Program-made: the position numbers and the translations under genes | Notes under the pieces: generated by a model | The model's input: the letters and a program-made list of their open reading frames with translations, nothing else | Databases searched by the model: none | Told to the model about the DNA's origin: nothing | In this document: positions 1-54,406 of the stretch, piece after piece | How the letters are laid out: each line of letters starts with the position of its first letter | How positions within the stretch are numbered: position 1 is the first letter of the stretch | Origin: a virus | Strand: one strand, 5' to 3' | Length of the DNA stretch: 54,406 nt | IMG/VR virus record: IMGVR_UViG_3300010373_001372 | Coordinates: 1-54,406 of that record

Positions 1-1023
1 TTGAGCCTCGATCTTTCCAGTCGCCGCCAGGTCGGTGCCACCCAACTCGCTCTGCCGCCGATGGGTTTTGGCGCGGCCCATCTCGGCGGCATGTACAATC
101 GCCTCGATGGCGTCGCCGCCCGCGAGACGCTCCAGGCGGCGTGGAATGGCGGTATCCGGCATTACGACACGGCGCCCTACTACGGCCTCGGCCTCAGCGA
201 GCACCGTCTTGGTGATTTCCTGCTCGACCAGCCGCGCGACCAGTTTCTGATCACGACCAAAGTCGGGCGGGTCCTGCACCGACCGGCCGACCCGAAAGCC
301 TTCGATCGGGGTGCCTGGACCTATGGGCTGAATTTCGAGATCGAGTGGAACTACACCTATGACGGCTTCATGCGTGCCTACGAGCAAAGCCTGATCCGGC
401 TTGGGCTCGACACAATTGATGCCCTGATCATCCACGATCTCGATGTGGTAGCCGCCCATGGCGAACATCATGCCGGGCGGCTCAAGGATCTCATGGAGAG
501 CGGTGTCAAAGCACTCGAGGAACTGAAGCGGAACGGCCAGATAAAGGCCATCGGTATGGGCCTCAATGTCACCGAAGCCCTTGAGACGATTGCCACGCGC
601 GTCGACATCGATTTCGGCATTGTCGCCATGCCTTACACGCTGCTCGACCAATCCTCGCTGCAAGGTATGCAGCGCTTCGCCGAACGCGGCGTCAGCGTCA
701 TCGTCGGCGCGCCCTACGCGTCGGGCATCCTCGCGACCGGCCCCGGACCAAACGCGCGCTATCGCTACGGTATTGCCTCCGACGAAATCCAGGAGCGCGT
801 TCGCCGCATCCAGGCTGTCTGTGCCCGGTACGGCGTCTCGCTGCAGGCCGCGGCCTTGCAGTTTCCGCTCGCTCACCCGGCCGTTGTATCGATCATCCCC
901 GGCGGTGCGTGCCCGTCGGAGGTCGCCAGCAATATCGACTTCCTCAAGGAGACGATCCCGGCAGCATTCTGGGTTGAACTCAAGGGAGCGGGCCTGATCG
1001 ACCCCGATGCACCCACGGCCTAG
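1..1023 (+). CDS. Aldo/keto reductase (host gene left of the prophage)
   Basis: 340 residues of an aldo/keto reductase of the D-threo-aldose / L-fucose / pyridoxal dehydrogenase branch, a cytosolic NAD(P)H-dependent TIM-barrel enzyme. Visible family marks are the early GFGAAHLGG segment, the active-site strand HYDTAPYYGLGLSEHRLG (catalytic Asp and Tyr), a KVGR lysine strand near residue 83, IHDLD near residue 145, and a C-terminal SIIPGG cofactor segment. It opens with TTG on the first base of the window, so the true start could lie upstream. Codon use is typical high-GC chromosome. It is the only gene left of the tRNA scar and so probably marks the host side of the insertion; its operon is outside the window. 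The exact substrate cannot be told from sequence. Confidence 0.85.
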   Translation: MSLDLSSRRQVGATQLALPPMGFGAAHLGGMYNRLDGVAARETLQAAWNGGIRHYDTAPYYGLGLSEHRLGDFLLDQPRDQFLITTKVGRVLHRPADPKAFDRGAWTYGLNFEIEWNYTYDGFMRAYEQSLIRLGLDTIDALIIHDLDVVAAHGEHHAGRLKDLMESGVKALEELKRNGQIKAIGMGLNVTEALETIATRVDIDFGIVAMPYTLLDQSSLQGMQRFAERGVSVIVGAPYASGILATGPGPNARYRYGIASDEIQERVRRIQAVCARYGVSLQAAALQFPLAHPAVVSIIPGGACPSEVASNIDFLKETIPAAFWVELKGAGLIDPDAPTA

Positions 1024-1123
1024 TTAACTGCAGTACCGGGCAGTCTGGCATGACTGCAAAAAGAACGGAACCAGGCCTGGCCGCGTGCCGCCTACCTCGG
1101 CGAAGGCTAAGTCGTTGAAGATA

Positions 1124-1168
1124 TGGTGCCGCTTAGGTGACTCGAACACCTGACCCCATCATTACGAA
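1124..1168 (-). other. tRNA-Thr(CGU) 3'-half remnant, probable attL
   Basis: Read on the minus strand this is the 3' half of a tRNA: anticodon loop with CGT (complement of 1164-1166), 3' anticodon strand TGATG, a perfect T arm (AGGTG-TTCGAGT-CACCT, complement of 1135-1151), 3' acceptor strand AAGCGGC, then encoded ACCA. The 5' half is missing: the bases at 1169-1173 no longer pair in the anticodon stem and no D arm or 5' acceptor strand follows. Such a fragment is left when a tyrosine-recombinase phage integrates into a tRNA gene. Given the orientation, the rebuilt intact tRNA should sit at the far right end of the element, beyond this window. Confidence 0.75.
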
Positions 1169-1348
1169 AATAGTGCTCCACTGAAAAACCTAGCCTTTTC
1201 AATGCGAACGCACCCGGAACGTTGCGGACTTGTTCGCACGTATCTGTGCGGTTTCTGTGCGCCGGATACGCGCCTTATCCATTCAAAATTACGCGCGCTC
1301 GTCATTCATTGACAATTCTGATAGAATCACCAGTGACGGGAGATCGGC
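1169..1348. promoter_or_regulatory. attL-flanking region with promoter for the cargo pair
   Basis: Gene-free stretch. It holds an internally repeated 18-mer (CTGTGCGGTTTCTGTGCG, 1244-1261) that recurs exactly at 54385-54402, a candidate integrase arm-type site. Next to the downstream gene is an extended -10 box, TG-A-TAGAAT (TG at 1319-1320, hexamer 1322-1327), with only a weak -35, and a TTGACA at 1309-1314 that may belong to an overlapping promoter. A GGGAG ribosome-binding site precedes the ATG at 1349. The cargo pair thus appears to have its own promoter, independent of phage early promoters, as expected for genes expressed in the lysogen. Confidence 0.5.
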
Positions 1349-1777
1349 ATGACCAGAAGTGAACACGTTATCGCTGCTTTGGCAGCGGGCGGAGAGAACG
1401 TCAGCTTTACACCTGTGCAGGTGCAGAAGCTGTTCTTTTTGCTGGATCGTGAGGCGCCGCATTTGCTCGATGGGCCGCATTTTGATTTTGCGGCTTACGA
1501 CTATGGTCCCTTCGACAAGACGGTCTATGACAATCTCGACGAACTTGCGGGACAAGGTTTGGCGCTGGTGCAGAGCACGGGGCGATACCGAGTTTATGCT
1601 CTGTCACAAAACGGATTTCAGCAGGGTGTTGGCATTCTAGCTAACCTGCCGCCTGCTACCAAAACCTACTTGGAGAGCGTCGCGGGGTGGGTGCGTAACC
1701 TTTCCTTCGAACAGCTCGTAGGGGCGATCTACAAGCGATATCCGGAAATGAAGGTAAATAGCGTCTTTCGCGGATGA
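1349..1777 (+). CDS. Panacea/SocA-like antitoxin candidate
   Basis: 142 residues. The pattern VQVQKLFFLLDREAP followed by FDFAAYDYGPFDKTVYDNL, a winged turn with GRYRVYALS, and a C-terminal YPEMKVNSVF resembles the Panacea (SocA/GepA, formerly DUF4065) domain: QKL helix, YGPF motif, terminal helix. Panacea proteins are promiscuous antitoxins paired with varied toxins; Caulobacter SocA is a ClpXP adaptor for the toxin SocB. Start is ATG 1349 with a GGGAG site about 8 bases upstream. The stop overlaps the next ATG by four bases (ATGA at 1774-1777), implying translational coupling with a proteasome-fold gene. The region looks less GC-rich than its neighbours and sits between attL and integrase, a usual place for cargo. 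A generic winged-helix protein is the alternative. Confidence 0.55.
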   Translation: MTRSEHVIAALAAGGENVSFTPVQVQKLFFLLDREAPHLLDGPHFDFAAYDYGPFDKTVYDNLDELAGQGLALVQSTGRYRVYALSQNGFQQGVGILANLPPATKTYLESVAGWVRNLSFEQLVGAIYKRYPEMKVNSVFRG

Positions 1778-2526
1778 CGATTGCCGTTACCTTCCACTGC
1801 ACAGACGGCGCGGTAATTGCGGCCGACAGCATGATCACGCCCAGCATGGGAGGGGTCGGTATCGGGCACCACCATGGGCAGAAGATTTCAATCCTGCCCG
1901 GTCCCCAGCTTTTCGCGTTCGCTGGCGATGTCGGGCAGAACGCACGATTTAGGATAATGGCTGAGCTAAATCACGGCCACATTGCGGGCCAACAACACGC
2001 TCTCGACTTTCCGTTACTCCTCACACGTTCAATAATACAGCAGTTCGTTCAGACTGGCATTAATAACTCGATAGATGCCAATCCCATTTTGATATTTGCG
2101 CACGGCGGAACTCATCATACCTGTGTTTTTGAAGGCGCGCTTCAGCCTAGACTTCTAGATGAGCATCATTACTACTCGGCGGCAGGTTCGGGGAAATTGT
2201 CCGCCGATCCGTTTTTGAGATTCCTCACGGACGTCTTCTGCTCCAATGGTCGACCCACTGTGAGGGAGGCCATCTTCTTGGCGACCTGGACCGTCCAGCA
2301 TGTCATAGACGTGAATCCGGGAGGTGTTGCCGGGCCGATAAGAATTGGCACATTTGAGCATAATCCGGTCGGCGGATTTGCGGCGAGAAGCTTGCCAATA
2401 AATGAGATCGAGGAACACCAACAGGCGCTCGAAAGCGCTCGTGACGCACTTAGGCTATGGCGCGATCAACTCCAGTCCGGAGACGCCGCGGCGGACGCGC
2501 CTGCCCAACCTGAAGTGCCTGCGTAA
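1774..2526 (+). CDS. Proteasome-fold Ntn-hydrolase, candidate toxin or protease
   Basis: 250 residues with the sequence logic of a proteasome beta/HslV/Anbu-type N-terminal nucleophile hydrolase. After Met removal the chain would begin with Thr; DGAVIAADS matches the strand that supplies Asp17, Lys37 (GQKISIL) fits catalytic Lys33, a Gly-rich AFAGDVG segment fits the Gly47 loop, AAGSGKLSADPF fits the Ser129 region, and HVIDVNPGGVAGPIRIG fits the late Asp/Gly-Gly strand. The last ~45 residues form an Ala/Gln/Asp-rich extension. It is translationally coupled to the Panacea-like gene upstream and ends 12 bases from the convergent integrase. The fold is well supported; its role as toxin, defence protease or peptidase is inference from partnership and position. 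Confidence 0.6.
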   Translation: MTIAVTFHCTDGAVIAADSMITPSMGGVGIGHHHGQKISILPGPQLFAFAGDVGQNARFRIMAELNHGHIAGQQHALDFPLLLTRSIIQQFVQTGINNSIDANPILIFAHGGTHHTCVFEGALQPRLLDEHHYYSAAGSGKLSADPFLRFLTDVFCSNGRPTVREAIFLATWTVQHVIDVNPGGVAGPIRIGTFEHNPVGGFAARSLPINEIEEHQQALESARDALRLWRDQLQSGDAAADAPAQPEVPA

Positions 2527-2538
2527 AAGCAGCCTCGT

Positions 2539-3693
2539 TCATGCCTCGGCCGCGCGCTTCTGGAAGTGCGGGCTGTGGTGCCAGTAGACGTCTTCGACCA
2601 TCTGCACGGTCATGCTGGCGGCGTCGGCGACTTCCTCGAGGCTGAGGCCGGATTGCACCCACCAGGTCACGCGGGTGTGGCGCAGGATGTGGGGCGTCAC
2701 TTCCTTGCCTAGCGCGCCGCCTTCGACAGCCGCATACCAGGGCTTACGCATCTTCTGGATCGGCTGGCCCTCGTAGGCCACGACGTGCCAGTGGTCGGTG
2801 CAGGGCTTGCCGGTCTTCTCCGCAATCGCCTTGCGCTTCTCGGCGTCGATCCGGTGCCAGCGGCGAAGGTGCGCAAGGATCCTGCGGTTGAGTTTCAGCG
2901 GGCCTCGCCGCTTGCTGGTCTCCTCCTCGCCGGCGCCCCGCCGGTAGAGCACGCCGCTGTCGAGATTGACCCAGCCGCCATTGACGTTGGCCATCCACTT
3001 GATGGCGAGGATCGCAGCGTGCCTCGTGCCGGTGTAGAGGCCGAGCAGGATGAAGCGGGCGCAATGGCGGTTGACCGCGCCGAGGTCGCGGCGCCAGCGG
3101 CTATGCTCCTCGCGCGTGGCGAGGTCCGTCCAGGTCAGCTTGTACCAGCCTAGCGCCCCGGCGAGCAGCGTGGCCGCCGCGCTACGCGTCAGCCAGTGCT
3201 GACGAGGTGGTGACTTCGGCGGCAGTGTGACGACGGGGATGCTGTCGAGCGGGCCGTGCTCGCGGTGCCAGTAATTGATCGCCGCCGACAGGACCGCCAG
3301 CTCGCGGCGGATCGACCCCGGCTTGATCTTCTTGCCGCGCAGCGCCGCATATTCGCGACAGGTCGCGCCCCGAATATCGGAGAGCTTGCGCTGCCCCCAA
3401 TAAGGCAGCAGGGCCGCGATATTGTAGCCAGCCATTTCCGGGCTGGAGCCGCGCGTGTTAGGCGCATGCTCCCGGCCATAGGCGGTCAGGACCTCGGCGA
3501 CGCTGAGGCGAGCTGGACTACTTTGGCTGACAGGCTCGAACTTGTCCGCGAGGTACTGCGAGAGTGCTTTTTCAGCGCCTGTGCTGTCATCAGCGCCGCA
3601 GCCTGTGCGGATAGATTTCGCTCCGTCTCGGATGATCCAGACGGCTTCGTCGTCGCGGAGGTAGAGCCTTGGGGGCTGTCTTTTGCGCGGCAT
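2539..3693 (-). CDS. int: Tyrosine recombinase, phage integrase
   Basis: 384 residues. The C-terminal catalytic domain shows the active-site set: Arg in LYTGTRHAAIL, HILRHTRVTW (H-x-x-R) and the nucleophile Tyr in VEDVYWHHSP, close to the C-terminus. The N-terminal part has a basic arm-binding region (MPRKRQPPRLYLRDD) and a SAM-like core-binding domain. The open frame extends upstream to 3831, but ATG 3693 starts the natural basic N-terminus. It is the last gene of the leftward early operon and overlaps the excisionase by about 200 bases. It would catalyse integration at, and excision from, the tRNA-Thr att site. Truncation is not apparent. Confidence 0.9.
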   Translation of the reverse strand: MPRKRQPPRLYLRDDEAVWIIRDGAKSIRTGCGADDSTGAEKALSQYLADKFEPVSQSSPARLSVAEVLTAYGREHAPNTRGSSPEMAGYNIAALLPYWGQRKLSDIRGATCREYAALRGKKIKPGSIRRELAVLSAAINYWHREHGPLDSIPVVTLPPKSPPRQHWLTRSAAATLLAGALGWYKLTWTDLATREEHSRWRRDLGAVNRHCARFILLGLYTGTRHAAILAIKWMANVNGGWVNLDSGVLYRRGAGEEETSKRRGPLKLNRRILAHLRRWHRIDAEKRKAIAEKTGKPCTDHWHVVAYEGQPIQKMRKPWYAAVEGGALGKEVTPHILRHTRVTWWVQSGLSLEEVADAASMTVQMVEDVYWHHSPHFQKRAAEA

Positions 3694-3872
3694 GTTTTCA
3701 CCATCATCCCCTTGATGCCCTGGGGGGTCACGAAGTCTTGCCGCCCGATCCGCATGATCGTCAAGGTCCCCCGGCCCGCCTCGGCGCGCAGCGTCTTCGG
3801 CGTGATCGTGTTGCGAAAGAACATTTCGCACGCCTCTTTGAGCGTCAGCGGCGTGTCGTCGGTGACGTCCAT
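3486..3872 (-). CDS. xis: Excisionase-like small DNA-binding protein
   Basis: 128 residues. The first ~65 form a compact MerR/Xis-like winged helix: LTLKEACEMFF, a polar turn ITPKTLRAEAGRG, then LTIMRIGRQDFVTPQGI, the layout of recombination directionality factors common in rhizobial prophages. The C-terminal half is Ser/Thr/Lys-rich and low-complexity and lies within the integrase reading region (208 bases of overlap), so translation of xis and int is probably coupled. ATG 3872 was chosen; a GTG at 3878 overlapping the dnaN stop is possible. It would bend DNA at attL/attR to direct excision. The long C-terminal tail may be a by-product of the overlap. Confidence 0.7.
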   Translation of the reverse strand: MDVTDDTPLTLKEACEMFFRNTITPKTLRAEAGRGTLTIMRIGRQDFVTPQGIKGMMVKTCRAKDSPQGSTSATTKPSGSSETERNLSAQAAALMTAQALKKHSRSTSRTSSSLSAKVVQLASASPRS

Positions 3873-3874
3873 TG

Positions 3875-5020
3875 TCACACCCGCATCGGCATGATGACGA
3901 CGCGGCGATCGTCGAACGTCGCGGCGTTGATGACGATGGGCGACATGGCGTCGGCGATCGCCAGCTCGATAGTCTCGGCGTCGAGGTTGGTCACCATTTC
4001 GATCAGATAGCGCCCGTCGACGCCGATCTCTTCCGTCTTGGCGCCGCCGAGCGATGAATGCACGCAGGCATCGCGCCCTTCGGCTTGGGTTTCGCCAGGC
4101 AGGCTGCGGAAGATGATCTCGGTCTCTTCGTCGTCCGAGAAATTGAGCCGGACGGCTTTTGCCTTGCTGCCGCCGGCGGCTGCCACAGCATTCTCGATCG
4201 CCACAACGAGGCTCTTGGCGTCATAGCTATGCGTCCCTGTACGCGTCGGCATCAGCCGGCGCCAGTCGGGATACGTGCCCTGAACGAGCTTCGAAACCAG
4301 CTTCGTTTCGCCACCGATCACAGTGATGCGGTCAGAAGCTTCGCCTGCGGTAACCGAGATCGACAGCTCACTATCGCCGTCGAAGAGCTTGGCGATAAGA
4401 CCGCAGGTCTTGGTCGGCACCGTGACGCCTTTTACGCCAGGCGTGATCCCCGGCGCGTCGATGTGGCGAACGTATAGCTTCTTTCCGTCCATGGCGCAGA
4501 CGACAAGTTTGGCGTGCTCGCTCGCGCTGCTGATCGTGCCGCATTCGAGGCGGATGCCACAAAGGAAGGCCCGATCATCGCCATCGTGGATTGCCGGCGA
4601 CATAGCGGTGAAAACCCGTGCGATCTCAGCGCTCTTGACGGTGAATGAATGCAGCTCGCTGTCCTGGGTGAAGTCCGGAAAGGGCTCAGGATCGAGCGTT
4701 GGTAGGGTGAAGCGCGACCGGCCGGCCGTAATCACCAGCTCGTAGGGCTGATAGTCAAGCTTGACCTCGCCCTTGTCCTTGAGCCTCCCCATCACGGCCG
4801 CCAGTCTGCTGGCCTCGACGCATAGCGGACCGGCATCGCCCTCTGCGGTGATCGACGTGGTCACACGCACATCGAGATCGGTCGCGACAAGGCTTGCCCT
4901 ACCGTCCGCCACCTCGATCAGCACGCAGGCGAGGATGGGATAGCCGCTGCGCTTCTCGATCGCACCGACCACCTTGCCAATCGCCGCGGCGAACGGCTTG
5001 GCCGCGAGGATGGCTGTCAA
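3875..5020 (-). CDS. dnaN: DNA polymerase III beta sliding clamp, phage-encoded
   Basis: 381 residues, full length for DnaN. Three repeated clamp domains are visible: an N-terminal helix followed by LACVLIEVADGRASLVATDL, a central FPDF-containing linker (LPTLDPEPFPDF), and a C-terminal domain with the usual YLIEMV and the terminal VVIMPMRV strand that forms part of the hydrophobic partner cleft. Clamps encircle DNA and tether polymerase. It lies in the leftward early operon, overlapping the next upstream gene by four bases and touching xis. A dedicated clamp is unusual for a lambda-like phage and could recruit host polymerase or bypass host factors that poison the host clamp. Confidence 0.88.
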   Translation of the reverse strand: MTAILAAKPFAAAIGKVVGAIEKRSGYPILACVLIEVADGRASLVATDLDVRVTTSITAEGDAGPLCVEASRLAAVMGRLKDKGEVKLDYQPYELVITAGRSRFTLPTLDPEPFPDFTQDSELHSFTVKSAEIARVFTAMSPAIHDGDDRAFLCGIRLECGTISSASEHAKLVVCAMDGKKLYVRHIDAPGITPGVKGVTVPTKTCGLIAKLFDGDSELSISVTAGEASDRITVIGGETKLVSKLVQGTYPDWRRLMPTRTGTHSYDAKSLVVAIENAVAAAGGSKAKAVRLNFSDDEETEIIFRSLPGETQAEGRDACVHSSLGGAKTEEIGVDGRYLIEMVTNLDAETIELAIADAMSPIVINAATFDDRRVVIMPMRV

Positions 5021-5361
5021 AGCAGGTCCTCCGGCTTGAGATCACCAAGGCCGGAGAAATCGCGGCCGAGTGCAATTTCGAGATAGTGAAGTGCCTCCCT
5101 CCGGTCGCCGCGCTGCCACCAGTCCGCTGCGTCGACAAGCGCCGGCGGATAGTCAACCTCAGGCCCATCATCCGCGTCGACCTCGGGGTCGCCGTCGGCC
5201 CACTCTTCGATCAGCTCCTGCTGCTCGATTTTGCCGACGCCTATCCGGCGGTTCAGTTCCTCGATCAGTTCGGCGTTTTCGAAACGGACCAAGTCGGGAT
5301 GAGCCCCAGCGGGTGCCAGTGCGGGCTTAGTAGCAGCCGATGCTGCGCTCATGACCGTCAT
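5017..5361 (-). CDS. Small acidic phage protein of unknown function
   Basis: 114 residues, not assigned to a known function. The N-terminal third is Ala/Pro-rich; then LVRFENAELIEELNRRIG suggests an amphipathic helix, a very acidic loop (EEWADGDPEVDADDGPEVD) follows, and the C-terminal part (DWWQRGDRREALHYLEIALG) looks helical. Start ATG 5361 overlaps the upstream gene's stop and follows a GGAGGG site; an ATG at 5352 is also possible. The stop overlaps the dnaN start by four bases, so it is translationally coupled to the clamp and might act with it. Confidence 0.65.
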   Translation of the reverse strand: MTVMSAASAATKPALAPAGAHPDLVRFENAELIEELNRRIGVGKIEQQELIEEWADGDPEVDADDGPEVDYPPALVDAADWWQRGDRREALHYLEIALGRDFSGLGDLKPEDLL

Positions 5362-5966
5362 GATGCCCTCCTCAGGCCGGCACGATAGGCGTCGATCGAC
5401 AAGCAATCGAGCGCCTTCAGAAAGTCCTCCTCGACCTGGTCGCGGCGGATGAAGCGTATCGGCTTGCCGGGCAGCGGCGGGGCCGATGGCACCCAGGCCG
5501 GTCCCTTCCCCTTCACGACATCGCGGTATTCGGTGGCGAGCGCCCTGGCGTCGGCGAGGTCGACAGCCGCGGCGATCTCGGCGGTTGGCTGGGGCAGATT
5601 GAACCGCTCCCAGACGGCAATAAGGATCCTGCGCTCAAGCCCCACGATGTCGGCGCCATGCGCCTGCAGCCAGGCCTTGAAGGGCGTCGAGAGATCGCGC
5701 GTCACCGATTCTGCAGCGTCGTGCAGCAGGCCATAGATACGCCACTCCGGCTTCGGGATGGCGTTGGCGACGATCAGCGAGTGCTGGGCGACCGACAGGT
5801 GCCAGTGCGTATTGTTGGCCCAGCGACCCTCGCCGCTGAGCTGCCAAGCCAAAGCACGCGGCTCGATCATTTCGGCCATCGGATTATCGAAGTCGAAGCA
5901 GAGGCCGGCGGCCGTGAAGACCCAGAACGGCGACAGTTCGCCCGAGGCGCGCGATAGCTCGCTCAT
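5358..5966 (-). CDS. HD-domain phosphohydrolase, YfbR-like
   Basis: 202 residues. Metal-binding signatures of the HD superfamily are in order: His in SVAQHSLIVAN, the HD pair in YGLLHDAAESVTRD, and a C-terminal Asp in AVDLADARALATEY. Layout and length match 5'-deoxynucleotidases of the YfbR type and phage relatives, which dephosphorylate dNMPs. It may tune nucleotide pools during phage replication, in keeping with its place in the early operon beside dnaN. Overlaps of four bases on both sides show tight coupling. Substrate is inferred from family only. Confidence 0.75.
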   Translation of the reverse strand: MSELSRASGELSPFWVFTAAGLCFDFDNPMAEMIEPRALAWQLSGEGRWANNTHWHLSVAQHSLIVANAIPKPEWRIYGLLHDAAESVTRDLSTPFKAWLQAHGADIVGLERRILIAVWERFNLPQPTAEIAAAVDLADARALATEYRDVVKGKGPAWVPSAPPLPGKPIRFIRRDQVEEDFLKALDCLSIDAYRAGLRRAS

Positions 5967-6544
5967 ATCGCTGCCGCCTTTTTCGCTTCGATCCGATCAA
6001 GCCGGTCGATTTCAGCGAGGATGAGCGCACCGGCCTTTACGAGGTCGCGTCGCGGATCGATCGAGGGCTTGAACCATCCGGCGGCCCACGGCCAAAGCCA
6101 CGCGATGGCCCCCCGAATGGATTGCGAAGGAGCCAAAGGAACGGCGGATGTGACGCTGCTTAGAGCGTAGACGGCGCCCGCTCTCGCGAGCTCGCCTGCA
6201 CCATGACCATCGTCATGGGAGACGTTCCAACCCTCGACCTCGATCTGTCGCCGCCGCTCGGCAACGATATCGAACAATGCTGCCGTCGCGACTTGCGCCT
6301 CGCCTGCGTTTCGGTCGGGCAGCTTCTCGAACCGGCCGTCCTCGAACTCCTCGCGGGGCCGGGCCCAAAGAGAGCCATCATCTATAGCGCGATAGATAGC
6401 GATGGGGCGCATATCGACGTTGCCGGCGTCGGCGTCTTCATCAAGGCCGTCGAACCAGAAGTCAGTCTGCATTTTGCCGATGCCTAGCAGCTCATAGAGG
6501 CTGCCGCGCTTCTTGTGCCGATGCGTCGGCGCGAGCGCGGTCAT
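5963..6544 (-). CDS. Conserved phage protein with AERRRQIEVEGW motif
   Basis: 193 residues. The C-terminal ~100 match a family I recall from many tailed phages: AERRRQIEVEGWNVSHDDGH, then GELARAGAVYAL, a Trp/Pro-rich WLWPWAAGWFKPS and RDLVKAGALILAEIDRLDR. The family is widespread, of unknown biochemical function, and often sits with early or nucleotide-metabolism genes. The N-terminal part is unlike anything I recognise. Coupled by four-base overlaps to genes on both sides in the leftward operon. Confidence 0.7.
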   Translation of the reverse strand: MTALAPTHRHKKRGSLYELLGIGKMQTDFWFDGLDEDADAGNVDMRPIAIYRAIDDGSLWARPREEFEDGRFEKLPDRNAGEAQVATAALFDIVAERRRQIEVEGWNVSHDDGHGAGELARAGAVYALSSVTSAVPLAPSQSIRGAIAWLWPWAAGWFKPSIDPRRDLVKAGALILAEIDRLDRIEAKKAAAI

Positions 6545-7017
6545 GACTTCACCCCCGCGAGGCGTTTGCCGACTTCGGCCATGAACTCGGGCCAGAGATC
6601 GCCGATCTCGGCAGATGTGTAGCCGCTGCGCCGGAGAACTGCCGCGACTTCCGGGGACTGCGACAAAGCGTCGGTGACCAGGCTCGCGGCCCGGTCGACG
6701 CGGTCGCGCCGATATTCGGCGTCGGCTTCCCAGGGCTTGCTCAATGTGACCGGCGCATCCTGCCGGATGACGTAGGTATCGGCGATCGCCTTAGCCTTTG
6801 GAAATTCGGCGCCGATCTGCTGGCGCGTGAACCCGGCATTGGCGAGGTCGCCATAGCTCGTCGCCTGACCGTCCTTGGCGAAGCCGAGAATGGTTTCGGC
6901 CATGCGCTCGGCAACGGTCGGCTCGCGTTCAGTCTGCCCGGCAAAGGCGACGGGCGTCGAAGCAAACGAGTGTGGGAGTTCTGCCGCAAAGGCGGCGACG
7001 GAAGCGTCGAGCATCAT
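6541..7017 (-). CDS. First gene of the leftward early operon, unknown function
   Basis: 158 residues, no family recognised. An Ala-rich N-terminus precedes two similar helical units: one reads GDLANAGFTRQQIGAEFPKA, the other LRRSGYTSAEIGDLWPEF; both look like short helix-turn-helix or bromodomain-like units of the form GxTxxxIGxxxP. It starts at ATG 7017 (or 7014) behind a GGAGG site, about 30 bases downstream of the predicted PL -10. As the first PL gene it occupies the place of lambda N, but it has no Arg-rich N-terminus, so an N-like antiterminator is not supported. Confidence 0.65.
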   Translation of the reverse strand: MMLDASVAAFAAELPHSFASTPVAFAGQTEREPTVAERMAETILGFAKDGQATSYGDLANAGFTRQQIGAEFPKAKAIADTYVIRQDAPVTLSKPWEADAEYRRDRVDRAASLVTDALSQSPEVAAVLRRSGYTSAEIGDLWPEFMAEVGKRLAGVKS

Positions 7018-7044
7018 GCCCTCCAGTGATGAAACTGAGGGCCG

Positions 7045-7089
7045 AAACTAGTCTTGTATCTTTACACGGTCAATACATGATCGTGTAAA
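7045..7089 (-). promoter_or_regulatory. PL-like promoter with repressor operator
   Basis: On the minus strand TTGACC (complement of 7068-7073), a 17-base spacer and TAGTTT (complement of 7045-7050) make a promoter reading into the 7017 gene. It is embedded in an inverted repeat: TTTACACG at 7061-7068 and CGTGTAAA at 7082-7089. The same CGTGTAAA half-site occurs at 8184-8191 in the immunity region, so the same repressor is expected to act at both places. The -10 match is modest. Confidence 0.6.
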
Positions 7090-7098
7090 TATGCAAGA

Positions 7099-7413
7099 TC
7101 ACCTGCGGGAGCGGCTCAAATCAGGCTCGCGGTCCGCCTGGTTGAGCCAGTCGGACATTGCCCGCTCCATCCGGCGGGTATTCTTGGCGATCTGCCTGAG
7201 GCTGTCGAGCCCTGCGCCAAGGGCGAAGAAAATGAAGGAGGATAGAAAGACGCTGAAGCCCGGCGCGCCCGCAATGATGACGCCCAATGCGACGCCGCCG
7301 CCGATTGCGCCACCCGACGGAATTGTACTGGCCGCCGTGGTCAAGACTTCCAGCGTCCACCAGCCGCCGATCAGAAACAGCACGATACCGATGAGATAAC
7401 AGACATAGGCCAT
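7099..7413 (-). CDS. Two-TM membrane protein in the rexB position
   Basis: 104 residues with a hydrophobic segment at residues 4-24, a Gly-rich hydrophobic stretch around 35-70 that can span the membrane once or twice, and a basic, charged C-terminal tail (IAKNTRRMERAMSDW). It begins 15 bases after the repressor gene ends and is followed by the PL region, so it should be transcribed with the repressor in the lysogen. Lambda keeps its exclusion genes rexAB in the same slot. A role in superinfection exclusion is an inference from location and membrane topology; no sequence likeness to RexB is claimed. Confidence 0.65.
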   Translation of the reverse strand: MAYVCYLIGIVLFLIGGWWTLEVLTTAASTIPSGGAIGGGVALGVIIAGAPGFSVFLSSFIFFALGAGLDSLRQIAKNTRRMERAMSDWLNQADREPDLSRSRR

Positions 7414-7427
7414 TTGGTTCCCCTAAC

Positions 7428-8147
7428 CTAAAAGCCGAGCAGATCGTTCATCGTCAGCACGTAGTGAATGCCTGCCACATGCTGACGCGGAATTTCGAAC
7501 CGCGAACGCGGATTGAGTTGTTCCAGCACGACCGAGTGCTCGGTGCGCCGCCGCAGAATTTTGATATAGGCCTGCCCCGGATCGTCAGCCCATTGCCGCG
7601 TGATGACGATGACGGAATCACCAGGCTCGCAAGGCCTCAGCGGGTTGATCACCCGCACTTGGTTCGGTGGGTGCATGGGGTCCATCGAATCGCCCCGGAT
7701 GAGCAACGCGTAAGCTTCTCTGATCTTGGCGAGCGGCGTCGGCCGGCGCACGTATCCGATGACTTCGCCGGGCTCAAACTGGAAGCCTTCGATCCCCTCC
7801 GACACGACCGAGCCAAGGGCGGTGCCAAGGATCGGTATCGTCATCGGCAGGTCGTTGAAGATCAGCGAAGTTGGCGGCCCCTCGATCAGCTCTAGTTCAT
7901 CGCTTGCCATCGCCGGTGTTTGAACCGTGGCGGCGACTTTCTCCTCATCGCCGAGCAGCCATTCGGTAGACGTGTCGAGCGCTTCGGCGATCTTCTGCAG
8001 CGTCGCGACGCGGGGGCTGGCGCTGCGGCCCAGCAGGATGTTCGGGATGAGTGACGGCGAGCCGCCCGCCTTGAGCGAGGCGGCGTGCGCGGAAAGCCCT
8101 GTTTCGGCAAGCCTTTGCCGGATGCGGTCGGCAACTGTGTCAGCCAT
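7428..8147 (-). CDS. CI/LexA-like prophage repressor (HTH + S24 peptidase)
   Basis: 239 residues. The N-terminal HTH_3-type domain (residues ~1-65) includes AETGLSAHAASLKAGGS and a recognition region ending in LLGRSASPRVATLQKIAEAL. The C-terminal half is an S24 self-cleavage domain: nucleophile Ser in LLIRGDSMDP and general-base Lys in AYIKILRR, so SOS-induced RecA-stimulated cleavage is expected. ATG 8147 was chosen because upstream alternatives lie inside the operators; a TATGAT -10 (complement of 8155-8160) would start transcription at about the ATG, giving a leaderless message. The gene faces the rightward early operon and controls lysogeny. Confidence 0.88.
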   Translation of the reverse strand: MADTVADRIRQRLAETGLSAHAASLKAGGSPSLIPNILLGRSASPRVATLQKIAEALDTSTEWLLGDEEKVAATVQTPAMASDELELIEGPPTSLIFNDLPMTIPILGTALGSVVSEGIEGFQFEPGEVIGYVRRPTPLAKIREAYALLIRGDSMDPMHPPNQVRVINPLRPCEPGDSVIVITRQWADDPGQAYIKILRRRTEHSVVLEQLNPRSRFEIPRQHVAGIHYVLTMNDLLGF

Positions 8148-8232
8148 GCGTGTAATCATACACGAGCCATGCCGTGTATACATCGTGTAAATAGGCTTGA
8201 CGGTCCTGTAAAATTACACGATATGTTGCGGC
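8148..8232. promoter_or_regulatory. Immunity operators and divergent PRM/PR promoters
   Basis: Three palindromic sites lie between the repressor and the Cro-position gene: CGTGTA-ATCA-TACACG (8149-8164), TGTATACA (8175-8182) followed by half-site CGTGTAAA (8184-8191), and TGTAA-AA-TTACA (8207-8218). Rightward, TTGACG (8197-8202) plus 17 bases plus GATATG (8220-8225) forms PR, with the third operator filling the spacer, so repressor binding would block polymerase. Leftward, TATGAT in the first operator is the PRM -10 with no good -35. Both transcripts would begin within a few bases of their start codons. Confidence 0.7.
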
Positions 8233-8487
8233 ATGAACCTCATCGGTCGCCTCATCGCCGTGTCGGATGCCTTCGCTGAGAAGGCCGGTTTCAGCCGCGC
8301 CCAGCAGAGCTACCAGATTTTCCGCGACCAGCGTCGCCTTGAGCGCGCCTTTGCCGGCGAAGTCGACCTCCGTCTCCAGTCCTACGAGCGCGCCATGGCG
8401 TGGTTCTCGATGAATTGGCCGAAGGACGCGGTGTGGCCGGAAGGCGTCGAGCGGCCGGAGCCGAGCGTCGAGGTCGCCAATGCGTGA
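8233..8487 (+). CDS. Cro-position early regulator candidate
   Basis: 84 residues, the first gene rightward of the repressor. It belongs to a small family I recognise from alphaproteobacterial prophages at this place: LIAVSDAFAEKAGFSRAQQ, a middle RLERAFAGEVDLRLQSYERAM, and the Trp-rich end MAWFSMNWPKDAVWPEGV. The first half can form a helix-turn-helix. By position it may act as Cro, turning off repressor synthesis, but DNA binding is not shown. The predicted PR transcription start falls at or next to the ATG, with no room for a Shine-Dalgarno sequence. Confidence 0.65.
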   Translation: MNLIGRLIAVSDAFAEKAGFSRAQQSYQIFRDQRRLERAFAGEVDLRLQSYERAMAWFSMNWPKDAVWPEGVERPEPSVEVANA

Positions 8488-8647
8488 CGATCGCGACTGC
8501 TTCGATCCGGATTTCGCGCGGTCCTGGGCCGCGACACATTCGCGTCGCGTGCCGCCGATGCCACTACGCATCCGGCTCACGCTCGCCGGCATAGCGACTG
8601 CAGGCATCGTCGCGATGATCGTTGGCGCCTTTCTGGTGAGAGGCTGA
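8480..8647 (+). CDS. Small single-TM protein
   Basis: 55 residues, ATG 8480 overlapping the end of the previous gene by 8 bases. The N-terminal half is charged and Arg-rich; residues ~31-53 (IRLTLAGIATAGIVAMIVGA) form one membrane helix ending in VRG. Function unknown. Small one-TM proteins of this kind are common in phage early regions. Overlap with the upstream gene favours real translation. Confidence 0.5.
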   Translation: MRDDRDCFDPDFARSWAATHSRRVPPMPLRIRLTLAGIATAGIVAMIVGAFLVRG

Positions 8648-8657
8648 CATGGCGCGC

Positions 8658-8837
8658 TCACTTCGCATTTCCCTTTCCGGTTCGGCGCGCCCGATCAGCA
8701 GCGCCGGGGCCGGACTGTCCGCGCGCCGCTCCCTCCTCCCTGGCGAGCGCGCGGGCAGCCCTTTTTCTGGCGGCGACGAGCGCGGCATTGGCATCGATCA
8801 GGGTTTCGCTCGGCTGGTAGGGCAGGGGCTTTTCCAT
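8658..8837 (-). CDS. Possible small antisense gene, 59 residues
   Basis: Minus-strand frame starting ATG at the complement of 8835-8837. The protein begins MEKPLPYQPSETLIDANAAL and goes on as a charged Ala/Arg helix (VAARKRAARALAREEG), a composition natural for a small helical phage protein and with GC-rich third positions. The plus-strand frame over the same bases (8649-8918) has irregular third-position composition and looks less natural. There is no clear ribosome-binding site and the gene would oppose the early operon, so either strand or neither may be coding. Function unknown. Confidence 0.35.
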   Translation of the reverse strand: MEKPLPYQPSETLIDANAALVAARKRAARALAREEGAARGQSGPGAADRARRTGKGNAK

Positions 8838-8911
8838 GCCCCAAAGATCGCCTCACCGGGCTCGACTTTCATGTGTTCGGCGACCACTCGTTTGCCACAT
8901 GAGGCTGCGCC

Positions 8912-9388
8912 ATGCTGACCGATGCGCAGCGGTTGGGCATCCGCATTGTCTGCGGCGATTTCTATGAGGCGGTGCGCAAGCATTGCGTCGAAGTGTCGAG
9001 CCGCATCCGGCGCGGCGGATCGTTCCGCGACTATCCCAAGCCCGAACTAGACAACCGCTTCATCCCGTTCGACGTGGCGATTGAGGCTGACCAATTCCTG
9101 ATCGCTCGCAATGCTGAGCCGATGTTCGTGCCAATGGCGGCGCGGCTGATCGGCAAGGTTCTGGTCGATGCGCCGCGCTCGCCCGATCCGCGGCAGCGCC
9201 GCGCCGACTACTGCGACATGGCCCGCGAGACGGGTGAAGCGCTCGCCGCCGTTGGCGTCATCGTCAGCCGGTCGAAGCGCAAGGAAAGCGAGACGCGGCG
9301 GGCCATCGCTGAAATCGACCAGGCGGTACAAGCGGCGCTCGAAATGCGCGCCGTGCTCGAGGCTGAGCTGGAGACGCCAGATGCTTGA
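8912..9388 (+). CDS. Early phage protein of unknown function
   Basis: 158 residues, no family recognised. It starts with a helix MLTDAQRLGIRIVCGDFYEAV, continues with charged loops and ends in a long helical segment (ESETRRAIAEIDQAVQAALEMRA as two blocks) likely to form a coiled coil. The stop overlaps the start of the ParB/MT-A70 gene by 8 bases, so the two are probably translated together. Codon use matches the early region. No catalytic motif is visible. Confidence 0.6.
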   Translation: MLTDAQRLGIRIVCGDFYEAVRKHCVEVSSRIRRGGSFRDYPKPELDNRFIPFDVAIEADQFLIARNAEPMFVPMAARLIGKVLVDAPRSPDPRQRRADYCDMARETGEALAAVGVIVSRSKRKESETRRAIAEIDQAVQAALEMRAVLEAELETPDA

Positions 9389-10892
9389 GTTTCATCCCCT
9401 CGCAAATCTGTTTCCGCTGATCGAAGGAATGGACTTCGATCGGCTGGTGGAGGATGTCCGGGCCAACGGGCTGCTCGACAAGATCGTCATACTCGACGGT
9501 AAAATCCTCGACGGCCGCAATCGCTATCGCGCGGCAATCGAGGCCGGCGTTCTCAAACGTATCGGGCAGTCCGAACCCGCGCACTTTCGGCATTTCAACC
9601 TCGAAGCTGAGGGCGATCCTCTCATATGGGTGCTCAGCAAGAACCTGCACCGCCGTCATCTGAACGACGGGCAACGCGCTGCCGTTGCCGCCGAGATCGA
9701 GGGATATAGGCACGGCGGCAAGCGCGGCGGGCAAGATGCAAATGTGCAGCTTGATCGGCAGGCGGCGTCCGACCTGATGAGTATCTCGCCGCGCTCAACG
9801 GCGACGGCCGCTAAGGTCAAGCGCGACGGGACGCCAGAGCTGTTCGCGAAAGTGAAGAGCGGCGAGCTCGCGCCATCCGTCGCGGTCAAGCTGCTGACCC
9901 TGTCGCCGGCGCAGCAGCTTGAAACGCTGCGCACCATCGAGCCGCGCAAGCTCAAGACGGTGGCGAAGCAGGTTGCTCGCGGCGAGACCGAGCGGCGGCT
10001 CGGCGAGAAACAACGGGCACTGCCGACCGAACTGTTCGGCCTGATCTATGCCGACCCGGCGACGCGCTTTGAGCCATACAGCCGCGAAACCGGCATGGAC
10101 CGGGCAGCCGACAATCACTACCCGACGCAGACGATCGAAGAGATTATGGCGCTGCCGGTGGGCACGCTGGCCGCGCCCGATACGGTGCTCGCCTGCTGGT
10201 CGACCGTGCCGATGCTCTGCGAGACGCTGCGCGCCATCCGGTTCTGGGGGTTCGAGTACAAGTCGCACTACGTCTGGGACAAGGTGCATATTGCGCCTGG
10301 CTACTGGAACCGTAACCGGCACGAAATCCTGATCATCGCGACGCGCGGCAAGCCGCCGGCGCCGGCGCCCGGCACGCAGTGGGATTCCATCATCGTCGAG
10401 CAGGCGCGCGAACACTCGCGCAAGCCAGACAAAGCCTACGAAATGCTGGAGGAATACTACCCGACCCTGCCGAAGATCGAGCTGAACGCTCGCATGGCGC
10501 GGCCGGGCTGGAAGCGCTGGGGCAATGAGGCTCCGCCCGAACAGTCCGGGATAGATGCCGATATCGAAGAGCAGGAGCTTATCGAGGTCAAAAAGGTCGG
10601 CATCGGCGCTCACGAAATCACCGACATATCAGTGAACGAAATTGCGGCCGGGCTGCGAACCGGGCCGCAGACCCCGCCGGAGGTTCCTCCAAAGGCCTCC
10701 GGCGGGGTCGATATCAACGGCATCATCCGCAAGGGCTATGCCAGCAACACACCGCTGATCGAGCTGGTGCGGATCACCGGCCTGCCGACTGAGAACGCCG
10801 TCAAGCAGCGCGCCAAGCGGATGGGGCTTGGTGACAAAGAGCGCCAGCGAGCCGCTGTTAGCGCAGCTAACGCGCGGCGGGCAGGTGCGTGA
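9381..10892 (+). CDS. ParB-like nuclease domain fused to MT-A70-type methylase
   Basis: 503 residues. Residues ~1-70 form a ParB/Srx domain: LVEDVRANGLLDKIVILDG then ILDGRNRYRAAIEAG (G-R-N-R nucleotide-binding motif), followed by an HTH/KorB-like section (~90-200). The second half resembles MT-A70 N6-adenine methylases: LIYADPATRFEPYSRETGMD, ADNHYPTQTIEEI, a CWSTVPML strand, GFEYKSHYVWDK and RNRHEILIIATRG. The catalytic D-P-P-W is here D-P-A-T, so activity is doubtful. The C-terminus adds a HTH-like unit. ATG 9381 is the natural start even though the frame is open from 9168. It may alter phage DNA or regulate early transcription. Confidence 0.75.
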   Translation: MLEFHPLANLFPLIEGMDFDRLVEDVRANGLLDKIVILDGKILDGRNRYRAAIEAGVLKRIGQSEPAHFRHFNLEAEGDPLIWVLSKNLHRRHLNDGQRAAVAAEIEGYRHGGKRGGQDANVQLDRQAASDLMSISPRSTATAAKVKRDGTPELFAKVKSGELAPSVAVKLLTLSPAQQLETLRTIEPRKLKTVAKQVARGETERRLGEKQRALPTELFGLIYADPATRFEPYSRETGMDRAADNHYPTQTIEEIMALPVGTLAAPDTVLACWSTVPMLCETLRAIRFWGFEYKSHYVWDKVHIAPGYWNRNRHEILIIATRGKPPAPAPGTQWDSIIVEQAREHSRKPDKAYEMLEEYYPTLPKIELNARMARPGWKRWGNEAPPEQSGIDADIEEQELIEVKKVGIGAHEITDISVNEIAAGLRTGPQTPPEVPPKASGGVDINGIIRKGYASNTPLIELVRITGLPTENAVKQRAKRMGLGDKERQRAAVSAANARRAGA

Positions 10893-11215
10893 TGGCGACC
10901 TGGCGCGAAGTGGCATCGCTCAACGAGGCGCATCCCGAATGGACGGCGCAGATGATCGCCGTCGAGCTCGAATGCGACCCCGCCTACATACGGGCCACCG
11001 GCCGCCGCAAGAAGCTGAAGTTCGCCAAGGCGCGCTACGGCTGCTCGGTCGATCTCGAATTCATCCGCCGCGAGGTCCGCGCGGCCGTCGATGATCTCGG
11101 CGAACTCGATCGCGCCCTCGTCAAAGGTGAATCCATCAACGGCATGCGTCGCCGCATCGCCGAGGTCCGCGCGCTGCTCGATCAGGCGGCCAAGCCGCGG
11201 GAGCGGTTCAATTGA
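10892..11215 (+). CDS. Small HTH-like early protein
   Basis: 107 residues. TWREVASLNEAHPEWTAQMI then ELECDPAYIRATGRRKKLKF looks like a helix-turn-helix with a basic wing; the second half is helical (RREVRAAVDDLGELDRALVK, GMRRRIAEVRALLDQA). Function unknown, DNA binding plausible. The ATG at 10892 shares its first base with the preceding TGA (a GTG at 10889 is an alternative), and the stop overlaps the HNH gene's TTG start, so the genes form a tightly packed early cluster. Confidence 0.6.
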   Translation: MATWREVASLNEAHPEWTAQMIAVELECDPAYIRATGRRKKLKFAKARYGCSVDLEFIRREVRAAVDDLGELDRALVKGESINGMRRRIAEVRALLDQAAKPRERFN

Positions 11216-11598
11216 CCGGCCGGCGCGAGGCCATCCGCCAGAAGATCATGGCGCGCGTCGAGATCGTGCCGGCGCCGGAGTGGCTGCCGCCTGAGCTGGG
11301 TCCCTGCCACATCTGGACCGGCCCAACCTCCGGCGAGGGTCGCGGCGGCGATTATGGACGCATGTCCCTCGACGGGCAGACGGTCGCGGTGCACCTCGTC
11401 AGCTGGACGAATGAACACGGCTTCGTGCCGGGCAAGAAACAGCTCGATCACCTCTGCCGCCGGCGTCGGTGTGTGAACGATCTTCACCTCGAACTGGTGA
11501 CCCATAAGCAAAACCAGAAGCGCCGGGACCTCGCCCGTCAAACGGGGGGGGGGCGCCTTCGGCTGCGACTTCGGACCTGTCGGAGGCGGACTAGATGA
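11212..11598 (+). CDS. HNH endonuclease, homing-type
   Basis: 128 residues. The family pattern is clear: GPCHIWTGPTSGEGRGGDYG, GQTVAVHLVSWTNEHG, KKQLDHLCRRRRCVNDLHLE and LVTHKQNQKRRD, giving the beta-beta-alpha-metal fold with catalytic His in the DH pair and zinc-coordinating Cys/His. Such phage HNH proteins nick or cut DNA and act as homing or packaging nucleases. Start is TTG 11212, overlapping the upstream stop. Near the end a run of ten G (11544-11553) precedes an Arg-rich tail of low credibility; one more G would give the more natural ending TGGGAPSAATSDLSEAD, so a frameshift here is possible. Confidence 0.75.
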   Translation: MTGRREAIRQKIMARVEIVPAPEWLPPELGPCHIWTGPTSGEGRGGDYGRMSLDGQTVAVHLVSWTNEHGFVPGKKQLDHLCRRRRCVNDLHLELVTHKQNQKRRDLARQTGGGRLRLRLRTCRRRTR

Positions 11599-11768
11599 CC
11601 GCGCTCCAGACCAAGGCGGCAATCGTGATGTTTGAGAGCGGCCATTTCGACACGGCCGATATCGCCGCGCTGCTCGGCGTCGCCGAAGCCGTCGTCGCCC
11701 GCACGCTGCAGGCGAGCCGCGACGTCGTGCGCGAAATGCACCGCGAGCTGATCGAGGCGGTGCGGTGA
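11595..11768 (+). CDS. 57-residue HTH protein
   Basis: Small frame ATG 11595 to TGA 11768. ESGHFDTADIAALLGVAEAV has the spacing of a helix-turn-helix, followed by VARTLQASRDVVREMHREL as a recognition and tail helix. It overlaps the HNH gene by four bases upstream and the methylase GTG start by four bases downstream, strong support for real translation. Possibly a small DNA-binding regulator; specific role unknown. Confidence 0.55.
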   Translation: MTALQTKAAIVMFESGHFDTADIAALLGVAEAVVARTLQASRDVVREMHRELIEAVR

Positions 11769-12997
11769 ATGTGGCTCTACATCCCGAACACGTCGACCTC
11801 ATCAGCCTCTGCACAGGGGGGGGTGGACTCGATCTCGGGCTCGAACTCGCTCTGCCAGCGGTTCGAAGCGTCGTTATGGTGGAGAGGGAAGCCTTCGCCG
11901 TCTCGCACCTGGTCCACGCGATTGAGCAAGGTCTCCTGGCTCCAGCAGCTATCTGGTCGGATGCCCGATCCTTCGACGGCCGCCCATGGCGCGGCATCGT
12001 GGATGGCCTCATTGGCGGCATCCCGTGCCAGCCTCACTCAATGGCCGGCCGCAAGCGCGGATCGTTCGATGCCCGCGATCTCTGGTCAACCGCAAGACGC
12101 ATCATCGTCCAAGCCCGGCCGTGGGTTGTCGTCATCGAAAATGTCGCCGGGATGCTTGCGGCGGGGGCTGACGAAATCGCTGGCGCCGAGCGCGTCATTC
12201 GAGACCTACGCCGACTTGGTTTCGCGGTTGAGGCTGGACTGTTCACTGCGGCGGAAGTCCGTGCAAGCCACCAACGCGAACGCCTCTTCATCGTCGCTGT
12301 GGCTGACTCCAGATGTGCCCAATGGTGGTCGTGGGTTGGCCGAAGGGACAACGCTGACGGGTCATCGACCGGATGGCAGAAAGGCTCAGGTCGGCCTGCA
12401 GAATCAAGCGAAGATTTGGCCCACCCCTACAGCGAACGACTGGAAAGGATCGGGTCCCACGCTGGAGAGAGCGGACGGACAGATGCGGGGCGATCGGCTG
12501 GATTACGCCACCGAGCAACTCTGGTCGACGCCAACAGCCCACGACGGGAGACGCCCGGGCCCGGACCTGCACTCGACGCAGGGCAACAACCTGAGCCGGG
12601 ACGCAGCTCTCTGGAACACGCCGCGCGCGACGGATGGCGAGAAGATGGGCGGCCGGAGCAAGCTCAGGATCGAGCAGGGGAAGCCAGCAGAAACGCTGAC
12701 CGAGCAGAGCAAGGAATTTTCCCTCCCGGACCTGGCGATATCGACGGTTGGCGACGGGTCCTTGCACATTCGCCGGACCTTGAACCCGCTGTTCGTCGAA
12801 TGGCTGATGGGGTGGCCGCCAGGCTGGACCTCAGTGGGCCTCACGCCGCCCGCGTCGACCGTCTCCGCCTGCTCGGCAACGGCGTTGTCTGCCTGGAAGC
12901 AGCGCATGCGTTCCGCACTCTTGTCGCTCGGCTCGCCGATAAAGGCTCCGCCGGCGCAGCTTTCCTTCGTGATCTGATGGTGGCTGGCGATGAATAA
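11765..12997 (+). CDS. C5-cytosine DNA methyltransferase
   Basis: 410 residues with all main C5-MTase motifs in order: motif I LISLCTGGGGLDLGLE (SAM binding), IV GGIPCQPHSMAGRK with catalytic Cys, VI VIENVAGML, VIII ASHQRERLFIV, X RLRLLGNGVVCLEA. The target-recognition region between VIII and X (~180-330) is Arg/Asp/Gly-rich and polar. GTG 11765 overlaps the previous stop. Role: modification of phage DNA against host restriction. The same DNA carries a second, +1 frame open for 1.2 kb with its own recognisable motifs (see next entry). Methylase identity is firm; target sequence unknown. Confidence 0.85.
   Translation: MNVALHPEHVDLISLCTGGGGLDLGLELALPAVRSVVMVEREAFAVSHLVHAIEQGLLAPAAIWSDARSFDGRPWRGIVDGLIGGIPCQPHSMAGRKRGSFDARDLWSTARRIIVQARPWVVVIENVAGMLAAGADEIAGAERVIRDLRRLGFAVEAGLFTAAEVRASHQRERLFIVAVADSRCAQWWSWVGRRDNADGSSTGWQKGSGRPAESSEDLAHPYSERLERIGSHAGESGRTDAGRSAGLRHRATLVDANSPRRETPGPGPALDAGQQPEPGRSSLEHAARDGWREDGRPEQAQDRAGEASRNADRAEQGIFPPGPGDIDGWRRVLAHSPDLEPAVRRMADGVAARLDLSGPHAARVDRLRLLGNGVVCLEAAHAFRTLVARLADKGSAGAAFLRDLMVAGDE
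11769..12977 (+). CDS. Candidate overlapping gene in +1 frame of the methylase
   Basis: 402 residues, starting ATG one base after the TGA of the upstream HTH gene. From about residue 170 on it shows a pattern I know from phage methylase-associated proteins: repeated W-x-TP-x-A-x-D units (WPTPTANDWKG, WSTPTAHDG, WNTPRATDG) and near the end LNPLFVEWLMGWPPGWT followed by a Met/Arg tail. The first part is Ser/Arg-rich, as is usual for an overprinted frame. Either this is a true overlapping gene, or the locus alternates between two target-recognition regions by frameshift. It has no catalytic motif of its own. The chance explanation, an open shadow frame in high-GC DNA, does not explain the motifs. 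Confidence 0.45.
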   Translation: MWLYIPNTSTSSASAQGGVDSISGSNSLCQRFEASLWWRGKPSPSRTWSTRLSKVSWLQQLSGRMPDPSTAAHGAASWMASLAASRASLTQWPAASADRSMPAISGQPQDASSSKPGRGLSSSKMSPGCLRRGLTKSLAPSASFETYADLVSRLRLDCSLRRKSVQATNANASSSSLWLTPDVPNGGRGLAEGTTLTGHRPDGRKAQVGLQNQAKIWPTPTANDWKGSGPTLERADGQMRGDRLDYATEQLWSTPTAHDGRRPGPDLHSTQGNNLSRDAALWNTPRATDGEKMGGRSKLRIEQGKPAETLTEQSKEFSLPDLAISTVGDGSLHIRRTLNPLFVEWLMGWPPGWTSVGLTPPASTVSACSATALSAWKQRMRSALLSLGSPIKAPPAQLSFVI

Positions 12998-13224
12998 GCC
13001 GCTGCCCAAGCCTCCCGAGGCAGAGATCGTGGCCATGGCGGTGTTCGAGCCGGCCGGCACGCATTACCTCGAAGTGGCGATCGCCGGCACGCCGGTCGAC
13101 GTCCTCTACACCCGCGACCAGGTCGAGCAGCTGGAAGAGAAAGATCGCGGCGTTCAAGCGCGCCTCGATCATGGAAGACGTGCGGCCGGTCGAGCGCCTC
13201 AGGCGCCACAAGGAGCCGCTATGA
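12990..13224 (+). pseudogene. Small phage gene with a one-base frameshift
   Basis: The frame starts MNKPLPKPPEAEIVAMAVFE and reads naturally to VLYTRDQVEQLEEK, then becomes Arg/Ala-rich and unnatural. In the +1 frame the sequence continues as KIAAFKRASIMEDVRPVERL, RRHKEPL and stops at a TGA (13222-13224) that overlaps the next ATG in the usual ATGA style. Removing one A from AAA at 13140-13142 joins the halves into a protein of about 77 residues. So this is a small gene broken by a one-base insertion (or a sequencing error, or programmed shift). As it stands the frame runs on into the helicase/methylase gene. Function unknown. Confidence 0.5.
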
Positions 13225-15770
13225 ACGCGCCATTCGCCCGGCCGGCGATCGCGCCTTCGGCGAGCTACAGGACGTTCCTTGAGCGCAAGGTGCGGATGGC
13301 CAGCGAGAACGGCTTTGCCATCGATCCTGACGAGGTCAACCCGATCCTCAAGCCACATCAGCGAGACCTGGTGGTGTGGGGCGTGCGCGGCGGCCAGCGG
13401 GCGATCTTTGCGGCCTTCGGCCTCGGCAAGTCGGTCATCCAGCTCGAAATCCTCAGGCTGATCCGTAAGCATTCCGGCAAGCCTGTGCTGATCATCGCCC
13501 CGCTCGGCGTGCGGCAGGAGTTCCGCCGCGACGGCCTGATGCTCAGCATCGAAGTCCGCTTCATCCGCTCCGCCAGCGAGATCGAGCAGGCGTTCGAAGG
13601 CATCTACATCACGAACTATGAGACGGTCCGCGACGGCAAGCTCGACCCGAACCTGTTCGGCGGCGTCAGCCTCGACGAGGCAAGTGTGCTCAGATCGTTC
13701 GGGTCGAAGACCTATCAGACGTTTCTCTCGCTTTTCGTCACGGTGCGTTACCGGTTCGTTGCCACGGCAACGCCCTCGCCGAACCGTTTCAAGGAACTCA
13801 TCCACTATGCCGGCTTCCTCGGCATCATGGATACCGGGCAGGCGCTGACGCGGTTTTTCCAGCGGGACTCGACGCAGGCCAACAACCTCACGCTCTATCC
13901 TCACAAGGAACGCGAATTCTGGCTGTGGCTCAACAGCTGGGCCATCTTCCTGCAGCGGCCGTCCGACCTCGGCTATTCCGATGAGGGCTATGAGCTGCCG
14001 CCGCTGAACGTGATCTATCACGAGGTGCAGACGGACCTTGCCGATGGCGGCGAGGATCGGGACGGGCAGATGAAGCTGATGCGCGATGCGGCGATCGGCC
14101 TCAAGGATGCGGCCAAGGAAAAGCGCGACACGCTGCCGGCCCGGATCGCGGCGATGCAAACAATCCTCGACAGCACGCCAGCCGATCATTTCATCATCTG
14201 GCACGATCTCGAGGATGAGCGCCGCGCGATCGAGCGCGCTGTGCCAGGCGTCGTCTCGGTCTACGGCTCGCAGGACCTCGAGGCGCGCGAACAGGCGATC
14301 GTCGATTTCTCGGATGGAAAATTCCGGCTGCTCGCCGCCAAGCCGGTGATCGCCGGCAGCGGCTGCAACTTCCAGCGTCATTGCCACAAGGCGATATTTC
14401 TCGGCATCGGCTTCAAGTTCAACGACTTCATCCAGGCGGTGCATCGCATCCAGCGGTTCCTGCAGGGCTTTCCGGTCGAAATCCACATCATCCATGCCGA
14501 GACCGAGCGCGAGGTTTTGCGCACGCTGCAGGACAAGTGGGCGCAGCACAACCAGATGGTGGAGACCATGGCAGAGATTATCCGCGAACACGGGTTGGCC
14601 ACGCTGAGCATGTCGGACGTGCTGACCCGGTCGATCGGTACGGCGCGCGTCGAGGCGAGCGGGGCCGGTTGGCTGGTCGCCAACAACGATTGCGTCGAGG
14701 AAGCCAAGCTCATCGAGAGCGACAGCATCGACGAGATCGTCACCTCGATCCCGTTCTCGAACCACTACGAGTATACGCCGAGCTATAACGACTTTGGGCA
14801 CACCGATGGCGATGAGCACTTCTTCGCCCAGATGGACTACCTGACGCCTGAACTCTACCGGATCCTCAAGCCCGGCCGGTTGGCCTGCATCCACGTCAAG
14901 GATCGCATCCTATTCGGCTCGGTTACCGGCATGGGCACGCCGACCGTCAACCCGTTCCACGCCAAGACGCTGTTCCACTACCAGTCACACGGCTTCGCCT
15001 TCATGGGCATGATCCAGGTGCAGACGGACGTGGTCAGGGAGAACAACCAGACCTACCGCCTCGGCTACACCGAAATGCTCAAGGACGGCAGCAAGATGGG
15101 TGTCGGCAGCCCTGAGTATGTGCTGCTGATGCGGAAGCTTCCGACCGATCGCGGCAAGTCCTATGCCGACGATCGGGTCGAGAAGCTGCCATCCGAATAT
15201 TCGCTGGCCCGCTGGCAGGTGGACGCGCATTCGTTCTGGCGCTCGTCAGGCGATCGCCACCTGTCGGTCGACGAGTTGGCGCAACTGCGGCCCGAGGTGC
15301 TGAGCCGGCTCTTCACCGAGCAGACGCTGCGGCAGGTCTACGATTTCAAGACGCATGTCGCGGTTGGCGATGCGCTTTCCGAGCGTGGCGCGCTGCCCAA
15401 GACCTTCATGGCGCTCGCGCCGGGCAGCAACCGCGACGATCTCTGGCACGACGTCAACCGCATGCTGACGCTCAACGGCGACCAGGCGCAGCAGAACCTC
15501 GAAAAGCACGTCTGCCCATTGCAGTTCGACATTGTCGACCGGCTGATCGAGCGGTTTTCCAACAAGGGCGACCTGATCTTCGATCCGTTCGGCGGGCTGT
15601 TCACGGTGCCGGTGCGGGCGATGAAGGCCGGCCGTCGCGGCCGGGCAGCAGAACTCAACCCCGGCTATTTCGCCGATGGCGTCAAATACTGCGTCGCGAC
15701 CGAACAGGAAGTCTCGATGCCGACCCTGTTCGACCTGATGGGCGTCGAGGATGGGGAGAAACTGACGTGA
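13221..15770 (+). CDS. SNF2-type helicase fused to a DNA methyltransferase
   Basis: 849 residues. N-terminal SF2/SNF2 ATPase: Walker A-like AIFAAFGLGKSVIQ (~residue 65), motif II DEAS (~150), motif III-like VATATPSPNRF, and a second RecA lobe with VIAGSGCNFQ and motif VI IQAVHRIQRF (~405). The C-terminal half is an amino-methylase with permuted motifs: a DPPY-type TSIPFSNHYEY near 507 and motif I IFDPFGGLFTVPV near 786, then AAELNPGYF. ATG 13221 is preceded by AAGGAG; the frame is open further upstream only because of the frameshifted small gene. The layout recalls fused helicase-methylases of alphaproteobacterial phages, which may methylate DNA while translocating. Motif IV has Ile for the second Pro. 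Confidence 0.8.
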   Translation: MNAPFARPAIAPSASYRTFLERKVRMASENGFAIDPDEVNPILKPHQRDLVVWGVRGGQRAIFAAFGLGKSVIQLEILRLIRKHSGKPVLIIAPLGVRQEFRRDGLMLSIEVRFIRSASEIEQAFEGIYITNYETVRDGKLDPNLFGGVSLDEASVLRSFGSKTYQTFLSLFVTVRYRFVATATPSPNRFKELIHYAGFLGIMDTGQALTRFFQRDSTQANNLTLYPHKEREFWLWLNSWAIFLQRPSDLGYSDEGYELPPLNVIYHEVQTDLADGGEDRDGQMKLMRDAAIGLKDAAKEKRDTLPARIAAMQTILDSTPADHFIIWHDLEDERRAIERAVPGVVSVYGSQDLEAREQAIVDFSDGKFRLLAAKPVIAGSGCNFQRHCHKAIFLGIGFKFNDFIQAVHRIQRFLQGFPVEIHIIHAETEREVLRTLQDKWAQHNQMVETMAEIIREHGLATLSMSDVLTRSIGTARVEASGAGWLVANNDCVEEAKLIESDSIDEIVTSIPFSNHYEYTPSYNDFGHTDGDEHFFAQMDYLTPELYRILKPGRLACIHVKDRILFGSVTGMGTPTVNPFHAKTLFHYQSHGFAFMGMIQVQTDVVRENNQTYRLGYTEMLKDGSKMGVGSPEYVLLMRKLPTDRGKSYADDRVEKLPSEYSLARWQVDAHSFWRSSGDRHLSVDELAQLRPEVLSRLFTEQTLRQVYDFKTHVAVGDALSERGALPKTFMALAPGSNRDDLWHDVNRMLTLNGDQAQQNLEKHVCPLQFDIVDRLIERFSNKGDLIFDPFGGLFTVPVRAMKAGRRGRAAELNPGYFADGVKYCVATEQEVSMPTLFDLMGVEDGEKLT

Positions 15771-15985
15771 GCATTGTCATCAAACCCCGCGGCAAAGGCC
15801 TGTCAGAGGCTCAGGATGCGTTTCTAGCGCTTCTCTCCACCGGTCCAAAACGGCAGGCAGATACGCCGGGCGCGCCCTTTATGAAGGACGATATCTATCA
15901 TTGTTCGTGGAGCATCCCGGCCTCGCTCGAGCGCCGCCACCTAATTCGAAAACGGCCAGATGGCCGCTGGGAGTTGGCGCAATGA
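15767..15985 (+). CDS. Small unknown protein with winged-helix look
   Basis: 72 residues, GTG start overlapping the upstream TGA. The sequence AQDAFLALLSTGPKRQADTP, YHCSWSIPASLERRHLIRK and RPDGRWEL suggests a small winged helix: helix, recognition helix, and a beta wing ending RPDGRWELAQ, comparable to transcription-regulator fragments. No catalytic residues. Coupled on both sides by overlaps within the early operon. Confidence 0.55.
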   Translation: MSIVIKPRGKGLSEAQDAFLALLSTGPKRQADTPGAPFMKDDIYHCSWSIPASLERRHLIRKRPDGRWELAQ

Positions 15986-16353
15986 GCCGCGAGCGCCTGC
16001 CCGACCGTCGCGCGGCCGAAGCGATCGAGATCGAGCACGTCTGGCGTGGCCCGCACGGCGACGTCGAGGAGACGATGCTGATCACTGTCGGCCGCTATGA
16101 CGACGGCCGGGTCGCCGAGGTCTTCATCGACTATCCGCCGCGCGAAGGCGAGCGCAAGAAGAGCGACCGCACCCGCGACCTCGGTCACGACATCGCGGTG
16201 CTGATCTCGATCGCGCTGCAGCACGGCGCGCCGCTCGACGTGCTGCGCGACGCGGTCGGCCGTAGCGACCTCAACCTGATGGGCACGGTCAAGCTCGTGC
16301 CACACACCATCGTCGGCACGGTGCTAGACGCCCTGGAGGCGGAGGCGAAATGA
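15982..16353 (+). CDS. TSCPD-domain-like protein
   Basis: 123 residues. The segment TMLITVGRYDDGRVAEVFID and HDIAVLISIALQHGAPLDVL has the order of the TSCPD domain found at the C-terminus of class II ribonucleotide reductases: glycine-turn strand, G-x-x-x-E-V-F-I, then a helix reading ISIALQHG with following helix. Here it stands alone, without the Cys residues of full-length reductases. Phage TSCPD proteins are known as separate genes; function is unclear, maybe nucleotide binding or reductase interaction. ATG 15982 overlaps the preceding stop. Confidence 0.6.
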   Translation: MSRERLPDRRAAEAIEIEHVWRGPHGDVEETMLITVGRYDDGRVAEVFIDYPPREGERKKSDRTRDLGHDIAVLISIALQHGAPLDVLRDAVGRSDLNLMGTVKLVPHTIVGTVLDALEAEAK

Positions 16354-16559
16354 CACCGTCAGAGGCCATCGAGTTCCTTGAAAAGGAAGCTGTCAACTGC
16401 GAGACGGCCGCCAAGCGTTTTACCTATTTGGGCAACCCGGTACGCCCGGAAACGCTATCGATTGCGCAACATAGCGCGGCAACGCGAACCTTCTGGCATC
16501 AAAAGGCCGAGCGCCTTCGGGCAATCCAGTCGCTGATCGTTCACGGCGTTATCCGATGA
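16350..16559 (+). CDS. Small helical early protein
   Basis: 69 residues of unknown function: MTPSEAIEFLEKEAVNCETA, AKRFTYLG, then AATRTFWHQKAERLRAIQSL. It looks like a helical hairpin, with no motif recognised. Four-base overlaps to both neighbours (TSCPD-like gene and primase) indicate coupled translation, so it may serve in replication. Confidence 0.5.
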   Translation: MTPSEAIEFLEKEAVNCETAAKRFTYLGNPVRPETLSIAQHSAATRTFWHQKAERLRAIQSLIVHGVIR

Positions 16560-17806
16560 ACCTGTCGCCGGAAGTTGAGGCGCTCAAGAACAAGGCCCTG
16601 CAGACCTCTACTGTGCAGTGGGCGAAAGAGCGGGGCTGGCCGCTTCGGCAGGTAGGTAACGAACTGATCGGGCCGTGTCCAAAGGCGGGGTGCGGTGGCC
16701 GCGATCGCTTCGGCATAAACATGACGACCGGCACATGGAATTGCCGGGTTTGCGGCGTCGGCGGCGACGTCATTTTCCTCGTGCAGCATGTCGAGGGATT
16801 GGCCTTCGTTGCTGCCCTCGAACGGATCACCGGTCAGAGCGCGGCGGTGCCCATCGATCCGGTCGAGGCGGAGAAAACGCGCCTCAAGAACGAAGAACAT
16901 CAGCGCCAGCAGGATGAGATCGCGGATCGCAAACGCGAGGAAGCTCGGCGAGCGGGATGGGACATTCTCTGCAGAGCCGGCGCTACCGACTGGTGGTGGA
17001 ATAGTCCCGTCGGTCAATACCTGGCGCTGCGCGGCATGCCGGCCGATCGCTGGGGTAATGCGCTGATCCTCAAGTCGGTGCGCCTCTTCGTTATCCCCGA
17101 GCATCCTTATGTCGAGAAGGTCGGCAACCGATGGGTGGAGTTGCACCGAGGCCCGGCGATGATCGCGGCTGTGCGACGGCCGGATAGCGACGGGCCTTTT
17201 GCGACGCCATACGACGCGTTTGGCGCCGTTCATCAGACGTGGATCGACCTCCGACAGCCCAAGGGCAAGCTGGTGCTGCCGCCTGCCGAGGATGGCAAGG
17301 AATACCCATCCAAGAAAGTCAGAGGCAGCAAGAAGGGTGGCGCCATAAGGCTCTACACGCCCGATGATGCGCGCCGCATCGTCATGGGCGAGGGCATCGA
17401 GACGACGCTCACCGCGCTCGTGCACGCCTTCGATCATGGCACCGCGTATTGGGCTGGCGTCGACCTCGGCAACATGGCCGGCAAGGCCCTGCGAGGGCCG
17501 ACAGGCGGTCTCGTGCATGACCAGCCTGACATGGATGACCTCGACTGCTTCCTGCCGCCCGACTGGTGCGAGGAGCTGGTCTATCTCTGCGACGGTGATG
17601 AGGCTGAAAAGCACACAATCGAGAAGGTGACGCGCGGGTTGCGGAGGGCGCAGCGCTATCGCGCCATGCAGCGCGCCGAGCGGCCGGAATTGCCGCCGCT
17701 GTCGATCAAGATGGTGCCGCCGGCCGGGCCTAACACCGATTTGAATTCTATCGCCATGGCCGAAGCGGCGGCCGTGGCGGACGACAAGGAAACGACAGAC
17801 GCATGA
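16556..17806 (+). CDS. DNA primase, CHC2 zinc finger + Toprim
   Basis: 416 residues. Residues ~38-70 carry a zinc finger with GPCPKAGCGGRDRFG and WNCRVCGVGG, as in bacterial/phage primases. A charged linker follows, then the Toprim fold: IVMGEGIETTLTAL (catalytic Glu, ~280), YWAGVDLGNMAG, and LVYLCDGDEAEKHT with the D-x-D metal site. Makes RNA primers for phage DNA synthesis. The stop overlaps the start of the helicase gene by four bases, giving a primase-helicase pair. Confidence 0.85.
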   Translation: MNLSPEVEALKNKALQTSTVQWAKERGWPLRQVGNELIGPCPKAGCGGRDRFGINMTTGTWNCRVCGVGGDVIFLVQHVEGLAFVAALERITGQSAAVPIDPVEAEKTRLKNEEHQRQQDEIADRKREEARRAGWDILCRAGATDWWWNSPVGQYLALRGMPADRWGNALILKSVRLFVIPEHPYVEKVGNRWVELHRGPAMIAAVRRPDSDGPFATPYDAFGAVHQTWIDLRQPKGKLVLPPAEDGKEYPSKKVRGSKKGGAIRLYTPDDARRIVMGEGIETTLTALVHAFDHGTAYWAGVDLGNMAGKALRGPTGGLVHDQPDMDDLDCFLPPDWCEELVYLCDGDEAEKHTIEKVTRGLRRAQRYRAMQRAERPELPPLSIKMVPPAGPNTDLNSIAMAEAAAVADDKETTDA

Positions 17807-19683
17807 ACAGGGGCAGCAGGGGGGTGCGCGACGCCATGGCCAAGGCCACGGCGGTGGAGGACGTGCCATTCGATCCATCCAAGGTTGCCGGCGCCAAGCC
17901 ACGCCGCCGGCGTAAAGCTGCCGAAAGCGAAACCCCGCCACCCCATGGGAGCGATGAGGTCCGCCCCGACGACGGCATTCCCGATCTCGAAAAGCTGACG
18001 CCGGCGCAGTGGAAGATTCTCGAGGGTTGCGCGCGCTACGATGAGAACGACGTTGGCAATGCCAACAGGCTCCTCGACTGGTTCGGCGATCGCGTGCTCA
18101 ACGTGCAGGAGGCGGGCTGGCACGGCTGGACCGGCACGCATTGGGACGTCGAGACGGGGCAATATGCGGTCGAGCGGTTCGCCCAGCTCGTGAGCCCTCT
18201 GATCAAGCGCGAGGCGGCGCTGATCGAGGCGGACCCGGATGAACTGCTGGCGATCGAGGAGGCGCTGAAGCTCAAGGATATGTTCCCCGACGCGCGCAAG
18301 CGGCCGGTGGTGGCTGAGATCATCCGCATCGTCGATGGCGTCGAGACGTCGGTTGAGGTCGAGGTCAAGGATGCCATCAAGCGCGGTGAGCAGATCGCCA
18401 AGGGCGTCGCCAGCCGGCGCGCCGGCCGCTTCCAGTTCGGCATCAAGACAGGCGATCGCGCCCGTACCAGGGCGATGATCGACCAGGCGGAGCCGCACCG
18501 CTCGGAACTGCCGCGGATCATGGATTCCGACGATTTCGCGCTCAACACGATGTCGGGCACGTTGCGGTTTGCGCGCCAGCCTGACCCCGATTGTCCCGAT
18601 CCTGATACGACGCGCTACATCGTGACACGACGGCTCGATCCGCACGACCCGGCTGACCTCATCACCAAGGTGACGGCCGCCAGCTATATTCCGAAGGCGA
18701 CCGCGCCGAATTTCCTGCGCGACCTTAAGCGCTTCATGCCCGAAGCCGACACACGCGAGTTCCTGCAGGTGTTCATCGGCTACTGCGCGCTCGGGGTCAC
18801 AGGCGAGCAGGTCTACGCCTTCTTTTACGGCGACGGGCAGAACTGGAAATCCATGTTCACCCAGACGATCGGCAAGGTCTTCGGCATCTATGCCAAGCCG
18901 ATGATGTACTCCTCGATCTCAGGACAGAACACGCCATCTGGCGACAAGCCAAGCCCCGACTGGGCGCGTTTGCCCGGCGTGCGCTACCTGACCATCGAAG
19001 AGGTACCCCGCGCCGAACCGCTCAAGGAAGAGCTGATCAAGATGGTGACTTCCGGCTCCGATATGCCGGTCCGCCACCTCAACAAAGGCCTGTTCGACAT
19101 GGCGCCGAAATTCACGGCGATCATGATCTCGAACGCCGAACCGAACATCAAAGGTGCCGATACCGGCATCTGGCGGCGCACGCTCATCGTTCATTGGGAA
19201 GAGAAGGTGCCCGACGCCGAGAAGCGGCCGTTTGACCAGGTGCTGGCCATGTACGTGGCCGAGCGTGAAGGGATCCTCAACTGGATCGTTGAGGGCATCG
19301 AAAAGTATCTGGCGCACGGTCTGCAGCCGTTCGTCACCGACAAGATGCGAGCCTTCACCGAGAGCGTCAGGCGCGATCGTGACGCGGTCGGTGCCTATGT
19401 CGATGACTGTGTGCGCCCTTCGGCCGTCGACGGGCACTTCGTGACCTCACGGCGGCTCTATCAGGGTTTTAAGAGCTGGTGCGCGGCGAACGGTATCGAT
19501 CCGATGCCGTCTGAGACGTCGTTCGGGCTCAAGATCAAGCGCGTGCCCGTCGAGGGCGTGCCGATGGAGAAGCGCAAGCGCAGCCTGCATGGCGTGAAGA
19601 TATTCATGGACATCGAGCTTCACGATGTTCCCGATGATGACCAGCCGCCTTCCTATCGTGGTCCCGCACCCCCTGATGAGTAG
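17803..19683 (+). CDS. D5/P4-family replicative helicase
   Basis: 626 residues. The N-terminal ~300 include a D5_N-type section (FLRDLKRFMPEADTREFLQ) and the SF3-like ATPase core: Walker A YGDGQNWKSMFTQ (~342), Walker B-like YLTIEEVPRAEPLKEEL (~395), sensor IMISNAEPNI and GIWRRTLIVHW. The C-terminus has a winged helix region (SRRLYQGFKSWCAANG). The family powers fork opening in phage and satellite replication with a partner primase, here immediately upstream. The first ~45 residues are basic and disordered; starts other than ATG 17803 are possible (for example an ATG at 17836). Confidence 0.82.
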   Translation: MNRGSRGVRDAMAKATAVEDVPFDPSKVAGAKPRRRRKAAESETPPPHGSDEVRPDDGIPDLEKLTPAQWKILEGCARYDENDVGNANRLLDWFGDRVLNVQEAGWHGWTGTHWDVETGQYAVERFAQLVSPLIKREAALIEADPDELLAIEEALKLKDMFPDARKRPVVAEIIRIVDGVETSVEVEVKDAIKRGEQIAKGVASRRAGRFQFGIKTGDRARTRAMIDQAEPHRSELPRIMDSDDFALNTMSGTLRFARQPDPDCPDPDTTRYIVTRRLDPHDPADLITKVTAASYIPKATAPNFLRDLKRFMPEADTREFLQVFIGYCALGVTGEQVYAFFYGDGQNWKSMFTQTIGKVFGIYAKPMMYSSISGQNTPSGDKPSPDWARLPGVRYLTIEEVPRAEPLKEELIKMVTSGSDMPVRHLNKGLFDMAPKFTAIMISNAEPNIKGADTGIWRRTLIVHWEEKVPDAEKRPFDQVLAMYVAEREGILNWIVEGIEKYLAHGLQPFVTDKMRAFTESVRRDRDAVGAYVDDCVRPSAVDGHFVTSRRLYQGFKSWCAANGIDPMPSETSFGLKIKRVPVEGVPMEKRKRSLHGVKIFMDIELHDVPDDDQPPSYRGPAPPDE

Positions 19684-19979
19684 TGGTTTCGTGGCCAAAA
19701 CCCGCACCCAAAGGTGCGGGTCAGTAGCTGGTCTGGGTGAGAGTTGACAGGCGAAATGCTGAGTAAAAACAACGAACGGGTGCGGGTGGTGCGGGTTTGT
19801 CGCGCGCGACGGACGTCATGTGGGGAACGGGGTGGCGAACGATGATGACTGCGACCAATGTGCGATGCGCGTCGCAAACTATCACCACCCTCTTTTCACC
19901 TAGTGGCACCTGACTTTTACCCGCACCTAACCCTCACCAAACCATCACCCGACTATCACCTGATCTGAATAGAGGAAAA
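19684..19979. repeat. Repeat-rich gap, candidate replication origin
   Basis: 296 bases with no convincing gene. The octamer GGTGCGGG or its complement occurs five times: CCCGCACC 19701-19708, GGTGCGGG 19713-19720 (together a perfect hairpin with loop CAAA), GGTGCGGG 19779-19786 and 19788-19795, CCCGCACC 19920-19927. Toward the gene at 19980 a run of TCACC-type motifs is spaced 10-12 bases apart (about 19933, 19943, 19955), with ACTATCACC repeated at 19878 and 19952. Clustered iterons right after the helicase gene fit a phage origin or a late-control region. Confidence 0.5.
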
Positions 19980-20609
19980 ATGAGCCAGCTAGAACGCAAG
20001 CCAGCAGCGGCAAGAGAGCAGCGCGATATCGAGTGGCTCGTAAACTGGGCCTTGGAAAAGCAGGGGCTCGGCTATGACGATAGTGCTGGGGCTGTTTCGA
20101 GCGGCGGCGGTTGGCAGGCGCTTGGAACACGGATCGATGGTGGTGGGTTCGGTGGAATGGGCGCATCGCAACAATTGCCGCACGCCGATGCGATGATCAT
20201 CGTTGAGGCACTGAACTCGATGAGGCGCGATAGCCGTGTAGCCAAGGCTGCCGACCTCGTTGCCGTCTATGGTCGAGCTGGCATTCAGCCGGATTGGGGC
20301 AAGGATGGTAGCGGACGATGGCAGCTCGTGCGCAAGAACAAGGCTGGCCGCTCGATTGCGGTAAAGCGTTTCGCCGACCAGACGCGCCGTCGCGGCCTGC
20401 TCGGCTTCGAATGGGAATGGGTTGGTCATCAGCCTGAGACGCTAGACCTGATGATGATCGAGTGGTCAGCATGGCATACAGCGCTCATCGAACTGCGCAA
20501 CCTCATCAACCAGAAGATGACGACATACAACGCTGTCGGGCCAGTCGCACCGGATAGCCCATGGGATGTGGGTCATGTCGCCGATGATGTGGATGCGACC
20601 GCAGCCTGA
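19980..20609 (+). CDS. Phage protein between replication and packaging genes
   Basis: 209 residues, no domain named. It begins QRDIEWLVNWALEKQGLGYD, has a Gly-rich section (SSGGGWQALGTRIDGGGFGG), a helix ADAMIIVEALNSMRRD, then basic VRKNKAGRSIAVKRFADQ and a tail with WHTALIELRNLINQ. Proteins in this slot in lambdoid phages are often late-gene regulators (Q or antiterminators of the RusA/Q region), but there is no sequence proof. The upstream gap carries repeats that it or the helicase could bind. AGAGG precedes the ATG. Confidence 0.6.
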   Translation: MSQLERKPAAAREQRDIEWLVNWALEKQGLGYDDSAGAVSSGGGWQALGTRIDGGGFGGMGASQQLPHADAMIIVEALNSMRRDSRVAKAADLVAVYGRAGIQPDWGKDGSGRWQLVRKNKAGRSIAVKRFADQTRRRGLLGFEWEWVGHQPETLDLMMIEWSAWHTALIELRNLINQKMTTYNAVGPVAPDSPWDVGHVADDVDATAA

Positions 20610-20866
20610 TGATGATGGGCCTTGCGGTTGGAGAAAAAATTTGACAGTACTTGGGACAACGAATTGGGAATCACGAGCGCGCTGCCGGCAACGGTGGCGC
20701 GCTTCGTATTTGGGCCGATGGTCCCGAGCGCTGATGCCCGACGCCAACCTGCAAATTTGCACGTTGCACAACCCCGCAATGGGTCAACGGGTCCTTCCCA
20801 GCCCTCAAAACGTATGCGGGACGTCAAAGCGCATGTGCTTTGTAGTTTGGCCATTTTCGCACAGGG
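20610..20866. other. Intergenic region before terminase, possible cos/pac side
   Basis: 257 bases without a convincing gene; open frames here lack natural composition. TTGACA at 20641-20646 could be a -35 box but a good -10 is missing. A 12-base palindrome TGCAAATTTGCA lies at 20750-20761 and recurs inside the long palindrome at 29213-29240. In phages with a GpA-type terminase the cohesive-end site normally precedes the small terminase gene, so the region is the best place to look for it. Confidence 0.4.
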
Positions 20867-20915
20867 TTGACGGGGTTGACGGACGTGCTCGCGGCGGTTG
20901 ACGGCCAGTTGACGG
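20866..20915 (+). repeat. Four GTTGACGG direct repeats at the terminase start
   Basis: GTTGACGG occurs at 20866-20873, 20875-20882, 20897-20904 and 20908-20915, all in the same direction, with starts 9, 22 and 11 bases apart. They straddle the first codons of the small terminase gene. Spaced direct repeats near cos/pac are typical recognition (R) sites for small terminase subunits. The repeats may also explain why the gene's exact start is unclear. Confidence 0.5.
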
Positions 20916-21541
20916 AGAGCCTCGTCTGGGTCTCGCTGTCCGAGGCGGCGCAGCGCCAGCAGCCGCCGATCTCGAAGCAGGCGATCCACAAGCGAGTGAC
21001 CAGGCTGGTGGCCGCCGGCCGGCTCTCGACCAAGCCCGGACCGCGCGGTACCGTGCTAGTGAACATTGTCGCGCTCAATCGGGCGATCGCCGAGGAGACG
21101 GACCCGGCGCAGGACCTGCGTAACAACCGAGCCCCGGCACCGGTCGCCGATGACCTCGATATCGGCGATGACGAGCATGACGCTGGCGAGGCGACTGATC
21201 GCAGTGCGCCTCAGGGCAAAGCGAACTACCACCGGTCCCGCGCCGAGCGCGAAGCCTACCAAGCGGAGAATGCCCGCCTCGATCTCGACGAGCGCCTCGA
21301 CCGCCTGGCCGACAAGGATGACGTCGAGCGCCGCACGATGACGGCGTTTCGCCGCGTCCGTGACCGCCTCCTGGCCTTCCCTGCTACGGTCGCCGAAAAG
21401 GTCACGGTGGCACCCGACGCTCGCGCCGTCCGCGCGATCCTGACCGACGAAATGCGCCGCATGCTCGACCAGCTCGCCGGCGAGCTTGACCACCTGGATG
21501 ATGATGGCGACGACCTCGACGCTTCCGGCGAGCCGAACTGA
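20867..21541 (+). CDS. Terminase small subunit candidate
   Basis: 224 residues. N-terminal HTH region SLSEAAQRQQPPISKQAIHK followed by RVTRLVAAGRLSTKPGPRG resembles a winged DNA-binding domain of Nu1 type; a polar linker leads to a charged coiled coil (RAEREAYQAENARLDLDERL) and a C-terminal TerS-like segment, FPATVAEKVTVAPDARAV. It would recognise the packaging site and recruit the large subunit, whose start it overlaps. The start is uncertain: TTG 20867 lies within GTTGACGG repeats and GTG 20885 is an alternative. The position directly before the large terminase supports the call. Confidence 0.7.
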   Translation: MTGLTDVLAAVDGQLTESLVWVSLSEAAQRQQPPISKQAIHKRVTRLVAAGRLSTKPGPRGTVLVNIVALNRAIAEETDPAQDLRNNRAPAPVADDLDIGDDEHDAGEATDRSAPQGKANYHRSRAEREAYQAENARLDLDERLDRLADKDDVERRTMTAFRRVRDRLLAFPATVAEKVTVAPDARAVRAILTDEMRRMLDQLAGELDHLDDDGDDLDASGEPN

Positions 21542-23630
21542 GAGCGACCGTCGCATCCGCGCTAATGGCCGTGTCGTCTATCGTGGCGCTGCCAACGGCA
21601 TCCGGCCCGATCCTCAGGAGAAGGTCTCGAATTGGGCCGAGGCGTTTCGCATTGTGCCGGAGATCGGCGCTGTGCCTGGCCCCTGGCGCAACGACGTCGG
21701 GCCGTATCTGATCGAGCCGATGGATGCACTCTCGCCGGACGATCCATGCGAGCACGTCGTCATCATCAAGCCGTCGCAGTCGGGCGGTTCGGCGGTTGGC
21801 GAAAACTGGCTGGGCTTCATCATGCACCGGGCACCGGGTCCGACGATGTATGTCGGCCCAACCGTCCAGGCGGCGATCGACTGGTACCAGGAGAAGCTCG
21901 AGCCGACGATCAACGCCACCCCGGTATTGTCGCCGGCGCGTGGTGGCACCGTGGCCCCGAAGCGGTCGCGGTCGGGCGAAGGCTCGACAACCAAGCGCGT
22001 GCGCTTCGCCGGCGGCTTCCTGCTCCTGTCAGGCGCCAACTCGGCGGCCACGCTCCGCCAGCACTCGATCCGCTACATGGTGCGGGACGATCGCTCGGCC
22101 TGGACCGACAATGCTGACGGTGAAGGTGATCCGAAGGATTTGAGCGACGCGCGCCTTAAGACGTTCCGTGTCTTCGGCCTCGCCAAGGTGCTCGACGTAT
22201 CCTCGCCGAAGCTGAAGGGCGCTGACATCGACGCCGACTACGAGCTCGGCGATAAGCGCCGCTACTACATGGCGTGCAAGCGCTGCGGCGATCTCACAGA
22301 TTTCGTCTGGGAAGATATCCAGAAGAGCGACGCGGCTCCGTTCCGTTGTCACCTCATTTGCCCCAGCTGCGGCATGGTACATTACGAGGGCGACAAGGCC
22401 GACATGATCTCGGTCGCGTCCGGTGCCTGCTGGATACCGACCGCTCCCGACGCCGATGGCGAGGTCCCGCCAAAGACGATCGCGAGGGGCGATATCGACG
22501 CCTGGCGACACCGCCATACCGGTCGCTTCATTAAGAGCTACGCCATCACCGGCGAGTTCAACATCTTCGAGCGCTGGGACAACCTGGCGCAGCGCGAAAA
22601 AGACGCTGGCGATGACCCGGAGAAGCTGCAGCCGTTCCAGAACAGCGACCTCGGCCGTGGCTACGAACCGAAGGGCGAGGGGCCCGGATGGGAGTTGCTG
22701 GCTGCCCGCAAGAATAGCGAGTGGTCGCGCGGCACGATGCCCGCCGGCGTGCTCTACACCACGCTGACGGCGGACGTGCAGGCGGACGGGCTTTACTGGG
22801 CGATCCTCGGCTGGGGGCCGGGGAAACGCACCTGGCATATCGACCACGGATTCCTCGCTGGATCGACCGATGTCGCCTTCGAAGGGGCGTGGCCCAAGCT
22901 CGATCTCATTGCGGATCGGGGTATCAGCTTCGGCGGCATCCGCATTGCGCCCGACCTGATCGGCGTCGACAGCGGCTACAATGCCGAGGCGGTCTACAGT
23001 TGGGTGAAGCGCCGCCACAACGCTCTTGCCTTCAAGGGTATCGAGGGCTGGAGCAAACTACCGATCGGCCGCGCCGAGACACCAGAGGTCAGAAAGCACG
23101 GCACTTCGGCCGGCAAGGCGCGACGCCACGGCATGAAGGTCTGGCTGGTCGGTACGTACGGCCTCAAAGCGGCGCTGATGAACTTCCTCGCTCGGCTCCC
23201 CAAGGAGGGCGACGGCGGGCTGCCCACCGGCTACCAGCAGTTCCCCGGCGATACCGAGGAGGAGTATTTCCGCCACCTCGTCTCCGAGTTTGTCGCCACC
23301 GTCGAGGAAAAAGGTGAGATCAAGCGGGTGTGGCAGCGCAAGGGGCCGAACCACTGGCTCGACTGCAACATCTATGCGTGGGCGCTGACGTATTACGCCA
23401 ATCTCTGGGCGTGGACGGAAGCACAATGGGAAGACCGCGCACGAGAGTTGACGGAAATGGCGCGCGACGTGCAGCCGGATATTTTTGGCGGTCCGACGGG
23501 CTCCGTGGCGACGGCTCTTCCGGCAACGACAACGATTGAAGATACGGCCGCCGATGCCGCGCCGGCGAAACAGGTGCGAACCGGAAAATCGGATGATGGT
23601 CTCGATGCCTTAGCGCGGCTCAATCGTTGA
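21504..23630 (+). CDS. Terminase large subunit, lambda GpA family
   Basis: 708 residues. ATPase half: adenine/Walker A-like VVIIKPSQSGGSAVGENWLG, then GPTMYVGPTVQAAIDWYQEK and IRYMVRDDRSAW. A central zinc-binding insert has CKRCGD and CPSCG pairs. The nuclease half includes LIGVDSGYNAEAVYSWVK with a metal-binding Asp, and a C-terminal HWLDCNIYAWAL strand. GpA-type motors cut concatemers at cos and pump DNA into the prohead. Three ATGs lie close together (21498, 21501, 21504); the overlap with the small subunit leaves the choice open. The C-terminal tail is acidic, as needed for portal contact. Confidence 0.88.
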   Translation: MATTSTLPASRTESDRRIRANGRVVYRGAANGIRPDPQEKVSNWAEAFRIVPEIGAVPGPWRNDVGPYLIEPMDALSPDDPCEHVVIIKPSQSGGSAVGENWLGFIMHRAPGPTMYVGPTVQAAIDWYQEKLEPTINATPVLSPARGGTVAPKRSRSGEGSTTKRVRFAGGFLLLSGANSAATLRQHSIRYMVRDDRSAWTDNADGEGDPKDLSDARLKTFRVFGLAKVLDVSSPKLKGADIDADYELGDKRRYYMACKRCGDLTDFVWEDIQKSDAAPFRCHLICPSCGMVHYEGDKADMISVASGACWIPTAPDADGEVPPKTIARGDIDAWRHRHTGRFIKSYAITGEFNIFERWDNLAQREKDAGDDPEKLQPFQNSDLGRGYEPKGEGPGWELLAARKNSEWSRGTMPAGVLYTTLTADVQADGLYWAILGWGPGKRTWHIDHGFLAGSTDVAFEGAWPKLDLIADRGISFGGIRIAPDLIGVDSGYNAEAVYSWVKRRHNALAFKGIEGWSKLPIGRAETPEVRKHGTSAGKARRHGMKVWLVGTYGLKAALMNFLARLPKEGDGGLPTGYQQFPGDTEEEYFRHLVSEFVATVEEKGEIKRVWQRKGPNHWLDCNIYAWALTYYANLWAWTEAQWEDRARELTEMARDVQPDIFGGPTGSVATALPATTTIEDTAADAAPAKQVRTGKSDDGLDALARLNR

Positions 23631-23643
23631 GGGAAACCAACAC

Positions 23644-24531
23644 TCACCGGACTATGCTTTTTAAGAATTCCCACACGCGACGCTTCACTCGCTCGCTCCA
23701 GGTTTCGACCTTACGAAAACCTGATGACCATGACTTGTATTGATCAGCTGGAGGTATCAAGCCTGCACCCTCTGCCTTCGCCCAATCCACGGGGGGTGCC
23801 ATAGGTCCGACTGGCAACCGCAACTGCCGTCCGCGAGCATGCAGGCGCTTGTACCGCTCATAAATGTCCTCCAACGCAAAGCCACTGAAGGCGATGCAGT
23901 CATCGGTCTTGGAATAGATTGCTTCTACCGTTGATGAGTAGCGGCCGTCGAAAACACCACGCTCGTCCGGAGTTCCGAGGTAAGTTCGCGCATCTGCACC
24001 TCCGGGCGAGGTCCTGAACTCGTCTACCAGCTTGTTGCGAAAGGCTACTGCTTCTCGCAGTGTGTCGATGGAGCCTGATAAGGTTAGGACCGCTGCCTGA
24101 CCGCGGGAATTGAGCGTCATCTTCTCGAAGACGTGGCGTTCCAAGGTTTCTATAGGCGTTCGCGGCATTGTCAGCGTCTGCAGGTCCGCCTTTATCTCGT
24201 GAACAATTCGAGCCGCACCTGGCTTCTTCGCCTCGGCGACTGCCTGATCAAAAGCCTGTTTCTCGGCCACATACCGATTTCTTAGCGGTCTCACCAAGTC
24301 CTGCTTCATGTTCAAAAAAGTGTTTCGGATGGAGTAACTTAGGACCATGGAGGCGGTGGTGGCGTTCAGTTCCTTTCTAAGTTCGGAGCGCCGCTCCTTT
24401 TTGTTCATGACGGATTGAACTGCCCAAGCACCTCCTCCGGCTGCGACCAACGTCGCTAGCAGCAATACGATGTTGTCCGCCGAAAGTAGCTTAGTCAGCG
24501 CGTCGGCAATCGGCTTGGCGTCGAATGACAT
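23644..24531 (-). CDS. Membrane-anchored moron protein inserted in the head operon
   Basis: 295 residues on the strand opposite the structural genes. Residues ~20-43 (NIVLLLATLVAAGGGAWAVQ) form one membrane helix, followed by a long helical, charged cytoplasmic part (KKERRSELRKELNATTASM, then RNRYVAEKQAFDQAVAEAKK). No catalytic motif. The start ATG 24531 is preferred over the open upstream codons. Codon use is less GC-rich than the flanking terminase and connector genes, and it lies between them, breaking an otherwise constant gene order. This is the mark of a moron: a gene acquired later and expressed from its own promoter. Superinfection exclusion is a guess. Confidence 0.6.
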   Translation of the reverse strand: MSFDAKPIADALTKLLSADNIVLLLATLVAAGGGAWAVQSVMNKKERRSELRKELNATTASMVLSYSIRNTFLNMKQDLVRPLRNRYVAEKQAFDQAVAEAKKPGAARIVHEIKADLQTLTMPRTPIETLERHVFEKMTLNSRGQAAVLTLSGSIDTLREAVAFRNKLVDEFRTSPGGADARTYLGTPDERGVFDGRYSSTVEAIYSKTDDCIAFSGFALEDIYERYKRLHARGRQLRLPVGPMAPPVDWAKAEGAGLIPPADQYKSWSSGFRKVETWSERVKRRVWEFLKSIVR

Positions 24532-24600
24532 TGCACGGCCCCCTTCGTTTTCGAACAATGTCGCCTTGAACTGGCAAATTCAACTTGGAATGGACCAACG

Positions 24601-24846
24601 ATGGCCGACTTGACCCTCGACGAGATCAACTCGGCGATCGATAGCCTGCGCTCGGCCAAAATGGCGCGTCTGACGGGCGGCGCGGTTGTGCGGACTCAGT
24701 ACCAGAGCGGGTCCGCGCAAAAGGAAATGGCGACCTTCGCGGATATCGATGCCGAAATCGCACGGCTTGAGGTGTTGCGGTCGAGGCTGACCGGCTTGCC
24801 GACCGGCAATGGGCCGATCCGTATCGGCTTTGGGAGACGGATTTGA
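24601..24846 (+). CDS. Head-tail joining protein, gpW-like
   Basis: 81 residues. LTLDEINSAIDSLRSAKMAR, a turn with TGGAVVRTQYQSGSAQKEMA, then DIDAEIARLEVLRSRLTG reproduces the alpha-beta-alpha layout and length of lambda gpW (68 residues), including the conserved substrate loop. gpW plugs the portal after packaging and starts tail attachment. It precedes the portal gene with a four-base overlap, as in lambda. An ATG with a weak upstream site begins it. Confidence 0.8.
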   Translation: MADLTLDEINSAIDSLRSAKMARLTGGAVVRTQYQSGSAQKEMATFADIDAEIARLEVLRSRLTGLPTGNGPIRIGFGRRI

Positions 24847-26486
24847 GTGCTTTGAAGCCCCGCGTGCGTGTTGCCGCCGGCGACGCGACCGGCCGTACCG
24901 CACGGCCAGTTGCCGAAGGTGGCATCCGCCGCACTAGCTACAATGCGGCAGATCTCGGCCATCCGTCCCTGCAGGGCTGGATGCCGCCCATCCAGTCCGC
25001 CGATGCCGAGTGGCTCCGTGACCGTCCGGTTTCGATCGCACGCATCCGTGACGTCATCCGCAACGAAGGCTGGGCCAAATCCGGCGTCGATCGCAAGGTC
25101 GATATGCTGGTCGGCGGCTCGCTGCGGCTCAACGCCAAGCCCGATCCGGTTGGCTTGGGCATTTCGCCTGCCGCGGCGCACACGCTCGGTCGCCAAATCC
25201 AGTCGAAATGGTTCGATTGGGCTGAAGACCCGATCTTCCGGTGCGATGCCGAGCGGCAGTTGCCGTTTGCCGGGCTCGCCGGGCTCATTACCCGCGAGTT
25301 TGTCGGCATCGGCGAGGGCCTTGGCGTGCTTCGCTGGATCGATAGGTCCGGCTGGGACTATCGCACGGCCGTCCAGATCATCGATCCCGACCGCCTGAGC
25401 AATCCGATGGGTATGCCGGACAGCGACACGCTGCGTGGCGGGGTCGAAAAGGACCAGAACAACGCGCCGATCGGCTATCACATCCGCCGCGGTCATCCCG
25501 CCGACGTTTTCAGCATGAAAACATCGTCCTTCCAGTGGGATTACATCCCCCGCTGGGATGCCATTGGTGCCTGGGAGCGGCCGAAGGTCGTTCACGTCTA
25601 TGACAAGCATCGGCCAGGCCAGTCACGCGGCATTTCCGACTTCGTCGCGTCTCTGACCAAGCTTCGCATGCTGTCGCGCTACTCGGAATCAGAGGTGCGC
25701 ACAGCAGCGATCAACGCCACGATCGTCGGGGCGATCTATACCCAGATGGGAGCCGAATACGCCGCCGACCGCCTCGGCAGCGACGCTCCCAGCGACGTCG
25801 ACTGGGGCGAATTCAACACGTCGCGCGCTGAGTTCTACGGCAAGCGCAATGTCATGGACGATGCGCGCTTTCTGACGCTGTTTCCGTCGGACCGGCTCGA
25901 CCTCAACACCACGCCGCGCCAGACGGCAGGCTACCCGGCGTTCCAGACGTCGTTTTTGCAGGCCTTCGCCGCCTCCCTCGGCATTTCCTACGAGCAGTTG
26001 TCGATGGATTGGTCGAAGACCAACTATTCGTCGGCACGCGCCGCGCTCAATGAGGTCTGGCGCGGGGTGATGCGCCTCCGCGCCATCCTGATCTGGGGTT
26101 TTGCCGTCCCGGTCTTCGCGGCATGGCTCGAGGATGCCCTCGACGCCGGCACGGTCGAGGTGCCGAAGGGCTGCGCCGACTTTTATGATGCGCCAGCCGC
26201 CTGGCTTAACGCCGACTGGATCGGTCCGGCGCGCGGCTTCATAGATCCGGTCAAGGAAGCGCAGGCTTCCTCACTGCGGATCGATGGCCGCATTTCGACG
26301 CTCGAGCGCGAAGCTGCCGAGCAGGGTCAGGATTGGGAAGAGATCATCGCGCAGCTCGCCCGTGAACGTGCCGCCATGGAAGCCGCCGGCATTCCGGGCG
26401 TCGTCACCGATACCAAGATCGTCGCCCCGACCGACGCCCAGCAGCAGCCGGGTGGCGAACAGGGTAGAACTGGCGCTGAGAACTAG
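24843..26486 (+). CDS. Portal protein, lambda gpB family
   Basis: 547 residues, close to lambda gpB (533). Recognisable portal features are the N-terminal RDNEGW-like element seen here as RDVIRNEGWAKSGVDRKVDM, DLNTTPRQTAGYPAFQTSFL, followed by FAASLGISYEQLSMDWSKTN with YSSARAALNEVWRG, typical of the clip and stem regions. The dodecameric ring feeds DNA into the head and joins the tail. TTG 24843 overlaps the joiner's stop. The C-terminus is Gln/Gly-rich. It converges on the minus-strand membrane gene at 26483. Confidence 0.88.
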   Translation: MSALKPRVRVAAGDATGRTARPVAEGGIRRTSYNAADLGHPSLQGWMPPIQSADAEWLRDRPVSIARIRDVIRNEGWAKSGVDRKVDMLVGGSLRLNAKPDPVGLGISPAAAHTLGRQIQSKWFDWAEDPIFRCDAERQLPFAGLAGLITREFVGIGEGLGVLRWIDRSGWDYRTAVQIIDPDRLSNPMGMPDSDTLRGGVEKDQNNAPIGYHIRRGHPADVFSMKTSSFQWDYIPRWDAIGAWERPKVVHVYDKHRPGQSRGISDFVASLTKLRMLSRYSESEVRTAAINATIVGAIYTQMGAEYAADRLGSDAPSDVDWGEFNTSRAEFYGKRNVMDDARFLTLFPSDRLDLNTTPRQTAGYPAFQTSFLQAFAASLGISYEQLSMDWSKTNYSSARAALNEVWRGVMRLRAILIWGFAVPVFAAWLEDALDAGTVEVPKGCADFYDAPAAWLNADWIGPARGFIDPVKEAQASSLRIDGRISTLEREAAEQGQDWEEIIAQLARERAAMEAAGIPGVVTDTKIVAPTDAQQQPGGEQGRTGAEN

Positions 26487-26803
26487 GTGTGGTCAAACCA
26501 CGACAAGCCAACGCTTGCAGCCAGCGCGATGACGGCGAACGTTGCTCTTGCGATGTGCCAGAAACGGCTGGCGTTCGCGCGGTTCTGAAAATCGAGTAGC
26601 TCTGCCTCGGTGTTGCTCTTCTCTTCGGTCGCGGCGATCGCGTCAGACCACCTCACAAGGCTCGCCCACCCTAACTTTATGATCATGCCGCTTAGGAGCT
26701 TGGCCTGATCTTCTTGCTCCTTCAGCGCTGCCCATTGTTCCCATATCAGCGCTACGACGCCGAGAATGCCAGCGATGCCGGACCAGATATGCAAAATCGG
26801 CAT
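26483..26803 (-). CDS. Two-TM membrane protein inserted between portal and protease
   Basis: 106 residues from ATG 26803 (frame open to 26893). Residues ~1-20 (MPILHIWSGIAGILGVVALI) form the first membrane helix, a charged helical middle holds EEKSNTEAELLDFQNRANAS, and a second helix (ATFAVIALAASVGLSWF) closes the protein. Oriented against the head operon and of lower GC than neighbours. Like the 23.6-kb gene it seems a moron. Function unknown; the two-helix membrane form would suit an exclusion or defence protein. Confidence 0.5.
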   Translation of the reverse strand: MPILHIWSGIAGILGVVALIWEQWAALKEQEDQAKLLSGMIIKLGWASLVRWSDAIAATEEKSNTEAELLDFQNRANASRFWHIARATFAVIALAASVGLSWFDHT

Positions 26804-26898
26804 TGTGGGCCCCCAACTCTCGACCGTTCCTAGATAGGCCACCCTTGTGAACCGCGCCACGGCCACGACGTCGTGCGCCAAGTCATGGACCAAATGTC

Positions 26899-28419
26899 AT
26901 GCCTGATCTCGATCTCATCCTGAGAACGCCTGGCCGTGTACTGATGCTCGAGCGGAGCGTCGCGGAGGCCATGATCGACCGTGCGTTCGAGGAGCGCCGT
27001 TCGGGCGGCGGCAACCTGCTGACGCGTGCCTTTTCGGCCCTGACGCATCGGCCGCGCGCCGAGACTGGCGATGACGACGACGCCGATCGGCAGGTTGACC
27101 GGTCGCGGCTTGCCACGGCCTCAGTTCCGTGGGCTGGCACGATCGAGTGGGCGGACGGCTACGCCATCGTCGACGGCGTCGCCGTCATCGACATCTGCGG
27201 CGTCCTGACGCCCGATGGCTATTACGACTGGTGGACCGACGCCTGGTATGGCGGCTACACCCAGATCGGCGCCGCTGTTGCGCTTGCCCGCGTCGATGAT
27301 CGCGTTCACGCGCTCTTTCTGCGCATCAATTCGCCCGGCGGCCTGGTCGACGGCTGCTTCGATCTCGCCGCCGACATCGCCGCCGGCAACGGCAAGTCCG
27401 CAGGCAAGCCGGTCTGGGCGTCGGTCCGCACCGCATGCTCGGCCGCCTATGCGCTCGCGAGTGCCGCTGACAGGATCCTTGCCGCTTCCGAAAGCGATGT
27501 CGGCTCCATCGGCGTCTACGTCCTTCACGTCGACGCGTCCGGCTGGCTGGCCGAGCATGGCGTCAAGATAGAAGCGATCCAGAATGGCGCCCGCAAGACG
27601 GACGGTCACGACTGGAAGCCGCTTTCGGACGATGCGCGTGCAAAATTGCAGTCGACCGTCGACCAGATCGGGCGCCGCTTCGCTGGTGTGGTGAATGCCG
27701 GCCGTGCCCTCTCGACGGCCACGATCGCAGGGCTTGAGGGCCAATGGTTCCTCGCCCAGCACGATGATCCGAAACAGTCGGGCCTCGCGCTCGGCCTGGT
27801 CGATGAAATCGCCACCGAGCAGGCTGCCTTTGCCGCCCTGCAGAAATCCCTGACCAGCTCCGGCGGCGCGTCGCCTGCTGCGCCAGGGTCAACCGACAAA
27901 ACGCGCGCTAACACGGAGACTGATATGCCACTCGCGGAACAGATCGCCGCCTTGCGTGCCAAGGCGGCCAACGGCGATACGGCGGCCCTTGCCGAACTCA
28001 AGAGCCTCGGCATTTCGGCCAAGGCCGAAGATGCGACGGACGACGACGCCGGCGATGATGACGAGACCGATGGCGACGGCAAGCAGAAGCCCGCCAACGA
28101 CGATGACGACGACGAGGATGGCGACGGCGAGCCCGAGGCGAACGCCACCGGAGCCGACGCCGGCTTTAAGCTGCTGAACGCCAAAGAGGCCAAGGGCCGC
28201 ACGGACCTCGCCAATCGCCTCGCCCGAAAGGTCGCCGATGGCAAGCTGACCTATGGCGAGGCCAAGGACATGCTGGCCTCTGCACCGAAGTCGCGCCCCC
28301 TGGCGGATGCCATGGCCAATCGCGACCGCAATCCTGGCAACGATGCCGGCGCAGGTCTCGCGCGAGGCGCCGGTCTCGGCGCCGCCATCGATCGGCTGGT
28401 TGCCAAGAAGCGCGCATAG
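26899..28419 (+). CDS. Prohead maturation protease, S49/SppA-like, with scaffold tail
   Basis: 506 residues. Peptidase half: oxyanion-type FLRINSPGGLVDGCFDLAAD, nucleophile Ser in TACSAAYALASAADRIL, then SDVGSIGVYVLHVDASGWLA and AIQNGARKTDGHDW, as in lambda gpC and SppA-type signal peptide peptidases. The last ~165 residues are a highly charged, acidic, Ala-rich segment typical of scaffold proteins and contain an in-frame start (see next entry). Cleaves scaffold and itself to mature the prohead. Start ATG 26899; order portal, protease, decoration, capsid is that of lambda. Confidence 0.87.
   Translation: MPDLDLILRTPGRVLMLERSVAEAMIDRAFEERRSGGGNLLTRAFSALTHRPRAETGDDDDADRQVDRSRLATASVPWAGTIEWADGYAIVDGVAVIDICGVLTPDGYYDWWTDAWYGGYTQIGAAVALARVDDRVHALFLRINSPGGLVDGCFDLAADIAAGNGKSAGKPVWASVRTACSAAYALASAADRILAASESDVGSIGVYVLHVDASGWLAEHGVKIEAIQNGARKTDGHDWKPLSDDARAKLQSTVDQIGRRFAGVVNAGRALSTATIAGLEGQWFLAQHDDPKQSGLALGLVDEIATEQAAFAALQKSLTSSGGASPAAPGSTDKTRANTETDMPLAEQIAALRAKAANGDTAALAELKSLGISAKAEDATDDDAGDDDETDGDGKQKPANDDDDDEDGDGEPEANATGADAGFKLLNAKEAKGRTDLANRLARKVADGKLTYGEAKDMLASAPKSRPLADAMANRDRNPGNDAGAGLARGAGLGAAIDRLVAKKRA
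27925..28419 (+). CDS. Nested scaffold protein, Nu3-like, by internal start
   Basis: 164 residues in the same frame as the protease. ATG 27925 follows an ACGGAG site at 27912-27917 and starts a new, independent-looking protein: MPLAEQIAALRAKAANGDTA, helical and acidic (TDDDAGDDDETDGDGK, DDDDDEDGDGE), then a helical end KLTYGEAKDMLASAPKS. Lambda makes Nu3 in just this way from within gene C. The scaffold would assemble the capsid shell and be removed by the protease. Confidence 0.65.
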   Translation: MPLAEQIAALRAKAANGDTAALAELKSLGISAKAEDATDDDAGDDDETDGDGKQKPANDDDDDEDGDGEPEANATGADAGFKLLNAKEAKGRTDLANRLARKVADGKLTYGEAKDMLASAPKSRPLADAMANRDRNPGNDAGAGLARGAGLGAAIDRLVAKKRA

Positions 28420-28447
28420 CGAGCGAAATTCCTGTCCGCCAGTCCAG

Positions 28448-28480
28448 CCGCCCGGTCACTCGCCGGGCGGTTCTTTTTTG
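28448..28480 (+). terminator. Rho-independent terminator after the protease gene
   Basis: Perfect stem CCGCCCGG (28448-28455) and CCGGGCGG (28463-28470) with loop TCACTCG, followed by TTCTTTTTT. It lies between the protease/scaffold gene and the decoration gene, so it would reduce transcription into the capsid genes unless antiterminated. Confidence 0.8.
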
Positions 28481-28520
28481 TCCCAGCACTTTCCCGCAAC
28501 CCAGCTGAAGGAGAGCGTCA

Positions 28521-29201
28521 ATGCTCACCAGGTCCTTTTCGGTCGGCAAGCCCAAGCTTCAGACCGCTCTTCTCAAATATGAACTCTTCCCCGACTTCAA
28601 CCGCGAGCAGCTGACCCTGCTGGCGGGCAGCGGCGCCGAACGCATCATCGAGCTTGGCACCATTCTCGGGCTCTCGACCACAACCGCCGTGTCGGTTGCC
28701 GCCAAAGCCGGCAACACGGGCAACGGCGTCTTCACCCTCGCTAATCCAGCGATCGCAGCGGGCACGCTTCCAGGTGTCTACGAGGTCGTCTGCATCGAAC
28801 CTGCGGCGAATGCCGGTACCTTCGAGGTGTTTGATCCCAACGGCGTCGCCATCGGCACTGCGGTCGTGGCGGTCGCCTTTACCGGCGCGCTGAAATTCAC
28901 GATCGCCGATGGTGCTGCCGACTTCGTCGCCGGCGACGCGTTCTTCGTCACCGTGCCGGTCGGCGCCAAGGCGAAGGCCTGGGACCCGACCGCCCTCGAC
29001 GGCAGTGCGCTTGTCGACAGCATCGCGCTCGCCAAGGGCATCGCGGCGGACGGCACGGATAGCACCATTCTCGCGCTGTCCCGCGGCCCGGCGATCATCG
29101 CGCTCGATGGCATCGAATGGCCGGACGGCGTGACGGACCCCCAGAAGGCGGCTGCGCTCGCCGCCCTCGCACTCAAGGGCATCATCGCCCGCCCGAGCTA
29201 G
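28521..29201 (+). CDS. Head decoration protein, gpD/HDPD family, with insert
   Basis: 226 residues, about twice lambda gpD (110). The N-terminal ~45 residues (FSVGKPKLQTALLKYELFPD) and the C-terminal part (DSIALAKGIAADGTDSTILA, LSRGPAIIALDGIEW) resemble the decoration-protein family. Between them residues ~55-155 form a repeat-like beta-rich domain with VSVAAKAGNTGNGVFTLANP, GTLPGVYEVVCIEP and ADFVAGDAFFVTVP. Trimers cap threefold sites of the shell; the insert would project outward and could bind host or surface sugars. An AGGAG site precedes the ATG. Confidence 0.78.
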   Translation: MLTRSFSVGKPKLQTALLKYELFPDFNREQLTLLAGSGAERIIELGTILGLSTTTAVSVAAKAGNTGNGVFTLANPAIAAGTLPGVYEVVCIEPAANAGTFEVFDPNGVAIGTAVVAVAFTGALKFTIADGAADFVAGDAFFVTVPVGAKAKAWDPTALDGSALVDSIALAKGIAADGTDSTILALSRGPAIIALDGIEWPDGVTDPQKAAALAALALKGIIARPS

Positions 29202-29212
29202 GCCCTCCACTC

Positions 29213-29240
29213 CGGCAAGCTGCAAATTTGCAGCTTGCCG
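29213..29240. repeat. 28-base perfect palindrome before the capsid gene
   Basis: CGGCAAGCTGCAAA (29213-29226) is followed directly by its exact reverse complement (29227-29240). In RNA this forms a long hairpin; in DNA it is a symmetrical protein site. The core TGCAAATTTGCA is also at 20750-20761, upstream of the terminase genes. It stands 40 bases upstream of the major capsid start. No T-run follows, so termination is less likely than RNA processing or protein binding. Confidence 0.7.
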
Positions 29241-29279
29241 CCCAATCGCATCCCTTGAAACCCATTCTGGAGGCGGTCC

Positions 29280-30329
29280 ATGGACCCCGAAGATTTCGTA
29301 TTCCCGTATACGGCGACTGATCTCACCGAGCAGATCAATCGTATTCCCAATTCCTATGGCCTGCTTCGCGCCATGGGTCTGTTCGGTGACGGCACGCCCG
29401 TCGTTTCGACCACCGTCGAAATCCGCATCGAAGATGGCGTGCTGCGCGTGCTGCCCGCCAAGGAACGCGGCGCGCCCGGCACGGTCGGTCAGCGCGAGAC
29501 GGGCACCAGCATCTTCCTCAGCGTGCCGCACTTCCCCTCGCTCGATCTCATCACGCCGCAGGACATCCAGAACATGATGATCGTCATCGCGCGCACCAAG
29601 CGCCCGGCGACGGTCGAAGACGAGCTGGCGAAACGGCTGCTCAACATCCGCCGCAACCACGACATCACCCTCGAATATCTGCGGATGGGCGCGCTCAAGG
29701 GCCTGATCCTCGACGGTGACGGCACGACCCTTTACGACCTCTACGACGTCTTCGGCATCAACAAGGTCACGGTCGATTTCGCGCTCGGCACCGATGATAC
29801 CGACGTCATCGCCAAGTGCGACCAAGTCTATCATTCGATCGCCGACAACCTGAAGGGCGAGACAATGACCGGCGTCGAAGTGCTGGTCGACGGCGGGTTC
29901 TTCAACAGGCTGATCCAGCATCCCAATGTCGAGAAATACTGGACCAGCAATCAGCTCGGCGTCGCCGAGTTTGCGAAGATGCGCCGCGCAGAGTTGGGGC
30001 AGAGCTGGGGTCGCACTTTCGAGTTCCAGCAGATCATCTGGACCGAGTATCGCGGCTCGGCGCCGGTCAAGGCTGCCGGCGCCGCGACTAGCGTGCCCTT
30101 CATTGCGGCCAATTACGGCCACGCCTATCCGACCGGGACCCAGAACGCGTTCGAGACGTTCTTCGCGCCTGCCGACGATATCCGCTTCGTCAATACGCCG
30201 GGCGAAAACATCTATATTTCGCCCGAAATCCTGAAGCACGGCGAGGGTATCGAGCTGAAAAGCCAGTCCAACCCGCTGCCGATCGTCAAGCGGCCCGAGC
30301 TGCTGGTCGAAATCCACACCTCGAACTGA
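29280..30329 (+). CDS. Major capsid protein, lambda gpE family
   Basis: 349 residues (lambda gpE 341). Recognised by family sequence traits such as FPYTATDLTEQINRIPNSYG near the N-terminus, VVSTTVEIRIEDGVLRVLPA, GAPGTVGQRETGTS, then NRLIQHPNVEKYWTSNQLG and LKSQSNPLPIVKRPELLVEI at the C-terminus. It forms the HK97-fold shell. The gene follows decoration protein in lambda order. AGG before the ATG with a short spacer. Confidence 0.88.
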   Translation: MDPEDFVFPYTATDLTEQINRIPNSYGLLRAMGLFGDGTPVVSTTVEIRIEDGVLRVLPAKERGAPGTVGQRETGTSIFLSVPHFPSLDLITPQDIQNMMIVIARTKRPATVEDELAKRLLNIRRNHDITLEYLRMGALKGLILDGDGTTLYDLYDVFGINKVTVDFALGTDDTDVIAKCDQVYHSIADNLKGETMTGVEVLVDGGFFNRLIQHPNVEKYWTSNQLGVAEFAKMRRAELGQSWGRTFEFQQIIWTEYRGSAPVKAAGAATSVPFIAANYGHAYPTGTQNAFETFFAPADDIRFVNTPGENIYISPEILKHGEGIELKSQSNPLPIVKRPELLVEIHTSN

Positions 30330-30337
30330 CCCCCCTC

Positions 30338-30372
30338 AACAGCGGCCCGGCATTCAACAGCTGGGCCGTTGT
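30338..30372 (+). terminator. Weak hairpin after the capsid gene
   Basis: ACAGCGGCCC (30339-30348) pairs with GGGCCGTTGT (30363-30372) apart from one G-T wobble, leaving a 14-base loop. No clear T-run follows, so it is perhaps an attenuator or an RNA stabiliser that raises capsid mRNA level relative to downstream genes. Confidence 0.4.
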
Positions 30373-30436
30373 CGTTCCACCTGACCGTGACTTCACACGG
30401 TTGGATGCAACGGCAACTCTCCGAAAGGAACACGAC

Positions 30437-30712
30437 ATGGTCACCACCCCGACATCGCCCCCGCGCGGCAAGGGCAACGCCCGCAAGACGCCTCTGAGCC
30501 AGGCAGCCGCCAGCGAAGGAGAGGGCGGCGAAGCGGCCGATCAGACGGATAGTCAGTCTTCGGACACCGGCGCCCAGCGCAGCGTCGTGCTCAACATCGA
30601 TACCGAGTACGGCGACGCAGGCGAGTTGGTGCGTGTTCCCGCTGCCGGCGCGGAACTTCTGCTGAAGCGGGAAGCCGCCCGGCCCGCCACCAAGGCAGAT
30701 TTCGGGTTCTAG
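30437..30712 (+). CDS. Small Ser/Gly-rich head-completion candidate (gpFI position)
   Basis: 91 residues: a disordered N-terminal half, basic (PPRGKGNARKTPLS) then acidic (EGEGGEAADQTDSQSSD), and an ordered end VVLNIDTEYGDAGELVRVPA with KREAARPATKADFGF. It stands where lambda has gpFI. AAAGGA at 30424-30429 lies eight bases before the ATG. No sequence-based function. Confidence 0.6.
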   Translation: MVTTPTSPPRGKGNARKTPLSQAAASEGEGGEAADQTDSQSSDTGAQRSVVLNIDTEYGDAGELVRVPAAGAELLLKREAARPATKADFGF

Positions 30713-30713
30713 C

Positions 30714-31034
30714 ATGCGTAAGGAACTGGTCGCGGCGGCGCTTGAAGACATCCGGGGGCAGCTCTTCTCGGATGTGGTCTATACGCCGCTCGGCGGCCAG
30801 CCGGTGACGATCCTCAATGCGATCTACGGCGTCGAGGTCGCGACGGAAGATCAGGACTATTTCGGGCATCCAGTCCGCAATGGCACGCACGTTGCCTACG
30901 CGCCGATCGCGCTCTTTCCCAGCTTGGCCAAAGGCGATCTCATCGAAGAGAGCGCCGTCAGCTACCGGGTCGTCGACTGCAAACCCTGGGGCGACGGCCG
31001 GCTCGAATGGGCGATCAGCCTCGTGAAGGCATAG
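30714..31034 (+). CDS. Head-tail joining protein, gpFII-like
   Basis: 106 residues of mainly beta composition: VVYTPLGGQPVTILNAIYGV, DYFGHPVRNGTHVAYAPIAL and GDLIEESAVSYRVVDCKPW. The length and order fit lambda gpFII (117) and the family often annotated as prophage head-tail joining protein. It would seal the neck and receive the tail. It begins one base after the preceding stop. Confidence 0.7.
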   Translation: MRKELVAAALEDIRGQLFSDVVYTPLGGQPVTILNAIYGVEVATEDQDYFGHPVRNGTHVAYAPIALFPSLAKGDLIEESAVSYRVVDCKPWGDGRLEWAISLVKA

Positions 31035-31098
31035 ATCGCCCCTCGCTCTGCCCGCCGGTTCCTTCGGCCCCGGCGTTCAACCGCTTTGGGAACCCCGA

Positions 31099-31749
31099 AT
31101 GCCCACCAAACTGCAGCTTCGGGCGACCGTCTTCGGCGACCTGCCGGAGTTCATGAAGGAAGAGACGGCCCGCGGTGCTTCGGCCGTGAGCCGCGGCATC
31201 GACGTCACAACCATATCGCTGAAGGCGGCGCTTCGGGGTCAAATCGCCGCCGCGTTCGGCTCACAGCGCCTGGCGAATACCTGGCGGGCGGAAGAGTTTC
31301 CGAAGCTGCCAAAAACCAGCCTCGGCGCCGCGTCGGTCGTCTATTCGAAGGCCCCGCATATCATCGAAGCCTTCGAGCAGGCGACTGTCATCAAGAGCGC
31401 CAAAGGCTTCTGGCTCGCCATCCCGTCGCCCGATTGCCCCAAAGGGCCGGGGGGCAGCCGTCTGACGCCATCGACCTTTCCTGAAGACCGGTTCGGCAAG
31501 CTCCGTTTTGTCTATCGGCAGGGGAAGTCCTCGCTGCTGGTCGTTGACCAGGTGCGACGTGGAACCGGCAAGCGTGGCGGTATTCGCAAAGGCACCGCTG
31601 CCGCGATCAAGAAAGGCAGCACGGAGACCATCGTGATGTTCTTCCTCGTGCCGCAGGTACGCCTCAAGAAGCGCATCGATCCTCAGTCGGCTTACGCCAA
31701 GGCAGAGGATGATCTGTTGAACAATGTCATCGCGGCATGGAGTGAATGA
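31099..31749 (+). CDS. Minor tail protein, DUF6441/gpZ-like
   Basis: 216 residues. Motifs: LKAALRGQIAAAFGSQRLAN, TWRAEEFPKLPKTSLGAASV, VYSKAPHIIEAFEQATVIKS, GFWLAIPSP and VMFFLVPQVRLKKR are characteristic of the DUF6441 tail-completion family found in alphaproteobacterial siphophages, in the slot of lambda gpZ. Likely involved in the head-proximal end of the tail. Ends three bases before the tail terminator gene. Confidence 0.7.
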   Translation: MPTKLQLRATVFGDLPEFMKEETARGASAVSRGIDVTTISLKAALRGQIAAAFGSQRLANTWRAEEFPKLPKTSLGAASVVYSKAPHIIEAFEQATVIKSAKGFWLAIPSPDCPKGPGGSRLTPSTFPEDRFGKLRFVYRQGKSSLLVVDQVRRGTGKRGGIRKGTAAAIKKGSTETIVMFFLVPQVRLKKRIDPQSAYAKAEDDLLNNVIAAWSE

Positions 31750-31752
31750 GCC

Positions 31753-32193
31753 TTGGCCACCAAGCGCGAACAGATCCTCGTGGCGCTGCATGCGGCGTTC
31801 GGGTCGCTGGCCGGCACGGCAGTGACGCGCAACGCGCCCCTTACCGATTTCGACGCGGCAGGAAACTCCTTCGCCAACCTGATCGACGGGACGAGTGGGC
31901 AGACGGAAGCTTTCATCAATCCGCCGATGTACGAATTCACCATGACGCCGGCCCTCATCCTGATGGTCAAGGGCGATGATGCTGCCGCTCCGGACGCCGC
32001 GCTCGACGCGATGATCGAAGCCGCCGACGCCGCAATGACAGCGGCGCTGGCTGACGGCCTCGGGGGGCTCGTCACCGATATCCGCGTGCAGCCTGCCGAT
32101 TATGCGCCGGAAGCGCTCTGGGGCGCCGCCGATATGAAGGGCGCCGAGCTGCCCATCGAACTCGACTACTGGTCAACCTCAAGCCTCGGTTGA
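31753..32193 (+). CDS. Tail terminator candidate, gpU-like
   Basis: 146 residues, TTG start. Segments KREQILVALHAAFGSLAGTA, FINPPMYEFTMTPALILMVK, and DAALDAMIEAADAAMTAALA match the alpha/beta layout of tail terminator proteins (lambda gpU is 131), and the place just before the tail tube gene fits. It would cap the tail tube at defined length. The assignment rests on order and fold pattern. Confidence 0.65.
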   Translation: MATKREQILVALHAAFGSLAGTAVTRNAPLTDFDAAGNSFANLIDGTSGQTEAFINPPMYEFTMTPALILMVKGDDAAAPDAALDAMIEAADAAMTAALADGLGGLVTDIRVQPADYAPEALWGAADMKGAELPIELDYWSTSSLG

Positions 32194-32217
32194 GGCTGCA
32201 AACCAAGGAACATCGCC

Positions 32218-33207
32218 ATGGCCAAGCCTCGCGCGACAGGCGCCGATGCCATTCTGCTCATCGCCAAGGAAACTACTTACGGCACGGCGCCGGATGGCAC
32301 CGCAGGCGGCGTCTACACGCGCCCGCTGATGAAGTCGGACGAACTCGACGGCAGCCAGGACCTCGAGGATGATCCGCTCTGGAATAACAGCCAGCCCGAC
32401 GATACTGACCCGTCGCTGGGTGCCTTCGATGCGAGCGGCAATCTGGTTGTGCCGATGTGCTCGCGCGCTGTTGGCCTCTGGCTCACGGTGGCGCTCGGCA
32501 CCGAACCTGCCGGTCCGACGGACAACGGGGACGGCACCTTTACTCACGCCTGGCGCTCCGGTCTCGATCTCAATTCCTACACCGTGCAGCGCGTCCATCC
32601 GAAGCTGACGACACCCAAGGCGCGGACCTCGAAAGGGGCCAAGGCAGGCGGCTTTTCCTTCCCGATGTCGCGCACCGGCCGTGCTCAGCTCACCATCCCG
32701 ATGACCGCCCAGTCGAACGCCAAGGATACGCCGGCGACGGCTCGAGACGCCTCGCCGCTGACCTACGAATACCTGCCGTTCGACAACGCCACTGGGTCCA
32801 TCAAGATCGGCGGCGTGCTGCTCGCCAACGTCACCGGCGCGCAGATCAACTTCACCAACAACCTCGATCCTGTCGCGACCATCCGGCCGGATGGCGAGAT
32901 TGATGGTGCCGATGAAGGGGCGCGCCAGCTCAGCGGTACATTCGACCTGCGTTTCGGCACGGACCATACGGTAGACGATCTGGTCGACGCCAAGACGCCC
33001 GCTGTTGTCGAGTTCGCATTCAGCCTGCGCAGCGCGCCGACCTGGGTGCTGAAGTTCAGTCTGCCGCGCGTCTTTCTGGCCCTGGCCAAGAAGCCGATCA
33101 GTGGCCCTGGCGGCATCAACGCCACCACCAACTGGCGCGCCGCTTTCGACGCAGGCGCCGGCCACATGCTGGGCATCACGCTGCTCAACGACGTCGAGAG
33201 CTACTGA
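32218..33207 (+). CDS. Major tail tube protein, gpV-like
   Basis: 329 residues. ADAILLIAKETTYGTAPDGT, LDGSQDLEDDPLWNNSQPDD, VPMCSRAVGLWLTVALGT, LDLNSYTVQRVHPKL and KAGGFSFPMSRTGRAQLTIP form a tail tube pattern seen in a large family of siphophages, close in length to T5/lambda-like tube proteins with an extra Ig-like or domain insert. The stop overlaps the chaperone ATG by one base. Polymerises into the tube around the tape measure. Confidence 0.78.
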   Translation: MAKPRATGADAILLIAKETTYGTAPDGTAGGVYTRPLMKSDELDGSQDLEDDPLWNNSQPDDTDPSLGAFDASGNLVVPMCSRAVGLWLTVALGTEPAGPTDNGDGTFTHAWRSGLDLNSYTVQRVHPKLTTPKARTSKGAKAGGFSFPMSRTGRAQLTIPMTAQSNAKDTPATARDASPLTYEYLPFDNATGSIKIGGVLLANVTGAQINFTNNLDPVATIRPDGEIDGADEGARQLSGTFDLRFGTDHTVDDLVDAKTPAVVEFAFSLRSAPTWVLKFSLPRVFLALAKKPISGPGGINATTNWRAAFDAGAGHMLGITLLNDVESY

Positions 33208-33629
33208 TGGCGATCAGGCTCAAGCTCAAACGCGAGCCGGAGTGGATCGAGCTGGGCAACGGCGTGGCGCTGCTCTGCAGCCCGCCCACAGCGATCGTCA
33301 CCTATACCGGCAGGGCGGAAGCGTTGGCGCTTGTTGTCGCGCTCAAGGAAGGCGGCGAAGCGGTCACCAAGGTCGGCGGCCGGATATCCGGCCTGCCCGA
33401 TCTCGGCGACCTCGAAAAGTCGACCGCGCTTTACAACTCGCTCTTCACCGTCAGCGTCGCTGAGCTGGCCGCGTCGGACTGGCGGGGTGTGAACGACCAG
33501 GATGGCGCGCCGCTCGCCTTCGACGGGAAACTGCTCGCCGTGCTGTTTCAGGATGGCGCGATCTCGGAAGCCTTCCGGCAGAACTACTTCCGGCCGCTCA
33601 ATGAAGTGGAATCGGAGGGAAACGTCTAA
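33207..33629 (+). CDS. Tail assembly chaperone G
   Basis: 140 residues: an N-terminal beta section (IRLKLKREPEWIELGNGVAL) and helical C-terminal part (AFDGKLLAVLFQDGAISEAF). In lambda-like phages gpG and the frameshifted gpGT coat the tape measure during assembly. Here G ends with TAA at 33627-33629, directly behind a slippery heptamer (33617-33623), which allows ribosomes to continue in -1 frame and make G-T. Between tail tube and tape measure as expected. Confidence 0.8.
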   Translation: MAIRLKLKREPEWIELGNGVALLCSPPTAIVTYTGRAEALALVVALKEGGEAVTKVGGRISGLPDLGDLEKSTALYNSLFTVSVAELAASDWRGVNDQDGAPLAFDGKLLAVLFQDGAISEAFRQNYFRPLNEVESEGNV

Positions 33630-33994
33630 CGGCCCTTGCTGAATGGCACTTCAGCGAGAATTTCGGCCGTAAATATTGCGAGGGCTGCGAAATGGTCGGC
33701 ACGCCCTGTGCCACCACGCATCCCCGCGAGTGCCCTTACAACGAACACGCACCCCTCACTGTCGATGGGCGCGCCGCCTGGGGAGTCTTCTGTGCCCCGC
33801 CGATCCGCCTGACCTATGCCGGGTTCGGCGGCTGCACCGGCGTCGATAGCAGCCGTGCCGAGCGCCGGCTGATCGCCGCCGGCATCGAACCAGAAATCGC
33901 CGAAGACCTGCTCGCCGCCTGTGAGACCGGGCTGCTGGCGGCGTTCGCCGATGACCGAAAGAGAAAGCAAGCCGAGGATGACCGACAAGACTAA
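33207..33994 (+). CDS. G-T tail assembly fusion by -1 frameshift
   Basis: Ribosomes that slip back one base at GGGAAAC (33617-33623) miss the G stop and read CGT at 33623-33625 and on to 33994, for a total of about 262 residues. The T part begins TALAEWHFSENFGRKYCEGC, goes through MVGTPCATTHPRECPYNEHA and ends in a helical region RRLIAAGIEPEIAEDLLAAC. The Cys/His-rich part may bind zinc, a feature not found in lambda T. There is no independent start needed: the T frame is open from before the slip site. The -1 product would interact with tail tube and tape measure. Confidence 0.75.
33617..33629 (+). promoter_or_regulatory. Programmed -1 frameshift site GGGAAAC
   Basis: Read in the G frame the site is G-GGA-AAC followed by GTC and TAA. 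It fits the X-XXY-YYZ rule, and differs from lambda's GGGAAAG only in the last base. The stop codon is one codon downstream. It lies between genes where the frameshift is nearly universal in siphophages. Confidence 0.8.
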
Positions 33995-35927
33995 GGAAGT
34001 CGGCATCCGTCTCTCGGTCAAGGACGCCGACATTGCCAAGGCGGCGCTCGCGCAGTTTGGGTCGGATGGCGCCGCAGCCCTGAAGCGTATCGAGGCGGCC
34101 GGCACGCCGGCGTCGACGTCGCTCCTTGCCCTCAGCGGCGCGATCGATGCCAGCAAGGAAAAGGGCACCGATTTCTTCAAGGCCATGGCGCTCAGTTCGC
34201 TGGGCGGCGTCGCGGCCTTCATCGGCATCGAAGGCGCGATCGAGGGTGTCCGCTCGTCGCTCGAAAAGCTGTCCAGCATCAAGGATGCAGCCGAAGCGGC
34301 CGGCCTCGATCCGGAATTTCTGCAAAGCGTCGCACGGCAGGCCGAACTGGTCGGCGTCAAGTTCGACGAAACCTCGCAGGCACTCGCCGGCTTCAACAAG
34401 AATTCGGGTGATGCCGCCAATGGCATCGGCCGCATGTATTCGCAGCTCAAGACGCTCGATCCCGAACTGCTTAAGCAAATCCAGACGGCCACCTCCCAGG
34501 AAGAGCGCGTCAAGCTCGTGGCCGACGCCATCCAGAACCAGACGGACGTGTCGAAGGCTGCGGCGATCGCGACGGCCGCCTTCGGCAATGAAGTCGGCAG
34601 CAAGCTTGTCGGCGTGCTCAAGCAGGGCAAGGACGGTATCGACGCTAATACGGCCTCGCTCAAGGCCATGGGGCAGATTATCGGTGATGATGTTGTCGAC
34701 CAGGGCGCGGAGCTGAACAACCAGTTCACCGCCATCAGCGAGACGCTCGAAAACAAGTTCACCGTCATCCTGGTAAAGCTCGGCCCGCTGCTGACCTCAA
34801 CCGCGTCGCTCCTGGCGACGATCGCAGGCTGGGTTTCTCAGACGGTCGACGCCTTCACCGGACTGTCGCTCGATGACATGCGGCAGCAGCTCGGAACGCT
34901 CGACAAGCTGATCGCCGAGGCGAAAACGCCCGGCACGATCCAGAGCATGATCTATGGCGGCAATGGTCTCGACGGCACGTCGCGTCTCGGCGCCCTGCAG
35001 GCCCAGCGCGATGCTCTCGCGTCGACGATGGCGACCTTCGAAAAGGACCACCCAGCGCCGACGCCGCCCAAAACCGGCACCGGCGGCGGCATTAGCGATC
35101 CGCAGGCGGAAAAGAAGATCGACGCCGTCAACAAGTCGCTCGACCTGCAGATCAACAACCTCGGCGAAACCAACCGCCAGCAGGAGATCAACAACGAGCT
35201 GTCGAAGGCCGGCACGACCATCGATACAAGGGCCGGGAAGGCTATCGCCGATAAGGCCGGCCAGTTCTATGACGAGAAGCAGGCGATCGACGAAGCCAAC
35301 CAGGCCGCCGGATTTCTGGCGCAGACCACGGAATCCGCCTTCGAAAGCGTGGTGGACGGCAGCAGTTCTGCCGCCGATGCGATTGGCAACATCACTAAGG
35401 CACTCGAAGCGGCCGTGCTGCAGGCGGCGCTGCTCGGCACAGGGCCGCTCGGCAACATTTTCGGTAGCGCACCAACCACCTCCGGCGGCACGGGCGGCAT
35501 CCTCGGCAGCCTTCTGTCTGGCTTCGGACTGGGGACGAACGCCAAGGGTGGCGTCTACACCTCGGCCGACCTCAGCGCCTACAGCAATAGCGTTGTCGAT
35601 CGGCCGACACTGTTCCGCTTCGCCAAGGGCGGCGTGATGGGCGAGGCCGGCCCTGAGGCCATTATGCCCCTGACGCGCGGCGCCGACGGCAAGCTCGGCG
35701 TCTATGCAGGCGGCGGCGGCCAGGTGGTCAACAACTTCAATGTGGTCAACCAGTCGGGCGCATCCGTGCAAACCAGCAAACGGCAGAACGCCTCGGGCGG
35801 CATCGATTTCGAGGCGGTCATCACCGACCTTGTCGCCAGCAAGATCGCCAAGCCGGGAAACTCCATCAACCGGGCACTTCGCGTCGGCATGGGTAACCGG
35901 CAGCAGTTGACGAGGCGCGGCTCATGA
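33978..35927 (+). CDS. Tape measure protein
   Basis: 649 residues from ATG 33978; the upstream open part (to 33921) is in T coding sequence. A helical first half (VGIRLSVKDADIAKAALAQF) is followed by an interrupted region with hydrophobic stretches (LLTSTASLLATIAGWVSQTV), a long charged coil, and a C-terminal conserved segment FRFAKGGVMGEAGPEAIMPL. A length near 650 residues predicts, at about 0.15 nm per residue, a tail of roughly 100 nm. It is the ruler for tail length and is ejected with DNA. No lytic enzyme domain is apparent. Confidence 0.85.
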   Translation: MTDKTKEVGIRLSVKDADIAKAALAQFGSDGAAALKRIEAAGTPASTSLLALSGAIDASKEKGTDFFKAMALSSLGGVAAFIGIEGAIEGVRSSLEKLSSIKDAAEAAGLDPEFLQSVARQAELVGVKFDETSQALAGFNKNSGDAANGIGRMYSQLKTLDPELLKQIQTATSQEERVKLVADAIQNQTDVSKAAAIATAAFGNEVGSKLVGVLKQGKDGIDANTASLKAMGQIIGDDVVDQGAELNNQFTAISETLENKFTVILVKLGPLLTSTASLLATIAGWVSQTVDAFTGLSLDDMRQQLGTLDKLIAEAKTPGTIQSMIYGGNGLDGTSRLGALQAQRDALASTMATFEKDHPAPTPPKTGTGGGISDPQAEKKIDAVNKSLDLQINNLGETNRQQEINNELSKAGTTIDTRAGKAIADKAGQFYDEKQAIDEANQAAGFLAQTTESAFESVVDGSSSAADAIGNITKALEAAVLQAALLGTGPLGNIFGSAPTTSGGTGGILGSLLSGFGLGTNAKGGVYTSADLSAYSNSVVDRPTLFRFAKGGVMGEAGPEAIMPLTRGADGKLGVYAGGGGQVVNNFNVVNQSGASVQTSKRQNASGGIDFEAVITDLVASKIAKPGNSINRALRVGMGNRQQLTRRGS

Positions 35928-36283
35928 CCGTTCCGACCTGGCCGGATACCCTACCGCAGCGGTTCCTTGTCAATGGCAACCAAGAGGCGACCGGCGACGG
36001 CCGCCTGCGCAGTCCGACCGATACCGGCCCCGGCAAAGTCCGCCGCCGGTCGAGTGCCGTGGTCAACCCGCTCGGCGGCACGCTGCGCATGAACGCGGCG
36101 CAGCTCGCCATCTTCGATGGCTTCATCCACAGCGACATTGCCGGCGGCAGCCTGCCGTTCAACTTCCCGGCGCCTTACGGCGCAGGCACCTGGCTCGTGC
36201 AGATCGGCGATACGATGCCAAGCCGCGCCAATGTCGGCGGCGACAGATGGAACGTGACGTTGGCGCTTGAGGTGCTGCCGTGA
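35924..36283 (+). CDS. Minor tail protein, gpM-like tail tip
   Basis: 119 residues. TVPTWPDTLPQRFLVNGNQE at the start and LPFNFPAPYGAGTWLVQIGD with a C-terminal beta strand WNVTLALEVLP fit the family of small tail-tip proteins at the lambda gpM place, immediately after the tape measure. Mostly beta structure. Overlaps the tape measure by four bases and the next gene by four, so translated in tandem. Confidence 0.65.
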   Translation: MTVPTWPDTLPQRFLVNGNQEATGDGRLRSPTDTGPGKVRRRSSAVVNPLGGTLRMNAAQLAIFDGFIHSDIAGGSLPFNFPAPYGAGTWLVQIGDTMPSRANVGGDRWNVTLALEVLP

Positions 36284-36783
36284 GCCGCACGGTCTCGCTC
36301 ACCGCCCGCACCTCGGTCAACGCCGAGCAGACCGGCGAGGTCTGGGTATTCCTCCTCACCATCACGCACGAGACGCTTGAAGAGCCGCTACGGTTTTCGA
36401 GCGACCCGACAACGCGTGTGTCGGAGGAGCCGCTGACCTATGGCACTGTCAGCCGCGGCGATACCTACGAGTTCCTGCCGCTCGACCTGGTCATGCCTGA
36501 CGACAGCGATGCGACGCCGCCGGCGATCAAGCTGTCGCTCGACAATATCCTGCGCACCACGGTGCCGCTGCTGCGCTCGATATCGACGCCGGCGAGCGTT
36601 ACCACCGAACTGGTGCTGGCCTCCGACCCCGATACCGTCGAGGTCGGCTATCCGGCGTTTAACCTGACCAATGCCGACTATGACTCCGGTACGGTCACGG
36701 TCGATTTGACCATGGACGCCCTCGCCACCGAGCCGTTTCCGGCCGGCACGTTCACACCCTCGGGGTTCGGCGGGCTGTTCTGA
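36280..36783 (+). CDS. Minor tail protein, DUF1833/gpL position
   Basis: 167 residues. GEVWVFLLTITHETLEEPLR, FSSDPTTR, TYEFLPLDLVMPDDSDATPP and YDSGTVTVDLTMDALATEPF recall the DUF1833 family. Lambda gpL in this slot binds an iron-sulfur cluster at the tail tip, but here no Cys is present, so no cluster is expected. Beta-rich. GTG/GTG-like start at 36280 overlaps the prior stop. Confidence 0.68.
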   Translation: MSRTVSLTARTSVNAEQTGEVWVFLLTITHETLEEPLRFSSDPTTRVSEEPLTYGTVSRGDTYEFLPLDLVMPDDSDATPPAIKLSLDNILRTTVPLLRSISTPASVTTELVLASDPDTVEVGYPAFNLTNADYDSGTVTVDLTMDALATEPFPAGTFTPSGFGGLF

Positions 36784-36786
36784 TCG

Positions 36787-37179
36787 ATGGATTTTTCCGC
36801 CTTTGTTGGCCTGCCCTGGAAAGACCGGGGCCGGGGGCCGGACGGCTATGATTGCTGGGGCTTGTTCATCGCGGCGTTTCGCGCCGGCACGTGCATCAGC
36901 CTGTCGAGTTATGCCGACGACTACACCACAGCGATCGACAAGGCTGAAGTCGCACGTATCTTCGCTGGTGAGCTGGGCGACTGGGCCGAGATCGAGCGTG
37001 GCCGCGAGCGCCCGTTCGACGGCGTCACCATGCGTATTGCGGGCCAACTGCATATCGGCCTCATCGTCGCACGCGGGGCGATGCTGCACATGCCGTTCGG
37101 CAAGTCTTCCGTCATCGAGCGCCTCGACCGCTACACGCCCGTTCTGACGGGCCTCTACCGTCACCGGGAATTTGCATGA
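36787..37179 (+). CDS. NlpC/P60-like tail peptidase, gpK-like
   Basis: 130 residues. Catalytic Cys in PDGYDCWGLFIAAFRAG, a His in QLHIGLIVARG and a third residue nearby give the NlpC/P60 papain-like arrangement. The N-terminal JAB metallopeptidase domain of lambda gpK is missing. It would open peptidoglycan locally during DNA entry. The gene lies before the J-like protein and overlaps its start by four bases. Confidence 0.8.
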   Translation: MDFSAFVGLPWKDRGRGPDGYDCWGLFIAAFRAGTCISLSSYADDYTTAIDKAEVARIFAGELGDWAEIERGRERPFDGVTMRIAGQLHIGLIVARGAMLHMPFGKSSVIERLDRYTPVLTGLYRHREFA

Positions 37180-40100
37180 CTTTGCCGATCCAAGGCCCGC
37201 TGCATGGCGAGATCATCCTGCCGGGCGAGGGCATTACGCTCGTGCTGGCGATGCACCCGCTTAAGCTCGACCGGCAGGTTGAAACCCTGCCTGCCGGCCT
37301 GACCGTCGCCGAGCTGGTCGATCTCGGCCGCGCGATCGCGACGACGCGTATTCGCAGCCGCGTTGCCGTCTACCTCGATGGTCAGATCGTGCCCGAAGCC
37401 TGGTGGGCATGCGTCCGGCCCAAGCCGGGCACATCCATGCTGGTGCGCGCCGTGGCAGGGCAGGGAGCCGGCGACCTGCTGCGCAGTGTGCTGGGGCTTG
37501 CCGTCGTTGCAGCTGGCATCTTCCTCGCCCCAGTCATCGCGCCGATCCTAGGCCTTTCTGCCGGTCTTGTCGGCGCTGCCATTACGGTCGGTGGGCAACT
37601 GCTGATCAATGCGCTGTTTCCGATCGCCGCGCCGCAGCTCGCCAGCAGTTCGGGCACCACCTCGCAGACCTATTCGATCTCGGGGGGACAAAATGCCGCC
37701 GACCCGTTCGGCGTCATTCCCGTCATCCTCGGCAAGAACCGTTATTATCCGAAGCTCGGCGCGCGCTCCTATACCGAGTTCATCGGCGCCGATCAGTATC
37801 TCCGCATGCTGTTCGTCTGGGGGTATGGGCCGCTCGATATTTCCGAGATCAAGATCGGCGAAACGCTGCTCAGCGATTTCGAGGACGTCGAGGTAGAAAC
37901 GCGCTTCGGCTATCCCGACGATGAGCCGGTGACGCTCTATCCCAATGAGGTCATCCAGGATGACCTGACGATCGACCTGACCTTCGCGGCCGGCTGGCAG
38001 CAGCGCACATCCGCCACGGCGGTCGACGAAATCTCGCTCGATATCGTCGCGCCGGGTGGCATTGTCCGCATCGACAGCTCCGGCAATTCGAACAACTACA
38101 CCGTGTCGATCCGGGCAGAATACAGCCCAGCCGGCATGAACACGTGGACGTTGCTCGATACCCTCGACATTACGTCGCAGTCGACCGACGCGATCCGCAC
38201 GTCCATGCGCCTCGTGATGCCGTCGCACGGCCAGTACGACGTGCAGGTCAAGAAGACCTCGACCGACTATTCGGGCGGCGACCATGTGCAGGAAGACGTG
38301 GTGTGGACGGCGCTTCGCGGCTTCCGCAATTCGCCACCGATTTCGTTCTCAAAGCCGCTTGCGGTGACGGCGCTGAGGATCCGTGCCTCCTCGCAGCTCA
38401 ACGGCGTCATCGACGATCTCAACGGCATCTGCCAGTCGAAGGGCAAGTCGTGGAACGGCGCGACCTGGCTCGATGATACGATCACCCGTAACCCCGGCGA
38501 TCTCTTCCGCCTGGTGCTGCAAAGCCCGGCAAACGCCAAGCCGGTCGACGACGATCATATCGACCTCTCGATGATCGAGGCTTACGCCGAACGCTGCACC
38601 TCCGAGGGCTTTACCTTCGATATGGTGCGCGACTTCAGCGCTTCGGTCTATGACACGCTGACCGATGTCGGGACCGGCGGCCGCGGCGCCGTGCTGTTCC
38701 GCGACGGCAAATGGTCACTTGCCTGGGAAGAGGCATCGGACCCGATCATCCAGCACTTCACCCCGCGCAACTCGTGGGGCTTCACCGGCTCGCGCACCTA
38801 TACGCAGATGCCGCACGCCTTCCGCATCAGCTTCGTCAATGAAGACAACGGCTATCAGCAGGATGAGCGCATTGTTTACGACGATGGTTACAATACCGAT
38901 GGCAGCAGCGGACTGACCGCCGCGACGCTGTTCGAGCAGATCGAGTTTCCGGGGCAGACCAACCCCGACAACATCTACCGCTTCGGCCGCTACTACATCG
39001 CCCAGGCGCGGCTGAGGCCTGAGGTCTACACCCTCAATGCCGATGTCGAACACATCGTCTGCACGCGTGGCGATCGCGTCCGCGTTGCCCATGACGTGCC
39101 CCTCTGGGGCATCACCAGCGGGCGCGTGAAGGCCGTTGCCGGGCAGGCGGTGACGCTCGACGAGCCGGTAGTGATGGTCGACGGCAAGAATTACACGCTG
39201 CGCTTCCGTCTCTCCGACGGCAGCTCGCTGCTGAAGACCGCGGTGACCGTCGCCGGTTCACAGACCGTCATCACGCTGGTCGATCTCGACATGCCCGCCG
39301 CAGGCGATCTCTTCATGGCCGGCGAGAGCAATGAGGAGAGCGTCGTGCTCCGCGTCCGCTCGATCACGCCCGACAAGGACCTGTCGGCCAAAATCACCTT
39401 CGTCGATGATGCGCCCGAAATCCTCGATGCCGACAGCGGCACGATCCCTGATTTCAACAGTCATGTGACGGCGCCGCCGGCGCTGTTTGCGGCCAAGCCG
39501 AGCAACCTGAAGGTCCGTGAGAACTTCTCCGGCACCGGCGAAAACGTCATCACCGGCGCCTTCTTCAGCTGGGAAACCACGGCCGGGCAGGACCCACAGA
39601 GTTTCGAGACGCAGTTCAACGATGAGGATGGCGACGGTATCTGGAAGCCCACCGGCAGCGTCGCCATGCCGACCAAGGAAATCTTCGTCACCGACTATCG
39701 CGGCGGCAGCTGGGGATTTCGCGTGCGCGCCATCTACCCAAACGGCATCGCCTCGGACTGGGCAACGCTGGCGAGCCAGCCGCTGACCGGCGGCACCGTG
39801 GTCGCCACGGTGCCCGATGGGTCGCTGGGCCGCGACAAGTTCGCCGCCGACGTCAGAAGTGCGCTCAATTATTTCGGCCAGGCGCTGCTCGATCTGCTCG
39901 AAAACATGGACGCTATCTCGGCTGCCCAGCAGGATCAGGACCTCGCCAACTCTGACGATAAAAAGCAGGTTCTTGCAGCGCTGTCGTCGCAGATCGGCAG
40001 CACGCTTGCCACGGTCCAGTCCGTAGCCGCGACGCTGGCGACGCAGAATAGTGCAACGGCTGCTATCGCCACTGGCGCCCAGGCGACGGCGAACAACGCA

Positions 40101-40355
40101 ACCGCCTCTGCACTCTGGAAGATGGAGGCGACGTCTACCCCCGCGGGCACCGACACCCGCGTCGGCACGTATCTTCGCACCGATACGGGCAGCGGTTACG
40201 TCGCCGAGGCATTTGAGTATCTCGATATTCAAGCGGACGGGTCGACCCGAAAAGTCGTCAACGTCGACCTGCACGAAATCCTCGCGCGTGACGGCAGCGC
40301 TGCCGAAATCTTCGATACGCGCACCGGCAACTGGTCGGTTGGATCGACATCGTGA
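37176..40355 (+). CDS. Central tail tip/host specificity protein, gpI+gpJ-like
   Basis: 1059 residues. The N-terminal ~140 residues hold a beta-grasp-like section and a hydrophobic Gly-rich segment (LRSVLGLAVVAAGIFLAPVI) like gpI; from about residue 165 the J-type core begins: YSISGGQNAADPFGVIPVIL, GKNRYYPKLGARSYTEF, LFVWGYGPLDISEIKIGE. Later come fibronectin-like beta domains and a C-terminal coiled coil with DLLENMDAISAAQQDQDLAN. The protein forms the central tip that contacts the receptor. The I/J fusion is one polypeptide; the C-terminal coil implies a trimer. Confidence 0.85.
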   Translation: MTLPIQGPLHGEIILPGEGITLVLAMHPLKLDRQVETLPAGLTVAELVDLGRAIATTRIRSRVAVYLDGQIVPEAWWACVRPKPGTSMLVRAVAGQGAGDLLRSVLGLAVVAAGIFLAPVIAPILGLSAGLVGAAITVGGQLLINALFPIAAPQLASSSGTTSQTYSISGGQNAADPFGVIPVILGKNRYYPKLGARSYTEFIGADQYLRMLFVWGYGPLDISEIKIGETLLSDFEDVEVETRFGYPDDEPVTLYPNEVIQDDLTIDLTFAAGWQQRTSATAVDEISLDIVAPGGIVRIDSSGNSNNYTVSIRAEYSPAGMNTWTLLDTLDITSQSTDAIRTSMRLVMPSHGQYDVQVKKTSTDYSGGDHVQEDVVWTALRGFRNSPPISFSKPLAVTALRIRASSQLNGVIDDLNGICQSKGKSWNGATWLDDTITRNPGDLFRLVLQSPANAKPVDDDHIDLSMIEAYAERCTSEGFTFDMVRDFSASVYDTLTDVGTGGRGAVLFRDGKWSLAWEEASDPIIQHFTPRNSWGFTGSRTYTQMPHAFRISFVNEDNGYQQDERIVYDDGYNTDGSSGLTAATLFEQIEFPGQTNPDNIYRFGRYYIAQARLRPEVYTLNADVEHIVCTRGDRVRVAHDVPLWGITSGRVKAVAGQAVTLDEPVVMVDGKNYTLRFRLSDGSSLLKTAVTVAGSQTVITLVDLDMPAAGDLFMAGESNEESVVLRVRSITPDKDLSAKITFVDDAPEILDADSGTIPDFNSHVTAPPALFAAKPSNLKVRENFSGTGENVITGAFFSWETTAGQDPQSFETQFNDEDGDGIWKPTGSVAMPTKEIFVTDYRGGSWGFRVRAIYPNGIASDWATLASQPLTGGTVVATVPDGSLGRDKFAADVRSALNYFGQALLDLLENMDAISAAQQDQDLANSDDKKQVLAALSSQIGSTLATVQSVAATLATQNSATAAIATGAQATANNATASALWKMEATSTPAGTDTRVGTYLRTDTGSGYVAEAFEYLDIQADGSTRKVVNVDLHEILARDGSAAEIFDTRTGNWSVGSTS

Positions 40356-41149
40356 CGCGTGCGGTAGCTCTCAACGATGTCGACGTCGTTGCCATCATCG
40401 ACAGCGCGCCGGGCGGCGGCGACCTGACGGATTCCACGGCGCTTTGCAACCGCCCGGCCATCGATCCGGCGAACTGGCTGGCCAACAATTATTTCAACAG
40501 CGCCTTCGATTATTACGAGCTGCTCGTCCCGGTGCAGACCGTCTCGATTACCCACACGGTGCTTGCCACGGCGTCGACCCTGGTCCTTTCGATCGTCGGC
40601 CTGTCGATCACGATCAAGGGGCAGCAGGACGATCGCGATATCGTCCTCTATGCCCACAACCTCGGCTACGTGCCCACCTACATGATCGCCTACAATGGCG
40701 GCCGCCTTTCAGCGGGGCAGCACGTCGTCATTAGGGGCGCCGGAACCACCTCGCAGCGCAGCCGCTGCGTCTCGCATGATGCCGATGCGACCAACATCTA
40801 CCTGCACGAGCATTGCACTTCGGGCGACGTCGATCTCGAGGCTGACACTCTGTCCTACGAGGTGATGATCTTCAACCGGCCGGTCCGCGACCCGGACCTG
40901 CCGCTGCTTTCCTACGACAACTCCGGCACTGGCGTGGCCCTGATCGATCACGGTCGTATCCGCAGCGACCGGCACTATCTGCGCAAGGCGCTCGCCGCCG
41001 AAACAAGCTTCGATATCAATCTCGGCCCGACCATGGATATCAACGACGGCTTCGTCCGCGTCGTCACCGGCGGTGTGGTCTTCGATGAGCCCGGTTACGG
41101 CGGCTCGTGGGCCGGGCCCGCCTACGTGCCCGTCAGCGGCATCTTCTGA
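40352..41149 (+). CDS. Tail-tip-associated protein, unknown
   Basis: 265 residues, beta-rich with a hydrophobic strand pair (TVSITHTVLATASTLVLSIV). Cys residues at about 31, 140 and 152, and HEHCTSGDVDLEADTLSYEV suggest structural folds, not catalysis. It starts four bases inside the J gene and ends overlapping the next, in the order of tail fibre genes. It may be a side fibre or adhesin subunit. Confidence 0.6.
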   Translation: MTRAVALNDVDVVAIIDSAPGGGDLTDSTALCNRPAIDPANWLANNYFNSAFDYYELLVPVQTVSITHTVLATASTLVLSIVGLSITIKGQQDDRDIVLYAHNLGYVPTYMIAYNGGRLSAGQHVVIRGAGTTSQRSRCVSHDADATNIYLHEHCTSGDVDLEADTLSYEVMIFNRPVRDPDLPLLSYDNSGTGVALIDHGRIRSDRHYLRKALAAETSFDINLGPTMDINDGFVRVVTGGVVFDEPGYGGSWAGPAYVPVSGIF

Positions 41150-41970
41150 TGGGCGGCAGTTTCGGCTACCGCAACGACACGACGCCGCCGCGGTTCGAGC
41201 ACCTTGATGGCGGGCGTGTCGTCTGGCGAAGCGATGCCGCGCCCGCCCTGCTGTTGCCGGATACCGCGTGGCTCAACTGGTCAGGAACCATCACCTGCCC
41301 TGATTTCATCAAGGGCAACGCCATGTATCAGGGTTGGAACGGTGTCACTGGCGGGTCCGCGCTATATCAGGGGTCGATCTGGTCGGTTATGCGTCCGGGC
41401 ACGTGGGGACCCGACGAGCCAAGTCCCTATAACATTCCGCGGATTCTGCTCGGCACCATCCCGGCTGCCTGCAACTTTATCGAGGTCGTGGCCAATCTCA
41501 CGCGCGTCCAGTCGATCTTCGTTTTCTTCTTCGTCGCCGCGTCGCAATACCAGAAGTACGGCGCTTACATCGATCCGGATGGTGGGTGCATCGAACTGGA
41601 AGGTACCCACGCCTGGCGCCGCATCTTCAAGGTGGTAATGGCGCCGACCGATAACGGCGACGGCACCCGCAACGTCTACCTCGAAACCTATCAGTCGGTG
41701 AAATACCAGGCGAAGTTCACGACCGATATCGGCGGCAACATGAAAACCGATCCGCAGAGCTACGACGGCAGCGCGACCTCGGCCTGGTACAACAAGTGGA
41801 CGCATGACGGCGATCCGAGCGGTTGGCTTTGGTGGCTGATGGCCACCACCGGCAACGACATTAACTCGATGCGCGGCGGCTCCGGCCAGCCCTCGGCCGC
41901 TGATACTTCCGACTGGACGACGCAGTGGACGACGACCCTGAGCGTCCGCCCCGGTTACGCGCAAACCTAA
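41149..41970 (+). CDS. Tail fibre-region protein, unknown
   Basis: 273 residues from ATG 41149, which overlaps the previous TGA by one base. Sequence marks: MGGSFGYRNDTTPPRFEHLD, VVWRSDAAPALLLPDTAW, FFFVAASQYQKYGAYIDPDG and TDNGDGTRNVYLETYQSVKY. Trp/Tyr-rich beta architecture like surface-binding phage proteins. Its receptor is unknown. The frame is open further upstream but only into overlapping J-side sequence. Confidence 0.6.
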   Translation: MGGSFGYRNDTTPPRFEHLDGGRVVWRSDAAPALLLPDTAWLNWSGTITCPDFIKGNAMYQGWNGVTGGSALYQGSIWSVMRPGTWGPDEPSPYNIPRILLGTIPAACNFIEVVANLTRVQSIFVFFFVAASQYQKYGAYIDPDGGCIELEGTHAWRRIFKVVMAPTDNGDGTRNVYLETYQSVKYQAKFTTDIGGNMKTDPQSYDGSATSAWYNKWTHDGDPSGWLWWLMATTGNDINSMRGGSGQPSAADTSDWTTQWTTTLSVRPGYAQT

Positions 41971-41988
41971 CCCTCAAGAGGTAATCCA

Positions 41989-43806
41989 TTGGCTTACACG
42001 ATTGCCCCAAATCCGGGGACGATTTCGATCGCCCATGGCTCGGCCGACCTCATCGGCGTCGCAACCAACTTCACTGCTTTCAACAAGGGGGCTTTGGTTC
42101 TCGCCGAAGGTTTCGGCATTGTCGGACAGCTCGCGGCTGACCCGACCGACGACGAAGCCGCAACCCTGGCGCTCGCCCTCGGCGGCATCACTGACATCGC
42201 CGGGGTTGCCTACCAGATCATCCCGCAGTCCGAGCCCGCAGTCTATTCGCAGCGCGTCCGGCAGATGATCGAGACGATGCAAACGGTACGGCTTGGTATG
42301 CCGATGGTGATGGACGCTGGCAGCACTGCCGATAGTGATCCGGGGGCCGGCAAGGTTCGGTTCAACAACGACACGACACCGACGATTGCCTACCTCAGCA
42401 AGACTGACGCATTAGGAAACGACATATCCGGTCGGCTGGCCATCCTCGATGACAGCCTCAATGCGGCCTCCCGCGCAGTGCTCATGCTGACGCCGACTGA
42501 CACGGCAAACGCCTATCTCGATTTCGATGTGACTGCCGCGCTCACCGACGCGGGGGGTTATGTCAAAGTGCCCGTTGCCCTGCGCGCCGGTGCCGTCCCT
42601 GCCGACAAAGCGCAGCTCGCCATGACCGGCATCCCGAGCGGCAAGGATGGGGCGCCGGGCGTCATCACGGCTGGGTCAACGGGCGCAACCGACAACGCGT
42701 TACTTCGCGCGGATGGGACCGGCGGCCACACGGCACAGACGTCGTCGGTCATCGTGGACGACAGTGGCAATTTGACCACGCCTGGCAGTCTTGGCGGCTC
42801 TAAAGTTTCAGCGAACGCGAATGCTGTCGCTCTACCTGCCGGGCTCACCGGGACGCTGTTTCAAATTGCGGGTGCCGATGGCGTTGTCGCGCGCCTGCAG
42901 ATTAATGCCTTCGCGCAGCAACCCTTTGTGACCTTTGCGAGAGCCGATGGAACAGGAGCTGCGCCGTCGCCAGTGCAATCTGCCGAGCCGCTCGGCGGAT
43001 TTGGGTGGACGGGATATGGAACGACGGCCTACGCGCCGAGCAGCCGAGCATCGATTGCCGCCTACGCTGCTGAGAACTGGTCGGATACCGCGCAGGGCAC
43101 CTATTTTGTCTTCAGCAATAATCCTATCGGCAGCGCGGGGGTGGCTACCGAGCGCTTGCGCATCGCGCCTGACGGCTCGATCACACTGCTTGCCAATTCT
43201 CTCACCGTGTTCGACGCGAACGGCATCGCGGGCCTCCGCAGCTACACGATGGCAACAATGCCGGCCGCGGGCGCCGGTAGCGGCGCTGCAAGGCTCATTT
43301 ATGTCACGGACTCGCCGGGCGGGGGCTGCATCTACATCTCCAACGGATCGGTCTGGGCACCGGTCAAGACCCGTGAAATCTGCATCGTCAAGCCGACCGA
43401 TCAGACAGTGGCCAGCAACACGACGCCGGCCAATGATAGCGCCCTTCAGTTCCCGATGGCGCCGAACACCGTTTATAACATTGATCTCGACATCTACTTC
43501 GAAGGCCCGGCGACGCCTGGGTTTAAATGGAACCTCACTGGGCCGGCCGGAGCGACGCTGGTCCGCGTCGAACGCGAAACTCGCGCCCCTGCAGCGACCA
43601 CTTATACGGTCGCAACTGACGCTGCTTACACCACGGCGCAAGGCATCGGCGGTAACGCCACGACGAGCGGGCGCCTGAGGATCAAGTGCCTGGTGCAAAA
43701 CGGCGCTACGGCCGGCACCTTTGCCTTCCAATGGGCCCAGAACACGAGCAATGCGACGGCATCGACGGTTCGGGCAGGTAGCAAGCTGGAATACTCAACC
43801 CCCTGA
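41989..43806 (+). CDS. Tail fibre or tail spike
   Basis: 605 residues, TTG start behind AAGAGGTAA. Typical fibre repeats such as TAGSTGATDNALLRADGTGG, SSVIVDDSGNLTTPGSLGGS, and TERLRIAPDGSITLLANSLT occur after an N-terminal beta domain; the C-terminal ~140 residues form a beta jelly-roll-like domain including YNIDLDIYFEGPATPGFKWN. Likely trimeric side fibre binding the host surface. Fibre repeats of this type are widespread in phages with polysaccharide or pilus receptors. Confidence 0.75.
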   Translation: MAYTIAPNPGTISIAHGSADLIGVATNFTAFNKGALVLAEGFGIVGQLAADPTDDEAATLALALGGITDIAGVAYQIIPQSEPAVYSQRVRQMIETMQTVRLGMPMVMDAGSTADSDPGAGKVRFNNDTTPTIAYLSKTDALGNDISGRLAILDDSLNAASRAVLMLTPTDTANAYLDFDVTAALTDAGGYVKVPVALRAGAVPADKAQLAMTGIPSGKDGAPGVITAGSTGATDNALLRADGTGGHTAQTSSVIVDDSGNLTTPGSLGGSKVSANANAVALPAGLTGTLFQIAGADGVVARLQINAFAQQPFVTFARADGTGAAPSPVQSAEPLGGFGWTGYGTTAYAPSSRASIAAYAAENWSDTAQGTYFVFSNNPIGSAGVATERLRIAPDGSITLLANSLTVFDANGIAGLRSYTMATMPAAGAGSGAARLIYVTDSPGGGCIYISNGSVWAPVKTREICIVKPTDQTVASNTTPANDSALQFPMAPNTVYNIDLDIYFEGPATPGFKWNLTGPAGATLVRVERETRAPAATTYTVATDAAYTTAQGIGGNATTSGRLRIKCLVQNGATAGTFAFQWAQNTSNATASTVRAGSKLEYSTP

Positions 43807-43821
43807 AAATTGGAGTGACCG

Positions 43822-44178
43822 ATGGCCGATACCCCGCAGCCCTATCTCTACGAGTTCCTCTGGCGCGGCCGTGCGCTTGGCGACAACACGCCTCCGGCAT
43901 TTCACGTCATCATGGCTGTCGATGGTCAGGACGAATTCGGCAAGCCTACCCACGCCGAGCAGATCATGAACGTGGAACAGGCGGCCGATGCTGGAATTGA
44001 CCTTTCGACCATTTTAACGGGGCTGAACGCGTCTGCACTGGCGACGGTCAACTCGCTGACGGCCAGCCTGGCGAGCGCGACGGCCGATCGTGATAGTGCC
44101 CGGCAGGAACGGGACGATCTGGCCGCCCAGGTATCTGCGCTCGAGGCCCAGCTCAACGCGGTTCAGCCCGAAAGCTAG
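43822..44178 (+). CDS. Small fibre-linked protein with coiled coil
   Basis: 118 residues. The N-terminal half includes YLYEFLWRGRALGDNTPPAF and HVIMAVDGQDEFGKPTHAEQ; the second half is a coiled coil (ASATADRDSARQERDDLAAQ, VSALEAQLNAVQ). It may be a fibre assembly protein or a short fibre. GGAGTGACC precedes ATG. Its stop overlaps the sulfotransferase gene's end by four bases on opposite strands. Confidence 0.6.
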   Translation: MADTPQPYLYEFLWRGRALGDNTPPAFHVIMAVDGQDEFGKPTHAEQIMNVEQAADAGIDLSTILTGLNASALATVNSLTASLASATADRDSARQERDDLAAQVSALEAQLNAVQPES

Positions 44179-45002
44179 GCCAGGCGCAGCCGGCGCATCA
44201 TCCCGCCAAACAGTGGCTGCCGATCGGAGGCGACCTCGTCCGGGACGCGTATGCCGGTTAACGCGGCGGTGAGGCGAGCATCCTGGGCAAACTCTCGGCG
44301 CAAGTATCGAAGGTCATTGCCGTCGATAGGAGCGCCGTCCTCGTGGGAGAAGATGGTCTCCGGGGTGATCTTGGCGCCGAATGGCGCGACGCCGAGAAAG
44401 GTCGCGATCCTATCCAGCGTCGGAGCGATGTCAGTCTTGAGATCAGCCTGACTGACGAACAGGATTTGCCGACTTGGGAAGTGACGAAACAGCCGCTCGA
44501 TCTGCGGCGCATAGAAGCCCCGTTCTACATAGCTGAAAACGCGGTGTGGTTGGCCGCCCATTCTGGCACGGCCCCCTCGAATGGCGTCGCCAAAGGACAG
44601 TTTTTCGGCGTAGCGTGCGGTTTCCATCCGCCAATGGGAAAATGCCCGAAGAGCCGGGTCGCGCAGCGAGACCACAAGTTTGATCTCTGGGTTATAGGCG
44701 GCGATACGCTCGATGCAATTCGGCCAGAAGGTATAGATCGGCGTCGCCTCGCCGAGGGCCGTCTTATTCTGCAGATCGGTGAAATGAGCGTGCAGCGCGC
44801 CATAGTCAGGTTTGGCCCAATCCAGTTCGTCGCTGTCGAAGAAGTGTAACTCCTTCGATGCCGACAGCCCCACATCCGGGTGCTGGCGCAGGAAGTGCCA
44901 AAGCGCGGTGGTGCCGCCCTTTTGAACGCCGGCGACGAGGAAATCGAGCTTGCGCACTTTCTCAGCGTCCGATCGGCCTGGACAGCGGGATAAACTCGCC
45001 AT
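44175..45002 (-). CDS. PAPS-dependent sulfotransferase
   Basis: 275 residues from ATG 45002; the open frame goes on to 45098 but lies within the upstream gene. The 5'-phosphosulfate loop is FLVAGVQKGGTTALWHFLRQ, the 3'-phosphate site is VVSLRDPALRAFSHWRME, and SASKELHFFDSD is the usual strand after the first helix, with a candidate catalytic His in ELHFFD. This is a bacterial-type polysaccharide or glycolipid sulfotransferase. It overlaps by 41 bases a Wzt-C-like gene, so both act together. On the minus strand in the late region, it should be expressed in the lysogen and could sulfate a surface glycan. Confidence 0.8.
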   Translation of the reverse strand: MASLSRCPGRSDAEKVRKLDFLVAGVQKGGTTALWHFLRQHPDVGLSASKELHFFDSDELDWAKPDYGALHAHFTDLQNKTALGEATPIYTFWPNCIERIAAYNPEIKLVVSLRDPALRAFSHWRMETARYAEKLSFGDAIRGGRARMGGQPHRVFSYVERGFYAPQIERLFRHFPSRQILFVSQADLKTDIAPTLDRIATFLGVAPFGAKITPETIFSHEDGAPIDGNDLRYLRREFAQDARLTAALTGIRVPDEVASDRQPLFGGMMRRLRLA

Positions 45003-45513
45003 CGATCCAGACAATGCCCGCAGTTGCCTCGCGCTCTTCGAGAGGGTCAATGCGAAAGGCAATCGCGTCGAGGATTCGGTGTAGATGAGTTCGCTCAAAA
45101 TTGCCGATGCGCGCGGAAACTCCAGCGTTCGTGAAATAGGTGCCAGGTCCGAAGTTGCAGGTAAAGGCGTATGCCACGTGCCTCGTGGTTCCGGCCGCTA
45201 TCGAAGGGATCTGCGCGACGCCATAGGTAGAACCGCCCACGATCTCGAGGCCGGTCAGCGTCTTCACTGCCATCCCGAAGGCGACGTCCTCGACGTCTTC
45301 TGTAAAATCGACAGTATAGCTGTAGAAGTAGCGAAACCCGGGGCGCAGGACGTTGACGCGACCGACGCCAGAGGCGAACACGCCGACGTCCCGGATTCGT
45401 GCGCCGCCTTGGCCATACTCATCTTTGGACTTCGAGACTAGTCCGGGGTCGAAGCTGCCGGGTGGTTCGATCCCGGCGAAAAGCTGGTCGTTCTCGACGT
45501 AACCTTCGCTCAT
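44962..45513 (-). CDS. Stand-alone Wzt C-terminal-like glycan-binding protein
   Basis: 183 residues. The segment from ~55 to ~150 has the pattern of the carbohydrate-binding C-terminal domain of Wzt (the ABC exporter ATPase for O-antigen): FTEDVEDVAFGMAVKTLTGL, YGVAQIPSIAAGT, RHVAYAFTCNFGPGTYFTNA. No ABC ATPase part exists here. Wzt-C recognises the modified end of O-antigen chains; alone it might target the partner sulfotransferase to such chains or compete with the exporter. ATG 45513 has GGAG at a good distance. It is the first gene of a two-gene minus-strand operon. Confidence 0.65.
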   Translation of the reverse strand: MSEGYVENDQLFAGIEPPGSFDPGLVSKSKDEYGQGGARIRDVGVFASGVGRVNVLRPGFRYFYSYTVDFTEDVEDVAFGMAVKTLTGLEIVGGSTYGVAQIPSIAAGTTRHVAYAFTCNFGPGTYFTNAGVSARIGNFERTHLHRILDAIAFRIDPLEEREATAGIVWIDGEFIPLSRPIGR

Positions 45514-45533
45514 CGCTCGGTCTCCGTTTCAGT

Positions 45534-45553
45534 TTGAGATCAATCTATCTCAA
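45534..45553. promoter_or_regulatory. Inverted repeat upstream of the Wzt-C/sulfotransferase cassette
   Basis: TTGAGAT (45534-45540), six bases, ATCTCAA (45547-45553): perfect arms of seven bases. It lies 20 bases upstream of the Wzt-C-like ATG and touches the terminator stem at 45552. A protein-binding operator is plausible; no clear -35/-10 pair was found. Confidence 0.45.
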
Positions 45554-45580
45554 GGCCCGCAATTCTGCGGGCCTTTTTCG
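45552..45580 (+). terminator. Rho-independent terminator before the lysis genes
   Basis: AAGGCCCGCA (45552-45561), loop ATTC, TGCGGGCCTT (45566-45575), then TTT. A perfect 10-base stem pointing rightward. It lies upstream of the endolysin gene, so transcription from the tail genes must be antiterminated or the lysis genes have another start. The other strand lacks a T-run. Confidence 0.8.
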
Positions 45581-45607
45581 CATCCCCTTACCTCATCGGA
45601 GCTTTCC

Positions 45608-46633
45608 ATGCAGTTGAACTTTGCTGCCGCGGTTGCGCTCGTCCTCAAATCCGAGGGCGGCTATGTCGATAATCCGGCTGATCCGGGCGGCGCCACGAAT
45701 ATGGGCATCACCCGGAAGACACTAGCAGCCTGGCGCGGCGTCTCGCCATGGTGGGGCCTGCCGAAGTCGGCCGTGAAGGCGCTCACGGCGGCTGAGGCTG
45801 CCACCATCTACAAGGCGAACTACTGGCAGTCGGTCGCCGGCGATGATCTGCCGGCCGGGCTCGATTACGCCGTCTTCGACTATGGCGTGAACAGCGGCCC
45901 TGGCAAGGCCGCGCGCGACCTGCAGGAGGTGCTTGGCGTCACGGTCGATGGTCGTATCGGCCCGGAGACGGTCGCGGCGGCGAACGCCGCAGGCGCGCAA
46001 GCCACCATCATCAAACTCTGCGATGCGCGGCTCGCCTATGTGCGCAGCCTGCCGCAGGCAGCGACGTTCGGCGCAGGCTGGGCCAAGCGCATCGCCAGCG
46101 TGCGTTCGGGAGCGATGGCCATGGCGATTGGCGCTGTGGTGCCCGCGCCGGTCGCACCGCCTCCTGCGGCATATATCCAGCCTGCACCCGTCGCCGCTAC
46201 GCACGCGATCGTCAAGCAAGGCCTGAAGGCCGCCGGATCAGTGACGATCAACGCCGCCGACATGCAGACCAAGATCGTCGGCACTGCCACGGCCGGGACC
46301 GTGCTGATTGGCGCGGTGAACACCTTCACGGCCGCGCTCGCCAGTGTGCCGCCCTGGGTGTGGATGGTAGCGGCGATCGTCGTGCTGGGCGCCGTACTCT
46401 ACTTCACCAACCGGATCGTTCGCGCCCGCGTCGACGCGGCGATCACCGGCGTCAACACCGAACTGCCGCTGGTGCGTCCCCAAATCGACGCAGCGCCTCC
46501 GCCGCAGGCGATCGTGGTTGCCGATGATCCGCCACAGCCCGAGGGCGACGATGCCGCGGCCCAGCCCGCCGCTCCGTCGGTCGTCGCGCAAGTCTTCAAC
46601 AGCCCCACGCCGGCAGCGGGAGCTGCGCCGTGA
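45608..46633 (+). CDS. GH108 endolysin with C-terminal membrane segment
   Basis: 341 residues. N-terminal muramidase: LKSEGGYVDNPADPGGATNM with catalytic Glu at about 16, then GITRKTLAAWRGV, YWQSVAGDDLPAGLDYAVFD and YGVNSGPGKAARDLQEVLGV (peptidoglycan-binding-like). After residue ~165 comes a Pro/Ala linker, a hydrophobic segment at ~240-260 (VWMVAAIVVLGAVLYF) and a Pro-rich tail. The membrane helix may act as anchor or give holin-like function; no separate holin is obvious except the 47.3-kb gene. Degrades peptidoglycan at the end of infection. ATG 45608. Confidence 0.82.
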   Translation: MQLNFAAAVALVLKSEGGYVDNPADPGGATNMGITRKTLAAWRGVSPWWGLPKSAVKALTAAEAATIYKANYWQSVAGDDLPAGLDYAVFDYGVNSGPGKAARDLQEVLGVTVDGRIGPETVAAANAAGAQATIIKLCDARLAYVRSLPQAATFGAGWAKRIASVRSGAMAMAIGAVVPAPVAPPPAAYIQPAPVAATHAIVKQGLKAAGSVTINAADMQTKIVGTATAGTVLIGAVNTFTAALASVPPWVWMVAAIVVLGAVLYFTNRIVRARVDAAITGVNTELPLVRPQIDAAPPPQAIVVADDPPQPEGDDAAAQPAAPSVVAQVFNSPTPAAGAAP

Positions 46634-47109
46634 TCGCCGCCCTGTTGGCACGCGTCGCTGCCGCGCCGGCACTGGCAGCGATCGGCGGCGTATTCGCTTG
46701 GCTATTCGGCGATTGGCGCAGGATCCTCGCGCTCGTCATCGTTGGCGCCCTGATCGCCACCTATGCGATCGCCGATGATCGCCGCGCCAAGGCCGATGCG
46801 ATCGTGCTGCAGCAGCGGCTCGATGTGCAGTCGAAAGCCTTCATCACCGCCGCCGATGCCGCGATGCGCAAGGAAGATGATCGCCAGGTGGCCGCCGGCG
46901 ATGCCGCAACCACCGAGTTCAACCGGCAGATGGCCATCCGCGATGCGGCTGACGCCAAGGTCGATGCCGCCCTCAAAAAGGAGATTGCCGATGAGGCTCA
47001 AACTCGAGCTGCTCAAGGCAGCATTTGTGCTCTCACTGATGCCGATCGTAGCGTGTTGCGGCCTCCGGCCGGAGCACCTCAGCCCGCAGCTCCAAAAGGC
47101 CGCCGTTGA
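46630..47109 (+). CDS. Inner-membrane spanin, Rz-like
   Basis: 159 residues, GTG start. An N-terminal hydrophobic region (ILALVIVGALIATYAIADD, residues ~31-49) is followed by a long periplasmic helix with many Ala/Asp/Lys residues, e.g. VLQQRLDVQSKAFITAADAA, typical of Rz. The following o-spanin gene is nested in its 3' part in another frame, the lambda Rz/Rz1 layout. With Rz1 it fuses inner and outer membrane during lysis. Confidence 0.75.
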   Translation: MIAALLARVAAAPALAAIGGVFAWLFGDWRRILALVIVGALIATYAIADDRRAKADAIVLQQRLDVQSKAFITAADAAMRKEDDRQVAAGDAATTEFNRQMAIRDAADAKVDAALKKEIADEAQTRAAQGSICALTDADRSVLRPPAGAPQPAAPKGRR

Positions 47110-47311
47110 ACAGGGAACGGCCGCGGCCGGTAAGACGCTGCCCAAGTGGCCGGATCGCTGTAAGCAGGCGACGCCTCACGCCGATGCCGACGCCGCGCCT
47201 GATCTGCACGCCGCGCTGAAGCTCGAGGCCCGCCAGCTCGACAAGGCCAACGGCGACAAGGGCTGGTGCGCACTGTTCTACGGCAACCTTCAGAAGGGCC
47301 TCGCTAAGTGA
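46991..47311 (+). CDS. Outer-membrane spanin lipoprotein, Rz1-like
   Basis: 106 residues in the +1 frame, ATG 46991, starting inside the Rz-like gene. Signal sequence MRLKLELLKAAFVLSLMPIV followed by the lipobox IVAC gives a lipoprotein with mature Cys near residue 22. The rest, up to WCALFYGNLQKGLAK, is short and polar. It reaches further than Rz. Two later Cys residues could form a disulfide. Confidence 0.7.
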   Translation: MRLKLELLKAAFVLSLMPIVACCGLRPEHLSPQLQKAAVEQGTAAAGKTLPKWPDRCKQATPHADADAAPDLHAALKLEARQLDKANGDKGWCALFYGNLQKGLAK

Positions 47312-47700
47312 CGTTCGACCTCGAAACCCTCAAAGTGATTGTCGAGATTGCAGCGGCCGTCATCAGCTCGATAGTGGCCATGCTCGGTGTGGTGTGGCGC
47401 TGGTCGCGCTGGCTGGCGAGTGAATTCGAAAAGCGGGACGCCGCGAGGGTCGAGGAATTGCGGCAGCGCGATTTGGCGCTTGCGGCGGAGACAGTGCGGG
47501 CCAAGGTCGCGGAAGAAGAAGTGCGCCGCTCGATCGAGGCTCACAAACTCTTCGCCGCCGAACACTTCGCCACCGAAGAGGGCGTGGCAAAGGCGATCGA
47601 ACCAATCATCAAGGCGCTCGACAAGATGACCGACCGGCTCGATCGCGTCCTGTCGGACTATTCGGCGAGCCGACCCGTCCCGCCGCGCGCCCGCGGCTAA
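47308..47700 (+). CDS. Membrane protein with coiled coil, holin candidate
   Basis: 130 residues, GTG start. A membrane helix at ~10-32 (IVEIAAAVISSIVAMLGVVW) is followed by long charged coil SEFEKRDAARVEELRQRDLA and a second helical stretch with IKALDKMTDRLDRVL. The layout recalls type III-like holins or DUF2730/Gp-type proteins beside spanins. Only one TM helix. Function in lysis is suggested by location. Confidence 0.55.
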   Translation: MTFDLETLKVIVEIAAAVISSIVAMLGVVWRWSRWLASEFEKRDAARVEELRQRDLALAAETVRAKVAEEEVRRSIEAHKLFAAEHFATEEGVAKAIEPIIKALDKMTDRLDRVLSDYSASRPVPPRARG

Positions 47701-47719
47701 AACCCAGAGAGTTATCATC

Positions 47720-48022
47720 ATGCTCAGGCTTGTTGCGGGCGCCCTTGCGGCGCTCTTTTTCGTTGCGCCCGCCGCTGCCCAGCAGCTGACCGACGTACCG
47801 TGCGCCAACATCGACAATTTCAAGCTCGGCATCGTCAACGCCGGCGGCGAGGTGCTGGGCATCAAACGCGTGCCCTATGCCAATGGCGTGCTGCTGTTCT
47901 GGCGGCAGGGCAGCGGCGTGGCCGCCGCGCCGGTGCTTCCATCGGCAGACGGCACCGGCGCCTGCGTCGCCTATAAGGAGATCATCCCGCTCGGCCTCTA
48001 CATGCCGGAGCGACAGCTGTGA
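47720..48022 (+). CDS. Secreted small protein
   Basis: 100 residues with a signal peptide [20 protein letters not shown] and a predicted cleavage after AQQ-like Ala-Ala-Ala-Gln. The mature part has two Cys ([19 protein letters not shown]) and is beta-like. Function unknown. It is coupled to the RlpA-like gene by overlap of four bases, so possibly a periplasmic factor acting in lysis or in envelope change. Confidence 0.6.
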
Positions 48023-48453
48023 GGGCGGCGCTCTACACGGCCGTCTGGTCGCTGCTGATCCTTGCCCTCCTCGAGGCGTGTTTGTTCCGTCCGCTGCACG
48101 CGCTTGGTGCAACCTATCGGCAGTGCGGTGTTGCGAGTTGGTACGGCTACTCCGGCCGGCCAACCGCCAACGGCGAACGCTTCAATGGTTCGAGCATGAC
48201 GGCCGCCAGCCGAACGCTGCCCTTCGGCACCATCGTGCGCGTCACGGACACGGCAACCGGCCGCTCGGTCGTCGTCCGCATCAACGATCGCGGTCCCTAC
48301 GTTGGCGGCCGGATCATCGACCTCTCACGTGAGGCTGCGCACCGTCTAGGGATCATTCCAGGAGGTACGGCGCGCGTCTGCTTGTCCGCGCCCGGCGATC
48401 CGGGCATTGGGAGGAAATGGGATTTCGTCAAGCCTGCGGCATTTTTGCGATAG
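48019..48453 (+). CDS. RlpA-like double-psi beta-barrel protein
   Basis: 144 residues, GTG start, N-terminal hydrophobic stretch ([15 protein letters not shown]), then the DPBB core: [40 protein letters not shown] and [20 protein letters not shown], which carries the catalytic Asp/His-like residues of RlpA (denuded-glycan lytic transglycosylase); [13 protein letters not shown] closes it. Lacks the SPOR domain of host RlpA. The phage may use it to finish glycan breakdown. The Cys near the N-terminus (LLEAC) suits a lipoprotein. Confidence 0.8.
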
Positions 48454-48511
48454 CGACCACTTTGCCTTCAGCGTATTCTTCTGGCTGATATTTGCTTGGG
48501 GACTAAATGCA

Positions 48512-49198
48512 ATGAAGACATTCGCCATTGTCGGCGCCGCGGCGCTCGGACTTTTGATCGCGACACCCGTGCTCGCGGCAGATCTTGCGGTTCCGGCTGC
48601 TGCTCCTGCCGCGGCCGCGCCGGCGCCAGCGGCGTCGTGGACAGGTGCCTATGTCGGTATTCAAGGTGGATATGTCTGGGGTTCGGCCCCGTCGCCGGAT
48701 CAAGGCTGGGAAGTTGACCCGACTGGCGGCCTCATCGGTGCCTTCGCTGGTTACAACTATGATCTCGGCGGGGTCGTCATCGGCGCTGAAGTAGGCGGGA
48801 ACTGGGACTTTGCTACCGGCTCGGTCGTTACCAATCCTCTCGGTGGCACAGAAACCTTCAAAGCTGATCAGAACTGGGATGCTTCTCTTGTTGGCCGTAT
48901 CGGCGTCCCCGTTGCTGATAGCTTCCTACTATACGGTTTGGCCGGCGGTAGCATTACCCAGGTCTCGGGTGCCTACGATGAAAACCCGCCGCCCAATGAT
49001 CCGACGGTGTCAACTACGGTTGGTGGCTGGACAGTTGGCGCGGGCGCAGAATACAAGCTGACCGATATGTTCTCGGTTCGTGGTGAATACCGCTATGCCT
49101 CTTATGGGAACGCTGATTTGACCTGTTCCTTCTGCGGCCACACGAGCGTAAATCTGTCGACCAACGCTGCAACGATCGGCTTGCTGGCGCACTGGTAG
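48512..49198 (+). CDS. Outer-membrane beta-barrel, Omp25/31-like
   Basis: 228 residues from ATG 48512. Signal peptide MKTFAIVGAAALGLLIATPV with cleavage after LAA, an Ala/Pro linker, then WTGAYVGIQGGYVWGSAPS, GAFAGYNYDLGGVVIGAEVG and a last strand ending in Trp (LLAHW). Short eight-strand barrels like this are common in Rhizobiales. Two Cys (TCSFCGHTS) are extra. It comes after the lysis genes with its own space upstream, so may be a lysogenic-conversion (moron) gene altering the surface. A host origin is also possible. Confidence 0.8.
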   Translation: MKTFAIVGAAALGLLIATPVLAADLAVPAAAPAAAAPAPAASWTGAYVGIQGGYVWGSAPSPDQGWEVDPTGGLIGAFAGYNYDLGGVVIGAEVGGNWDFATGSVVTNPLGGTETFKADQNWDASLVGRIGVPVADSFLLYGLAGGSITQVSGAYDENPPPNDPTVSTTVGGWTVGAGAEYKLTDMFSVRGEYRYASYGNADLTCSFCGHTSVNLSTNAATIGLLAHW

Positions 49199-49378
49199 CC
49201 CACAACTCGGCCACGCCGCCGAGCATGTCCGGCAAGCCACCCGGACAGCCACCAGACACATTCGCGATCCACATTCGCGCGGTCGCACTCAGGCAATGCG
49301 TTCAGGTACGCGGAGGGGTACATGCCGAGGCGAAGCCCGCGGTGTTGAGCCCAGTTTGGCCGCCGGTTGTGAAAGTCC

Positions 49379-49612
49379 TTATTGCAGTCGCAGTGCTCGT
49401 TCGAATGGCAATATGGCGACCGTGCGCCCAGTTGGGTCGGATATTTCCAGCCAGTGCTGATCTATCGGTCCGTCTAGCTGGCCTTCTTTGACGATCGCTC
49501 GCACATCCGACAGAGCCCAGTTCCAGGCGGCCTCCAGGTCGTCAAATTCCCCGCCGCGGGTGTCCTTGAACACACCGTCGTTCTGTCGGAGGTGAAAGTA
49601 ATAGTGAGGCAT
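49379..49612 (-). CDS. DUF6894-family small protein
   Basis: 77 residues: MPHYYFHLRQNDGVFKDTRG, GEFDDLEAAWNWALSDVRAI, then WLEISDPTGRTVAILPFERA. The pattern YYFHLR, D-x-G, and a C-terminal GRTV-strand is a family typical of Rhizobiales genomes and mobile regions. Function is unknown. The flanking gaps at 49199-49378 and 49613-49714 have no convincing gene. Confidence 0.7.
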   Translation of the reverse strand: MPHYYFHLRQNDGVFKDTRGGEFDDLEAAWNWALSDVRAIVKEGQLDGPIDQHWLEISDPTGRTVAILPFERALRLQ

Positions 49613-49714
49613 CGGGGCAGGCTAGGCCCGTTGGCGGCAAAAGTCCCAGAATTTCGCAGTAAGTAAAGTGAGTAAGCGACGGCCTCGGCTCCGAGTTGCT
49701 GAGGCCGTCTGGCT

Positions 49715-49912
49715 TCAGGCCGCTACAGCACCTTTGTCCAGCGGAGCGATAGGACGCGGCCTACTGCCCCCCGCGGGGCTCATCGGCGGGTCGTCATCAT
49801 CATCGAAATACGATCGCTTGAACAGCCGGCGCAGGCGACGCTTCGCCGATTTCGCGGCTTGCTCCAGCTCTTCGCTGTCGTACTCGTCCGACGGATAGAA
49901 AGTTCTGCTCAT
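49715..49912 (-). CDS. Small charged protein next to hsp20
   Basis: 65 residues from ATG 49912. MSRTFYPSDEYDSEELEQAA, KSAKRRLRRLFKRSYFDDDD is first acidic then strongly basic then acidic, and the C-terminus is Pro-rich. No family known. Lies downstream of hsp20 on the same strand, so may be cotranscribed. Low-complexity makes the call moderate. Confidence 0.5.
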   Translation of the reverse strand: MSRTFYPSDEYDSEELEQAAKSAKRRLRRLFKRSYFDDDDDPPMSPAGGSRPRPIAPLDKGAVAA

Positions 49913-49980
49913 CGCATCCTCCACAGATCACGGGCGCCCCCCGATGGAAGTCGGGGAGCGACTAGTTGGAACTGGCACGG

Positions 49981-50439
49981 TCAAGCGGCCGCCTTGGTTT
50001 CCAGTTCGATCTGCTTCTGCGGGGCTTCCGCCGGCGTGGAGGCGATGTTGATGCGGCGGGGCTTCAACTGCTCGGGCACTTCCCGGACCAACTCGATCCG
50101 CAAGAGACCGCTGTCCAGCGAGGCATTGGCGACCTTCACATGGTCGGCGAGACTGAACGTTTGCCGGAAGTCACGGGAAGCTATGCCGCGATGCAGATAG
50201 GACCGATCTTCTGCCTGCTGCTTCTGGCCAACCACGACCAGGGAGTTACCTTCCTGTGTGAGCGTGATCTCGCTGATCGAAAAACCGGCCACCGCCATGC
50301 TGATGCGATAGCTGTCATCGCCCAGTTTCTCGATATCATAGGGTGGCCAGTCGGAGCGGACTGTGCTGTCGAGCATGTCGAAGAGGCTGTCGAAGCCAAC
50401 CGTCGAGCGATAGAGGGGTGTGAAGTCGAAGGTTCTCAT
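49981..50439 (-). CDS. Small heat shock protein Hsp20/IbpA-like
   Basis: 152 residues. The alpha-crystallin domain shows YDIEKLGDDSYRISMAVAGF, SLVVVGQKQQAEDRSYLHRG with the usual FRQTFSLADHV and a C-terminal ELVREVPEQLKPRRINI (I-x-I motif, RRINI). N-terminal part FDFTPLYRSTVGFDSLFDML is typical for rhizobial class A Hsp20. Holdase that binds unfolding proteins. ATG 50439 is preferred with AAGGAG 9 bases away. The leader looks like a ROSE thermometer. Phage or prophage-borne Hsp20 is uncommon. Confidence 0.88.
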   Translation of the reverse strand: MRTFDFTPLYRSTVGFDSLFDMLDSTVRSDWPPYDIEKLGDDSYRISMAVAGFSISEITLTQEGNSLVVVGQKQQAEDRSYLHRGIASRDFRQTFSLADHVKVANASLDSGLLRIELVREVPEQLKPRRINIASTPAEAPQKQIELETKAAA

Positions 50440-50530
50440 AACCACATTCTCCTTAGAGCAACATAGGTACGAGGGACGAACCCGGAGGGTTCACCCCGGT
50501 GATCCAGCCCCAATTTGGCGGCTGGCGACA
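50440..50530 (-). promoter_or_regulatory. ROSE-like RNA thermometer in the hsp20 leader
   Basis: On the minus strand the leader has a perfect hairpin GAACCC-TCC-GGGTTC (complement of 50478-50492), then TTGCT directly upstream of the Shine-Dalgarno AAGGAG (complement of 50449-50461). In ROSE elements a U(U/C)GCU motif masks the ribosome site at low temperature and melts on heating. Length and place fit rhizobial hsp genes. Confidence 0.65.
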
Positions 50531-50669
50531 ATCGATTTATTTCGCCCGTTGCGGTCTTCAAGAGGCTCCCCCAAAAAAATTTTTGGAAGGTGTAATACGC
50601 CTCTTGACGATGGCCTCTTCGCGCCAAAAATCACCGTCGCTCGTTTGTTGACATCGAACGGGAGAGCTT
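50531..50669. other. Divergent hsp20 promoter region
   Basis: Gap between hsp20 and the rightward gene. On the minus strand CTTGAAG (complement of 50557-50563 region) followed by an AT-rich GAAATAAAT could be an RpoH-type promoter for hsp20; the -10 match is weak. A run AAAAAAATTTTT at about 50574-50585 forms an A/T tract. The rightward gene has GGGAG upstream of its ATG. Confidence 0.35.
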
Positions 50670-51056
50670 ATGATGAACGCCTTAGTGAGGGAGCCCGGCA
50701 AGGCGGGCTCTACAACGACAGAGTTGCTTTTCGACTGGCGGGCTGATCTTGAGCGCCTCGAGGCGGCTGCCGAAGCCGCGCGCCGCACGCATAATTTCGA
50801 TCCCTGGGCGCTCGCTGAGGGGGAATGCTGGCTCGATCTCATCGAGGCCGAGCTTGTTGCGCTGAGGCGCGCCCCAAGACAACCACAGTCGGAAGAATCG
50901 CGTCTGCTGCTGGAAGATTGGAGACAGCGCGCGTTTGCGGCTGTCCAAAGCCTACGGGCGGTGGCTTCGCTCGATACCCCGCAGGCGTTGAAACCAAATA
51001 ATAAGAACGGGGTTTTGACCTCCGTAGCTCCGAGCCTCGAACGGCCACCAGCCTGA
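50670..51056 (+). CDS. Unknown protein divergent from hsp20
   Basis: 128 residues: LLFDWRADLERLEAAAEAAR, FDPWALAEGECWLDLIEAEL, SEESRLLLEDWRQRAFAAVQ. Mainly helical; Trp and Glu-rich. No domain recognised. It begins ATG 50670 (or 50673) and shares the divergent control region with hsp20, so it may be stress-related. GC and codons match the rest. Confidence 0.5.
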   Translation: MMNALVREPGKAGSTTTELLFDWRADLERLEAAAEAARRTHNFDPWALAEGECWLDLIEAELVALRRAPRQPQSEESRLLLEDWRQRAFAAVQSLRAVASLDTPQALKPNNKNGVLTSVAPSLERPPA

Positions 51057-51098
51057 ACAGGTGTTGCCTGGAATTATCTTCAACTTGAGGATGTAGCC

Positions 51099-51398
51099 AT
51101 GAGGAACTTCGACACCTCTGAAACCGATGACGACCTCGTGTCCGATAGCGATCTTATCGGATACAATCGGCCCCGCGAGATAGTAAATGATCCTGCTCTC
51201 ACCTTGGCGCGGAAGCGGCAACTGCTCGCACACTGGGGATCGGACATTCACGCCGTTTTTGGCGCGCCGGCGCTGAGAGCGTTTGCACGCGGACCGGCGG
51301 TGTCAATCGACGATATTCAAGCGGCCTTGTGCGAGCTGGATGAAATGGTCGATCCGGCAGCGATTGCGTCTCGAACGAGCAGCGGCGCCAGCGCCTAG
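51099..51398 (+). CDS. Small conserved Rhizobiales protein
   Basis: 99 residues. NDPALTLARKRQLLAHWGSD and VSIDDIQAALCELDEM form a pattern I recall from small proteins of Bradyrhizobium and relatives, often near stress genes. Probably soluble and helical; no function known. GAGG upstream of ATG 51099. Same direction as the previous gene. Confidence 0.6.
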   Translation: MRNFDTSETDDDLVSDSDLIGYNRPREIVNDPALTLARKRQLLAHWGSDIHAVFGAPALRAFARGPAVSIDDIQAALCELDEMVDPAAIASRTSSGASA

Positions 51399-51643
51399 TA
51401 CTTCGCTGTTGGTCGAGAAGCGAGCCGCCCCCCTAGGCTGAGGGAGCCCTTGAGGAAGCGGCTCGCTATGAAGCCTCGAAAGGGAGTTTACCAAACGAGG
51501 TTTCATAACTCACCTTATCCCGGAAAGCTTGCGTCAGCCTTACATGTCAGTCGCCGACCGAACGGAATTCCTGACGACTAACATTCAACAAAGGACGATG
51601 GAGGAGGGTACGCTGGCGCTCAAAGAATAGCTTAGGGGGGTCG
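51399..51643. ncRNA. Structured gap, possible small RNA
   Basis: 245 bases without a gene. A perfect 9-base stem GCGAGCCGC (51420-51428) / GCGGCTCGC (51458-51466) is followed at once by a second stem ATGAAGCCTCG (51468-51478) / CGAGGTTTCAT (51496-51506) with one mismatch. No T-run follows. Two neighbouring stems in a gap suggest a structured RNA or an untranslated region of the preceding gene. Confidence 0.35.
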
Positions 51644-51865
51644 ATTCTGACGAGCGAGCAAATAGAGCACGAGGTCATCGCGTATATCGAGAATCGCAGC
51701 CTCCGAGATGAGCCAAGTACCAAGTCGGGTTTGCTGCAGAGCCTCGCTGAGGCGGGAACGCCCAAGCCCCATATCCTGGCTGCTTTGGACCGATTGATCG
51801 ATTCTGGCGACGTCGCGCTGGATCTGAACGGATCGCGGCTTACCCTGCAACGACATCGTTCATGA
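51644..51865 (+). CDS. Small helical protein with non-standard start
   Basis: 73 residues from ATT 51644 (or CTG 51647): TSEQIEHEVIAYIENRSLRD, GLLQSLAEAGTPKPHILAAL, DRLIDSGDVALDLNGSRLTL, a composition and winged-helix rhythm of a real protein. No ATG, GTG or TTG is found upstream in frame, but a strong AGGGGGG lies just before ATT. Thus it may use a rare start codon, or be the 3' end of a broken gene. Function unknown. Confidence 0.4.
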   Translation: MLTSEQIEHEVIAYIENRSLRDEPSTKSGLLQSLAEAGTPKPHILAALDRLIDSGDVALDLNGSRLTLQRHRS

Positions 51866-51910
51866 CCGGCAAGACGAAACAGCCGGTAAGAGGCCTATTC
51901 GACGAATGCG

Positions 51911-51931
51911 ACGCCCAGCTCAGACGGCTGG
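51911..51931. terminator. Hairpin downstream of the SRAP gene
   Basis: GCCCAGC (51911-51917), loop of seven, GCTGGGC (51925-51931): a perfect stem about 14 bases past the SRAP stop on the minus strand. There is no T-run on either side, so efficiency as terminator is doubtful. Confidence 0.35.
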
Positions 51932-51944
51932 GCGCGTTGATGAT

Positions 51945-52589
51945 TCAATGGTCCCCCTTGGGTTGGTCGAGCCTGACGATATGCCCGGCCGGGAGCGAGC
52001 GCTGCATGCGAATCGCCCCCTCTGGCGGCAGCGACAGCCATGCGTCGACGCCTTCCTGGCTCAGTAGCACCACGGGCATGCGATTGTGCACCTGGCTCAC
52101 CTCGGCGTTCGCCGCCGCAGTGATGATGGCGTAGCCGTCGAGTTCCTTGAAACCTTCGGCCTGAGATCGGACTGAGCCCCAGCGCGTCCACAGGCCCGCG
52201 AGATAAAACGTCGCACCGCCGCGCAGGCCAAAAGGGATCATCTGGTGGGTTTCGCCGACTGTGTCGCGCTCGCCAAATTGCGTCACCGGGATGACGCAGC
52301 GGTGCTCGACGCCCATAAACTGCCACCAATGGCCATAGGTGAGGCTGGCGATGTTGACCTGTCCACGGTCAACCCGTTGCTTTGGCCTGAGCTTGGCCAG
52401 CGGCGTCGGCATGCCCAGCCGGGCATAGGCCGTCTCCTTGGCGCCATCGGGGCCATTGCGGATGATCAGCGTATTGGTCTGGCGGTCGAACGGCCGTGGC
52501 AGGTATGACGGCGGCAAGTCGGCGCCCATCGCCTGCACGATATCGCGCATGGCCTCGGTGGTCGTGTAGTTCGCGCCCTGCTCGCACAT
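51945..52589 (-). CDS. SRAP protein, YedK/HMCES-like DNA-crosslink sensor
   Basis: 214 residues. The invariant Cys2 (MCEQGANYTTTE) will be the N-terminal residue after Met removal and forms a thiazolidine link with abasic sites in single-stranded DNA. Other family marks: RCVIPVTQFGE-type segment (RCVIPVTQFGERD), TFYLAGLWTRW, YAIITAAANAEVSQVHNRMP with the catalytic His, and VVLLSQEGVDAWL. It shields abasic sites from cleavage during replication. Its start overlaps the next upstream small gene. Phage-borne SRAPs are often beside SOS genes. Confidence 0.85.
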   Translation of the reverse strand: MCEQGANYTTTEAMRDIVQAMGADLPPSYLPRPFDRQTNTLIIRNGPDGAKETAYARLGMPTPLAKLRPKQRVDRGQVNIASLTYGHWWQFMGVEHRCVIPVTQFGERDTVGETHQMIPFGLRGGATFYLAGLWTRWGSVRSQAEGFKELDGYAIITAAANAEVSQVHNRMPVVLLSQEGVDAWLSLPPEGAIRMQRSLPAGHIVRLDQPKGDH

Positions 52590-52768
52590 CAGCGCGGTTC
52601 CGGCTCATAGCCGAGCTCTGCCTGTTCCTTTCGGCGCAGTTCTTCCTCCCGCTCTGCGTCCGCAATGATCTCGTCAAGCGTTGGCGCGCCCGAGGGCGGC
52701 GGGGGCTGTTCGATGAGCGCATCGATCATCGCTTCGAATTCTGGCGGGACGCCCTGGGTCGCGGTCAT
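52589..52768 (-). CDS. Small acidic protein coupled to SRAP
   Basis: 59 residues, ATG at the complement of 52766-52768, stop overlapping the SRAP ATG (TGATG). MTATQGVPPEFEAMIDALIE, PTLDEIIADAEREEELRRKE. Acidic and helical; no family known. Overlaps on both ends show it belongs to the SRAP/DUF3606 operon. Confidence 0.55.
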   Translation of the reverse strand: MTATQGVPPEFEAMIDALIEQPPPPSGAPTLDEIIADAEREEELRRKEQAELGYEPEPR

Positions 52769-52956
52769 CGTGGGCGCTTTTCCAGGGCCGCCAGCTCATT
52801 GGCCTTGTCGCGGCTGCCGCCGGCATCCTGCAGGATCGCCCGCGCGTCCGCGTTTGAAATGCGGTGCTTCTGCGCGAAGTAGGCCACGTCGTATTGCTTT
52901 TGCCCTGCCATCCGGCGCCGATCGGCCGGCCCGATGGTCGATTTGCTGTATCCCAT
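52765..52956 (-). CDS. DUF3606-family protein
   Basis: 63 residues from ATG 52956. AGQKQYDVAYFAQKHRISNA, DARAILQDAGGSRDKANELA is the DUF3606 pattern (EVxYxAxK then helix-turn-helix-like unit), common in Rhizobiales and rarely elsewhere. Perhaps a small DNA-associated protein. Precedes the 59-residue gene with a four-base overlap; GGAG at a suitable distance upstream. Confidence 0.7.
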   Translation of the reverse strand: MGYSKSTIGPADRRRMAGQKQYDVAYFAQKHRISNADARAILQDAGGSRDKANELAALEKRPR

Positions 52957-53078
52957 GGCGTGCTCCTTTCTTGCCGAGAACATAGTGGCGTCCCGCCTGT
53001 TCTACCACAATCCCTCGGGGCTTGTTCTTATTTTGTTCACGGTGCTATGGGTAGCTGCCTCAACGGACGGAGGCAACT

Positions 53079-53252
53079 ATGGCGATCGGCATTCAAACCA
53101 ACATCGGCAACCGCATCAGAGCGTATGCCGGGGCCAACCCGGGCGCCTCGCCGACCGACATAGCCCGTCACCTCGGGATCCAGACCGTGCGCGTCAAGAA
53201 CGCGCTCGCGCATCCCGGCAAGCGGCGACCGAAGAAATCCGTGGCAGGGTGA
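53079..53252 (+). CDS. 57-residue HTH protein
   Basis: ATG 53079 behind GGACGGAGG. NRIRAYAGANPGASPTDIAR, HLGIQTVRVKNALAHPGKRR: a helix-turn-helix (SPTDIARHLGIQTVRVKNAL) with a basic tail. Probably a small DNA-binding regulator of the right-end operon. No closer family assigned. Confidence 0.55.
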   Translation: MAIGIQTNIGNRIRAYAGANPGASPTDIARHLGIQTVRVKNALAHPGKRRPKKSVAG

Positions 53253-53257
53253 TCGGC

Positions 53258-53515
53258 ATGGTCGGTCCTCATATCACGCGCAAGTTCCTGATCCTGGCAC
53301 CGCGGCCGCTGGCCGATTCGATCATCAACGAGCCGGAGATGTTCCGGACGTGGATGGCGGCCCTTTATCCGGAGTTCAGTTTCAGGGTCCATCCCTGGGC
53401 GTCGCCGACCGAGGCGTTTCCCTCGGTCGAGGATGGCTCGCCGCCCAGCCTGCCTTACCCCGGAAAGGATTTGCTGGATGGTCTCGCGGCGCGCGCCGCG
53501 GCCTTTCCGGGATGA
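53258..53515 (+). CDS. Unknown 85-residue protein
   Basis: ATG 53258, five bases after the HTH gene. GPHITRKFLILAPRPLADSI, FRTWMAALYPEFSFRVHPWA and a Pro-rich end; single-domain alpha/beta look. No family recognised. In frame with a longer upstream frame that is not credible. The cluster continues with the next gene three bases on. Confidence 0.5.
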   Translation: MVGPHITRKFLILAPRPLADSIINEPEMFRTWMAALYPEFSFRVHPWASPTEAFPSVEDGSPPSLPYPGKDLLDGLAARAAAFPG

Positions 53516-53518
53516 CGC

Positions 53519-53992
53519 ATGGCCAGGTGGCTTACCACGCTCGGCGATGCCCGCGACATCGGCCAGGAGCTCGTCGCCGTCTGCCATAATGTCGCGTGTC
53601 GGGCGCAGCGGTTCGTCGACCTGGAGAAGGTTATCCACCATGTCGGTGCGGCCCACTTTCTGCTGCCGGTGCGCGGCGTCGTGCATTTCAGCGAGCGGAT
53701 GCGCTGTCCGGCGTGCGGCGGCAGGGGCGCGTTCATCTGGATCAATGAGCCCAAGACGCCGTCGCCCTGGTTCGGCAACGCCGAGCAAAGCCAGGTGAAC
53801 CTCTGGGGCCAGTTCAACGACAACACTCTTGAAACGGTCGTCGCTAGAACCTCGCGGCTCGAGATCGGCTATGCCGCCTATGAAGGGGCTGTCGCGACCT
53901 ATCCGCGCCGCCACATCACCCTGCAGGAAGGATCGCACGTCATCCTCGACAGCCGGCTGAAGGTCATCAAGGGCGGCCGGCAGGTAAGGTGA
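53519..53992 (+). CDS. Zinc-ribbon-like conserved protein
   Basis: 157 residues. Two pairs of Cys spaced for zinc: VCHNVACRAQRFVDLEKVIH and MRCPACGGRGAFIWIN, so a zinc ribbon split by a loop. The second half is polar. It is a conserved unknown of Rhizobiales phages and plasmids from memory. Converges with the nuclease gene at 53993 with no gap. Confidence 0.6.
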   Translation: MARWLTTLGDARDIGQELVAVCHNVACRAQRFVDLEKVIHHVGAAHFLLPVRGVVHFSERMRCPACGGRGAFIWINEPKTPSPWFGNAEQSQVNLWGQFNDNTLETVVARTSRLEIGYAAYEGAVATYPRRHITLQEGSHVILDSRLKVIKGGRQVR

Positions 53993-54406
53993 TCAGCACC
54001 ACGGGTGCTTGTGGCCGTCCCATTCGTGCGCCAGCCCTTCGGCGACAAGCTCCTGGCCGACCGACTTGCCATCGATTTCGAGTGTGCGCAGCTCGCGGCC
54101 ATAGACATCATGCTCGCGGCTGCCGAGCTGCACGACAGTGAACCGCGCGCCATTGAGCAACGTCTGCAGCCGCAACGTCGCCTTGTCGCCAAGCGCCTTC
54201 TCGGCCGGGCAGGAGTAGTTCTCCACCTCGGGCGCATCGATATCCTCAAGCCGGATTTTCTTGCCGCTCAGCCAGAACGTATCGCCGTCGACAATACAGT
54301 TGGTTCGCCAGCCACGGCCGCAGATCGGCAGGTCGCCGGCCGTCGCCTGCCCAGCCAGCATGAGCGTCAGCAACGCAGCGATAACTGTGCGGTTTCTGTG
54401 CGGCAT
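53993..54406 (-). CDS. Secreted thermonuclease-like (SNase) protein
   Basis: 137 residues. Signal peptide MPHRNRTVIAALLTLMLAGQ with cleavage at ATA-G; SNase fold: TNCIVDGDTFWLSGKKIRLE, DIDAPEVENYSCPAEKALGD (catalytic D-x-D-x-P and Glu region), GSREHDVYGRELRTL with Arg/Tyr, and VGQELVAEGLAHEWDG. Four Cys might form disulfides in the periplasm. The start lies at the very edge of the window, and the first codons run through the 18-base repeat shared with 1244-1261. Degrades DNA outside the cytosol, or a remnant of host. The true start may be upstream. Confidence 0.75.
   Translation of the reverse strand: MPHRNRTVIAALLTLMLAGQATAGDLPICGRGWRTNCIVDGDTFWLSGKKIRLEDIDAPEVENYSCPAEKALGDKATLRLQTLLNGARFTVVQLGSREHDVYGRELRTLEIDGKSVGQELVAEGLAHEWDGHKHPWC

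Follow-up and report, generated by a model that had tools for sequence, protein, structure and literature searches.

A temperate phage encodes a stand-alone Wzt_C domain beside a PAPS-type sulfotransferase, best read as a surface-glycan conversion cassette

In polysaccharide export through ABC transporters, chains become competent for export once their end cap is recognized by the matching carbohydrate-binding domain (CBD), and a CBD expressed separately restores export by a CBD-less transporter, i.e., in trans (PMC9445017). Terminators of the WbdD type, which are kinases or methyltransferases with a coiled-coil ruler, are paired with a matching Wzt C-terminal domain (Wzt-C). The census of terminator chemistries by Mann et al. 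(2019, cited in PMC11231755) may already predict sulfate caps in bacteria. In the O-antigen cluster of Aeromonas salmonicida, Wzt (ORF18) is followed by a protein with a sulfotransferase domain (ORF19; PMC4483657). The conversion enzymes of phages in the cited literature acetylate surface sugars (e.g., PMC9558356), and O-acetylation by SF6 gives superinfection immunity (PMC9558356). Sulfotransferases of phages have also been reported, with a role that was called unclear (PMC10580990).

The window, i.e., the whole stretch of 54,406 nucleotides analyzed here, which comes from an IMG/VR virus record, holds a gene pair that resembles each of these systems in part. Its Wzt_C domain belongs to the same family, over the full length, as the C-terminal domains of Wzt from E. 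coli O9a and A. aeolicus (PMC9445017); the phage copy, however, is free-standing and phage-borne, and neither a Wzm nor an ABC ATPase partner for it was found in the window. As in the WbdD-type terminators, a modifying enzyme is paired with a putative reader domain, but the phage enzyme is a sulfotransferase, and a coiled-coil ruler was not found on its single-domain chain of 260 residues. Because of the missing coiled coil, and because its subfamily is unlike that of most neighbors of Wzt_C, the phage enzyme is not called a terminator here. It has the fold and the PAPS-site motifs of heparan-sulfate (HS) 3-O-sulfotransferases, the sulfotransferase domain of NDST (PDB ID: 1t8t, 3uan, and 1nst), and 3rnl, here in a phage-encoded protein. 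Aeromonas ORF18 and ORF19, compared by gene listing, share with the phage locus a sulfotransferase gene close to a wzt-type gene (directly after wzt), on a bacterial chromosome. Oac of SF6, an AT3 protein, is likewise a phage-borne enzyme with a predicted role in surface-glycan decoration, and the sibling phage L089 carries an AT3 protein in the same block; Oac performs membrane acyl transfer, whereas the phage pair combines a predicted cytoplasmic transfer of sulfate from PAPS with a carbohydrate-binding module.

Table 1 Features of the window around and beyond the Wzt_C/sulfotransferase pair
Feature	Position	Strand	Remarks
Tyrosine integrase, weak match	2539..3831	-	PF00589, E 5e-4, under curated cut-off
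Tail protein J, central	37176..40355	+	phrog_31, E 2e-119; served to find related phages
Tail-fiber-like protein	41989..43806	+	First 98 residues common with L089; remainder unrelated
Block exchanged in L089	42268..45593		Nothing aligns there between window and L089 (blastn)
Small 118-aa protein after fiber, C-terminus coiled-coil-like	43822..44178	+	Stop overlaps sulfotransferase stop, tail to tail
PAPS-type sulfotransferase, 260 aa	44175..44957	-	PF00685, E 3.9e-13; GTG start
Wzt_C carbohydrate-binding domain, stand-alone, 183 aa	44962..45513	-	PF14524, E 9.4e-26
GC-rich hairpin with T-run, plus-strand terminator-like	45552..45575	+	Predicted fold -19.2 kcal/mol
GH108 endolysin, conserved in L089	45608..46633	+	PF05838, E 5e-28

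An initial annotation had proposed that a minus-strand pair between tail fibers and lysin encodes a stand-alone Wzt carbohydrate-binding domain and a PAPS-type sulfotransferase. Both reading frames lie where it had placed them, with the neighbors as claimed, and both domain assignments held up. The PF14524 match of the first gene reaches 91 bits (cut-off 30.4) and covers profile positions 2-143 of 143; it is the only Pfam match of the chain, and no ABC ATPase domain was found on it. Sequence searches against the PDB retrieved Wzt C-terminal domains and Wzt proteins (PDB ID: 2r5o, 5hno, and 7k2t), and 17 columns are invariant in an alignment of eight Wzt_C sequences that includes the phage domain. 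A single-sequence structure model was poor (pLDDT 49); it is nearly all beta and gave no significant fold match in the PDB. The frame begins with an ATG preceded by GGAG, its start coincides with the linker, and it has no internal stops.

The sulfotransferase assignment is carried by two Pfam families (PF00685 with 49.8 bits against a cut-off of 22, PF13469 with 38.9 against 27), by sequence matches to HS 3-O-sulfotransferases in the PDB (1e-22), and by motifs of a predicted PAPS site, conserved across eight sequences and aligned to HS 3-O-sulfotransferases. These are the GxQKxGTT loop (GVQKGGTT in the phage) as the 5'-phosphosulfate loop, Arg103 and Ser111 as 3'-phosphate-binding residues, and a Glu/His motif in the catalytic region, Lys39-Glu40-X-His42, which reads Lys39-Glu40-Leu-His42-Phe-Phe in the phage (P0001 numbering). 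The structure comparison suggested with that annotation agrees: an AlphaFold model made with viral relatives included (pLDDT 77) matches 3rnl and HS 3-O-sulfotransferases with E ~1e-12 and a TM-score of ~0.7, and NDST is also among its fold matches. The mechanically called frame has 307 residues and begins at a TTG (45098) within the Wzt_C gene. The natural start is likely the GTG at 44957, 4 nt past the Wzt_C stop, since the first residues of the resulting protein align with the starts of its relatives.

The two genes lie in an operon layout within a prophage. Judged by a repressor-like HTH/S24 gene, terminase, portal, and J, the window is a lambda-like temperate phage, and the weak tyrosine-integrase match supports this lifestyle. 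The setting is that of a conversion cassette, with the repressor-like gene, the weak integrase, and a non-structural minus-strand pair amid plus-strand late genes. Third-position GC is 0.70-0.73 in the pair and the fiber gene and ~0.80 in J, lysin, and terminase, and this lower value fits acquisition. The J protein is ~44% identical to those of Bradyrhizobium and Rhizobium phages, and an aldo/keto reductase in the flank is up to 71% identical to proteins encoded by members of the family to which a Devosia MAG belongs; the host is an alphaproteobacterium, with this family as the likely host family. Near both ends, at 1241-1261 and 54382-54402, lies a direct repeat of 21 bp with 20 identical positions, a candidate attachment site whose right copy lies at the start of a nuclease gene. 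The window also encodes a homolog of the DNA polymerase III beta clamp in its left arm (3875-5020) and a protein of 926 residues (12990-15770) with a DNA methylase match and a weak SNF2-helicase match below cut-off.

The sibling phage L089, another IMG/VR record, is ~91% identical to the window over 27324-42267 and ~98-99% identical over 45594-54406 (blastn). Between these regions lies a block of unrelated content. In the window it comprises the distal fiber part, the 118-residue protein, and the Wzt_C/sulfotransferase pair; in L089 its place is taken by another distal fiber part, an acyltransferase of the AT3 type encoded on the opposite strand (PF01757, E 8.8e-31), and a pectate-lyase-like tailspike (PF12708, E 6e-5, below the curated cut-off). 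The shared first residues of the fiber are 87% identical. In the sibling, the cargo is thus exchanged, together with the fiber tip, for another putative glycan modifier, and the near-isogenic L089 amounts to a natural allele swap. An assembly artifact is an unlikely origin of the swap because the fiber gene stays open across its boundary. The terminator-like hairpin lies at the border of the exchanged block, immediately 5' of the lysin gene; a consensus scan did not pick it up. As the right arm and much of the structural region differ in their identity to L089, the histories of the arms differ; besides the nuclease gene, the right arm (45594-54406) contains an outer-membrane beta-barrel, Hsp20, and DUF6894.

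Acyltransferases recur at this position. Of 86 related loci, at least 12 have AT3 proteins downstream of J by HMM, and in 10 of the 12 the gene is on the minus strand; this count is a description rather than an independent test, as the HMM was trained on five acyltransferases that are all among the loci counted. Among 118 ORFs sampled in J-downstream intervals, Pfam identified lysozyme (9), AT3 (8), Methyltransf_23 (4), and GT25 (1), so that AT3 is the most frequent non-lysis family in this sample. Annotated acyltransferases also lie between fiber and amidase in Bradyrhizobium phage ppBdUSDA122-1 and past the fiber region in Rhizobium phage RHph_Y3_1. Owing to the swap in L089 and the acyltransferases at these J loci, surface-glycan modification, i.e., lysogenic conversion, is the best reading of the pair. 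Since the pair sits where close relatives carry sugar-acetylating enzymes, it probably lets the phage add sulfate to host surface sugars. The proposal of a lysogenic conversion cassette is supported as far as surface-glycan conversion goes, by prophage setting, domain identities, the L089 swap, and the recurrence of AT3; its further parts, i.e., Wzt-C guidance of the sulfotransferase and blocking of the receptor, are weighed below.

Alternatively, the sulfotransferase might act elsewhere, on a glycan of the phage structure or on a small molecule, and the locus would not serve conversion. Two phage contigs (L218 and L219) encode sulfotransferases beside genes that by eye resemble those of glycosyltransferases or methyltransferases; however, the best matches of the enzyme are polysaccharide sulfotransferases, most of its relatives belong to polysaccharide clusters, and an acyltransferase is the allele at this locus in L089, which makes this alternative very improbable. 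NodH-like signaling sulfation is a further alternative considered for the sulfotransferase.

The relatives were traced in bacteria and in phages. Cereibacter encodes sulfotransferases 48% identical to the phage enzyme in clusters that include dTDP-rhamnose genes and, in one case, also genes for ABC export and exopolysaccharide; a relative from Thioclava (46%) is outside such a polysaccharide cluster. Among the full-length relatives retrieved from the order, the nearest (L206, 56%) has no polysaccharide cluster around it by eye, and an interrupted relative (G158, 55%) lies directly downstream of Wzm and of a Wzt without Wzt_C, in a genome whose other contigs encode two related Wzt_C domains. 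Overall, most of the closest relatives are in polysaccharide clusters. A search of IMG/VR for the sulfotransferase gave eight loci, in none of which Wzt_C was detected; only the second prophage L216 (5899-8464) carries an enzyme that belongs to this subfamily and aligns along most of its length at a good identity (44%), with a methyltransferase-like ORF nearby that lacks Pfam confirmation. The pair itself, which the initial annotation had suggested seeking in other prophages, was not found a second time in IMG/VR or in annotated phages. For Wzt_C, no confirmed relative in another phage came, at the sensitivity applied, from single-sequence and alignment searches of IMG/VR or from single-sequence searches of annotated phages, and neither protein has a PHROG match.

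Bacterial relatives of Wzt_C are parts of longer proteins. Across 397 genomes of the order, the best match is 44% identical and the matching frames are long and Wzt-type (>400 aa), the sole shorter one being cut by a contig edge. In the likely host family, 136 genomes were covered; Wzt_C was present in 19, again in long frames save one at a contig edge, and not found in 117, including the one with the closest flank gene.

The sulfotransferase could be all that matters, as an ordinary conversion enzyme, with the Wzt_C frame as a 3'-terminal fragment acquired from a host wzt gene. Sulfotransferase-like genes can directly follow a Wzt_C-encoding wzt in host clusters, with gaps of 3, -3, and -7 nt (L212, L215, and L224, respectively), and given this adjacency one capture event could bring both. 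On the other hand, the phage frame has its own ATG and GGAG, a linker start, conserved columns, and no stops, and the sulfotransferases adjoining wzt belong to other subfamilies, except in G158, where the neighboring Wzt is the one without Wzt_C. Capture of this kind is thus considered unlikely.

For the pair as a whole, the account to which we lean, with about even confidence, is a conversion cassette that alters an ABC-exported polysaccharide, in which Wzt-C acts as a reader in trans and superinfection is hindered. Beyond the L089 swap and the recurring AT3 genes, it is favored by the polysaccharide clusters around sulfotransferase relatives and by the sulfotransferase-like genes near bacterial Wzt_C domains; against it count the 117 of 136 genomes of the putative host family in which Wzt_C was not found, the missing coiled coil, and the differing subfamily of the enzyme. 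A modifying enzyme together with a free Wzt-C would give the phage the means to make and to read a new mark, in line with PMC9445017. In the cytoplasm, the sulfotransferase would transfer sulfate from PAPS to a lipid-linked glycan of the alphaproteobacterial host; we infer the polysaccharide substrate as well as the reader role of Wzt-C. O-antigen, capsule, and exopolysaccharide are all candidate substrates. The free domain would bind the modified chain and work with the host Wzm/Wzt exporter; being specific for the new mark, this reader would let sulfated chains be exported. The altered surface would no longer be what the phage's own fiber recognizes, so that superinfection would be hindered; receptor blocking is suggested here by analogy with SF6. 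More specifically, the pair might be a transferable combination of writer and reader, in which the sulfate mark and Wzt-C reprogram the host ABC exporter in trans and are exchanged together with the receptor-binding tip, a tentative and rather doubtful extension. If true, phages would be able to change the range of chains accepted by the exporter in addition to the glycan itself, and phage sulfotransferases would gain a testable function.

Two other roles for the free domain are conceivable. Published Wzt-C domains form dimers in which the C-terminal strands are swapped (PMC9445017), so that a free copy could be disruptive: it might act as a decoy that binds nascent O-antigen ends or mixes into host Wzt dimers, blocks export, and removes the receptor, while the sulfotransferase makes the bound tag or acts independently. 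This is quite improbable, because a CBD-less transporter regains export, rather than losing it, when a CBD is supplied separately (PMC9445017). The domain might instead direct the sulfotransferase to the ends of the polysaccharide, much as carbohydrate-binding modules (CBMs) do for enzymes, and take no part in export, which is nearest to the guided sulfation of the initial annotation. The genes are adjacent and, with their gap of 4 nt, probably translationally coupled, and a CBM-like domain occurs within one terminator enzyme (PMC11231755); yet a fusion of Wzt_C and sulfotransferase domains was found at no locus examined, and we regard such targeting as highly improbable. As Wzt-C can be active in trans with an exporter lacking one, pairing with export is as plausible as guidance of the enzyme.

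Sulfotransferase-like genes also lie near Wzt_C in nine bacterial clusters, supported by Pfam in four (L224, L225, L226, and L227, the L225 match being slightly under the curated cut-off), by homology to the N-terminal part of the L225 protein in three (L210, L213, and L214), and by a motif alone in two (L212 and L215). Most of these proteins differ in subfamily from the phage enzyme. The L225 protein also matches coiled-coil families downstream of its sulfotransferase portion, which recalls terminators that bear a ruler. Queried with its N-terminus, five of the eight other Wzt_C clusters scored at <=1e-5 (L226 weakly, at 9e-7, through a second gene), compared with one of 40 other Wzt-like loci (Fisher p 2e-4); this contrast is an indication only, since the query comes from the favored group, the controls were hand-picked from the Wzt-like hit list (half short frames, half long, seven of the long-frame loci with weak Wzt_C matches), and kinship is uncorrected. 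A second sulfotransferase HMM, built without L225-type proteins, gave no match around any Wzt locus. The closest relative of the phage Wzt_C domain (G505) has a sulfotransferase-like gene near it and an adjoining cysD. The bacterial cluster L210 (1-9737) combines a cysN/C-like ORF, cysD, a protein of 1375 residues with an L225-type N-terminus and glycosyltransferases, and Wzm-Wzt with Wzt_C; it is a candidate sulfate-capped polysaccharide system.
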